A DNA stretch of 45,058 bases from Kribbella turkmenica (GTDB lineage Bacteria > Actinomycetota > Actinomycetes > Propionibacteriales > Kribbellaceae). The notes under the pieces were generated by a model that ran no database searches, was not told the DNA's origin, and saw nothing but the letters and a program-made list of their open reading frames with translations. The first letter of the stretch is position 1; each line of letters begins with the position of its first letter. The DNA lies in the NCBI RefSeq assembly GCF_004348725.1, contig NZ_SMKR01000041.1, forward strand, positions 1 to 45,058, in the 5' to 3' direction. Below are positions 1-45,058 of this stretch, one piece after another. The position numbers and the translations under genes were made by a program.

Positions 1-2399
1 TCACTGAGTTGCCGGGAGCACGCCAGTCGCGCGCTGGTGTCGAGCGGCCGGCCGGACAGGTCGGTACTGCGGTACTCCCAGAACCGGACCCGGCCGGCGG
101 CCGCGCAGTCGTTCGGGTTGGTGATCTGGAAGCCCTGCTTCTTCACGTGGGCGTCCATCGCGGAGTCGATGAACACGACCTGGCTGGTCGGAAACCGGTT
201 CAGCTCGACCCGGCCGAGGAACACGCTGTCGTCGGGCACGTCCGGCCCGCGGGTCAGCCGCACGTTCACGAAGATGTTGCCCGACCCGTCGTCGCTGTTG
301 CGGACCTGGTTGTAGTAGCCCTCGTGCAGCGCCTTCAGCTCCGAGTCCTGGACGAAGACCCCGCCGGTACCCCAGACGAAGTCGACGTCACCCTCGACGT
401 AGCTGTCGGTCACGAAGCCCTTGCCCTGCAACCGCAGGCTGTCCTGGTAGCCGAGGATCCGGACCCGGGCGAGCACGATCCGCTCGCCGTTTCCGCGGAA
501 CGCCTCGGCCTGTGAGCCGCGGTACGGCGTCAGGTTCTGCACGGTCGCGTCGGTCAGGGTGAAGTCGTCGGCGTCGACACCGAACGCGGCCCGCCAGCAG
601 TTGAAGCGGTCGGGGTGGGCGAGCACGCGCCGCGGGCAGTACGCCTGCTCGATCGGGACGTTCGCCATCGCGTAGTCGCCGTTCAGCAGGTTGTTGTTCG
701 GGTAGCCGATGACCGTCCGGCCCGCGCCGGCACCGATGATCGTGATCCCGGGTTTGGTCTGCGGCACGTAGATCAGCTCACGATAGAAGCCGGGCGCCAC
801 GGCGATTCGCGAGGTGTGGCCCTCGGTCACGAAGTCGATCGCGCCCTGGACCGAGCAGAAGTCGCCCTTCGGCCCTACGTGCAGCCGACCGTCGGTCGCC
901 GGGTCGTGCCGGGTACGGAACCTCCACAGGCTCGGAACCGTGATCCCAGGATGGCCGACGACGAATCCGTGGTCGACGGTGACGTAGTACACCTGGCCGG
1001 GCGCCAGCCGCTGGTGCGGATGGATCGAGACCGTCCGGCCGTCGACGGTCACCGCCTCGTACGTCCAGGTGTGCGGCTGCCCGTAGTCGGACCGGGCGCC
1101 TCCGATCAGGCGCTGGTACGACGTCCGGTCGGCGAGGTCGATCGTGTCGACGACCTCTCCGCCCGCCCGGTGGATCCGGAGCTTGCCCTGGACACCGAGC
1201 TGCACAGGTCCGTCGAAGGTCAGCCTGAGTGTCGTGTCTGAGCAGGTGGCATCCGCCGTACCCCGCGGAGACAGCTCGGGGACGGTCGGACGCGTGGTCT
1301 TCCAGCCGGTCAGTTGCTGGAGCACCTTGGTCAGCTCGACGGCCGCGACCTGATGACCCTTGACGTTCGGATGGGTGCTGCCGTTGAAGTCGTCCGCGCC
1401 GAGCCACCCGGTCGTGTCGACGTACACGATCCTGCTGTCCTGTGTCGCCGCGACCGCGGCCTTGATGTCCGCGCTGTGCGTCCCGTTGAAGGGGCGGATG
1501 GCGAGGATCAGGGTACGCGGGTTCGCGGCGCGGATCTGGCGGAGGTAGGCCAGGTAGCCGCGGGTGAACCGGCTGCTCGGGTACGGCGCGTCGTTCGTGC
1601 CGAAGTTGACCACGACCGCGTCCGGGTCGAACGGCGCGGCCGGGAAGCCGGCCAGGTTCCAGCCGAACGACTCGGCCGCCGTACCGACGTTGCCGTGTCC
1701 CGGCTGGATGATGCCTTGTTTGCCGAAGCCGACCTGGTTGAGGTCGGCGCCGAACACCTTGCCGACCAGGTGGGGGTACGCCTTCGTGCCGTCGGCGCAG
1801 TCGCTGCCGAGCTCCGGGCAGAGCGCCATCACGCCTTGGGTGATCGAGTCGCCGTAGAACTCGATCCGGTGCTCGGCGGCCGTCGGCAACGGGATCAGGG
1901 TGGCCAGCGGCGCGAGCTCGATCTTCTCGAGGACGACACCGGACTGCAGCGGCACCGTCCAGCGGTTGACGTACTCGTCGACGTCCTTGACCAGGATCTC
2001 GGCGGTGTGCGCGACGTCCGGGTCGAGCCCCTCGACGAACACCTTGTGGTCCTCGTCGACCTTCACCAGCACGGGCTCCGCGCGGTCGACGGACACGTAG
2101 AGCTGGGCCGGCGACGTGATCGACGCGGTGTCGAACCAGGCGCCGAGCCGGTCGCCGGTGAAGCGGAAGCGCAGTGACGAGCCGGAGTTCACCGTGATCG
2201 CCACGTCGTCGTCGCGTCCCCAGTGGCCGTCCAGCTCGATCCGCGGGTCGAACGGTCCGAACGTGGCCGGGTTCGCGGCCGCGACGGCGCGCGCCGGCGC
2301 ACCGGCCGGGGTGACGAGGACGCCGAGAACCAGGGCCAGACAGAGGCCGGCGGCGGACCAGCGGACGGAACGGAGGCGGGCGATGGGGCGGTGTGTCAC
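1..2399 (-). CDS. Secreted SGNH esterase / Ig-like / pectinesterase (CE8) fusion, 3' end cut by window
   Basis: The protein removes methyl esters (and probably acyl esters) from pectin outside the cell. From a GTG at 2399, preceded by GAGGAGA, it starts with an Arg-rich then hydrophobic signal peptide ending near an APARA site. Next come a jelly-roll-like region (~40-175) and an SGNH hydrolase with FYGDSITQG (Ser ~185), NFGTND (~267) and THPNVKGH (His ~342). The usual Asp three residues before that His is Gly, as if a Ser-His dyad is used, which is reported for some CE2 esterases. An Ig-like (SbsA type) linker spans ~360-500. The CE8 pectinesterase follows from ~500 with GYQDSL (~650), EGDVDFVWG (~670) and a C-terminal FWEYRSTDLSGRPLDTS motif. 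At position 1 the reading frame is still open within a typical CE8 tail (ACSRQLS), so only a few residues should be missing. It is divergent from the LacI gene and has a candidate operator at 2451-2463. Confidence 0.93.
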   Translation of the reverse strand, partial: MTHRPIARLRSVRWSAAGLCLALVLGVLVTPAGAPARAVAAANPATFGPFDPRIELDGHWGRDDDVAITVNSGSSLRFRFTGDRLGAWFDTASITSPAQLYVSVDRAEPVLVKVDEDHKVFVEGLDPDVAHTAEILVKDVDEYVNRWTVPLQSGVVLEKIELAPLATLIPLPTAAEHRIEFYGDSITQGVMALCPELGSDCADGTKAYPHLVGKVFGADLNQVGFGKQGIIQPGHGNVGTAAESFGWNLAGFPAAPFDPDAVVVNFGTNDAPYPSSRFTRGYLAYLRQIRAANPRTLILAIRPFNGTHSADIKAAVAATQDSRIVYVDTTGWLGADDFNGSTHPNVKGHQVAAVELTKVLQQLTGWKTTRPTVPELSPRGTADATCSDTTLRLTFDGPVQLGVQGKLRIHRAGGEVVDTIDLADRTSYQRLIGGARSDYGQPHTWTYEAVTVDGRTVSIHPHQRLAPGQVYYVTVDHGFVVGHPGITVPSLWRFRTRHDPATDGRLHVGPKGDFCSVQGAIDFVTEGHTSRIAVAPGFYRELIYVPQTKPGITIIGAGAGRTVIGYPNNNLLNGDYAMANVPIEQAYCPRRVLAHPDRFNCWRAAFGVDADDFTLTDATVQNLTPYRGSQAEAFRGNGERIVLARVRILGYQDSLRLQGKGFVTDSYVEGDVDFVWGTGGVFVQDSELKALHEGYYNQVRNSDDGSGNIFVNVRLTRGPDVPDDSVFLGRVELNRFPTSQVVFIDSAMDAHVKKQGFQITNPNDCAAAGRVRFWEYRSTDLSGRPLDTSARLACSRQLS

Positions 2400-2450
2400 G
2401 GGAGTCTCCTCGCGCGGACCGCCGTCCGGAAGGCCCGGGGCGGTGGGCGG

Positions 2451-2463
2451 GTAATCCTTTTCC
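2451..2463 (-). promoter_or_regulatory. Candidate LacI-family operator upstream of the esterase/pectinesterase gene
   Basis: On the minus strand the site reads GGAAAAGGATTAC, ending 51 nt before the GTG at 2399. It matches 12 of 13 bases of the oppositely oriented site at 2528-2540. The inner 12-mer has a G-n-AAA-GG-wTT-n-C layout, an imperfect palindrome like LacI-family sites with a shifted centre. The match is seen in the sequence; the operator role is inferred. Confidence 0.5.
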
Positions 2464-2527
2464 TCGGCTACCGTCGCAGCGCGCCGGAGCTTCGTCAAGA
2501 GCTCGCCGAGAGAAGTTCGGCGCAACG

Positions 2528-2540
2528 GGAAAAGGTTTAC
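2528..2540 (+). promoter_or_regulatory. Candidate LacI-family operator (autoregulation) overlapping a -10-like TTTACA
   Basis: The plus strand reads GGAAAAGGTTTAC, an inverted near-copy of 2451-2463. The pseudo-palindrome GAAAAG/GTTTAC agrees with its own reverse complement at 8 of 12 positions. It lies 48 nt before the GTG at 2589, the same distance as the mirror site has from its own gene. A TTTACAT string at its end could be a -10. An alternative reading is that AAAAGG is a ribosome binding site for the ATG at 2541. Confidence 0.5.
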
Positions 2541-2588
2541 ATGTTTGCGGTAGCAGCGAATCGCGCCGCGGCATGGTCCAATGTGCGC

Positions 2589-3608
2589 GTGAGAAAGTCG
2601 ACCAGGGATCGCGCCGGCCGGGCCACGATCCACGACGTGGCGCGACTCGCCGAGGTCTCGACCGCGACCGTGTCCCGGGTGCTCAGCGGCGGCAAGCCGG
2701 TCTCGGACCAGGTCGCCGAACGCGTCCGCGCGGCCGCCCAGGAGGTCGGCTACCGGCCGAACCCCGCGGCCCAGACCCTGCTGCGCGGCAGCAGCCGGAC
2801 GATCGGGGTGGTCGCGCCGGACCTGGGCAACCCGTACTTCGCCGAGATCCTCAAGGGCATCTCCGCCGAGGCCGCCACCGACGGCAACCACACGCTGGTC
2901 GCGGGAACGGACGAGGACCCGGAGCGAGAGTACCGCGCGGCGATCGAGCTGGCCCGGTGGGTCGACGGCCTGCTGCTGTGTGCGCCCCGGATGAGCACGC
3001 CGCGGCTGAAGGAGGTCGCCGCCGCCAGCCGGAAGCTCGTCCTGATCAACCGGGTGCTGCGCCATCCGTCGGTGGGAGCCGTGGTCGTCGACTACCACCA
3101 CGGTGTCCGGTTGCTGTGTGAGCATCTCGGGTCCCTCGGGCACAAGCGGATCGTCTACCTCGAAGGTCCGCCGCAGGCCTGGTCCGACCAGCAACGCCAG
3201 CGCGGGTTCCGGACCGCGGAGGCCGCCGGCCGGACGATCATCCGCGTGCCCTGCGGCTCGGCGCTCCGTGACGGCTTCAACGCGGTCGACGAGGCCCTCG
3301 GCCACCGCCCGACCGCACTGATCGCCTTCAACGACCACGTGGCCGTCGGGGTCCTCAGTCGCCTACGCGAGCTGGGCGTGTCCGTCCCCGACGACCTCTC
3401 GGTGGCCGGCGTCGACGACGCACCCATGAGTGCACACACCGACCCCGGTCTGACGACGTACGCCGTCTCCACGGTCGAGCTGGGCCGTCAGGCTTGGCAG
3501 CACTTCAACCCGACGGCCCCGGCCAACACCACACATCTCACCGGCGAACTGGTGATCCGGGGGTCCACGGCCCGTCCTCCGCGTCGCCGGCGTACCGCTC
3601 AGGCCTGA
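2589..3608 (+). CDS. LacI-family transcriptional regulator
   Basis: This is a sugar-responsive DNA-binding repressor. The N-terminal helix-turn-helix and hinge read TIHDVARLAEVSTATVSRVL, followed by the periplasmic-binding-like core beginning SRTIGVVAPDLGNPYFAEIL and the late block PDDLSVAGVDDAPMSAHTDP. Three in-frame starts are possible: ATG 2541, GTG 2583 and GTG 2589. I prefer 2583/2589 because codons between 2541 and 2583 (TTT, GTA, GCA, AAT) are unlike the rest, the family normally has a short lead before TIHDVA, and the operator then sits at the same distance as on the divergent side. The gene is single, divergent from the pectinesterase gene and convergent with the GH78 gene, whose stop codon region it overlaps by 10 bp. 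The effector is probably an oligo- or monosaccharide from pectin; that is inference. Confidence 0.93.
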   Translation: MRKSTRDRAGRATIHDVARLAEVSTATVSRVLSGGKPVSDQVAERVRAAAQEVGYRPNPAAQTLLRGSSRTIGVVAPDLGNPYFAEILKGISAEAATDGNHTLVAGTDEDPEREYRAAIELARWVDGLLLCAPRMSTPRLKEVAAASRKLVLINRVLRHPSVGAVVVDYHHGVRLLCEHLGSLGHKRIVYLEGPPQAWSDQQRQRGFRTAEAAGRTIIRVPCGSALRDGFNAVDEALGHRPTALIAFNDHVAVGVLSRLRELGVSVPDDLSVAGVDDAPMSAHTDPGLTTYAVSTVELGRQAWQHFNPTAPANTTHLTGELVIRGSTARPPRRRRTAQA

Positions 3609-3613
3609 GCGGT
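3594..3613. terminator. 20-bp perfect palindrome spanning two convergent stop codons
   Basis: ACCGCTCAGGCCTGAGCGGT is a perfect palindrome that contains the last codons of both the LacI gene and the GH78 gene. Both reading frames therefore end in Thr-Ala-Gln-Ala-stop. In RNA it gives a 10-bp GC-rich stem with little loop and no U-tract. A bidirectional terminator or mRNA 3' end protector is likely, since no other space exists between the genes. Confidence 0.55.
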
Positions 3614-6313
3614 GAAGCTGTAGCGGCCCGACTGCACCCGGCACACCAGCGCCCGATCGGCCGATCCCAGCACCTCGACACCGTCCTGCGCCGAGATCGG
3701 CTTCTCGGACTCGCGCACCGAGTCCGCGTCCGTCGTCGGCACGTGGACCGTCGCGGTCGCGCCCGGAGGGACCGTCACGTCCAGGGTGACCGTGCCGTCG
3801 GCCAGTTCCCAGCGCGTCGCGACCCGGCCGGTGGGAGCGTCGTACGCACCCTCCGCCCAGGTCAGCCGTCCGCCCGGCCGTGGCTTGATCACCAGGTCCC
3901 GGAACGCCACCGAGTCGGCTGCCTGGTCGATGCCGGCGACCCCGCCGTACAGCCACTCCCCGACCGAGCCCAGCGAGTAGTGGTTGAACGAGTTCATCGC
4001 CACCGGGCCGAAGCCGCCCTCCTCCGTCCAGCCGTCCCAGCGCTCCCAGATCGTGGTCGCGCCGTGGCGGATCGAGTAGCCCCAGGAGGGATACCGGTCG
4101 TCGTGCAGCAGGTCGTACGCCAGCTCGAGATGCCCGTACTTCGCCAGCATCGGGCACAGCAGCGCGACACCGGCGAACCCGGTCGTCAGTGATCGGCCGC
4201 GTCGCTCGAGATCGGCGACCAGGTGCTTGACGGCCGCCTGCTCGGACTCCTCCGGCAGCAGTCCGAAGGCCAACGGCAGCAGGTAGCCGGTCTGGGTGTC
4301 ACCGCGAACCCTGCCCCCGGCATCCACGAACTCCCGGACGAACGCGTCCCCGATCCGTGCCCGCAGCTCGCCGTACGCGGCGGCCTCGCCGTCCAGTCCG
4401 AGCACGCGCGCCGCGGCGGCGGTGAGCTCGGCGCTGCGGGCGAAGTACGCCGTCGCCAGCACGTCGCGGTCCGTGCGGACGCCGACCTGCAGCCAGTCGC
4501 CGTAGTGACCACTGGTCCGCTTGCGCCAGATGAGGTCCGGGTTGGCCCGGTGGACGTAGTCGACCCAGTGCTTCATCGTCGGCCAGGCCTGCCGCAGGAC
4601 ACGTTCGTCGCCGTACGTCCGGTACAGCGTCCAGGGGACGATCGTCGCGGCGTCCGCCCAGGCGGGGGTGCCGTGCCGGCCGGTGATCACGTGCGGGATG
4701 ACGTCCGGGATCGCGCCCTCGCCGGTCTGGGCGACCGCGAGGTCGCCGAGCCAGTTGCCGAAGAACGTCAGCACGTCGGCCTGGTACGCCGCGGTCGGCA
4801 GGAAGATCTGCGCGTCCGCCGTCCAGCCGAGGCGTTCGTCGCGCTGCGGGCAGTCGGTCGGCACGCTGACGAAGTTGCCGCGCTGACCCCAGCGGATGTT
4901 GCTGAGCAACCGGTTGACGCCCTCGTCGGAGCATGTGAACCGGCCGGCGACCGGGGTGTCCGAGTGCAGCGCGCGGCCGGTCACGTCGGCCGTGGTCAGC
5001 TCACCCGGGTAGCCGTCGATCTCGACGTACCGGAAGCCGTGGACGGTGAAGACCGGCTCGAAGAACTCTTCGTCGCCGCCTGCGCTGACGTAGTAGTCGG
5101 TCGCGTCGGCGGTCCGGAGGTTGGCGGTGTAGAGCTCGCCGTCGGGCTCGAGCATCTCGCCGTGCCGCAGCCGGATCCGGTCACCGGACGCGGCACCCCG
5201 GACCCGCAACCGGACGCGGCCGGCGATGTTCTGCCCGAGGTCGACGACGTAGCGACCCGGCCCGCGGGCGTCGACCGTCAGTGCCGGGAGGGCCTCCGTC
5301 ATCCGGACGGGTTCGGTGCTGGCAGCAACCAATGTCGACTTGTCCGCACCGGCGTCACCGGCCGGCGCCCAGCCGGTGGCGTCGTACCCGGGACTCGACC
5401 AGTCGCCGAGCTCGAGGCGGGCGTCGTACGACTCCCCCATCAGCAGGTCAGCGAACCGCAGCGGGCCGGTGCGCTCGATCCACTCGCTGTCGGTCGCCAC
5501 GATCGTCTGCGAGCCGTCGGCGTGGTCGACGACGAGCTGCGCGAAGAGTTGTGGCTTCTTGCCGTAGTGGTGCGCGTGACTGCGGGTGTCCCAGCCGACG
5601 TACCCGGACCACCAGCCCTCGCCGAGCACGGCGCCCAGGACGTTCTCACCTTCGCGCAACAGGTCAGTGACGTCGTACGTCTGGTACGCGAGGCGGTAGC
5701 GGTAGTCGGTCCAGCCGGGTGTCAGCTCGTCGTTGCCTACGCGCCGGCCGTTCGCACTGAGCTGGTAGAGGCCGTGGGCGGTCGCGTAGACGCGTGCTCT
5801 GGTGATCGGCTTGGTGAGGTCGAACGAGCGGCGGTAGTAGCGCGGTGCGGCCAGTGTGGCCTGGCGCACCGAGCGGGGCTCCTGGCGGTCGACCGGTGGT
5901 TCGAAGTACCCGTCGGTCTCGCAGTCGTGCTCGATCCAGCGTGCATGCCACTCTTCCGGGTGGAAGATTCCGGTGGCGAACGTCGCCGACGCCTCACACA
6001 CCTTCCCCGCGGCGTCCCGGACCTCCAGCCGCCACACGTAGTCGGTCGACGACGTGAGCGGTGCGCCGCCGTGGTCGACATACGTCTGTTCGTCGGTGCG
6101 CCAGCTGCTGTCCCACACCCGGACGCCGTCGCGCTGGAGGACGACCCGGAAAGCGGATTGCCGGTCTCCGCGCACCGGCGACGCCAGGCGCCAGCTCAGC
6201 CGTGGCCGGTCGGTCCCGACGCCGAGTGGCTCGACCCTGTGCTCACAGCGCAGGTCGTACGGCGTCAGCGCCGGAACGCTCGGCGGATCGGTCAGCAGCC
6301 AGCCAGATGTCAC
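3599..6313 (-). CDS. Alpha-L-rhamnosidase, GH78
   Basis: It hydrolyses terminal alpha-L-rhamnose from rhamnogalacturonan fragments or glycosides and is probably cytoplasmic, since no signal peptide is visible. An N-terminal fibronectin-like domain (YDLRCEHRVEPLGV, PRLSWRL) is followed by the rhamnosidase N domain (ARVYATAHGLYQLSANGRRV) and the (alpha/alpha)6 catalytic domain. The catalytic loop reads PQRDERLGWTADAQIF, and the second acidic motif is TTIWERWDGW. A C-terminal beta domain carries VAFRDLVIKPRPGGRLTWAEG. About 904 residues is a normal GH78 length. The GTG at 6313 overlaps the TGA of the upstream gene (GTGA), so translation is probably coupled; GTG 6322 is an alternative. It is the second gene of a two-gene operon starting at 8022. 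Confidence 0.95.
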   Translation of the reverse strand: MTSGWLLTDPPSVPALTPYDLRCEHRVEPLGVGTDRPRLSWRLASPVRGDRQSAFRVVLQRDGVRVWDSSWRTDEQTYVDHGGAPLTSSTDYVWRLEVRDAAGKVCEASATFATGIFHPEEWHARWIEHDCETDGYFEPPVDRQEPRSVRQATLAAPRYYRRSFDLTKPITRARVYATAHGLYQLSANGRRVGNDELTPGWTDYRYRLAYQTYDVTDLLREGENVLGAVLGEGWWSGYVGWDTRSHAHHYGKKPQLFAQLVVDHADGSQTIVATDSEWIERTGPLRFADLLMGESYDARLELGDWSSPGYDATGWAPAGDAGADKSTLVAASTEPVRMTEALPALTVDARGPGRYVVDLGQNIAGRVRLRVRGAASGDRIRLRHGEMLEPDGELYTANLRTADATDYYVSAGGDEEFFEPVFTVHGFRYVEIDGYPGELTTADVTGRALHSDTPVAGRFTCSDEGVNRLLSNIRWGQRGNFVSVPTDCPQRDERLGWTADAQIFLPTAAYQADVLTFFGNWLGDLAVAQTGEGAIPDVIPHVITGRHGTPAWADAATIVPWTLYRTYGDERVLRQAWPTMKHWVDYVHRANPDLIWRKRTSGHYGDWLQVGVRTDRDVLATAYFARSAELTAAAARVLGLDGEAAAYGELRARIGDAFVREFVDAGGRVRGDTQTGYLLPLAFGLLPEESEQAAVKHLVADLERRGRSLTTGFAGVALLCPMLAKYGHLELAYDLLHDDRYPSWGYSIRHGATTIWERWDGWTEEGGFGPVAMNSFNHYSLGSVGEWLYGGVAGIDQAADSVAFRDLVIKPRPGGRLTWAEGAYDAPTGRVATRWELADGTVTLDVTVPPGATATVHVPTTDADSVRESEKPISAQDGVEVLGSADRALVCRVQSGRYSFTAQA

Positions 6314-8022
6314 CAGGACCACTCCGTTTCGGGTCGGTGAAGCTCGTAGTCGCGCAGACCGCCGGCGTGCTCCGTGCGGTCGCCGTACATGGGCCGGGAC
6401 CGGCCCGGCGGGTCGATCGCGATCACGTCGTCACCACGCCAGGTCGTCCGGAACTCGTTGCCGGCCGCCGACTCGGTCGTGGTCTGCTCGACCATCGGGA
6501 AGGTCACCACGATTCGCTCGCCCTTGTGCGGCCGTGGAATGGAGAGGTAGCCGTCCGGCGCCCAGATGCGCTCGGCGCCAGTGCGCACCTCGTCGTTGCG
6601 GTGCAGTTCGAGGCGTGCGTAGCCGGCCCACTCCGGCGCCCGGACGCGCAGCTCGTCCACCGGCTCGTTGACCGTCAGCTCCATCTTGCCTTCGACCGGC
6701 AGATGGCTGATCACGTCGACAGTGCGGTGTGCGCGGGTGAGCAGGAGATTGACCCGGGTCACCGCGTCGTCTCCGGTGACGATGCTGTTCCATGCCCAGA
6801 ACAGCCCGCGGACACCGGAACCGACACAGCAGGCTTGGACGTCGTTGGTATGACCGCGCCCGAGCGGTACGTCGGAGACGTAGTCGTTCGGAGCGCCGTA
6901 CCCACAGAACGCGCCCAGGACGCGCTCGCCGACGTCGACGTACGTCCGCCAGCCCGGCTCGTCCCCGGACCGGTCGGGTGCGGACTTCACCCAGCTGACG
7001 TCCTGCAACTGCGACGCGGCCAGGTGGTTGCGCACGAACCGCTCCACCACCGGCCAGTACGACGTGAGCCCGCTGCCGGCGAGCGTCGTCCCCAGACCGA
7101 TCAGGTCGACGAGTGAACAGGTCTCGTGCTCGTAGCGTTGGTCGGCGAGGTCACCAGGCGTCCAGCCGAACCGGGTCGCCTGCGTGAGCACCCAGTCGTA
7201 GCTGCGCCGCGTGAACTCGGTCAGGCCGTGGTCACCGGTATGCCTGGCCAGTCGGGCCAGCCCTTCGAGCGTGCCTACCCGGGTGTGGAAGTGACCGCTG
7301 CGGTAGACGCGGGCCGGGTTGAAGCTGCCGTCGTCCAGGTAGACGCCGCTCTTCTCGACGATCAGGCGGGCGAACCACTCGCACAGCTCCAGCGCGTCCT
7401 GGTTGCCCGTGGCCTGGTGATAGCGCAGGAGCGGCATGATCAGCCGGCCGGAGAACGACGCCGGATCCGGCGCGAGGTGGAGATCGATCGCGTTCGAGGA
7501 CGGCCAGCCGTCCGGCGTGTACTCCGACGCGGGGTAGAACCAGACGTCGCGTTCCTTGATCGCGATTCGCTTCAAGGCCGCGACCTGCCGCTCCGCGGCC
7601 TGCTTGGCGCTCTTGTCACCGGTGGCGATCACCGTGGTGGTGAGGGCCAGCAGGGTCGCACGCTGGTCGATCAGGTTGGCATTCGCCCGCCAGTGACCGC
7701 GGGGGTGCTCTCGGCGATAGGTGAGCCCGTCCTGGTGCAGCAGGCCGAACAGGGTCTGCCGGTAGCGGTCGGCGACCTTCTCCCAGTGAGGCTCCCAGTT
7801 CTTCCCGCCGGTCATCTGCTGCGCGAGCAGGTACGCGTCGGTCAGCCGGCCGTGGCTGGAGCCGTAGTCCCAGTCACCGTGGTCCAGCCGGGCAGGGCGG
7901 GCGAGCAGGTTCGCGCTGAAGAACGGAATGCCGTCCAGGTCGTCGTCGGCCAGACCGGTCACCGCGTTCATCGCCAGCGCGGCCCGTTCCTCGAGCAGCA
8001 GGGTCGCCGGGATCGTCACCAT
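6310..8022 (-). CDS. GH127-like (DUF1680-related) glycoside hydrolase
   Basis: This is a cytoplasmic (alpha/alpha)6-barrel protein of 570 residues related to GH127 beta-L-arabinofuranosidases. Two motifs of the family's zinc-cysteine catalytic centre are seen: Glu-Thr-Cys in YEHETCSLVDL (E300, C302) and a Cys-Cys pair in VQACCVGSG (C398, C399). In characterised GH127 enzymes one Glu and three Cys bind zinc and one Cys is the nucleophile. The CC is followed by VGSG rather than the usual PPN, and the spacing between motifs is ~20 residues longer than in the canonical GH127 at 28948, so this is a distant branch and its substrate cannot be read from the sequence. It is translationally coupled to the GH78 gene, which suggests an arabinose- or rhamnose-type substrate from pectin side chains. 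The ATG at 8022 follows AAAGG. Confidence 0.78.
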   Translation of the reverse strand: MVTIPATLLLEERAALAMNAVTGLADDDLDGIPFFSANLLARPARLDHGDWDYGSSHGRLTDAYLLAQQMTGGKNWEPHWEKVADRYRQTLFGLLHQDGLTYRREHPRGHWRANANLIDQRATLLALTTTVIATGDKSAKQAAERQVAALKRIAIKERDVWFYPASEYTPDGWPSSNAIDLHLAPDPASFSGRLIMPLLRYHQATGNQDALELCEWFARLIVEKSGVYLDDGSFNPARVYRSGHFHTRVGTLEGLARLARHTGDHGLTEFTRRSYDWVLTQATRFGWTPGDLADQRYEHETCSLVDLIGLGTTLAGSGLTSYWPVVERFVRNHLAASQLQDVSWVKSAPDRSGDEPGWRTYVDVGERVLGAFCGYGAPNDYVSDVPLGRGHTNDVQACCVGSGVRGLFWAWNSIVTGDDAVTRVNLLLTRAHRTVDVISHLPVEGKMELTVNEPVDELRVRAPEWAGYARLELHRNDEVRTGAERIWAPDGYLSIPRPHKGERIVVTFPMVEQTTTESAAGNEFRTTWRGDDVIAIDPPGRSRPMYGDRTEHAGGLRDYELHRPETEWSW

Positions 8023-8025
8023 GAG

Positions 8026-8058
8026 GAAAACCTTTGCCCCTGGAGTCGGCGATGTCAA
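8026..8058 (-). promoter_or_regulatory. Promoter with consensus -35 and embedded candidate LacI operator
   Basis: On the minus strand a perfect TTGACA (8058-8053) is followed after 17 bp by AAAGGT (8035-8030), which has the A2 and T6 of a -10 element. The operator-like GCAAAGGTTTTC (8037-8026) covers that -10. A transcript start would fall at about 8023, next to the ATG at 8022, so the mRNA may be nearly leaderless. Repressor binding here would block the -10 directly. Promoter and operator roles are inferred from sequence only. Confidence 0.5.
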
Positions 8059-8143
8059 CGCTCCATCCACAGGCTGGCCGATCGGCCTTGTTTTCTTGAC
8101 GTCTGCAGGCGGAGACTTGCGGGACTCGATGGTGGGAGGACTC

Positions 8144-9247
8144 GTGAGAGCAGCACTGCTTCAGGCACCGCGGCAGGTGTCGGTGGTCGACGTACCGGAT
8201 GCCGCGATCGATCCCGGACTCCATTCCGGGCCCGATCCCGGACCCGATTCTGGGCCCGGTTCTGGGCCCGGTTCTGGGCCCGGTTCTGGGCCCGGTTTCG
8301 GGGCGGGTGGCAGCGTGCTGCTGCGGATGCGTGCGGTCGGGTTGTGCGGGTCGGACCTGCACACCTGGCGAGGGCATCATCCGTTCCGGAAGCCACCCGT
8401 GGTGCTCGGGCACGAGGGTGCGGGTGAGGTGGTGGCGTCGCGCGATCCCGCGTTCGGCGTGGGCGATCGGGTCGCCGTCCTGCCGGCGCTGTCGTGCTGG
8501 GAGTGCGGGCAGTGTGAGGCCGGGCGTCCACATCTGTGTCGTCGCAAGCAGGTCCCGGGTGGTGGGTGGCCGGGGATGCTGAGTGAGTACTTCGCCGCTC
8601 CGGGGCGGGTGCTGGTGCCGCTGGCCGACGGCATCGGGTACGACGAGGGCGCCTTGATCGAGCCGCTGGCGGTGGCGTGGCATTGCACGACCGGCGCGGT
8701 CACGGCCGGTGACTCGGTGGCGGTGCTCGGCGGTGGACCGATCGGCAGTCTGGTGGCCGCGGTGAGCCGGATCCGCGGGGCGTCGACCGTGCTGGTGAGC
8801 GATGTCAAGGCGTACAACCGTGAATTCCTGTGTCAGCAGGGCGTTCCGCACGTGGTGGACCCGGCCGTGGACGATCTGCTCGCGGCGGGCGCCGAGCTCA
8901 CCGGGGACGGCTTCGACGTCGTCGTGGTCGCCTCGGGGCATCCGACGTGTCTGGCCGAGGCGATGGCGCTGGCTCGGCCACGGGGCCGGGTCGTGTTGCT
9001 GCCGATGTTCGCCGGCCCGTTGTCGGTCGACCTCAACCCGGCCGTGCTGAAGGAGATCACCCTCCAGGGGTCGACCATCTACACACCGGCCGACTTCGGC
9101 CAGGCGGCCCGACTGGTCAACGAGCGGATTCTGGACGTCCGTCCGTACCTCACCGCGACGTTCCCGCTGGCGGAGACTCCCGACGTGCTCACGTCGATGG
9201 ACGCCGGAGTCGACCACCTCAAGCTGCAGATCGACCCGACCCGATGA
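8144..9247 (+). CDS. Zinc-dependent medium-chain dehydrogenase (MDR family)
   Basis: It should oxidise a secondary hydroxyl of a polyol or sugar acid with NAD(P)+. The GroES-like domain has the catalytic-zinc motifs CGSDLHTW and GHEGAGEV and the structural-zinc cluster CWECGQCEAGRPHLC. The Rossmann domain carries VLGGGPIGSLVAA. The 367 residues include an unusual low-complexity insert at ~29-52 rich in Ser-Gly-Pro-Gly, encoded by 12-bp repeats (8228-8299) just before the strand VLLRMRAVGLCGSD. The GTG at 8144 follows GGGAGGA; ATG 8129 in frame is an alternative. Its stop overlaps the start of the RuBisCO-like gene (ATGA), so the two are coupled. By context it may make the 3-keto acid used by the next two enzymes. 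It belongs to a different family from D-apionate oxidoisomerase, so the exact substrate is open. Confidence 0.9.
   Translation: MRAALLQAPRQVSVVDVPDAAIDPGLHSGPDPGPDSGPGSGPGSGPGSGPGFGAGGSVLLRMRAVGLCGSDLHTWRGHHPFRKPPVVLGHEGAGEVVASRDPAFGVGDRVAVLPALSCWECGQCEAGRPHLCRRKQVPGGGWPGMLSEYFAAPGRVLVPLADGIGYDEGALIEPLAVAWHCTTGAVTAGDSVAVLGGGPIGSLVAAVSRIRGASTVLVSDVKAYNREFLCQQGVPHVVDPAVDDLLAAGAELTGDGFDVVVVASGHPTCLAEAMALARPRGRVVLLPMFAGPLSVDLNPAVLKEITLQGSTIYTPADFGQAARLVNERILDVRPYLTATFPLAETPDVLTSMDAGVDHLKLQIDPTR
8228..8299 (+). repeat. Six 12-bp in-frame tandem units coding Ser-Gly-Pro-Gly
   Basis: Three identical units GGGCCCGGTTCT (8252-8287) are flanked by degenerate units at 8228-8251 and 8288-8299. The repeat stays in frame and adds a flexible Gly/Pro loop to the dehydrogenase. 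Unit identity suggests recent slippage expansion. Confidence 0.9.
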
Positions 9248-10503
9248 GCGGCTCGGAGGTTGTGGCCACCTACTTGGTGGAGAGCTATCTGCCGCTGGCC
9301 GACGCCGCCGAGGTGATCGCGGGTGAGCAGTCGACCGGGACGTTCGTGGCGGTGGCTCGCGAGACGGCGGAGTTGCGGTCGCAGTTCGCCGCCCGGGTGC
9401 TGTCCGTGGAGGAGCTGCCGCCGACCGGCCATGGCGATCTGCCGGGGGTGATCCGGCCGCCGGGAGCGCGGCGGTCGAGTGGGCGGGTGCGGATCGCCTT
9501 CGGCGTGCAGAACTTCGGCCCCTCGTTGCCGAATCTGCTGGCCGCGGTCGCGGGGAACCTGTTCGAGCTCCGGCAACTGGCCGGGATCCGGTTGCTCGAT
9601 CTCGAGCTGCCGTCCGAGTTCGCTGCTCGCTATCCCGGTCCGCGGTTCGGCGTGAGCGGCACCCGCGACCTGATGGGCCGGCCGGACGGCGTGCTGCTCG
9701 GGACGATCGTGAAACCCAGCATCGGGCTGCCGGTCGAGGAGTTGCGGCTGGTCGTCCGGGAGCTCGCCGAGGCGGGGATCGACTTCATCAAGGACGACGA
9801 GCTGGTGGGGAACCCGCCGCACTCGCGCCTCGCGGACCGGGTCGCGGTGGTGATCGAGGAACTGGACAAGGTGGCCGCGCGCACCGGGCGGCGGCCGATG
9901 TACGCGTTCAACATCACCGACGACCTGGACCGGATGGCGGCGAACCACGACCTCGTCCGGGCGGCCGGCGGGAGCTGTGTGATGGCCTGTGTGAACCTGG
10001 TCGGCCTGGCCGGTCTCGCGTGGTTGCGGGAGCGGTGCGACCTGCCGATTCACGGGCACCGCGCGATGACCGGCGTGTTCACCAGAGCGCACGGGCTGGG
10101 TATCGACTTCGTCGCCTGGTCGAAGCTGGCCCGCCTCGCCGGCGCCGACCATCTGCACACGAACGGCCTGTCGAACAAGTTCTACGAGACCGACGACGAG
10201 GTCCTCCGCTCGATCACCGCGGTCCGGCAGCCGCTGTTCGGCGGGTATCAGACGCTGCCGGTGCTGTCGTCCGGGCAGTGGGCCGGCCTCGCTCCGCAGA
10301 CCTACCGCCGCACGGGAACGACCGACCTGCTGGTGCTTGCAGGCGGCGGGATCCACGGCCACCCCGACGGCTCAGGTGCCGGCGTCACCGCGATGCGTAC
10401 GGCGTGGCGGTGTGCGGTCGAAGGCGGTGACCTGGACGCGTGGGCTCAGGCGGAACCCGCTCTGCGACGCGCCATCGAGACCTTCGGAGCCGGCCGTGGT
10501 TGA
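9244..10503 (+). CDS. RuBisCO-like protein (form IV type), putative sugar-acid phosphate decarboxylase/hydrolase
   Basis: This is a 419-residue member of the RuBisCO large-chain superfamily. It keeps the phosphate/lysine loop GTIVKPSIGL (K157, equivalent to K175 of RuBisCO), the carbamate and Mg2+ site FIKDDE (K183, D185, E186), the HGHRAM motif (H270, H272, R273) and a glycine-rich phosphate loop LAGGGIHGHPDGSGAG. It lacks the GKLEG loop-6 lysine, and no small subunit or phosphoribulokinase lies nearby, so it is not a carbon-fixing enzyme. Members next to DUF1537 kinases act on 3-oxo-isoapionate 4-phosphate (OiaX/OiaT in D-apionate catabolism, as I recall). Here it sits between a dehydrogenase and such a kinase, with overlapping genes on both sides. 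Its role as a decarboxylase or C-C hydrolase of a phosphorylated keto acid is inference. Confidence 0.88.
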   Translation: MSGSEVVATYLVESYLPLADAAEVIAGEQSTGTFVAVARETAELRSQFAARVLSVEELPPTGHGDLPGVIRPPGARRSSGRVRIAFGVQNFGPSLPNLLAAVAGNLFELRQLAGIRLLDLELPSEFAARYPGPRFGVSGTRDLMGRPDGVLLGTIVKPSIGLPVEELRLVVRELAEAGIDFIKDDELVGNPPHSRLADRVAVVIEELDKVAARTGRRPMYAFNITDDLDRMAANHDLVRAAGGSCVMACVNLVGLAGLAWLRERCDLPIHGHRAMTGVFTRAHGLGIDFVAWSKLARLAGADHLHTNGLSNKFYETDDEVLRSITAVRQPLFGGYQTLPVLSSGQWAGLAPQTYRRTGTTDLLVLAGGGIHGHPDGSGAGVTAMRTAWRCAVEGGDLDAWAQAEPALRRAIETFGAGRG

Positions 10504-11866
10504 GGCGGCGTTCTACGGTGACGACTTCACCGGCTCGACGGACGCACTGCTGCAGTTCGCGCGGTGTGGGCTGCTGGGCGTCCTGCTGGTCGACCTTCCG
10601 CCGATCGACGAACTCCACGCCCTGGCCACGAGGTACGACGTGATCGGCGTGGCCGGTATCGCTCGGTCGCTACCTCCCGACGAGCAGGAGGCCGAGCTGC
10701 GGCCCGTCCTCACCGCCCTGCGTTACCTGAATCCGCGCGTCGTCCAGTACAAGATCTGCTCGACGGCGGACTCGTCTCCTGAGCTCGGCAGCATCGGCCG
10801 CGCCCTCGAGGTCGGCCGCTCGGTCTTCGGTCCCGCGACCGTACCGATCCTCGCCGCCCAACCCGACCTCGGCCGCTACACCGTCTTCAGCCACCACTTC
10901 GCCGCCGAGTCCGGCACCGTCCACCGACTCGACCGCCAGCCTCCCATGGCCTACCACCCCGCCACCCCCATGCGGGAATCCGACCTTCGCCGTCACCTGG
11001 CCGGTCAGACCGACCTCCGCATCGCGGGTCTCCACCTCACCGACTACGCCGACATCTCCGGCAACCTTGCGCGGTCGACGGCCGATGCTGTCGTGCTCGA
11101 CGCTCTGACCGACAACGATCTCGAACGGCTGGGCCAAGCCATCGTTGCATCCGGCAACGGGATGCCGAGCTTCGCGATCGGCTCGGGCGGCCTGTCCCGC
11201 GCGGTGGCACTGAGCCTGTCGTCCACGGCGCGGGCCGCGGACCGAGCCGCTCTGCGTTCGGCGCGCGCCGCTCCGCGCTCGCCCGACGATGCCGGGAGCG
11301 GGCCCGCGCCGACCTCTGCCGACCGGGCGCAGGCTCTGGTCGTGTCGGGTAGCCAGTCGCCCAGGACGAGACAGCAACTCGGGCACGCCCTGGCCTCGGG
11401 CTGGCTGATTCTGACGGTGCCCGACCCCACCGCCGGTCAACAGGCCGTCGCCGCCCTGCTGAACGGGACTCCCGGAGTCGTCGTTCACACAGGTCGCCAC
11501 ACGGAGCAGCCGGCGCCGCACCTCGTCGGGACCTTCGGTGAAGTTTTGGCAGGTGTCGTCCGCAAGGTTGTGCACAATACCGCCGTACGTCGGGTCGCCA
11601 TCGCCGGTGGCGACACCTCCGGACGCATCGTCCGCGCCCTGGGCGTCGCCACCCTCGAGGTGCTCCCGGCCGATCATCAACTGTCTCCCGGCACAGTGCT
11701 GTGCCGAGCCACGAGTTCCGACGCCCTGCTCGACGAACTTCACCTGCTACTCAAGCCCGGCCAACTCGGCGCTCCGGATCTCTTCGAGACCTTCCGTACG
11801 CTGTGCGCTCCGTCGGCCACCGTCCCGGATCCGGGCGGTGGTGAGACTCAGGCTCTGGACAGGTGA
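10496..11866 (+). CDS. Four-carbon acid sugar kinase family (DUF1537) protein
   Basis: It should phosphorylate a sugar acid or keto acid with ATP. The N-terminal domain begins AAFYGDDFTGSTDALLQFA, the family's substrate-side signature. The C-terminal nucleotide-binding domain carries VVSGSQSPRTRQQL, AGGDTSGRIVRALG and the end motif LLKPGQLGAPDLFETF. An Arg/Ala/Pro-rich insert (~residues 243-278) separates the domains and makes the protein longer than usual (456 residues against ~420). The GTG at 10496 lies 8 bp inside the RuBisCO-like gene, so expression is coupled. A paralogue, OiaK, phosphorylates 3-oxo-isoapionate in the known D-apionate route; this one fits the same logic, though its substrate is unproven. 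The 3' end overlaps the convergent GH28 gene by 120 bp. Confidence 0.88.
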   Translation: MVEAAFYGDDFTGSTDALLQFARCGLLGVLLVDLPPIDELHALATRYDVIGVAGIARSLPPDEQEAELRPVLTALRYLNPRVVQYKICSTADSSPELGSIGRALEVGRSVFGPATVPILAAQPDLGRYTVFSHHFAAESGTVHRLDRQPPMAYHPATPMRESDLRRHLAGQTDLRIAGLHLTDYADISGNLARSTADAVVLDALTDNDLERLGQAIVASGNGMPSFAIGSGGLSRAVALSLSSTARAADRAALRSARAAPRSPDDAGSGPAPTSADRAQALVVSGSQSPRTRQQLGHALASGWLILTVPDPTAGQQAVAALLNGTPGVVVHTGRHTEQPAPHLVGTFGEVLAGVVRKVVHNTAVRRVAIAGGDTSGRIVRALGVATLEVLPADHQLSPGTVLCRATSSDALLDELHLLLKPGQLGAPDLFETFRTLCAPSATVPDPGGGETQALDR

Positions 11867-12949
11867 GCGTGGGGTGTCGCGGAGTTCCAGGGTGGTGGGA
11901 GATTGCTCGACCCGCAGGCCGGAGATGGTGATGTCCCGGACGGCCGGGTGGTGTGCGCCGGTGACCTCGGGGTCGGCGTGATGGGTGTCGATCAGGACTG
12001 CGGCCGCCGCGGTGGCGGCGACGTGTGTGTCGCGCAGCTCGATGTGCTCGATGATGCCGCCGCGGTGGGAGTTCGTCTTGAGGCGGAAAGCGTGGTTTAC
12101 GGCGGGGCCGGTGACGTGGAGGTCGCGGGCGATCACGTTCCGGACGCCACCACTGGCTTCGCTGCCGATGGTGACCGCGCCGTGGCCTGTGCCGAACCGG
12201 CAGTTCTCGATCAGGATGTTCTCGCTGGGCCGGCCGACGCGGCGACCGTCGGCGTCGCGGCCGGACTTGATCGCGATGCAGTCGTCACCGGTGTCGAACG
12301 AGCAGCCGCTGATCACGACGTCCCGGCAGGAGTCGGGGTTGCAGCCGTCGTTGTTCGGGCCGCGGCTGTCGACGGTGATCCCGCGGACGACGACGTCGGA
12401 GCTGAGCACCGGGTGCACCACCCACATCGGCGCGTTGACGATGCGGACGTCCTCGATCCGCACGCGACGGCACTCGTATGCCTGGATGAAGCTGGGCCGG
12501 AAACCGTGGCCCGGCAGGAAGGTCCGCTGCTCGACCGGGACGTCGTCCTCGACCAGGCCGAGCAGGCGGTTCCAGTCGTCGACCGGTTTCGTGTCCCGCC
12601 ACCAGGTGTCGTACGACGCGCCTCCGTCCAGCGTGCCCACTCCGGTGACGGCCACGTTCACCTCGTCGTACGCGTAGATCAGGGGTGAGTGGCTGAGGCA
12701 CTCGATCCCCTGCCAGCGGGTGCGGACGATCGGGTACGCCGCCGGGTCGGTGAGGAACCGTACGGTCGCCCCGGCCGCGAGGTGCAACTCGACGTTGCTG
12801 CGGAGCCGGATGGGGCCGCTCCGGAACAGTCCCGCGGACACGACGACACGCCCGCCGGTCAGTTCACAAGCACCGACCGCCCGCTCGAACGCCGCCGTAC
12901 AGTCTGCGCCCGGGCGGCCGCCGTAGTCCGTGACGAGGTGATCAGTCAT
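11747..12949 (-). CDS. Polygalacturonase-type glycoside hydrolase, GH28
   Basis: It is a right-handed beta-helix hydrolase acting on galacturonic acid linkages (polygalacturonase or rhamnogalacturonase type). All catalytic blocks are visible: GPNNDGCNPDSC, FDTGDDCIAIKSG, GTGHGAVTIGSEASGG and AFRLKTN. There is no signal peptide: it starts MTDHLVTDYGGRPGADCTAA, so it works in the cytoplasm on imported oligosaccharides, which suits an exo-acting enzyme. The 400 residues are in the normal range. The ATG at 12949 overlaps the TGA of the upstream gene (ATGA). As the last gene of the long minus-strand operon, its final ~40 codons lie opposite the 3' end of the kinase gene, an unusually long convergent overlap. 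Confidence 0.94.
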   Translation of the reverse strand: MTDHLVTDYGGRPGADCTAAFERAVGACELTGGRVVVSAGLFRSGPIRLRSNVELHLAAGATVRFLTDPAAYPIVRTRWQGIECLSHSPLIYAYDEVNVAVTGVGTLDGGASYDTWWRDTKPVDDWNRLLGLVEDDVPVEQRTFLPGHGFRPSFIQAYECRRVRIEDVRIVNAPMWVVHPVLSSDVVVRGITVDSRGPNNDGCNPDSCRDVVISGCSFDTGDDCIAIKSGRDADGRRVGRPSENILIENCRFGTGHGAVTIGSEASGGVRNVIARDLHVTGPAVNHAFRLKTNSHRGGIIEHIELRDTHVAATAAAAVLIDTHHADPEVTGAHHPAVRDITISGLRVEQSPTTLELRDTPRSPVQSLSLTTARIRDGGRRSAQRTEGLEEIRSAELAGLE

Positions 12950-15006
12950 GCGGGCGGTGTGCGGAGGCGCAGGGCGTTGGTGAGCGGGACAGCGATCACC
13001 CACGAGGGGTTCCAGGTGTTGCTGTGCCCGCGGCGTTGCCAGTGGGTCTGAAAGACGGCTTCGCCCTGTTCGCCGACGATCTGGAAGCCCCAGTCCCCGA
13101 CGGCACCGCAGATGCCTTGTCCCAGCGCGTTCACGGTGGTCTCGGCGGCGGCGACGTACTCGGGCCGGCTGGTGACGGTGCCGAACTCGTGCAGCTCGTA
13201 GGTCGGGAAGAACGTGTCCAGGTGGTGGTTCTGGACGCTGACCGTCGGCCAGCCGATCGCGTTGAACCCGGCCGCTCGCAGCGGCGCGTCCAGGTCCTGC
13301 TCGGGCGACCAGACATAGACCCAGGTGAGCAGCCAGTCGGCGGCGACCTCGGCCCACCCCGCGTAGAGATCGTCGCCGGTCAGCTGAAAGAGCTCGTACG
13401 CGGCGAGGAAGTAGTACATCCCCGCTTCCTTGTCCTCGCACGCCGCGTCGAGCGTCGACCGGGCGAACGGGCGGTCGAACGTGCGCGCGTGCTGACCGTG
13501 GTAGCGGGTCAGCCACGTGGTCGCCTCCGGCAACAACCACGAGTCGTCCAGTACGGCGGACGCCTTGAGCGCGGCCAGGACGCACGGGATCCCCGCGGCC
13601 GACACCGCGGCCGACGCAGGAGTGCCGTCCAGCCGCCAGCCGATCGGAAACGTGCCGTCCGGCAGCAGCGCAGTCCGGAGGAACTTCACCGACGCGACCA
13701 GGGCATCCGGCCAGGACGGCGGAACCGGCTCACCGTGCGAGCGGAACAGCGCGACGATGTCGGCCAGGTCGGCGACCGTCTCGCCGTACGCGCGGCTGGA
13801 CACCATCGCGCGCCCGCCGGTGCGGAAGCTGGTCCAGCGCCGGCTGCCGACCTGGTAGGCGTTGTGCCGCAGACCGGGCGTCCGCGTCGAACTGCCCGCC
13901 AGGTAGAACTCGACGGCCGCGCGGCACCGGTCGATCCGCGACCGGTCGCCCGACTCGAAGCCGAGCCGGGCGTCACACCAGGCGAGCTTCAGTGCCTGGC
14001 CGGTCCAGCCGTACAGGAAGTGCCGGGCCTTCACCGGGCCGTTCCCGGTGACGTCGCTGAACTTGGTGTAGCCGGCCACCGTCCCGGCGCGGTACCACCG
14101 GTTGTCCAGGGCAACGGTCTTGCGGTCGACGACCTCGTCCAGGGTGAGCGGTCGCGCGCCGGGTTCGTCGAAGAGCCCGCGCCCGGTCCGGACGAGGTTC
14201 CGGAACGCGTGCCCGCGATCGTCCTGCGATCCCCAGTCGAGCACCAGCCGCTGCGTGTAGACCTCCCCCGGCAGCAAGGTGAGGTAGCCGTCGTCGGTCG
14301 ACTCGGTCTCGGCCTTGCTGACGTACCGGACGTCCTGCTTGCCGTCGAACATCAGTACGCCGCTCAGCGCCGCGACCACCGGTCCCTCCCGGCGGATGAG
14401 ACCGAGCGAGCCGTAACGCACCGAACCGTCGGCCGACCGGCGCGCCGCCGGGCGGGAGAACACGCTCAGCCAGCGACGCTCCCGACCGGCCCGCCACTCG
14501 AGGTTCACCCCGGGGATCGGCAGCCGGTCCTCCTCGGCGACGAAACCGCCGCCGGGTGCCGGCCCGATCCGCGGGACGGCGCGCGCCGGGTCGGCGGACG
14601 GGTTGTCGTTGTAGAGCAGACCGGGAAGGGTGACCTGGCAGTCGGTGAGCCGGCCGAGGTCGAGCAGCAGACCGACGGCGAGGTCACCCAGCCGGCGCTG
14701 TCCGCTGTTGCGCCAGCGAACCTCGAGGTTCAGCCGGTCGGCCTCGTCGAACGAGAGCCGCACCTCCACCGCGACCGGCCCGGTCCGGCAGCCCGCCCGG
14801 TGCTCACCCGGTCGCCGGGAGAGCCACCACCCCTCGGGCTGCATCGCATTGGGTTGCCACGGGCGACCGGCCGAGCAGGTCAGCAGTTGGGCGACCGGCC
14901 GCTCGACGTACGTCGTGCCGGCTGCCGACTGTCCGAGGTGGAGGACCACCCCGTACGGAGTCCTGCGGAGCTCCGCGGTCCGGTCACCGGAGGTCAGCGC
15001 GGGCAT
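12946..15006 (-). CDS. 686-residue protein of unrecognised family, probable carbohydrate-active enzyme
   Basis: I do not recognise the family. The N-terminal half is beta-rich (AELRRTPYGVVLHLGQSAAG, VEVRLSFDEADRLNLEVRWR) and resembles the beta-sandwich of polysaccharide lyases and hydrolases. The C-terminal half (~340-670) is helical with repeats of the type seen in (alpha/alpha)6 toroids, including STLDAACEDKEAGMYYFLAA, SVQNHHLDTFFPTYELHEFG and HWQRRGHSNTWNPSW. The conserved-looking acids and histidines in these stretches could form an active site. No signal peptide or membrane segment is visible. Start and stop overlap both neighbours (TGATG and ATGA), so it is made together with the apiosidase-like and GH28 proteins. 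A cytoplasmic lyase or hydrolase of a pectin fragment is the simplest guess. Confidence 0.75.
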   Translation of the reverse strand: MPALTSGDRTAELRRTPYGVVLHLGQSAAGTTYVERPVAQLLTCSAGRPWQPNAMQPEGWWLSRRPGEHRAGCRTGPVAVEVRLSFDEADRLNLEVRWRNSGQRRLGDLAVGLLLDLGRLTDCQVTLPGLLYNDNPSADPARAVPRIGPAPGGGFVAEEDRLPIPGVNLEWRAGRERRWLSVFSRPAARRSADGSVRYGSLGLIRREGPVVAALSGVLMFDGKQDVRYVSKAETESTDDGYLTLLPGEVYTQRLVLDWGSQDDRGHAFRNLVRTGRGLFDEPGARPLTLDEVVDRKTVALDNRWYRAGTVAGYTKFSDVTGNGPVKARHFLYGWTGQALKLAWCDARLGFESGDRSRIDRCRAAVEFYLAGSSTRTPGLRHNAYQVGSRRWTSFRTGGRAMVSSRAYGETVADLADIVALFRSHGEPVPPSWPDALVASVKFLRTALLPDGTFPIGWRLDGTPASAAVSAAGIPCVLAALKASAVLDDSWLLPEATTWLTRYHGQHARTFDRPFARSTLDAACEDKEAGMYYFLAAYELFQLTGDDLYAGWAEVAADWLLTWVYVWSPEQDLDAPLRAAGFNAIGWPTVSVQNHHLDTFFPTYELHEFGTVTSRPEYVAAAETTVNALGQGICGAVGDWGFQIVGEQGEAVFQTHWQRRGHSNTWNPSWVIAVPLTNALRLRTPPA

Positions 15007-16181
15007 CAGCTGGTCCGCCGGATCTGGATGGCCTGGTACTGCGTTCCGGGCAGCCTGACTGTCAACGAGTCGGTGACGGTCTCGTGCGTCCGGCGCACGC
15101 TGTGGTTCCAGACGTCCAGGACCTCCACCTGGTACGTCCCGGCCGGCAGGTTGAACGTACGGTCGGGGAACTGGTGCTCACCGAGGTACTGCAGGTAGTA
15201 GCTCCCCGGGACAGCGAGCGTCGGGGCGTCCCGGTAGTCGTCGACCGGCTGCACGCCGTCGGGCAGCTCGTCCAGCACTTCACGCAGCAGCCGCAGCCGC
15301 TGCGCGACCACGCCGACCGGCCGCAGTCCTCCGCCGGACCAGGGGCCGTCCTCGCCGTCGACGTACCACTCGCCGTGGGCGACGTGCGCGCCGCGGACGG
15401 TCCCCTCCCAGATTCGAGTGAGCATCTCCTGCGGGGTGAGGCTGGTCTCGGGGGTGGACCCGTTGCCCTCGTAGCCGCAAGCATCCACGAGCACAGGCTT
15501 GCGGTAGTCGCGGCGGAGTGCGCTGACCCCACGCAGGTTCTCCAGCGGAACGCTGAGGTGGGTCAGCCATGGGACTCCGGCGTCGTTGGTCGCGTGCGCG
15601 GAGACGAGGTGCCGGCCGGAGTCGAGTTCCGCGATCTGCTCGGCTCGCGATCTCAGGTCGGCGGTCGGCTCCAGGCACCACGTGACGTTGCGGTAGGCGG
15701 CCAGGCGGTTGACCAGCTCAGGCACGAACCGGTCGTCAGGGATGACGATCTCGGCGGCCATGTCGACCGCCAGCAGGTCCTGCACCTGCTGGTCCAGCTG
15801 AGCCAACCGCTGCGGAACCCGGAGGCGGACGCGGTCGAAGGGCGAGGCGGCCAGCGCTCGGCAGGCTTCGGACCAGTTCTCCTCCGTCCCGAACCACGTG
15901 GTGGTCAGCGGATGGTACGACGTTCCGTCGGCCCGGCGCAGCTCGGTACCGGCCGGGCGGACAGGACCGCGGGTGGTCGAATGGGTGCAGGTGAAGCTGT
16001 GCGCCTCGTCGGCCAGCTTGTAGTGCCAAGTCCCTTCGAGACTCGGCATGAAGCGGACGAGCCAACGGCCGCCGTCGGGAAAGGACTCGACGTACGCGCC
16101 GTCGTGGTCGTGATGGAAGTCCACGCCGACCGGTCCGTCGACCTGGAGCTCCAGCAGGCCCCAACGTTCTACCTGTGTCAT
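15006..16181 (-). CDS. DUF5060/apiosidase-like paralogue that appears to lack catalytic residues
   Basis: It shares its layout with the following upstream gene. The N-terminal DUF5060-type sandwich starts VERWGLLELQVDGPV, the degenerate TIM-barrel has PLTTTWFGTEENW and AYRNVTWCLEPTADL, and the C-terminal sandwich has YYLQYLGEHQFPDRTFNLP. Compared with its paralogue, SLSNEYDF has become CLEPTADL and VVIDEIGYEGN has become VLVDACGYEGN, so the probable acid/base pair and nucleophile are gone. It is also 75 residues shorter (391). Tandem duplication followed by loss of activity is the likely history. It may now bind a glycan, modulate its partner or use a different mechanism. It is coupled by overlaps on both sides (ATGA and TGATG). 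Confidence 0.82.
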   Translation of the reverse strand: MTQVERWGLLELQVDGPVGVDFHHDHDGAYVESFPDGGRWLVRFMPSLEGTWHYKLADEAHSFTCTHSTTRGPVRPAGTELRRADGTSYHPLTTTWFGTEENWSEACRALAASPFDRVRLRVPQRLAQLDQQVQDLLAVDMAAEIVIPDDRFVPELVNRLAAYRNVTWCLEPTADLRSRAEQIAELDSGRHLVSAHATNDAGVPWLTHLSVPLENLRGVSALRRDYRKPVLVDACGYEGNGSTPETSLTPQEMLTRIWEGTVRGAHVAHGEWYVDGEDGPWSGGGLRPVGVVAQRLRLLREVLDELPDGVQPVDDYRDAPTLAVPGSYYLQYLGEHQFPDRTFNLPAGTYQVEVLDVWNHSVRRTHETVTDSLTVRLPGTQYQAIQIRRTS

Positions 16182-17578
16182 CGGGTGCCTCGCAGAGCTA
16201 GGTACGGGCGCGCCGGAAGCGGGATGCGACAGCTGCCGGAGTAGGAGGTCAGCGCAGTGATGGTCATCGCAACGGTGTCGATCAGGTCGAAGTGGTACGG
16301 ATTGCCGGGCGGAAGGTCGAGGTCGACGGCCGACGGCTGCCGGTCACCGAGGTAGTGCAGGACGCAGTGCTCCGGGTCGACGTCGCCGTCGGCCCGCCGT
16401 GGCAGCCCGGCGAAGACGTCGCGGAGGAAGGCGATCCGGGCGGAGCTCTCGCCGTACAGGCGGCCGCCGATCGAGATCCAGGCACGAATCTCCCGGTCCA
16501 CGAAGGACTCGCCGTGGCCGACGTACCCGCCGAGCGACATGCCCTGCCAGAAGCGGTGGACGAGTTCGTCGGCGGTGAGGTTGCCCCAGCGGCGGCCGGC
16601 GTTGCCCTCGTAGCCGATCTCGTCGATCACCACCGGCTTCGGGCACGATCGCCAGGCAGCCACCTCGGCGCCGTCCCAGTGCTGCACGCTCTGGTGGGTG
16701 ATCCACGGCTTGCCGAAGTCGTACGGCGAGAACACCTCGTACATCTTGGTGCCGTTGTGGATGGACCGCAGCCGCTGGTACGGGTCGAATCGCTGGACCT
16801 GCTGCAGCAGCCGGTCCCAGTCCGCGATCGTCTTCTCGTGGTTGAAGTCGTACTCGTTCGACAGCGACCACCAGACGTTCCGGTACGCCGCCAGCCGGGC
16901 GACCACATACCGCAGGAACGCCTCGTCCTGCGCCGGCGTCATCCGGTCGAACCCCCAGACCCCGCGGTCGTAGGGGTGGAACAGGATCAGGTCGGCCTGG
17001 ACACCCAGCTCGAGCAGGTCGGCGACCCGGCTCTCGAAGTGCCGGAAGAACGCCGGGTCGAAGACCTCCACGTCGACCTCGCCCGGAGTGGCGCCGGCGA
17101 ACGGCAGGCGGTCCGGCCGCATGCCCTCGGTCGGCAGCAGGCACATCCGGACCTTGTCGAAAGGTGCCGTCCGCAACGACGCGAGGGTCAGCTCCTGGAT
17201 CTCCTTGGACTCGTACGTCCAGTGGTAGCAGGTCGTCCCGACGCAGTCGTAGCGGGTGCCGTCGGCGTACGCGAAGTGGTGGGTACCGTGCACCCCGACC
17301 GGCCCGTGGTTGCCGGGACCGGGCGGGGTGCACTCGAACGAGCCGCGATGCCCGTCGAGCTCTGGTGCGGAGCTGCTGGTGACGTACTCCCACCGGCCTT
17401 CGGAGTCCGGCATGAACCGCGCCCGGTAGACACCGTCCCCGTCGTAGAAGCCGTCGACCGTGACCACCCGGTTCCGGAACCGGTACGCGACCCGCAGCGT
17501 GACGTCCGCGAACGGGGTGCCGTCCGACGGTCCGGACCAGGTCAGCTCGTGCAGTCCCCAGCGCTCGACAGTACTCAT
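16178..17578 (-). CDS. DUF5060 / DUF4038-like (apiosidase-like, GH140-related) glycoside hydrolase
   Basis: The 466-residue protein has an N-terminal DUF5060 sandwich (ERWGLHELTWSG, RARFMPDSEGRWEY). Its central TIM barrel carries ATRYDCVGTTCYHW-like entry residues (TRYDCVGTTCYHWTYES), WWSLSNEYDFNHEK (E242, acid/base) and VVIDEIGYEGN (E320, nucleophile). A C-terminal DUF5605-like domain has LHYLGDRQPSAVDLDLP. DUF4038-type barrels include the GH140 apiosidase that frees apiose from rhamnogalacturonan II, which would link this operon to the RuBisCO-like sugar-acid module, but related DUF5060 proteins have other or unknown specificities. There is no signal peptide. The ATG at 17578 overlaps the TGA of the sialidase-fold gene. 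Confidence 0.85.
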   Translation of the reverse strand: MSTVERWGLHELTWSGPSDGTPFADVTLRVAYRFRNRVVTVDGFYDGDGVYRARFMPDSEGRWEYVTSSSAPELDGHRGSFECTPPGPGNHGPVGVHGTHHFAYADGTRYDCVGTTCYHWTYESKEIQELTLASLRTAPFDKVRMCLLPTEGMRPDRLPFAGATPGEVDVEVFDPAFFRHFESRVADLLELGVQADLILFHPYDRGVWGFDRMTPAQDEAFLRYVVARLAAYRNVWWSLSNEYDFNHEKTIADWDRLLQQVQRFDPYQRLRSIHNGTKMYEVFSPYDFGKPWITHQSVQHWDGAEVAAWRSCPKPVVIDEIGYEGNAGRRWGNLTADELVHRFWQGMSLGGYVGHGESFVDREIRAWISIGGRLYGESSARIAFLRDVFAGLPRRADGDVDPEHCVLHYLGDRQPSAVDLDLPPGNPYHFDLIDTVAMTITALTSYSGSCRIPLPARPYLALRGTR

Positions 17579-18678
17579 GGAAGCCGGTCTCCCGCCTGGA
17601 TCCACTCCGGCGAGAGGATCACGTGCTTGATCGTCTTGCGCAGGTACGAGTACGCGACGTGCAGGCGGCCGTCGCGGGTCTGCAGCAACGTCGGGTACGA
17701 GTACCCGAACTCGTTGTCGCGGTACTCCTCGTCCTGCACCTGGAGGTTGCGCCAGTACGGCCAGGTGGCCCCGTCGTCCTCCGACAGCGCCAGTGTCAGC
17801 GGGGTCCGCAGCGTCTTGCGCCGTACGCCGCCCCGGCCGTCGGGCACCCAGCGGAACTGGTCCCGCTCGGCCGACGAGTCGTTGAAGACCAGAACCAGCC
17901 GGCCGTCCGCGAGCCGGAGCAGCTGGATCGCGGAGTTGTTGTTCGGCAGCGCGGTCCGCTCGGGCGCCGACCACGTCCGGCCGCCGTCCTTGGAGACCGA
18001 GCGGTGGATCCGGTCCGCGGCCCGGCTGCGGAAGTAGCCGAGCAGCTCACCGGGCGCGATCTCGACCGCGCTCAGCTGGACCTGTCCCAGTCCTTCGGGC
18101 AGGTCGCCCTTCGTCCACGTGCGGCCGCCGTCCGAGCTCAGCTGGACGACCGTCGTCTCACCGTTGCGGTCACAGTCGTACGCCGGCAGCAGCCAGTCTC
18201 CGTTGCTCAGGACAACGATCGGGTTCCGGATGAAGCTTCCCGGGCGGTCGAAGAGCACGTCGCCCGGTCCCCAGGTGAGCCCGCCGTCGCGGGAGACCCG
18301 GCGGAGGACGCGCGACGTGCTCTGGTCGTGCGGCTCGTTGGAGGTGTGCAGGAGCCAGACCTGCCCCGTGGGCAGAACGAACAGCAGCGGGTTCTGCTCC
18401 GAGCGGTCGGGGTCCGCGGACATGCGCTCCGGCACGGTCCAGGTGTCGGTGCCGGCGGGGAGCCGGGACAGCACGATGCTGGTGTCCGGCTCCCCCTCCC
18501 CCGGACCGTTGAACCACGCGCAGAGCAGGTCGCCGGCCTGGGTCTCGACCAGCGTCGCCGCGTGACTGTCGCCCGGATGCAACGTCGGCAGTAGGGCGGT
18601 CGAGAGGTCGGCGTCCGGCCGGAGGCGGCCGTCGAACCGGGGGTCGGCGACCGGGCCGGAGTAGGGGGTCGTCACCAT
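17575..18678 (-). CDS. Sialidase-fold (BNR repeat) hydrolase, cytoplasmic
   Basis: This is a six-bladed beta-propeller of 367 residues with four Asp-box motifs: SRDGGLTWGPG, SSDGGRTWTKG, SKDGGRTWSAP and SEDDGATWPYW. The N-terminal SHAATLVETQAGDLLCAWFNG and the late NEFGYSYPTLLQ are typical of exo-sialidase-like BNR_2 proteins. No signal peptide is visible. Sialic acid is not a plant pectin sugar. However, rhamnogalacturonan II contains the 2-keto-3-deoxy acids Kdo and Dha, and a sialidase-family enzyme is known to act there. A role on such a sugar, or on an unsaturated uronate, is inference. The start (ATG 18678) overlaps the end of the solute-binding protein gene. Confidence 0.85.
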   Translation of the reverse strand: MVTTPYSGPVADPRFDGRLRPDADLSTALLPTLHPGDSHAATLVETQAGDLLCAWFNGPGEGEPDTSIVLSRLPAGTDTWTVPERMSADPDRSEQNPLLFVLPTGQVWLLHTSNEPHDQSTSRVLRRVSRDGGLTWGPGDVLFDRPGSFIRNPIVVLSNGDWLLPAYDCDRNGETTVVQLSSDGGRTWTKGDLPEGLGQVQLSAVEIAPGELLGYFRSRAADRIHRSVSKDGGRTWSAPERTALPNNNSAIQLLRLADGRLVLVFNDSSAERDQFRWVPDGRGGVRRKTLRTPLTLALSEDDGATWPYWRNLQVQDEEYRDNEFGYSYPTLLQTRDGRLHVAYSYLRKTIKHVILSPEWIQAGDRLP

Positions 18679-20183
18679 GTGAGGCCCGCGGCGGCCTGAG
18701 CCTTGATGTAGTTCGGGATGTCGACCTGCTCGGCCACGTGCAGCGACGACGCCACGTCCATGCCGTCGATCAGCACGTGCTGGCGGAACACCTTGTACAG
18801 CGGGATGTCCCAGTACTCGGTGTTCTGGTAGTTCGTCACCACCGCGTTGTCACCCCAGTACACGCCCGACGTGTCGATCCCCTGCAGCTCCGGCAACGCC
18901 GTACCGAACGCGTTCACCACGGTGTCGGTCGGGAGCACCGCCTTCACGCCGTACGACGAGAGCCGGGTCTGGATCTCCTCCGACACCAGGTACTTGACGA
19001 TGCCGAGCGCGGCCTCCTTGTGCGCGGACTGCGGCGGGATGAAGGCGGCCCGCGTGTTCGGCTGGTAGATCGCGGTCGAGCCGCGCGACAGCACCGGCAT
19101 CGAGGTGACGCCGATCTTCACGCTCTTGGCCCACTCGGTGTAGTCCTCGACGTCGTCCTGCTCGATGTACAGGTCGTTCAGGGCATAGGCGTTCAGCTTC
19201 GACAGCGTGTGCACCGCCATCGCCACGTGGCCGGGGAAACTCATGTCGCCCTTGAAGAAGTCGTCCACGGTGGTGAACGTGTTGCCCGGCAGCATCAGGA
19301 ACCGGTACATGTTGTCGGCGACCCGCTTCCACTCCACCGACGTCAGGTTGACCTTGACGTCCTCCGGCGCGGGCTGCTCGCTGGCGCCCGGGACGAACGG
19401 GTACAGGCCCAACTGGTTCAGCGCCAGGTAGTTGTCCGGGTGCTGCATGAAGCCCTTGTAGTGGTCGATCCCGTCGTTGCGGGTCAACGCCCGCGCGGTC
19501 TTGTAGATGTCGTCGTACGTCGACCCGACCCGCGGGTACCGGACCCGGAATCTGTCGAAGATCAGCTTGTTGTAGAGCAGCACGTGCTCGTCGATGAACA
19601 CCGGGACGCCGTACAGGCCGCCGTCGGAGCGGGACTTGACCTGCTCGACTGTTCCCGGGTTGAGCGCGGACAGGTCGATCCCGGCCTGCTGGACCATCGC
19701 GGTCATGTCGGTGACCCAGCCGCGCGGCTCCAGGTCTCGGTCGATCCGGGTCCGCGGGTCCTCGAGGATCAGGTCGGGCACCCGGGTCGTCCTGGCGATG
19801 TCCTCGTACCGGATCGGGTAGTCCCAGGTGGCGTACTTGATCCTGACGTTCGGGAACTTCGCCCGGATCGCGTCGCCGAAGACGGTGTCGAAGTACCGGG
19901 TCGCCTCCCGGCCCTCGTCGTCGCCGCCGAGCTCGAACGGCTTGAAGTTCGCGGCGAAGATGAACAGCTCGTCGTCGTCCACCGAGAACGGCTTGTTGTA
20001 CCGGTTCGGGATCTCGACGGTGCCGGCCGCGGACCGGGCACCCGCGCGCGGGACCGCCGAGGTGGAGCTGGTGGCCGCCGCGGCGGCCGTCCCCGGCAAC
20101 GCACCGCCGAGGGCGGCCAGGCCGCCGATGAGGGCGCTGTTCCGGACGAAGCCGCGACGCGACATTCCTTTGCTGTCGGACAT
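18672..20183 (-). CDS. Extracellular solute-binding protein, sugar (family 1) type, Tat-exported
   Basis: It should capture an oligosaccharide at the cell surface. The N-terminus SRRGFVRNSALIGG is a Tat signal with an AAAAA cleavage region, and there is no lipobox cysteine. The mature 503-residue precursor has family-1 features: PDLILEDPRTRIDRD, GGLYGVPVFIDEHVLLYNK, STYDDIYKTARALT and AAFIPPQSAHKEAALGIVKYLV. Sugar SBPs of this family normally pair with CUT1 permeases, yet no such permease is in the window. Its neighbours are Dpp-type transporter genes with their own SBP at 24374-26359. The ATG at 20183 follows GAAAGG. A 29-bp gap separates it from the ATPase gene. It may serve a permease encoded elsewhere or have been recruited to the local importer. 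Confidence 0.9.
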   Translation of the reverse strand: MSDSKGMSRRGFVRNSALIGGLAALGGALPGTAAAAATSSTSAVPRAGARSAAGTVEIPNRYNKPFSVDDDELFIFAANFKPFELGGDDEGREATRYFDTVFGDAIRAKFPNVRIKYATWDYPIRYEDIARTTRVPDLILEDPRTRIDRDLEPRGWVTDMTAMVQQAGIDLSALNPGTVEQVKSRSDGGLYGVPVFIDEHVLLYNKLIFDRFRVRYPRVGSTYDDIYKTARALTRNDGIDHYKGFMQHPDNYLALNQLGLYPFVPGASEQPAPEDVKVNLTSVEWKRVADNMYRFLMLPGNTFTTVDDFFKGDMSFPGHVAMAVHTLSKLNAYALNDLYIEQDDVEDYTEWAKSVKIGVTSMPVLSRGSTAIYQPNTRAAFIPPQSAHKEAALGIVKYLVSEEIQTRLSSYGVKAVLPTDTVVNAFGTALPELQGIDTSGVYWGDNAVVTNYQNTEYWDIPLYKVFRQHVLIDGMDVASSLHVAEQVDIPNYIKAQAAAGLTW

Positions 20184-20212
20184 GGTTGACCTTTCGTGAG
20201 GGGCGGGCGGTG

Positions 20213-21220
20213 TCAGGCCGTCAGGGCCGGAGCGACACCTTTCAGGTCGAGCTGCTCGGCGAAGTGACAGGCGACCCGGCGCCCGCCCACCTCGCGCAGC
20301 TGAGGTACTTCGGTGCGGCACCGCGCCTCGGCGTAGCCGCAGCGCGGGCTGAACGGGCAGCCGGGCGGGACCTTGGACGGGTCCGCGATCTCACCGCGCA
20401 GCATGATCCGCGACCGCTTGCCGCGCGACGCCGGATCGGGATCGGGAACGGCGCTCAGCAGCGCCTCGGTGTACGGGTGCAACGGCTTGGAGTACAGGTC
20501 CTCGGTCGAACCGCTCTCCACCAGCTTGCCGACGTACATCACCGCGACGTCGTCGGCGAGGTGCTCGACGATGCCGAGGTCGTGGGAGACGAACAGGTAG
20601 GTGAGCCCGGACTCCTCCTGCAGATCCTTCAGCAGGTTGAGGATCTGCGCCCGGACGGACACGTCGAGCGCGCTGACCGCCTCGTCCGCGACCACCAGTC
20701 GCGGATCGGTCGCCAGTGCCCGGGCGATCACGACCCGCTGGCGCTCACCGCCGCTGAAGGCGTGTGGATAGCGATGCGCGTACTCCGCCCGCAGTCCGAC
20801 CCGCTTCAGCAGCGCGGCGACCTTCTCGTCGATCTCCGCGCGGGAGCCACGCTCCTGCACCCGCAGCGGCTCGGCGATGATGTCGCGCAAGGTCTTGCGC
20901 GGGTCCAGCGACGCGTGCGGGTCCTGGAAGATCAGCCGGACCTCGGCGCGGTAGGGCTTCAGCTCCTTCTCGGACAGCTTCGCCAGGTCCACACCGTCGT
21001 AGAGGATGCTGCCCGCGGTCGGCTCGTACGCGCGGACGATGCAGCGGCCGAGGGTCGTCTTGCCGCAGCCCGACTCCCCCACCAGCCCGAGGGTCCGGCC
21101 CGCCTTGATCGACAGGTCGACACCGTCGACCGCCTTCACCACCCCGCGATGCCGGCCGAAGAAGCCGCCGTGCAACGGGAAGTGCATGGTCAGGCCCCTG
21201 GTGGTCAGCAGGTCGTTCAT
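20213..21220 (-). CDS. ABC importer ATP-binding protein, DppF/OppF type
   Basis: This is one of two cytoplasmic ATPases that drive the importer. It has Walker A GESGCGKTT, Q-loop LIFQDPHASLDPR, signature FSGGERQRVVIARAL, Walker B LVVADEAVSALD (the usual DEPVS is DEAVS) and the H-loop FVSHDL. The C-terminal oligopeptide-transporter domain carries GCPFSPRCGYAEARC, with the cysteines that bind a 4Fe-4S cluster in this subfamily. The 335 residues are normal. The ATG at 21220 overlaps the stop of the partner ATPase gene (ATGA). In this locus the transporter should import pectin oligosaccharides rather than peptides. Confidence 0.95.
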   Translation of the reverse strand: MNDLLTTRGLTMHFPLHGGFFGRHRGVVKAVDGVDLSIKAGRTLGLVGESGCGKTTLGRCIVRAYEPTAGSILYDGVDLAKLSEKELKPYRAEVRLIFQDPHASLDPRKTLRDIIAEPLRVQERGSRAEIDEKVAALLKRVGLRAEYAHRYPHAFSGGERQRVVIARALATDPRLVVADEAVSALDVSVRAQILNLLKDLQEESGLTYLFVSHDLGIVEHLADDVAVMYVGKLVESGSTEDLYSKPLHPYTEALLSAVPDPDPASRGKRSRIMLRGEIADPSKVPPGCPFSPRCGYAEARCRTEVPQLREVGGRRVACHFAEQLDLKGVAPALTA

Positions 21221-22218
21221 CGATTCTCCTCGCCGTACAGGAGACAGGCGACGTCGGTGTCGTCGGCCCGCACCCGGGTCGGCACGGTCAGGTCGCACTT
21301 CCCGGCCATGAACGCGTCACACCGCGGGTGGAACCGGCAGCCGGACGGACGTTCGTACGGTGGCGGCACGGTCCCGCGAACGGCGGCCAGCCGGGCCTGA
21401 CCGCGTTGCCCGAGCCGGGGCACCGACCGGACCAGCGCCTGGCTGTACGGGTGCTTGGGAGCACTCAGGACCGACGTGGCCGGACCGTGCTCGACCACCT
21501 CGCCGAGGTACATCACGGCCACCTCGTCGGCCACCTGTGCGGCCACCCCGAGGTCGTGGGTGATCAGCATGATCGCCATGCCGAGCTCCTGCTGGAGATC
21601 CTGCAGCAGGTCCAGGATCTGCGCCTGGGTGGTGACGTCGAGCGCCGTCGTCGGCTCGTCCGCGATCAGCAACCGCGGCCGGCACGACAGTGCCATCGCG
21701 ATCATCGCGCGTTGCCGCATGCCACCGCTGAGCTCGAACGGGTACGAGTCGATCCGGCGCTTCGGGTCCGGGATGCCGACCCGGCCGAGCATCTCGATCG
21801 CCCGCTCGCGTGCCGCCACCTTGCCGATCTCGTCGTGCAGCCGGATCGCCTCGACGATCTGGTTGCCGATCGTGTGCACCAGGCTGAGCGAGGCCATCGG
21901 CTCCTGGAACACCATCGCGATGTCCGACCAGCGCACCTCGCGCAGGCGCTTGTCCTTCGCCGCCAGCAGGTCCAGCGGGTCGTCCGACGGCTCGTCGCCG
22001 TACAGCAGGATCTGGCCGCCGACGATCCGGGCCGGACGTTCGACCAGGCGCAGGATCGAGCGAGCGGTGACGCTCTTGCCGCAGCCGGACTCGCCGACCA
22101 CGGCCAGCGTCCGGCCCCGCGGCACGGTCAGGCTGACCCCGTCGACGGCCTTGACCACACCGTCCTCGAGCTCGAAATGCGTTTGGAGATCACGGACTTC
22201 CAGCAAAGGCTGAGCCAT
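21217..22218 (-). CDS. ABC importer ATP-binding protein, DppD/OppD type
   Basis: Partner ATPase of the importer, 333 residues. It shows Walker A GESGCGKSV, Q-loop MVFQEPMASLSLVHTIG, signature LSGGMRQRAMIAMAL, Walker B LLIADEPTTALD and H-loop LITHDLG. The C-terminal cluster motif CRFHPRCDAFMAGKC is present. The stop overlaps the DppF-type start by 4 bp, and 10 bp separate it from the permease gene upstream, so the complex subunits are made together. Confidence 0.96.
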   Translation of the reverse strand: MAQPLLEVRDLQTHFELEDGVVKAVDGVSLTVPRGRTLAVVGESGCGKSVTARSILRLVERPARIVGGQILLYGDEPSDDPLDLLAAKDKRLREVRWSDIAMVFQEPMASLSLVHTIGNQIVEAIRLHDEIGKVAARERAIEMLGRVGIPDPKRRIDSYPFELSGGMRQRAMIAMALSCRPRLLIADEPTTALDVTTQAQILDLLQDLQQELGMAIMLITHDLGVAAQVADEVAVMYLGEVVEHGPATSVLSAPKHPYSQALVRSVPRLGQRGQARLAAVRGTVPPPYERPSGCRFHPRCDAFMAGKCDLTVPTRVRADDTDVACLLYGEENR

Positions 22219-22228
22219 CAGGGTGCTC

Positions 22229-23368
22229 CTACTTGTAGGGGTCCGCGGCGTCGCGGAGGCCGTCGCCGACGAAGTTCATGGCCAGTACGACGACCACGAC
22301 CGCGAGTCCCGGCGTCAGCAGCCAGGGGGCGGTGGCGACCGCACGGATGTTCTGCGCGCCCTCGAGCAGCACACCCCAGCTGACGGCCGGCGCCTGCAGC
22401 CCGAGGCCGAGGAAGCTCAGGCTGGTCTCGCCGAGGATCATCCGCGGGACCGCCATCGACACCGACGCGATGATGTGGCTGGCGAACGACGGCACCATGT
22501 GACCGACGATGATCCCGCGCTGACCGACCCCGTCCAGCCGGGCGGCCATCACGAAGTCCTCCTCGCGCAGGCTGAGGAACCGCCCGCGGACGTCGCGGGC
22601 CAGCCCGGTCCAGCCGATCAGCGACAGGATCACGGTGATCGCGAAGTATCTGGTCAGCGGCCCCCAGCTGTTCGGCAGGGCCGCCGACAACGCCATCCAC
22701 AGCGGCAGCGTCGGGATCGACATGATGAACTCGATGACGCGCTGGATCGCGTTGTCGACCGGGCCGCCGAAGTACCCGGAGATGCCGCCGATCAGGATGC
22801 CGAGCACGAAGCTGGCGGCCACGCCGACCAGGCCGATCGAGAGTGACACCTTGGCGCCGTGAATCAGCCGGGACAGCAGGTCGCGGCCGGACTGGTCGGC
22901 GCCGAGCAGGAAGAACGGCTCGCCCTTGGTGGTCGGGCCGATCAGGTGGATGTCGGACGGGATCAGCCCGAGCACCTTGTACTCGTCACCGCGGACGAAC
23001 AGGCCGACGTCGACGATCTTGCTCCGGTCGACGGTGAAGGTCTGCTCGAACGTCTCCTGGCTGCGGGTGGACGAGTACCCGTAGACGAACAGGCCGTGCT
23101 CGGTGGACAGGTGCACCCGCTGGGGCGGCGCGTACGGCAGCGACGTGTGCGCGGAGTCGCTCGCGGCCGGGGCGAAGAACCCGGAGAAGACCGCGACGAA
23201 GTAGATCGGGACGAGGACGACCAGCCCGATCAGCGCGAGCCTGTGCCTGCGGAACTGCCGCCACATCAGCCGCCACTGCGGCAGCGCGCCGTGGTCCCGC
23301 AGGCTCTTCACCACCTCGGGCGCGGCCTGCGGCGGCGGCGCGGGCTGTTCCTGGATTGTCTGGACCAT
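22229..23368 (-). CDS. ABC importer permease, DppC/OppC type
   Basis: Inner-membrane permease of 379 residues. The first membrane helix is RLALIGLVVLVPIYFVAVFSG. A long external loop follows (~70-160, including LFVYGYSSTRSQETFEQTF), as in OppC-like proteins. Five more helices make up the BPD_transp_1 domain, with the EAA-type loop VMAARLDGVGQRGIIVGHMVP that contacts the ATPases and the late motif LSFLGLGLQAPAVSWGVLL. It is the second permease of the importer; 6 bp separate it from the DppB-type gene. Confidence 0.95.
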   Translation of the reverse strand: MVQTIQEQPAPPPQAAPEVVKSLRDHGALPQWRLMWRQFRRHRLALIGLVVLVPIYFVAVFSGFFAPAASDSAHTSLPYAPPQRVHLSTEHGLFVYGYSSTRSQETFEQTFTVDRSKIVDVGLFVRGDEYKVLGLIPSDIHLIGPTTKGEPFFLLGADQSGRDLLSRLIHGAKVSLSIGLVGVAASFVLGILIGGISGYFGGPVDNAIQRVIEFIMSIPTLPLWMALSAALPNSWGPLTRYFAITVILSLIGWTGLARDVRGRFLSLREEDFVMAARLDGVGQRGIIVGHMVPSFASHIIASVSMAVPRMILGETSLSFLGLGLQAPAVSWGVLLEGAQNIRAVATAPWLLTPGLAVVVVVLAMNFVGDGLRDAADPYK

Positions 23369-23374
23369 CGGGCG

Positions 23375-24373
23375 CTATCCCTTCGACAGCCGGTGACGGA
23401 TCCGCGGGTCCCACCAGGCCAGCGCGAGGTCGCTGAGCATCGTGCCGATCACTGTCAGCGCGCTGAGGATGAGGACGAAGCTGCCGACGAGGTACATGTC
23501 CTGGCTCCTCACCGCGCCGAGCAGCAGTGGGCCACTGGTCGGCAGGCTCATCACGACCGACACGATCGTCTCGCCGCTGATCAGCCCGGGCAGCAACCAG
23601 CCGACCGTGCTGAAGAACGGGCTGAGCGACATCCGCACCGGGTACTTGAGCAGCAGCTTCCATTCCGGCAACCCCTTCGCCCGGGCGGTCGCGACGTACG
23701 GCCTGTGCAGCTCGTCGAGCAGGTTCGCGCGGGTGATCCGGATCAGGCCGGCGGTGCCGGCCACGCCGACCACGACGATCGGCACCCACAGGTGCGAGAT
23801 CAGGTCGAGCAGCTTGCCCAGGTTCCAGGCGGCGTCGGCGTACTCGGGTGAGAACAGTCCGCCGACGCTCTGGCCGAAGTACCGGAACCCGATCCACATC
23901 ATCACCAGCGCGAGCATGAACTCCGGCACGGCCATCCCGATGAAGCCGAGGAAGGACGCGACGTAGTCGCCGGGCGAGTACTGCCGCAGCGCGCTGTAGA
24001 TGCCGATCGGGAAGGCGATCGACCAGACGAACAGCAGGCTGCCGATCGACAGCAGGATCGAGAGCATCACCCGGTTGCCGATCAGGCTGGCGACGGACTG
24101 GTTCCAGGCGAACGACTGGCCGAGGTCGCCGTGCAGGACCACCCCGGAGATCCAGGTCCAGTACTGCACCAGAAACGGCTTGTCCAGGCCGTAGTGCCGT
24201 TTCAGCTCGGCGATCTGCGAGTCCGGGATGTCCTGGCCGCGGGCCTCGGCGTTCGCGATCACCGTGGTGGTGTAGTCGCCCGGCGGCAGCTTGATGACGA
24301 CGAAGGTGACGAACGAGATCGCCGCCAGCGTGATCGCCATCCACAGCAGCCGCCGGGCCAGGAAGCGCAGCAT
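23375..24373 (-). CDS. ABC importer permease, DppB/OppB type
   Basis: Inner-membrane permease of 332 residues with the N-terminal start FLARRLLWMAITLAAISFVT typical of DppB, then RHYGLDKPFLVQYWTWISG and five further helices. The EAA loop reads YVATARAKGLPEWKLLLKYP. Its ATG at 24373 directly abuts the TAG of the solute-binding protein gene (no spacer), so the two are likely coupled. Together with DppC and the two ATPases it forms a complete importer. Confidence 0.95.
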   Translation of the reverse strand: MLRFLARRLLWMAITLAAISFVTFVVIKLPPGDYTTTVIANAEARGQDIPDSQIAELKRHYGLDKPFLVQYWTWISGVVLHGDLGQSFAWNQSVASLIGNRVMLSILLSIGSLLFVWSIAFPIGIYSALRQYSPGDYVASFLGFIGMAVPEFMLALVMMWIGFRYFGQSVGGLFSPEYADAAWNLGKLLDLISHLWVPIVVVGVAGTAGLIRITRANLLDELHRPYVATARAKGLPEWKLLLKYPVRMSLSPFFSTVGWLLPGLISGETIVSVVMSLPTSGPLLLGAVRSQDMYLVGSFVLILSALTVIGTMLSDLALAWWDPRIRHRLSKG

Positions 24374-26359
24374 CTACTGTCCGATCGCGAACTGTTCGGG
24401 ATGGACGATGCCCGGGGCAACCGCCTCGATCATCGTGTCCGGCACGTTGTGGAAGTCGTTCTTCACGATGCCGTAGGTGTTCGGGACGGTGCTGATGCCG
24501 ATGTAGTAGAACTGGTCGGCCGCGATCTGCAGGATCTGCTTGCCCAGGTCCAGCGTCTTCGCCGGGTCCGGCTCCTGCCGGCCCTGGGTGAACAGCTCGA
24601 GCTGCTTCTTCACCTCGGCCGGCGGCTCGACACCTTCCTCACCCTTGGACTGGTACCACTGCGCCCAGCCGATGCCGTACCGCGCGCTGCCGTCGTTGGT
24701 CGGCACCCAGTAGTGGTCGCCGCCGGTGCCGGTCGGCAGCACGAACGTGCCACCGGTCCAGGTGCCGGCGTCGTGGTCGTTGGCCCTGACCCGCTCCTTG
24801 GCGAGGTCCTCGCTCACCGCCTGGGTCCGCAGCTCGACGCCGACCGCGCGCCAGCGCTTCTTCACGAACTCGATCGCCTCGACATGGTCCGGGAACGACT
24901 CGCTCACCAGCACGGTGACCGACACCGGCCGGCCGTCCGCGCCCAGCCGGCGGCCGTCGGCCGCCTTCTTCAGCCCGGCCTTGTCCAGGTGCTCGTTCGC
25001 CTTGGCCTCGTCGAACTCCAGGTACTGCGTGGCCAGCTGCTCGTTGTAGTACGGCGAGTCCTTCGGCGGAGCGCAGTTCCACGGCTCGCCCTGGCCGGCG
25101 TACACCGCGTCGATGATCTCCTTGCGGTTGATCGCGTAGGACAGGCCGATCCGGAAGTCCTTGTTCGCGAACAGCGCCCGCTTGACCGGGTTCTTGTGGG
25201 TCTGGTTGATGCCGATGATCATCGTGTTCGTCAGCTGGGTCGGCACCTCGAAGATCCGGTAGCCGCCCTTCTCCCGGTTCTGCGCGACCACCGGCTTGTT
25301 CTGCGCGGTACCGAAGTTGCGGTACTGCATGCCGAACTCGCCGTTCATCACCTTGAGCAGCTCGACCTGGGGGTCCTGGACCACCTCGACGCGGCAGGCG
25401 TCGATGTACGGCAGCTGCCGGCCGGCGTCGTCGATTTTCCAGTAGTACGGGTTGCGGGACAGAGTGACCGCGGAGCCCTTGCCCAGCGGCGTGGTCACCT
25501 TCCAGGGCGCCAGGGTCGGCTGCTCCGGGTTGGTCCACGGATTCTGCTTCTGCGCGAACAGGTCGACCCAGCTGCCGACTCCGGCCTTCTTCGCCAGCGC
25601 GTTCGCGTTCTTGTTGTATTTCAGGTGGAACTGCTGGAAGTAGTGCTTCGGCAGCAACATCCCGTAGGCACCCTCGCGGAGGAAGATCGCGTCGGCGATC
25701 TGGCCCAGCAGCGACGGCTGCGGTGCGGTGTAGGTGAGCTTCACCGTCCGCTCGTCGACCTTGTCCATCTGCACCAGCTTGCCGGTGTCGGGCGAAAGGA
25801 AGGCGTCGTAGACCCCGTCCGGGTGCAGGCCGGGGTCGCACTGCACCTCGAGGACCGTGAACATCAGGTCGTCCGCGGTGCACGGCTTGCCGTCGGACCA
25901 CTTCAGCCCTTCGCGGAGGGTGAAGGTGAACACCTTGCTGTCGGCATCGACCGTGTACTCGGCGACGTTCGCTTCCATCTCGTCGTACCCGGGTTTGCCG
26001 GTCTTGTCCGGCTTCCAGCGCACCAGCGGCTCGTAGTGCATCGCGTACCACAGCCACTGAGTGTCCTCCTGGGTCAGCATCGCCGACCGCCAGGTGCCGC
26101 CGTACATGGTCTTGCCGGCCAGCGGCTTGATCACCGGCGGGTTCTTCGGCAGCCGCTGGTCCAGCGGCGGCAGCGTGCCCTTGTCCACCAGCGCCTTGAG
26201 CATCGGCGACTCCAACTGGTCCGCCGTCGCGGCCTGGGCACCGGACCCGGCCGGCTTGGTGTCGAAGAAGCTGCACCCCGGCACAGTGGCGGCCACCAGG
26301 ACTCCGAGTCCGCCTTGCAGCACCCGTCGCCGGTCGACCTTGCGTACGTCTCCAGACAT
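24374..26359 (-). CDS. Solute-binding lipoprotein, family 5 (Dpp/Opp type), Tat and lipobox
   Basis: Substrate receptor of the importer. The N-terminus DRRRVLQGGLGVLVAATVPG is a Tat-like signal ending in a VPGC lipobox (Cys ~29), so it is membrane-anchored. The 661-residue length is longer than peptide-binding DppA and matches family-5 proteins that bind plant oligosaccharides. Family motifs include EGLKWSDGKPCTADDLMFT, KDFRIGLSYAINRKEIID and YYWKIDDAGRQLPYIDACR. The start at 26359 follows GGGAGG. A much longer in-frame extension is open upstream, but it is only the shadow of the pectate lyase gene. It lies 2 bp after the lyase gene. Confidence 0.94.
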   Translation of the reverse strand: MSGDVRKVDRRRVLQGGLGVLVAATVPGCSFFDTKPAGSGAQAATADQLESPMLKALVDKGTLPPLDQRLPKNPPVIKPLAGKTMYGGTWRSAMLTQEDTQWLWYAMHYEPLVRWKPDKTGKPGYDEMEANVAEYTVDADSKVFTFTLREGLKWSDGKPCTADDLMFTVLEVQCDPGLHPDGVYDAFLSPDTGKLVQMDKVDERTVKLTYTAPQPSLLGQIADAIFLREGAYGMLLPKHYFQQFHLKYNKNANALAKKAGVGSWVDLFAQKQNPWTNPEQPTLAPWKVTTPLGKGSAVTLSRNPYYWKIDDAGRQLPYIDACRVEVVQDPQVELLKVMNGEFGMQYRNFGTAQNKPVVAQNREKGGYRIFEVPTQLTNTMIIGINQTHKNPVKRALFANKDFRIGLSYAINRKEIIDAVYAGQGEPWNCAPPKDSPYYNEQLATQYLEFDEAKANEHLDKAGLKKAADGRRLGADGRPVSVTVLVSESFPDHVEAIEFVKKRWRAVGVELRTQAVSEDLAKERVRANDHDAGTWTGGTFVLPTGTGGDHYWVPTNDGSARYGIGWAQWYQSKGEEGVEPPAEVKKQLELFTQGRQEPDPAKTLDLGKQILQIAADQFYYIGISTVPNTYGIVKNDFHNVPDTMIEAVAPGIVHPEQFAIGQ

Positions 26360-26361
26360 CG

Positions 26362-28722
26362 TCACATTCCTCCCTGCTCGACCGTGATGTTGCTGAACTG
26401 CGCGGTCCCGTAGTCCACGAGGCCGTTGTCCTCCCTGCCCCCGTCGACCGCGAAGCCGATGTAGAAGGTCGGGCTCGGCATCGCGATCCGCTCGTAGCCG
26501 AACCGGTCCCACTTGACCTTGTCCGTCGAGATGAAGGCCTCGAACTCGACCTCCCGGGCGTGCGGGCGCTCGCGCCGGAGCAGCCGCAGCCAGTACTGCT
26601 GGGCCGGGTCGAGGTACTCGTCCTCGGTCCACGGCCACGGGCCGACACTCGGCGACGGCCCGTCGGTCTGGAACCGGATCGCCTGCGCCTTCATGCCACC
26701 GTCGTCGGTGACCCCGGCCACGCCACCGGCGTCGCCGACCGTGCCCGTGCCGCCGGCCACGCCGAACCCGATACCGCCGTACATGAACGGGGCGGCCGGG
26801 TCGAGACTGTCGCGGATCATCAGGCCGGCGGTGAGGCCGTTCGCGATCTTGCTGATGCTGTCGAGCCGGGCGGTGAGCTGGGCGACCGAGCCGGCACCGC
26901 CGACGCGGAGCTTGCGGTAGACGTAGTGGAAGTTGCTCGACCGGCCCAGGATCCGGCCGGACCCCTTGATCGTCAGGATCCCGCCGTCGAGGCTGCCCGA
27001 CCCCGGCACCGGCGGCCTGCCGACCGACGCCGAGGTCCAGCCCGGTGTGCCGGACTGCCGGTTGACGTGCACCGGCACCTGGGTCGACTGGGTCGCCGTG
27101 CCGTTCCGGTCGGTCGCCCGGGCGGTCAGCCAGTACGAGCCGTCGGCAACGTTCCTCCACTGGACCCGGTACGGCGCCCTGGTCGCCGTACCGATCAGCT
27201 GGTCCCCGGCGAAGAACTCGACGGTCGCCAGTTCGCCGCCCTTGTCGGGTGCGGCGTCGGCCTCGATCGTCACCGTGGCGGTCGTCCGCGCGGTGACGGT
27301 CTGGTTGTACTTCGGGCCGGTGATCCCCACGGCCGGGTTGCCGACCGGGTCGGGGACGATCGAGTTGAGGTAGTTCTCCAAGTAGGTGTAGCCGTTCGGA
27401 GCGATCTTCTGGGCGTCCGACGGGTCGTTCGGGTCGAGACCGTTGGCCTTCTCCCACCAGTCCGGGATGCCGTCGTGGTCGGAGTCGGCCGCGGCCTGGG
27501 TCGAGGTCAGCACCGGGAAGCCGCCGACCTCCTTCTGCGAGTTGATCAGCCGGCCGGTGCCGTGGCGGGCGTCGTTGACGATCCGCGCGTCGGCCGCGTC
27601 CCGCCGCGGCAGGATCGCCCCCGCTCCGCGCAGGACGGCGTCGTACGCCTTGGCCGCGGACTGGGTGTCGATCTCGTCCGCAAACGGCAGCGGCCGGGCG
27701 AGCTCGTTGATCCCGCCGATCGGGTAGCGGATGCCGCGGCGGTTGTGCGCGGTCACGTCCGGATGACCCTCGACCTGGTTGCCGGCCACGTGCCACTGGC
27801 CGCCGCGGTTCGCGCTCACGATGACCGGCGCGACTTCGGACAGGGTGCTCGGGCCGGGCTTGTAGTAGTTGCCGACGATGTTGATGCCGTTGGCCCACTC
27901 ACCGCCGTACACCGAGGTGTAACCGTGGTCGTAGATCACGTTGTTGCGGTGGTCGACCTCGAGGTTGATGTTCTCGGTGTAGCCGAACCGCGGCTGCCGG
28001 CCACCCTGGTGGGCGATCAGGTTGTGGTGGTAGCTGTTGCGCTCACCACCCCAGATGCCGCCGTACCCGTGCCGGTTCTTCGGGTGCGCCGACAGCGCGA
28101 GCCCCTCGGCGATGATGCACCACTGGATGGTGACGTCGAAGTTCCCGTACGGCGACAGGCACTCGTCGACCGCCCAGCTGAACGAGCAGTGGTCGATGAT
28201 CAGGTTGCGGATCTCCGGGCTGACCGAGCCGGGCACGTTGGTGTTGAACGCGTCGTCGGCGGCCGCGTTCCGGTCGCCGAGGCGGAACCGCAGGTACCGG
28301 ATGACGATGTCGTGCGCACCGCCCTTGATGCTGGTGCCGCGGCCGGACACGCAGATGCCGCCCCCGGGGGCGGTCTGGCCGGCGATCGTCAGGTTGTTGC
28401 CGGCGATCTCCAGGCCGCTGTCCAGCTCGATCGTGCCGGAGACCCGGAAGACCACGGTGCGGTCCGACCCGGAGACGGCGTCGCGGAGCGAGCCGGGGCC
28501 GGAGTCGGCGAGGGTCGTCACCTCGTAGACGGATCCGCCGCGGCCGCCCGTCGACCACTTGCCGGCGCCCTCGGCACCGGGGAAGGCCGGGAGCCGGTCC
28601 TCGGTGGTCCGGGTGCGCGCGGCCTGGGCGGGAACCGTGACGCCGAGGGTGGCGGCGGCTCCGACGGCGGCGGTGGTTCCGACGAACCCGCGACGGGTCC
28701 AGCCGGTGGATGCTTCGGTCAT
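26362..28722 (-). CDS. Tat-secreted pectate lyase (PL1) with Ig-like and C-terminal accessory domains
   Basis: It cleaves de-esterified homogalacturonan by beta-elimination outside the cell. The N-terminus TRRGFVGTTAAVGAAATLG with AQA cleavage site is a Tat signal. The PL1 beta-helix opens with FPGAEGAGKWSTGGRGGSVY and has LIIDHCSFSWAVDE and SYHHNLIAHQGGRQPRFG, which hold the calcium and catalytic-arginine positions. A calcium loop SDHDGIPDWWEKANGLDPND (~430) follows, then an Ig-like domain (~470-560). A C-terminal ~200-residue domain (MIRDSLDPAAPFMYGGIGFG, FEAFISTDKVKW) looks like a DUF1349/concanavalin-type carbohydrate-binding module. It is the first gene of the long minus-strand operon. 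The ATG at 28722 follows GCGAGG. Confidence 0.93.
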   Translation of the reverse strand: MTEASTGWTRRGFVGTTAAVGAAATLGVTVPAQAARTRTTEDRLPAFPGAEGAGKWSTGGRGGSVYEVTTLADSGPGSLRDAVSGSDRTVVFRVSGTIELDSGLEIAGNNLTIAGQTAPGGGICVSGRGTSIKGGAHDIVIRYLRFRLGDRNAAADDAFNTNVPGSVSPEIRNLIIDHCSFSWAVDECLSPYGNFDVTIQWCIIAEGLALSAHPKNRHGYGGIWGGERNSYHHNLIAHQGGRQPRFGYTENINLEVDHRNNVIYDHGYTSVYGGEWANGINIVGNYYKPGPSTLSEVAPVIVSANRGGQWHVAGNQVEGHPDVTAHNRRGIRYPIGGINELARPLPFADEIDTQSAAKAYDAVLRGAGAILPRRDAADARIVNDARHGTGRLINSQKEVGGFPVLTSTQAAADSDHDGIPDWWEKANGLDPNDPSDAQKIAPNGYTYLENYLNSIVPDPVGNPAVGITGPKYNQTVTARTTATVTIEADAAPDKGGELATVEFFAGDQLIGTATRAPYRVQWRNVADGSYWLTARATDRNGTATQSTQVPVHVNRQSGTPGWTSASVGRPPVPGSGSLDGGILTIKGSGRILGRSSNFHYVYRKLRVGGAGSVAQLTARLDSISKIANGLTAGLMIRDSLDPAAPFMYGGIGFGVAGGTGTVGDAGGVAGVTDDGGMKAQAIRFQTDGPSPSVGPWPWTEDEYLDPAQQYWLRLLRRERPHAREVEFEAFISTDKVKWDRFGYERIAMPSPTFYIGFAVDGGREDNGLVDYGTAQFSNITVEQGGM

Positions 28723-28858
28723 CGTCCATGCCTCGCTTTCGGCAGGGGGCGGCTGCTGCGCCGGCCAGATTTGAATATCTAGTCAGCTTCGAATGGAACG
28801 ACGGCCTCATGGTCACGGAGGTTACGAGCCGATGTCAAGAGCGTGACACCCGGTTTCC

Positions 28859-28871
28859 GCAATCGTTTGCA
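28859..28871 (+). promoter_or_regulatory. Candidate LacI-family operator, copy 1 of 2
   Basis: GCAATCGTTTGCA is repeated exactly 32 bp downstream. The core GCAATC/GTTTGC matches its reverse complement at 10 of 12 positions and has the central CG typical of LacI-family operators. It aligns with the sites at 2451, 2528 and 8026. Confidence 0.65.
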
Positions 28872-28890
28872 GTCTGTGCTTTCGTCGGCA

Positions 28891-28903
28891 GCAATCGTTT
28901 GCA
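28891..28903 (+). promoter_or_regulatory. Candidate LacI-family operator, copy 2 of 2
   Basis: Exact second copy of GCAATCGTTTGCA. The 32-bp spacing is about three helical turns, so two dimers would sit on the same face of the DNA and could cooperate. Confidence 0.65.
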
Positions 28904-28947
28904 CTCAACTCTTGCCGGGTGCTCGCGGGCAATGGTTACCTTCACCC

Positions 28948-30777
28948 ATGCCCCTTCGAGCACAGCGACAGATCGCGGCCCGGCGCCCACTGCGGCTCGG
29001 CGCAGCGACCATCACCGGCGGCTTCTGGCACGACCGCCGGGAGACGAACCGGACCTCGACCATCCCGGCAGCGGCGCGCCGGCTGGAGGAGGCCGGCACC
29101 TTGCGGAACCTGCGGCGCGCGGCCGGCCATGAGCCGGCCGGCGACGGGTTCGCCGGGAAGCTGTTCGCCGACACCGACGTCTACAAGTGGCTCGAGGCCG
29201 TCGCCTGGGAGCAGGCCCGGTCGGCGTCGGCCGAGCTCGCCGAGTGGCAGAAGACCACCAACGCGTTGGTGGAAGCCGCCCAGGAGCCGGACGGCTACCT
29301 CAACAGCTACGTCCGGCTGGTGCTCGGCGGGCAGCGGTTCGGCGACCTGGAGAAGGGCCACGAGCTGTACTGCGCCGGCCATCTCCTGCAGGCCGCGGTC
29401 GCGCAGTCGCGCGCGACCGGGGACCACACGCTGCTGGCGGTCGCGACCCGGTTCGCCGACCTGCTCTGCAAGACCTTCGGCCCCGGCCGGACCGAGGGCG
29501 TCGACGGTCATCCGCTGATCGAGATGGCGCTGGTCGAGCTGTACCGGGAGACGGGGACGTCGGCGTACCTCGAGCTGGCGTCGTACTTCGTGGAGGCGCG
29601 CGGGCACGGGCTGCTGGAACCGCCGGGTCATCACGGGCCGGCGTACTTCCAGGACCACCTGCCGGTGCGGGACGTCCGCACGCTGACCGGTCATGCGGTG
29701 CGGGCCCTGTACCTCGCCGCGGGCGCCACCGACGTCGCGGTCGAGACCGGAGACCAGGAGCTGCTGGACGCCCTGCGGTCGAGTTGGCAGACGATGGTCG
29801 AGAGCCAGACCTATCTCACCGGCGGAGTCGGATCACGCTGGTACGGCGAGGCGTTCGGCGACCCGTTCGAGCTGCCGCCGGACGCGGCGTACTGCGAGAC
29901 CTGCGCGGCGATCGCGAGCGTGCAGTGGAGCTGGCGACTGCTCCTCGCGACCGGCGAGAGCCAGTACGCCGATCTGATCGAGCGGACGCTGTACAACGCG
30001 GTGATCTCCGGTGTCTCGCTGACCGGTCGCGAGTTCTTCTACGTGAACACGCTGAAGGTCCGCAACAACGCGTTCGCCGACGACCAGCGGTCCGCGGTGG
30101 CGGGCCGGCAACCGTGGTTCGGGACGGCGTGCTGCCCGCCGAACGTGATGCGCACGCTGTCGTCCCTCGACCAGCTGATCGCGACCTCGGACGACGACGG
30201 TGTGCAGGTGCACCTGTATGCGCCGGCCACGGTGGCCGCGGAACTGGCGGCCGGCTCGGTCGGCCTCGAGGTGGCGACGCGGTATCCGTGGCACGGGCGG
30301 GTGACGGTGACGGTCACCGGGTCGCCGGCGCAACCGTGGACGTTGGCGCTGCGGCTGCCCGCGTGGGCCGCGGGCTGCACGGCCTCGGTCAACGGGATCG
30401 CGCAGCCGACCGGGCCGGCCGGGCGGATGCTCGAGCTTCGACGGACCTGGACGGTCGGCGACGAGGTCGTGCTCGACCTGCCGGTGGGTGCACGCCGTAC
30501 GGTGCCGGACGACCGGATCGACTCGGTGCGCGGCTGTGTGGCGATCGAGTGCGGGCCGTTGGTGTACTGCTTCGAGCAGGTAGACCAGGACCTCGTACTG
30601 GATGCGGCTGCTGTCTCGGCCGGCGACCTGGTCGAGGTGGAGCGCCCTGACTTGCTGGGTGGGGTGACGACGGTCGAGGTGCCGGCGCGGGACGGCCGGA
30701 TGCTGACCGCGATCCCCTACTATGCATGGGCGAACCGCGAGGTCGGGCCGATGACTGTGTGGATCGATGCCCGCTGA
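28948..30777 (+). CDS. Beta-L-arabinofuranosidase, GH127 (DUF1680)
   Basis: Cytoplasmic enzyme of 609 residues that should release beta-L-arabinofuranose (or a related sugar) from pectin or glycoprotein side chains. The start region PLRLGAATITGGFWHDRRE is typical of DUF1680. The zinc-cysteine site is intact: YCETCAAIAS (E317, C319) and GTACCPPNVMRTLSSL (C395 as probable nucleophile, C396). The helical motifs KTTNALVEAAQEPDGYLNSY and HELYCAGHLLQAAVA are conserved family blocks. The ATG at 28948 is chosen because the longer open frame upstream runs through the operator sites; no clear ribosome binding site is seen, so the mRNA may be leaderless. The stop lies 1 bp from the convergent SorC gene. 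Confidence 0.93.
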   Translation: MPLRAQRQIAARRPLRLGAATITGGFWHDRRETNRTSTIPAAARRLEEAGTLRNLRRAAGHEPAGDGFAGKLFADTDVYKWLEAVAWEQARSASAELAEWQKTTNALVEAAQEPDGYLNSYVRLVLGGQRFGDLEKGHELYCAGHLLQAAVAQSRATGDHTLLAVATRFADLLCKTFGPGRTEGVDGHPLIEMALVELYRETGTSAYLELASYFVEARGHGLLEPPGHHGPAYFQDHLPVRDVRTLTGHAVRALYLAAGATDVAVETGDQELLDALRSSWQTMVESQTYLTGGVGSRWYGEAFGDPFELPPDAAYCETCAAIASVQWSWRLLLATGESQYADLIERTLYNAVISGVSLTGREFFYVNTLKVRNNAFADDQRSAVAGRQPWFGTACCPPNVMRTLSSLDQLIATSDDDGVQVHLYAPATVAAELAAGSVGLEVATRYPWHGRVTVTVTGSPAQPWTLALRLPAWAAGCTASVNGIAQPTGPAGRMLELRRTWTVGDEVVLDLPVGARRTVPDDRIDSVRGCVAIECGPLVYCFEQVDQDLVLDAAAVSAGDLVEVERPDLLGGVTTVEVPARDGRMLTAIPYYAWANREVGPMTVWIDAR

Positions 30778-30778
30778 C

Positions 30779-31792
30779 TCAGTCGCCGGCGAGCCGTTCG
30801 GCGACCGTCCGGTCGGTGATCAGTACGTCGACCCAGCGGCCGAGGAGAGCCGCCCGGATGGCGGCGTACTTGCGCATTCCGCCGGCGACACCGACGCTGC
30901 GCAGGTCGTCGCTGCGCACCTGTGCGGCGGACAGACCCAGCACTCGCTGGTCGATCTCGGACCGCACCGGTTTGCCGTTTCCGTCGAAGAACCGCAGGCA
31001 GATGTCCCCGACGGCACCCTGGTCGCGCAGCACCTTCTGGTCCTCGGCGGTCATCGCGTTGCCGCTCTCCCGGAGCAGCGGCGACGGCTCCAGACTGCCG
31101 ATGCCGACCAGCAGCAGCGTGAGCCTGGACCACGCGTCCATCACCTCGCTGACCACCGGATCCCTCACCAGTGTCCGCTTCGCGTTCACGCTGCCGACCA
31201 GACCGGGCACCGGCAGCAGGACGGGCTGGGCGCCGGTGAGGTCCGCGAGCCGGCCGATCAAGCGCGCGGCCCGGGCCTGCGCGGCCGGGTTGCCGACGCC
31301 GCCGAGCACCTGCACGACCTCCTCGGCGACCTGCGTCGGCCGCGGTGTCATCGACTCGACGGTCGCCAGCAGGGTGGAGCTCCAGGACGAGATCCCGATC
31401 CGGTCGCCGCCGGTCAGCGTGGTCTCCAGGTACACCGCGGCGGCCGCGCCCAGGGCCGGGATGATGTGTGCGTCGTCCTCGCCGCTGGCGTCGACCACGA
31501 TCACCTCGCGCAGCCCGTACCGCTGCTCGACCGCGCCTTCCAGCTCGGTGTGCACACCGCTCGGCGGGATGACCACGGTCCGGACGATGCCGGCCACCAC
31601 CGCCTGCTTGAGCAGCCGGGACACCCGCGGCTGCGAGATGTGCAGCTGCGCGGCGATCTGCGGCTGGCGGACGCCCTGCTCGTGGTAGAGCTTCGCGACC
31701 TTGGTGAGCAGCCGCAGGTGATCCGCCGACGGCTGCCGCCGGACACCCGGCCGCGGCCCCGGTCCAGCACTCGCCGTCGTCATGCCCAGCAT
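30779..31792 (-). CDS. SorC/DeoR-type sugar-binding transcriptional regulator
   Basis: It has an N-terminal helix-turn-helix (LRLLTKVAKLYHEQGVRQPQ, HISQPRVSRLLKQA) and a SorC sugar-binding domain (PF04198 type) with GDRIGISSWSSTLLATVE, VVQVLGGVGNPAAQ, LLVGIGSLEPSPLLRESG and VGVAGGMRKYAAIRAALLG. Such regulators bind phosphorylated sugars. ATG 31792 and ATG 31783 are both possible starts; neither has a ribosome binding site. Only 23 bp lie between 31792 and the divergent GH2 start, so the two promoters must overlap coding sequence, and control of the GH2 gene is likely. The 3' end is 1 bp from the GH127 stop. Confidence 0.92.
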   Translation of the reverse strand: MLGMTTASAGPGPRPGVRRQPSADHLRLLTKVAKLYHEQGVRQPQIAAQLHISQPRVSRLLKQAVVAGIVRTVVIPPSGVHTELEGAVEQRYGLREVIVVDASGEDDAHIIPALGAAAAVYLETTLTGGDRIGISSWSSTLLATVESMTPRPTQVAEEVVQVLGGVGNPAAQARAARLIGRLADLTGAQPVLLPVPGLVGSVNAKRTLVRDPVVSEVMDAWSRLTLLLVGIGSLEPSPLLRESGNAMTAEDQKVLRDQGAVGDICLRFFDGNGKPVRSEIDQRVLGLSAAQVRSDDLRSVGVAGGMRKYAAIRAALLGRWVDVLITDRTVAERLAGD

Positions 31793-31797
31793 GCTAA

Positions 31798-34706
<2,909 letters not shown>

Positions 34707-34716
34707 GGGTGAGGCA

Positions 34717-36570
34717 GTGAAGCGTTTCGTGGTGGCCGGTGTGGTCTGCACCGGCGTGGTGGCTTCGCTCGTGTCGGCACCTGCCGGCGCGGCGCCCGGA
34801 GACGTGGGCGTGAGCGATCAGGCGTACGTACGGTACGACGGCGGTACCGATCCGGTACTGGCCGCCTGCTCGACCAACAACAGGCAGCAGAACGAGCCCG
34901 CCGCGAGCGTGGCCCCGCACAACCCGCAACTGATGTCGTCCGGGTCCAACGACTACTGCCCAGTCCCGACCGCCGGCGGCACCTGGGCGGGCTTCTACTA
35001 CTCGGGCAACGGCGGTACGTCCTGGACCAACAGCCTGCTGCCCGGCTACCCGGGCGACACCTCAGCGGCCGGTACGGCGTCGCCACTGCAGCGGATCGGG
35101 CTCACCAACGCCGGAGACCCGGTACAAGCCTGGGACAACGACGCGCACCTGTACTACGCGGGTATCGCCTTCAACCGGACTCGACCGGCACTCGGCTCGA
35201 TCTGGGTCGCGCGGTACGACTGGACGGGTGGCCCGACGCCGTCGTACGAGTTCACGACGCTGGTCGAACGCGGGACGCCGAGCCCGATCTTCCTCGGCCT
35301 GTTCCACGACAAGATCCAGCTCGAGGTGGACCGCGGCGCCGACAGCCCGCATGAAGGCAACGTCTACGTGTGCTGGGCCCGGTTCACCGCCAGTGGCCCG
35401 AACAACGGGGTGTTCCTGGCCCGGTCGAGTGACGGCGGTCAGACCTTCCGCAGCCAGAAGATCTCCGAGTCGGTGCACGGCAGCCAGTTCTGCGACATCG
35501 CGGTCACCCGCAACGGTGACGTCTACGTCGCGTGGCGGCAGTTCGAGTTCAACCCGGATCGCGGTCAGTTGCAGGGCAACGCGGTCGCGTGGGTCAAGTC
35601 GACCAACGGTGGCAAGTCGTTCACCAAGCCGGCCGTGGCCACCCCGTTCCTCGGCTGGGACCCGGGCGACCAGACCGTCTCCGCGCCCGCCTACGGCCAG
35701 GCGAAGTACGACGCCTGTCTGCGCGGCGACGGGACACCGGGGGCCTGCGCGAGCCCGGAGCCGCGGGCGTTCGCCCGGGACTGCGGCGACGGACCGCTCG
35801 CCTGTCAGTCCGGGTACGTGTTCCACCGGGTCAACTCGCAGGTCCGCATCACGGCGGACCCGACGGCGGCGGGTGATCCCGACGAGGTCTTCGTGGTGTA
35901 CGACGGCAGCGTCCCGGGATCGCAGACGTCGACGGGTACGACGTACGGCACGATCAGCGCCGGCGTCGGCAGCCAGGCGTCGGTCTACTTCCTGCGTACG
36001 ACGACGGGCGGGGCGTCCTGGTCCACGCCGGCCCGGATCGACGTACAGGTACGCGGACACCAGTACTTCCCCGACATCGTGGCGGAGTCCGGCCGGCTGC
36101 ACGCCGTCTGGCAGGACAGCCGGTTCGATGCCGCCTCCGGTCCGGACGGGCGTGACTTCCGCAGCGTCCCGGTCGGCAACCGTGCGGTGGCGGCGAACCC
36201 ACCGGGCGCGGTGTCCGCGGATGCGGGACTTGCGGCCTTCTACGCCCTGTCGGCCGACGGTGGCGCGACGTGGACGAGCTCCGAGGTGAGCACGGTACGG
36301 ACGATGCCGCAGTACGAGCAGTTCGGTGATCGCGACGTCCCGTTCTTCGGCGACTACAACTACATCGCCGCCTCGGGGACCACCGCGTTCATGACCTGGA
36401 CGGACCACCGGGACGTTGTCTCCGGCACCGATCCACGCTACGCACCGGACGGCACCGACGGCTTCGACGTCCTCCAGTGCCGAGCCGCCAACCCGGACGG
36501 CACCTTCGGCCCGGACACCTGCCCGAACGCAGGAGGCCTGGACCAGAACATCTACGGCGCCGTGCGGTAA
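34717..36570 (+). CDS. Secreted BNR/Asp-box beta-propeller protein of unknown function
   Basis: The 617-residue protein begins with a Sec signal peptide (MKRFVVAGVVCTGVVASLVS, cleavage near AGAA). Asp-box repeats typical of sialidase-like propellers follow: SGNGGTSWTNS, SSDGGQTFRSQ, STNGGKSFTKP, TTTGGASWSTP and SADGGATWTSS. Similar exported proteins are common in actinomycetes and mostly uncharacterised. I see neither the sialidase arginine triad nor an FRIP motif, so an enzymatic role is not supported. The GTG at 34717 follows GGGGGTGAGG. It lies 60 bp after GH2 with its own possible control region, and converges with DUF2550 through a strong hairpin. Whether it belongs to the pectin locus is uncertain. 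Confidence 0.85.
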   Translation: MKRFVVAGVVCTGVVASLVSAPAGAAPGDVGVSDQAYVRYDGGTDPVLAACSTNNRQQNEPAASVAPHNPQLMSSGSNDYCPVPTAGGTWAGFYYSGNGGTSWTNSLLPGYPGDTSAAGTASPLQRIGLTNAGDPVQAWDNDAHLYYAGIAFNRTRPALGSIWVARYDWTGGPTPSYEFTTLVERGTPSPIFLGLFHDKIQLEVDRGADSPHEGNVYVCWARFTASGPNNGVFLARSSDGGQTFRSQKISESVHGSQFCDIAVTRNGDVYVAWRQFEFNPDRGQLQGNAVAWVKSTNGGKSFTKPAVATPFLGWDPGDQTVSAPAYGQAKYDACLRGDGTPGACASPEPRAFARDCGDGPLACQSGYVFHRVNSQVRITADPTAAGDPDEVFVVYDGSVPGSQTSTGTTYGTISAGVGSQASVYFLRTTTGGASWSTPARIDVQVRGHQYFPDIVAESGRLHAVWQDSRFDAASGPDGRDFRSVPVGNRAVAANPPGAVSADAGLAAFYALSADGGATWTSSEVSTVRTMPQYEQFGDRDVPFFGDYNYIAASGTTAFMTWTDHRDVVSGTDPRYAPDGTDGFDVLQCRAANPDGTFGPDTCPNAGGLDQNIYGAVR

Positions 36571-36625
36571 CCCACCCGACGAGCAGCCGGACCTGCCTCA
36601 GTGGTAGGTCTGGCTGCTGGGTGGG
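36571..36625. terminator. Bidirectional hairpin between convergent genes
   Basis: CCCACCC (36571-36577), AGCAGCC (36582-36588) and GACCTGCC (36590-36597) pair with GGTAGGTC (36603-36610), GGCTGCT (36612-36618) and GGGTGGG (36619-36625), leaving a 5-nt loop. One G-T wobble and short bulges interrupt the stem. It lies directly after the TAA of the BNR gene and overlaps the stop of DUF2550, so it can end transcription from both sides. There is no U-tract, which is common for actinomycete terminators. Confidence 0.7.
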
Positions 36626-37029
36626 GCTGACTCCATCCAGGCGAGGACGCCGGTGAGGGCTTCCTCGGTCATCGCGAAGTGGACGGTGCGGTCGCGCAGG
36701 TCGACGTCGACGATGACGTGGCCGGCGTACGTGACGAGGGGCTCGTTGCCCATCGGGCGGCGGCTGGTGACGCTCTGCAGCTGGCGGCGGTTGACGACCA
36801 GCTTCGGCCACCAGGCCAGGCTGAAGACCCGAAACCACTGCAGGTCGTCGCCGACGTACCGGGCCAGGCCGAGGGCCCAGCCGCGGCCATGGTCCTTCTG
36901 GGCGAGCTGCAGGCTGCAATCGAACGTGCCGCCGTCCCTGGACAACCAGCGACGACGGCACGCGAAAGCGATCACCAGCAGTACGGCGGCAAGCAGACAG
37001 ACCCCGACGACATCGAGGACTATCCGCAT
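36598..37029 (-). CDS. DUF2550 family membrane-anchored protein
   Basis: A small actinomycete protein of unknown function almost always found beside atpC. One N-terminal membrane helix (IVLDVVGVCLLAAVLLVIAF) is followed by a basic stretch and the family core: GGTFDCSLQL, GWALGLARYVGDDLQWFRVF and a PH-like C-terminal half. The start is uncertain: ATG 37029 (chosen, 143 residues) or ATG 37044 (148 residues), neither with a good ribosome binding site. The upstream 37045-37128 stretch is AT-richer and may carry its own promoter. Confidence 0.88.
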   Translation of the reverse strand: MRIVLDVVGVCLLAAVLLVIAFACRRRWLSRDGGTFDCSLQLAQKDHGRGWALGLARYVGDDLQWFRVFSLAWWPKLVVNRRQLQSVTSRRPMGNEPLVTYAGHVIVDVDLRDRTVHFAMTEEALTGVLAWMESAPPSSQTYH

Positions 37030-37128
37030 ACCTTGCGACCCCATTTCCGGTGCCCATGTTCCGGTGTTGCCGCGGGCACCCCGGAGAACCGTACTGTCTG
37101 TGACAATATTCAATTATGGCAGGTCGGG

Positions 37129-37542
37129 TCAGCCGGCCTTCTCGGCGGCCCTCACCCGTGCTTCGGCGAGCCGGAGCTCCTCCTCGCCGGCGTCGGTGTC
37201 GATCCCGGTCGCCTGGGCTCGCTCGAGGTCACGACGGGCCTCCTCGAGGTCGATGTCGTGCCCCATCTCGGCGTTCTCGGCCAGGATCGAGACCCGGTCT
37301 CCTGCCACCGAGATGAAGCCGTCCGGCGCGGCCGCGACGAAGTACTCGTCGTCGACGGTCCGCACCTGGACGGTGCCACCCTGCAGCAGGCCCAGCAGCG
37401 GCGCGTGGCCGGGCAGGATACCGACGTCACCGTCCGTCGTCCGGGCGATGACGATCTTGGCCTGGCCCTGCCACACCGTCCGCTCGGCCGCGACCAGCGC
37501 GACCTCGAGGTGCTTGGCAGAAGCTGTATCAGAAACAGACAT
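37129..37542 (-). CDS. atpC: ATP synthase epsilon subunit
   Basis: Regulatory subunit of the F1 central stalk, 137 residues. The N-terminal beta-sandwich (LEVALVAAERTVWQGQAKIV, GDVGILPGHAPLLGLLQGG) is followed by two C-terminal helices (DIDLEEARRDLERAQATG, AEARVRAAEKAG). It is the last gene of the ATP synthase operon, 5 bp after atpD. Confidence 0.97.
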   Translation of the reverse strand: MSVSDTASAKHLEVALVAAERTVWQGQAKIVIARTTDGDVGILPGHAPLLGLLQGGTVQVRTVDDEYFVAAAPDGFISVAGDRVSILAENAEMGHDIDLEEARRDLERAQATGIDTDAGEEELRLAEARVRAAEKAG

Positions 37543-37547
37543 GTCAG

Positions 37548-39919
<2,372 letters not shown>

Positions 39920-39925
39920 GGTCGA

Positions 39926-41563
<1,638 letters not shown>

Positions 41564-41663
41564 TGTGTTTCCTGCTTCCTTGACCTTGCTGGCCTGTTGT
41601 GGCTCTAAAGGCGTTTTCGACAATTCAGGCCCTTAGCACCAAAGATTCTGTCGTTAAGGACCG

Positions 41664-42461
41664 TCAGCCGGCGATGCGCCGTTGCGCTTCGTCGAGCCTG
41701 GCCGCGATGGTTCCGTCGATCACTTCGTCGCCGATGTCCACCCGGACGCCGCCGACCACGTTCGGGTCGACGATCACGTTCAGCTGGATCTCCCGACCGT
41801 ACTGCCGGCCGAGGGCGTCGGCCAGCCGGCTGCGGTCGGCCTCGGACAGGTCGTTGGCCACCCGTACGGTGGCGATGCTGGCGTTGCGCCGGGCCGCGGC
41901 CGCGACCTGGAACGCGCGCAGCGACGCGGCGAAGCCGCGGCCCCGCCCGTCGACCGCCCGCTCGGCCAGTCGCACTGTGGTGGCGTCGGCCTTGTTCTGC
42001 AGCAGGCCGCGGATCAGTGCCTGCCGGGCCGCCAGCGGGATGTTGCGGTCGCTCAGCTTCTCGCTCAGCGCTCGCTCCACCGCGACCACCCGCTCCAGCC
42101 GGAACAGCTCGTCCTCCACGTCGTCCAGCTTGCGCCGGCTGTCCGCGGCGGCCATCTCGGCCTCGACGCTGAGCTGGTCCAGCGCGTTGCCGAGGTCCCG
42201 GCCGCTGACCCAGCGGCCGGACACGGCGGCGTTCAGGACCTCCAGCGCCTGGGCGGAGATCTTGCCGCCGAACAACTGCTGCACCAGACCGGTCTTGGCG
42301 CCGGCCGGCCGGGCCGGGTCGGTCAGGGCCCGCCGGAGCGAGCCGTTGCCGTCCAGCACCTTGGCGACCGAGAACAGCTCGGTCCCCAGGTCGTCGGATG
42401 CGGTGACACCCGCCAGGGCCTCCTCGGCCCGGGCGAGTGACTCCTGCGACTTGCCGCGCAT
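41664..42461 (-). CDS. atpH: ATP synthase delta subunit
   Basis: Peripheral-stalk subunit of 265 residues, the long form usual in actinomycetes. The C-terminal OSCP motif VVGGVRVDIGDEVIDGTIAA and the helices LARAEEALAGVT and FQVAAAARRNASIATVRVA fit the family. Its ATG overlaps the atpF stop by one base (TGATG). Confidence 0.95.
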   Translation of the reverse strand: MRGKSQESLARAEEALAGVTASDDLGTELFSVAKVLDGNGSLRRALTDPARPAGAKTGLVQQLFGGKISAQALEVLNAAVSGRWVSGRDLGNALDQLSVEAEMAAADSRRKLDDVEDELFRLERVVAVERALSEKLSDRNIPLAARQALIRGLLQNKADATTVRLAERAVDGRGRGFAASLRAFQVAAAARRNASIATVRVANDLSEADRSRLADALGRQYGREIQLNVIVDPNVVGGVRVDIGDEVIDGTIAARLDEAQRRIAG

Positions 42462-43030
42462 CAGCCGTCCGTTCCGACGGCCTGACGCGCGGACTCCGAC
42501 GCCTCGAGCTCGGACAGGAACCGCTCGACGGTGCGACGCTGGCGCGCCTCGTCCTCGAGCGACTCGCCGACGATCCGGCCGGCCAGGGTGGTGGCCATGT
42601 GGCCGACCTCGCTGCGCAGCGAGGCGACCGCCTGGGCCCGCTCGGCGTCGATCTGGGTCCGTGCGTGCGTCACGATGCGCTCGGCCTCGGCGTTCGCCTG
42701 CTCACGCATCTCCGCGATGATCTGCGCACCCTGCTCACGCGCGTCCTCACGGATCTTCGCAGCCTCCTGGCGGGCCTCCGCCAGCTGCGCGTTGTACTTC
42801 TCCAGTGCCGCCTTCGCCTCGGCCTGGGCCTGCTTGGCCTCGTTCATCCCGCCTTCGATGGCCGCGGTCCGATCGGCGTACGCCTTCTCGAACTTCGGGA
42901 CGACGACCTTGGCGAATGCGATGGCCAGCAGGACCAGGAAGACGAAGCCGAAGATGATCTCGGCGGTGTGCGGCAGGAGAGGGTTGACTTCCTCACCCTC
43001 CGCGGCCAGCGGGAGCACTTTCGTCAACAT
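42461..43030 (-). CDS. atpF: ATP synthase b subunit
   Basis: Peripheral-stalk subunit of 189 residues with one N-terminal membrane helix (IIFGFVFLVLLAIAFAKVVV) and a long charged helix rich in Ala, Glu and Arg (NEAKQAQAEAKAALEKYNAQ) that dimerises as a coiled coil. It starts 30 bp after atpE. Confidence 0.97.
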   Translation of the reverse strand: MLTKVLPLAAEGEEVNPLLPHTAEIIFGFVFLVLLAIAFAKVVVPKFEKAYADRTAAIEGGMNEAKQAQAEAKAALEKYNAQLAEARQEAAKIREDAREQGAQIIAEMREQANAEAERIVTHARTQIDAERAQAVASLRSEVGHMATTLAGRIVGESLEDEARQRRTVERFLSELEASESARQAVGTDG

Positions 43031-43060
43031 GTCTGTGTCCTGTCAGTCAGAGGAGATGGC

Positions 43061-43288
43061 TCAGGAGGCGCGGAAGACGAACGCCAGGGCGATACCGATG
43101 ATCGCCAGAACCTCGGTGACGCCGAAGCCGATCCAGGCGATCGACTGGAGCTTGCTCTGGGCCTCGGGCTGACGCGCGGTGCCGTTGATCACGGCGGCGA
43201 AGATCAGACCCACGCCGACGCCCGGGCCGATCGCGGCGAGGCCGTAACCCAGGACGGCGATGTTGCCGGCAATCTCGAGAGCGAACAT
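43061..43288 (-). CDS. atpE: ATP synthase c subunit
   Basis: Rotor-ring proteolipid of 75 residues with two membrane helices. The first helix has AIGPGVGVG, the loop has ARQPE, and the proton-carrying carboxylate is E59 in [12 protein letters not shown]. There is no extended sodium-binding motif, so protons are the likely ion. An AAAGGA ribosome binding site lies ~10 nt upstream, and a small hairpin (43311-43325) precedes it. Confidence 0.98.
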
Positions 43289-43310
43289 TGCTGGTTGTTC
43301 CTTTCGGTAC

Positions 43311-43325
43311 GGATAGGGGCTATCC
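43311..43325 (-). promoter_or_regulatory. Short hairpin in the atpB-atpE intergenic region
   Basis: GGATAG and CTATCC form a perfect 6-bp stem with a 3-nt loop, 23 nt upstream of the atpE start. A duplicated GCAGTACC lies just before it at the end of atpB. A role in mRNA stability or in high c-subunit translation is possible but not shown. Confidence 0.35.
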
Positions 43326-43369
43326 GGGTTTCCGTTACTACGGTCTAGGGGGTACTGCGGTACTGCGGA

Positions 43370-44152
43370 TCAGTGGTCCTCGGCGATCGCGCTGCCGATG
43401 TACTGCGCGGTCAGCACGACGAAGATGTAGGCCTGGATGGCCTGGACGAACAGCTCCAGCCCGGCGATCGCGAAGCCCATCAGGAAGGTCAGGATGCCGA
43501 CGCCGGCCAGCCCGATGCTGCCGGCCTCGAAGACCATGTACTCGCCGCCGAGGACGAACACCAGCAGCAGGATGTGACCGGCGAACATGTTCGCGAACAA
43601 CCGCAGGCTCAGGGAGATCGGCCGGACCAGGATGTTCGAGATGAACTCGATCGGGATCATCAGCGGCATCAGCCAGCCCGGCACACCGGCCGGCATGGTC
43701 TGGTGCTTGAAGTAGCCCCAGACGCCGTGCTTCCTGATGCCGACCGCGTTGTAGATCACCCAGCTCATGACGGCGGCGACGTAGGCCCAGCCGACGTGGC
43801 TGAAGGTCGGGAACTGGACCAGCGGGACCGTCGCGGCCACGTTGTTCAGCAGGATGAAGAAGAACAGGCCGCACAGGTACGGCACGTACTTCATGTACTC
43901 CTGGCTGCCGATGGCGTCGCGGGCGATCGAGTTCCGGACGAAGTTGTAGCCGAGCTCACCGGCGAACTGCAGCTTGCTCGGCACGACCTCGGCCTTGCGG
44001 GACGCACTCCAGAAGAACCAGACGATCACGACGACGGTCAGCGCGGCCACCAGCACGGGCTTGGTGAACCAGTCCACGCCGTTGATGATCGGCGGAAGGT
44101 CGAAGCTTTCGGGACCGGGCGGAGTGAACTCGGTCGAAACGCCGGCAATCAC
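43370..44152 (-). CDS. atpB: ATP synthase a subunit
   Basis: Membrane stator of the proton channel, 260 residues and five to six helices. The essential arginine lies in FISNILVRPISLSLRLFANM, with the late helix GLELFVQAIQAYIFVVLTAQ. The GTG at 44152 follows GAGGAGA at good spacing and is chosen over a longer start at 44197 that has none. Confidence 0.96.
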   Translation of the reverse strand: MIAGVSTEFTPPGPESFDLPPIINGVDWFTKPVLVAALTVVVIVWFFWSASRKAEVVPSKLQFAGELGYNFVRNSIARDAIGSQEYMKYVPYLCGLFFFILLNNVAATVPLVQFPTFSHVGWAYVAAVMSWVIYNAVGIRKHGVWGYFKHQTMPAGVPGWLMPLMIPIEFISNILVRPISLSLRLFANMFAGHILLLVFVLGGEYMVFEAGSIGLAGVGILTFLMGFAIAGLELFVQAIQAYIFVVLTAQYIGSAIAEDH

Positions 44153-44249
44153 CGGGTCTCCTCTCGCGTCGTGCTCAAGTCGGACGCCTTGTAGCAAAGG
44201 GCAGGGCGGCTCAGGGCATGGCGGTCAACAACCTCAGACCCGGCAGGGA

Positions 44250-44465
44250 TCAGGACCGCGACCCGTACCGGAAGTGCAACATCGCAACGGTGAGCCCGGC
44301 ACCGAGGACGATGCCCACCGGAAGCAGGAACTGGGTGCCGAGCAGGCGATCCAACCCGAACCCGATGCCGCCGTACACCGCGACACCGCCGATCAAGTAG
44401 GACAGGACCCGCCAGCCGTCGCCCGAATTCGGGGGTGATGGCTTCGGATCCTTGTGCTCGCTCAT
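44250..44465 (-). CDS. AtpZ/AtpI-like small membrane protein
   Basis: A 71-residue protein with two membrane helices (VLSYLIGGVAVYGGIGFGLD and PVGIVLGAGLTVAMLHF), matching the AtpZ-type proteins upstream of atpB that help assemble the complex. The ATG at 44465 is preferred over one 6 nt upstream. A possible promoter (TACCTT ~12 nt before the start) lies in the 123-bp gap 44466-44588, which otherwise shows no convincing gene. Confidence 0.85.
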   Translation of the reverse strand: MSEHKDPKPSPPNSGDGWRVLSYLIGGVAVYGGIGFGLDRLLGTQFLLPVGIVLGAGLTVAMLHFRYGSRS

Positions 44466-44588
44466 TGGCACCCGAAAGGTACCAGTACCGAACAGAGGTG
44501 GTCACATCGGCACCCGTTACCTCCGCCACAGCGCAGAGGTGCTCGCCGGCGAACTCGCCCCGCTCGCTCACGTCACTACCCAGGGTGC

Positions 44589-45053
44589 TCATGCGGTCAC
44601 CTCCCCGTCCAGGTCGTAGATCGGCACGCGCAGCCGCGACCAGGCCCAGATCTCGCCGGCCATCCAGCCCATCACGACCACCAGCGCGCTGATCCCGAGC
44701 ACGGTCAGATTCACGTGCGCGGCAAGGCTTTCCGAGCTCAGCGCGAGGGCGAGCAGGCCGCCGAAGATCGCGATCCGGCCGGTGTACGACGCCATCGCGA
44801 CCGCCAGCTGCACGGTCGGAGTCGTCCGGCGGGACAGGTGCAGCGCGAACAGCCCCGCGCCGGAGAAGACGATCACCATCAGCAGACCCAGCAACGCGCC
44901 CCACAGCCCGGCGAGACCGGCGGCGACCGTGGACACCGCGGCGGCGTTGACGCCGACCACGAGTGCGGCCACCAGAGCGCCACGCAGCATTGCCAGCGCC
45001 GGGTGCCTGGTTGCCTGGCCGGCGACTTTCGGGCTCTGGGCCGAGGAAGCCAT
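44589..45053 (-). CDS. atpI: ATP synthase subunit I (AtpI) family protein
   Basis: A 154-residue protein with four predicted membrane helices: LVAALVVGVNAAAVSTVAAG, ALLGLLMVIVFSGAGLFALH, IAIFGGLLALALSS and VNLTVLGISALVVVMGWMAG. Length, topology and position as first gene of the ATP synthase operon fit AtpI, which assists c-ring assembly. The ATG at 45053 leaves the upstream promoter outside the window. Confidence 0.85.
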   Translation of the reverse strand: MASSAQSPKVAGQATRHPALAMLRGALVAALVVGVNAAAVSTVAAGLAGLWGALLGLLMVIVFSGAGLFALHLSRRTTPTVQLAVAMASYTGRIAIFGGLLALALSSESLAAHVNLTVLGISALVVVMGWMAGEIWAWSRLRVPIYDLDGEVTA

Positions 45054-45058
45054 CTGGT

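Follow-up and report, generated by a model that had tools for sequence, protein, structure and literature searches.

We propose that two identical sites lying 32 bp apart between a pectate-lyase-like gene and a GH127 gene of Kribbella turkmenica are two operators for LacI-A, a LacI-family regulator whose gene belongs to the same Kribbella pectin locus and lies about 36 kb away, and we give this reading a probability of about 0.85. In our model two LacI-A dimers would sit on one face of the helix, probably binding cooperatively, in the stretch that separates two divergent promoters, holding down GH127 on one side and a 17-kb lyase/importer operon on the other, and a pectin-derived sugar or oligosaccharide would release LacI-A from the pair. 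LacI-A would also act, at single sites identical to these, on a GH28 gene and on the GH42-GH2 genes beside its own gene and, in 11/15 genomes, on a GDSL esterase gene, and its paralogue LacI-B would control itself and further locus genes through a related operator with another centre. A likely regulator and its operators would thereby be assigned to a large pectin locus in Kribbella.

The proposed operator pair and LacI-A

The window, by which we mean the whole 45,058-nucleotide stretch of contig NZ_SMKR01000041.1 that was analysed, carries the following features at and around the pair.

28859..28870, plus strand: candidate operator A1, left of the pair, exact core GCAATCGTTTGC; core absent in G031 and G032
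28891..28902, plus strand: candidate operator A2, right of the pair, GCAATCGTTTGC; centre 32 bp from that of A1; core in 15/15 locus genomes
26362..28722, minus strand: pectate-lyase-like protein with signal sequence, first gene of the putative lyase operon; ATG at 28722
11747 (about)..28722, minus strand: 17-kb co-directional gene set, first gene the lyase
28948..30777, plus strand: GH127 glycosidase; Pfam PF07944, E 2e-96; ATG at 28948

The sequence GCAATCGTTTGCA occurs at 28859-28871 and 28891-28903 on the plus strand, 32 bp from start to start, and the window holds no third copy at two or fewer mismatches; the initial annotation's description of two identical 13-bp sites three helical turns apart is confirmed, and the sites are conserved. 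Its assignment of a LacI-like type is likewise supported, as the 12-bp core GCAATCGTTTGC is an even near-palindrome (GCAA-T-CG-T-TTGC, 10/12 positions self-complementary) with the central CG looked for in LacI-family operators, is rare in the genome and is kept in the relatives that bear the locus. The pair sits between the minus-strand lyase-like gene and the plus-strand GH127 gene, with A2 ending 45 bp before the GH127 ATG and A1 beginning 137 bp from the lyase ATG, and it is conserved upstream of the orthologous genes at the 30-140 bp before the start codon that are described as typical of LacI-family sites in the main text of PMC4052901.

Within the 7.45-Mb genome (351 contigs) the exact core GCAATCGTTTGC is present only four times, namely at the pair and at positions 5537 and 8167 of contig C218, and the motif is therefore not frequent at random; allowing one mismatch raises the count to 24 strand matches, the reversed control giving 2. 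The two further copies flank the gene for LacI-A (C218:7112-8125): at C218:5537 the core separates a divergent pair of GH28 genes, and at C218:8167 it separates LacI-A from the GH42-GH2 genes. As exact cores are confined to the pair and the flanks of this one gene, LacI-A is the most reasonable binder. The comparison with LacI paralogues elsewhere, which the initial annotation had in mind, thus yields a best candidate that is encoded outside the window and is flanked by the only two other exact cores. When the first 3 kb of the window and the first 4 kb of C218 were used as queries, the first bases of the two contigs mapped 100 bp apart and in opposite orientation in K. steppae. Window and C218 are thus very probably adjacent in the genome, which puts about 36 kb between the pair and LacI-A.

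LacI-A has an N-terminal LacI helix-turn-helix (PF00356, E 7.5e-12) followed by a periplasmic-binding-like ligand domain (PF13377, E 4.1e-28), the domain composition that defines the family, and its recognition helix is identical in 15/15 orthologues. At the hinge position where Leu is usual, Phe is found in 15/15 orthologues, and we take this residue to be the one that contacts the central CpG. Leu is the hinge 'lever' residue in the LacI family, although not a strict family requirement: among other LacI-family loci (100 aligned of 104) the position is Leu in 70, Met in 24, Val in 2, Thr in 2, Arg in 1 and Phe in 1. As residues other than Leu occur in the family, Phe marks LacI-A as a variant without excluding it from membership. 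The protein is 337 aa long, aligns to solved LacI chains only to chain residue 329 or so, and ends in an Arg-rich tail. E. coli LacI is a tetramer with a C-terminal tetramerisation helix; LacI-A is probably a dimer.

We compared 58 genomes, of which 37 belong to the genus Kribbella, that of K. turkmenica among them, and 21 to the rest of the order. The exact 13-mer GCAATCGTTTGCA is found in 15/58, all Kribbella, and at least 88% identical orthologues of LacI-A are found in exactly these 15; among the matches listed, the next that are near full length are 45-46% identical. Relatives of the GH127 protein (E at most 1e-100) are present in 44/58 genomes, and outside the locus the nearest of them is 57% identical, so that it is the locus, rather than the enzyme family, that the operator accompanies. 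Since both regulators, LacI-A and LacI-B, sit together with the sites in a single locus in these 15 genomes, co-occurrence alone cannot identify the binder. Of 68 exact 13-mer matches, 67 fall in the pectin locus. The exception, at G025:C13:53489, is a lone exact site of the same class (locus L150, about 2090), downstream of which the reading frames, judged by eye, are unlike pectin genes.

The motif is kept among relatives, both sites of the pair in 13/15 locus genomes and the A2 core in all 15, with A1 missing in G031 and G032. A2 is invariant in 12/12 columns of the 13 two-site rows, and the centre spacing is 32 bp in 13/13 of these genomes, one of the same-face spacings near 22 or 32 bp expected of tandem LacI sites. 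Mean pairwise identity is 0.53 in the spacer against 0.97 and 1.00 in the sites, in rows anchored ungapped, which understates flank identity. In G018 A1 is inverted at an unchanged centre-to-centre distance of 32 bp, as would be expected of a dimer site. Taking five positions in each of the 15 genomes, the core occupies 69/75 cells: 28/30 at the pair, 30/30 at the GH28 and GH42 sites and 11/15 at the GDSL esterase site, which is missing in four genomes including that of K. turkmenica itself (the count takes 11 GDSL loci, leaves out the extra G025:C13 match, and the GDSL assignment comes from a Pfam match in G013 only). The asymmetric centre ACGA/TCGT is present in 69/69 cores, although the search pattern left those two positions free, and the six empty cells hold no symmetric core variant within the patterns used.

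Further afield, LacI-A relatives in other genera (loci L187-L260, best 80 of 340) are 28-44% identical, and a 14-mer within one mismatch of TGCAAWCGWTTGCA occurs in 13/74 of these loci, which we do not count as support. In G055, of another family of the order, a truncated LacI-A relative (G055:C1:3789950-3790507, L263/L261) is 77% identical over residues 150-327, a match that lacks the DNA-binding part. A single 14-mer within three mismatches (it has 2) turns up in the 60 kb read there, next to another LacI gene; among 18 locus proteins only LacI-type matches and a 26% OppB-like match are found. The G055 data are consistent with the LacI-A reading without being an independent test of it.

Divergent genes, putative promoters and the sign of control

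The 17-kb set begins with the lyase-like gene, whose product carries a TAT signal, resembles the solved pectate lyase 9buj (E 7e-58) and matches NCBIfam PelZ (E 7e-44; 150 bits, cut-off 840). It is followed by a family-5 solute-binding protein, importer permease and ATPase genes (among them an OppB-like gene at 23375-24373 and an OppF-like gene at about 20213-21220, both named by eye), a second binding protein, a BNR protein, two DUF5060/DUF5605 proteins (one with an apiosidase domain), one protein of no assigned type and GH28. Gene order is similar in relative G013, where the BNR position is absent from the filtered ORF list. Terminator-like sites between 11000 and 30950 number 2, fewer than the shuffle mean of 4.8, and one of the two is on the minus strand (18398-18383). 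Of the divergent control of a 17-kb operon put forward by the initial annotation, the divergent control region and the co-directional minus-strand genes over 17 kb therefore stand, and the single operon is putative. The GH127 protein scores 419 bits against the solved GH127 arabinofuranosidase 4qjy and 392 bits against the NCBIfam aceric acid hydrolase (cut-off 950); the aceric acid hydrolase assignment was downgraded, being below cut-off and lower in score than that to 4qjy.

As a generic scan of 11000-30950 found no promoter, promoters were assigned by eye.

28912..28942, plus strand: putative GH127 promoter, TTGCCG 28912-28917, N19, TACCTT 28937-28942; by eye, from the sequence and the relatives' rows
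28809..28838, minus strand: putative lyase-operon promoter, TTGACA 28838-28833, N18, GACCAT 28814-28809; by eye

The putative -10 TACCTT stands five bases before the GH127 ATG at 28948 and differs in G008, G020 and G011, and the GH127 transcript would be leaderless. On the other side the TTGACA (TGTCAA on the plus strand) is present in all 15 printed rows of relatives, and its putative -10, GACCAT, is weak; a conserved minus-strand TAACCT was dropped as the lyase -10, being only 8 bp from TTGACA. A near-palindrome, TGAATATCTAGTCA, lies at 28772-28785 in the lyase-operon leader, and is also found in G031 and G032, whose printed rows are the ones that extend this far. It is a possible further operator; genome-wide it is not enriched (4 strand matches against 10 for the control).

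Both operators of the pair lie upstream of both putative -35 boxes, their centres at about -52 for GH127 and about -62 for the lyase operon, and for this reason we are less sure of repression here than at GH28 and GH42. Some LacI-family proteins bound upstream activate, CcpA being an example, and LacI-A might be an activator or dual regulator at the pair and a repressor at GH28 and GH42, a reading that differs from ours in sign only. These distances from the presumed starts speak for it, as does the helical phasing in the genomes that lack A1: the remaining site is 44 bp from TACGAT in G031 against 32 in G032, and 34 from TACCTT here, a difference of about one helical turn. The positions depend, however, on promoters assigned by eye, and where the same site occurs at GH28 and GH42 it overlaps or adjoins core promoter elements. 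At the minus-strand GH28 gene TTGACA-N17/18-(C/G)ACGAT is followed a few bases downstream by the operator in 15/15 rows, and at GH42 the operator edge itself supplies TTGCAC (13/15) or TTGCAT (2/15), with TAnnnT 17-18 bp beyond the hexamer and before the ATG in 14/15, the leader of G032 being longer. With the promoters again placed by eye, both look like repressor positions. We regard activation at the pair as unlikely, though deserving of attention, and repression by LacI-A as the probable sign of control.

A probable second operator class and competing binders

The window also encodes a LacI-family regulator of its own, LacI-B, with related elements around it.

2577..3608, plus strand: LacI-B, the window's own LacI-family regulator, start codon not settled; Pfam LacI, E 5.5e-17
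2451..2462, minus strand: candidate B-class operator GAAAAGGATTAC, upstream of LacI-B; kept in 14/15 genomes, one with centre GC
2529..2540, plus strand: candidate B-class operator GAAAAGGTTTAC, upstream of LacI-B (given as 2528 in the initial annotation); kept in 14/15 genomes
8026..8037, minus strand: candidate B-class operator GCAAAGGTTTTC, before the 6310-8070 gene; pattern match

LacI-A and LacI-B are paralogues, 41% identical, and LacI-B orthologues (E at most 1e-110) are found in the same 15/58 genomes. The initial annotation had aligned the core of the pair with the elements at 2451, 2528 and 8026 under one consensus, GMAAWSGWTTNC, and this does match five places in the window (2451, 2529, 8026, 28859 and 28891), with 7 strand matches against 0.06 expected, and 44 strand matches genome-wide against 2 for the reversed control. 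The consensus nevertheless merges two classes, as GAAAAGGATTAC, GAAAAGGTTTAC and GCAAAGGTTTTC have the outer bases of the pair sites (class A) and a different centre. At the 2529 element, the exact 15-mer GGGAAAAGGTTTACA occurs once each in 12/58 genomes, all with LacI-B.

The centres were compared by a scan of the 15 genomes in which the four central bases were left free. Two sites stand upstream of LacI-B in 14/15 genomes (none in G032), with centre CC/GG in 27/28 and GC in 1/28, and they are spaced by 78-80 bp in 5 genomes and by 68 bp in 9, distances about one helical turn apart. A further B-type site precedes the plus-strand GH28 gene in 15/15 genomes, its centre GG in 6 and GC in 9. A CG centre is found in 0/43 B-class matches against 28/28 in the pair region, where for one site per window it holds by construction, the class A windows having been placed on the CG-type core.

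These centres bear directly on the possibility that LacI-B binds the pair in addition to 2451, 2528 and 8026, as one repressor over 26 kb. All five window sites fit GMAAWSGWTTNC, and the two regulators are paralogues in the same genomes, yet the contrast in centres, even if partly by construction, and the arrangement of sites, with exact class A sites flanking LacI-A and two B sites just upstream of LacI-B, make this improbable. Where the initial annotation had left the choice between one repressor and two related ones for sites 26 kb apart, the second alternative is the one that survives, and we favour two paralogous repressors with two operator classes as the best reading. The A and B sites at the GH28 genes lie about 100 bp apart in all 15 genomes, and LacI-A is just downstream of the plus-strand GH28 gene, so that LacI-A may itself be under LacI-B. 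With paralogous repressors whose operators differ mainly at the centre, nature would provide a case in which to test how proteins of the LacI family keep their targets apart, a separation possibly linked here to the Phe hinge residue and the fixed asymmetric centre.

Another of the roughly 59 LacI-family proteins, for instance a global catabolite regulator, could be suggested as the binder of the pair instead. The genome contains 59 LacI-domain matches, 58 of them above cut-off, and several of the one-mismatch core sites are on contigs that carry other LacI genes, which makes cross-talk possible. The exact 13-mers, by contrast, are restricted to the pectin locus in 67/68 cases and are absent from the 43/58 genomes without it, unlike the pattern expected from a global regulator, and we hold this explanation to be highly improbable. 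That the pair is a chance or non-regulatory repeat is practically negligible: the sequence is short, in two copies, and at two or fewer mismatches window shuffles give a mean of 0.39 matches to GCAATCGTTTGCA and reach two in 5/100, so that the case against chance lies in exactness and conservation. Both matches are exact, and of the 15 genomes 13 retain the pair and all 15 retain A2, the spacing staying constant while the spacer has diverged; the reversed control has 0 matches in all 58 genomes.

Known systems and the likely substrate

The arrangement proposed for LacI-A is ordinary in kind and fits the known tandem LacI arrangement; it is the regulator that is newly proposed. According to the main text of PMC4052901, a central CG is found for 1173/1303 LacI-family regulators and tandem LacI-type sites precede 1118 operons, with intersite peaks at 13, 22 and 32 bp, of which the 22- and 32-bp peaks are read as cooperative dimers (Ravcheev et al. 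2014, PMC4052901). The pair resembles the tandem operators described there in its even palindrome with central CG, its two sites per intergenic region, its 32-bp spacing and its local sugar-utilisation regulator, and differs in that the candidate regulator gene is about 36 kb away. The same main text draws on 57 actinobacterial genomes of 344, calls the phylum under-represented, and contains no occurrence of Kribbella, pectin or rhamnogalacturonan. It also names the uronate regulators KdgR, UxuR, UxaR and ExuR; LacI-family control of uronate catabolism would be common to these as described there and to our locus, where the likely targets are instead depolymerases, glycosidases and an importer.

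PurR-type operators, also of the LacI family, have a core GCAAACGTTTGC that differs from the pair site at one position. They differ from the pair in that pectin enzymes and not purine genes are found here and in the asymmetric ACGA/TCGT centre of all 69 cores. A candidate PurR site, ATGCAAACGTTTGCTT, is printed in the text available of PMC3739930. A literature search with the operator letters returned, in the portions of the sources available, only work on H. influenzae competence and on PurR. Searches for Kribbella with pectin and LacI found no such regulon, those for Kribbella with rhamnogalacturonan returned only quorum-quenching enzyme work and no such regulon, and those for rhamnogalacturonan II (RG-II) with LacI and operon, or with Actinobacteria and apiosidase, found nothing on such a locus and nothing at all, respectively.

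The proteins of the locus, which include a GH78-type rhamnosidase, GH95, GH28, GH2 and GH42, suggest that it targets complex pectin. A RuBisCO-like protein (8830-10503) has NCBIfam OiaX as its closest match (406 bits, cut-off 700), which we assume to belong to the isoapionate pathway, and an apiosidase-domain protein (16178-17974; solved relative 4n0r) is presumably GH140; their presence in the same locus points to a possible pathway of apiose or RG-II use in an actinobacterium. GH141-type domain proteins are encoded in relative G013. In the light of RG-II enzymology the complex pectin is perhaps RG-II, and with its apiosidase-like protein, OiaX relative, GH78, GH95, GH127 and GH28 this may be a rhamnogalacturonan-II locus of an actinobacterium; the best NCBIfam matches, aceric acid hydrolase and OiaX, are both below cut-off. 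Were this true, it would mean regulated RG-II breakdown in a soil actinobacterium.

The interest of the system resides in the two-repressor architecture and the likely substrate, and a fuller version of the model, which we advance tentatively and at well short of even odds, would combine them. An RG-II locus in a soil actinobacterium would be run by two LacI repressors, paralogous and interlocked, that have distinct operator centres (CG against CC/GG or GC), LacI-A with its Phe hinge and strictly asymmetric operator possibly standing under LacI-B, and the cooperative pair would be the master switch of the uptake operon.

Three further proteins of the window deserve mention. The 686-aa operon protein at 12946-15006 is a candidate new enzyme: Pfam and NCBIfam give no match for it, and among solved structures there is only a marginal one (E 0.036). 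The 586-aa protein at 6310-8070, at the B-class site 8026, is marginally GH127-like, below cut-off, with no NCBIfam match and no solved relative at E 0.001. Finally, 30779-31864, between the GH127 and GH2 genes, encodes a regulator with a PF04198 sugar-binding domain, which we take to be SorC-type.
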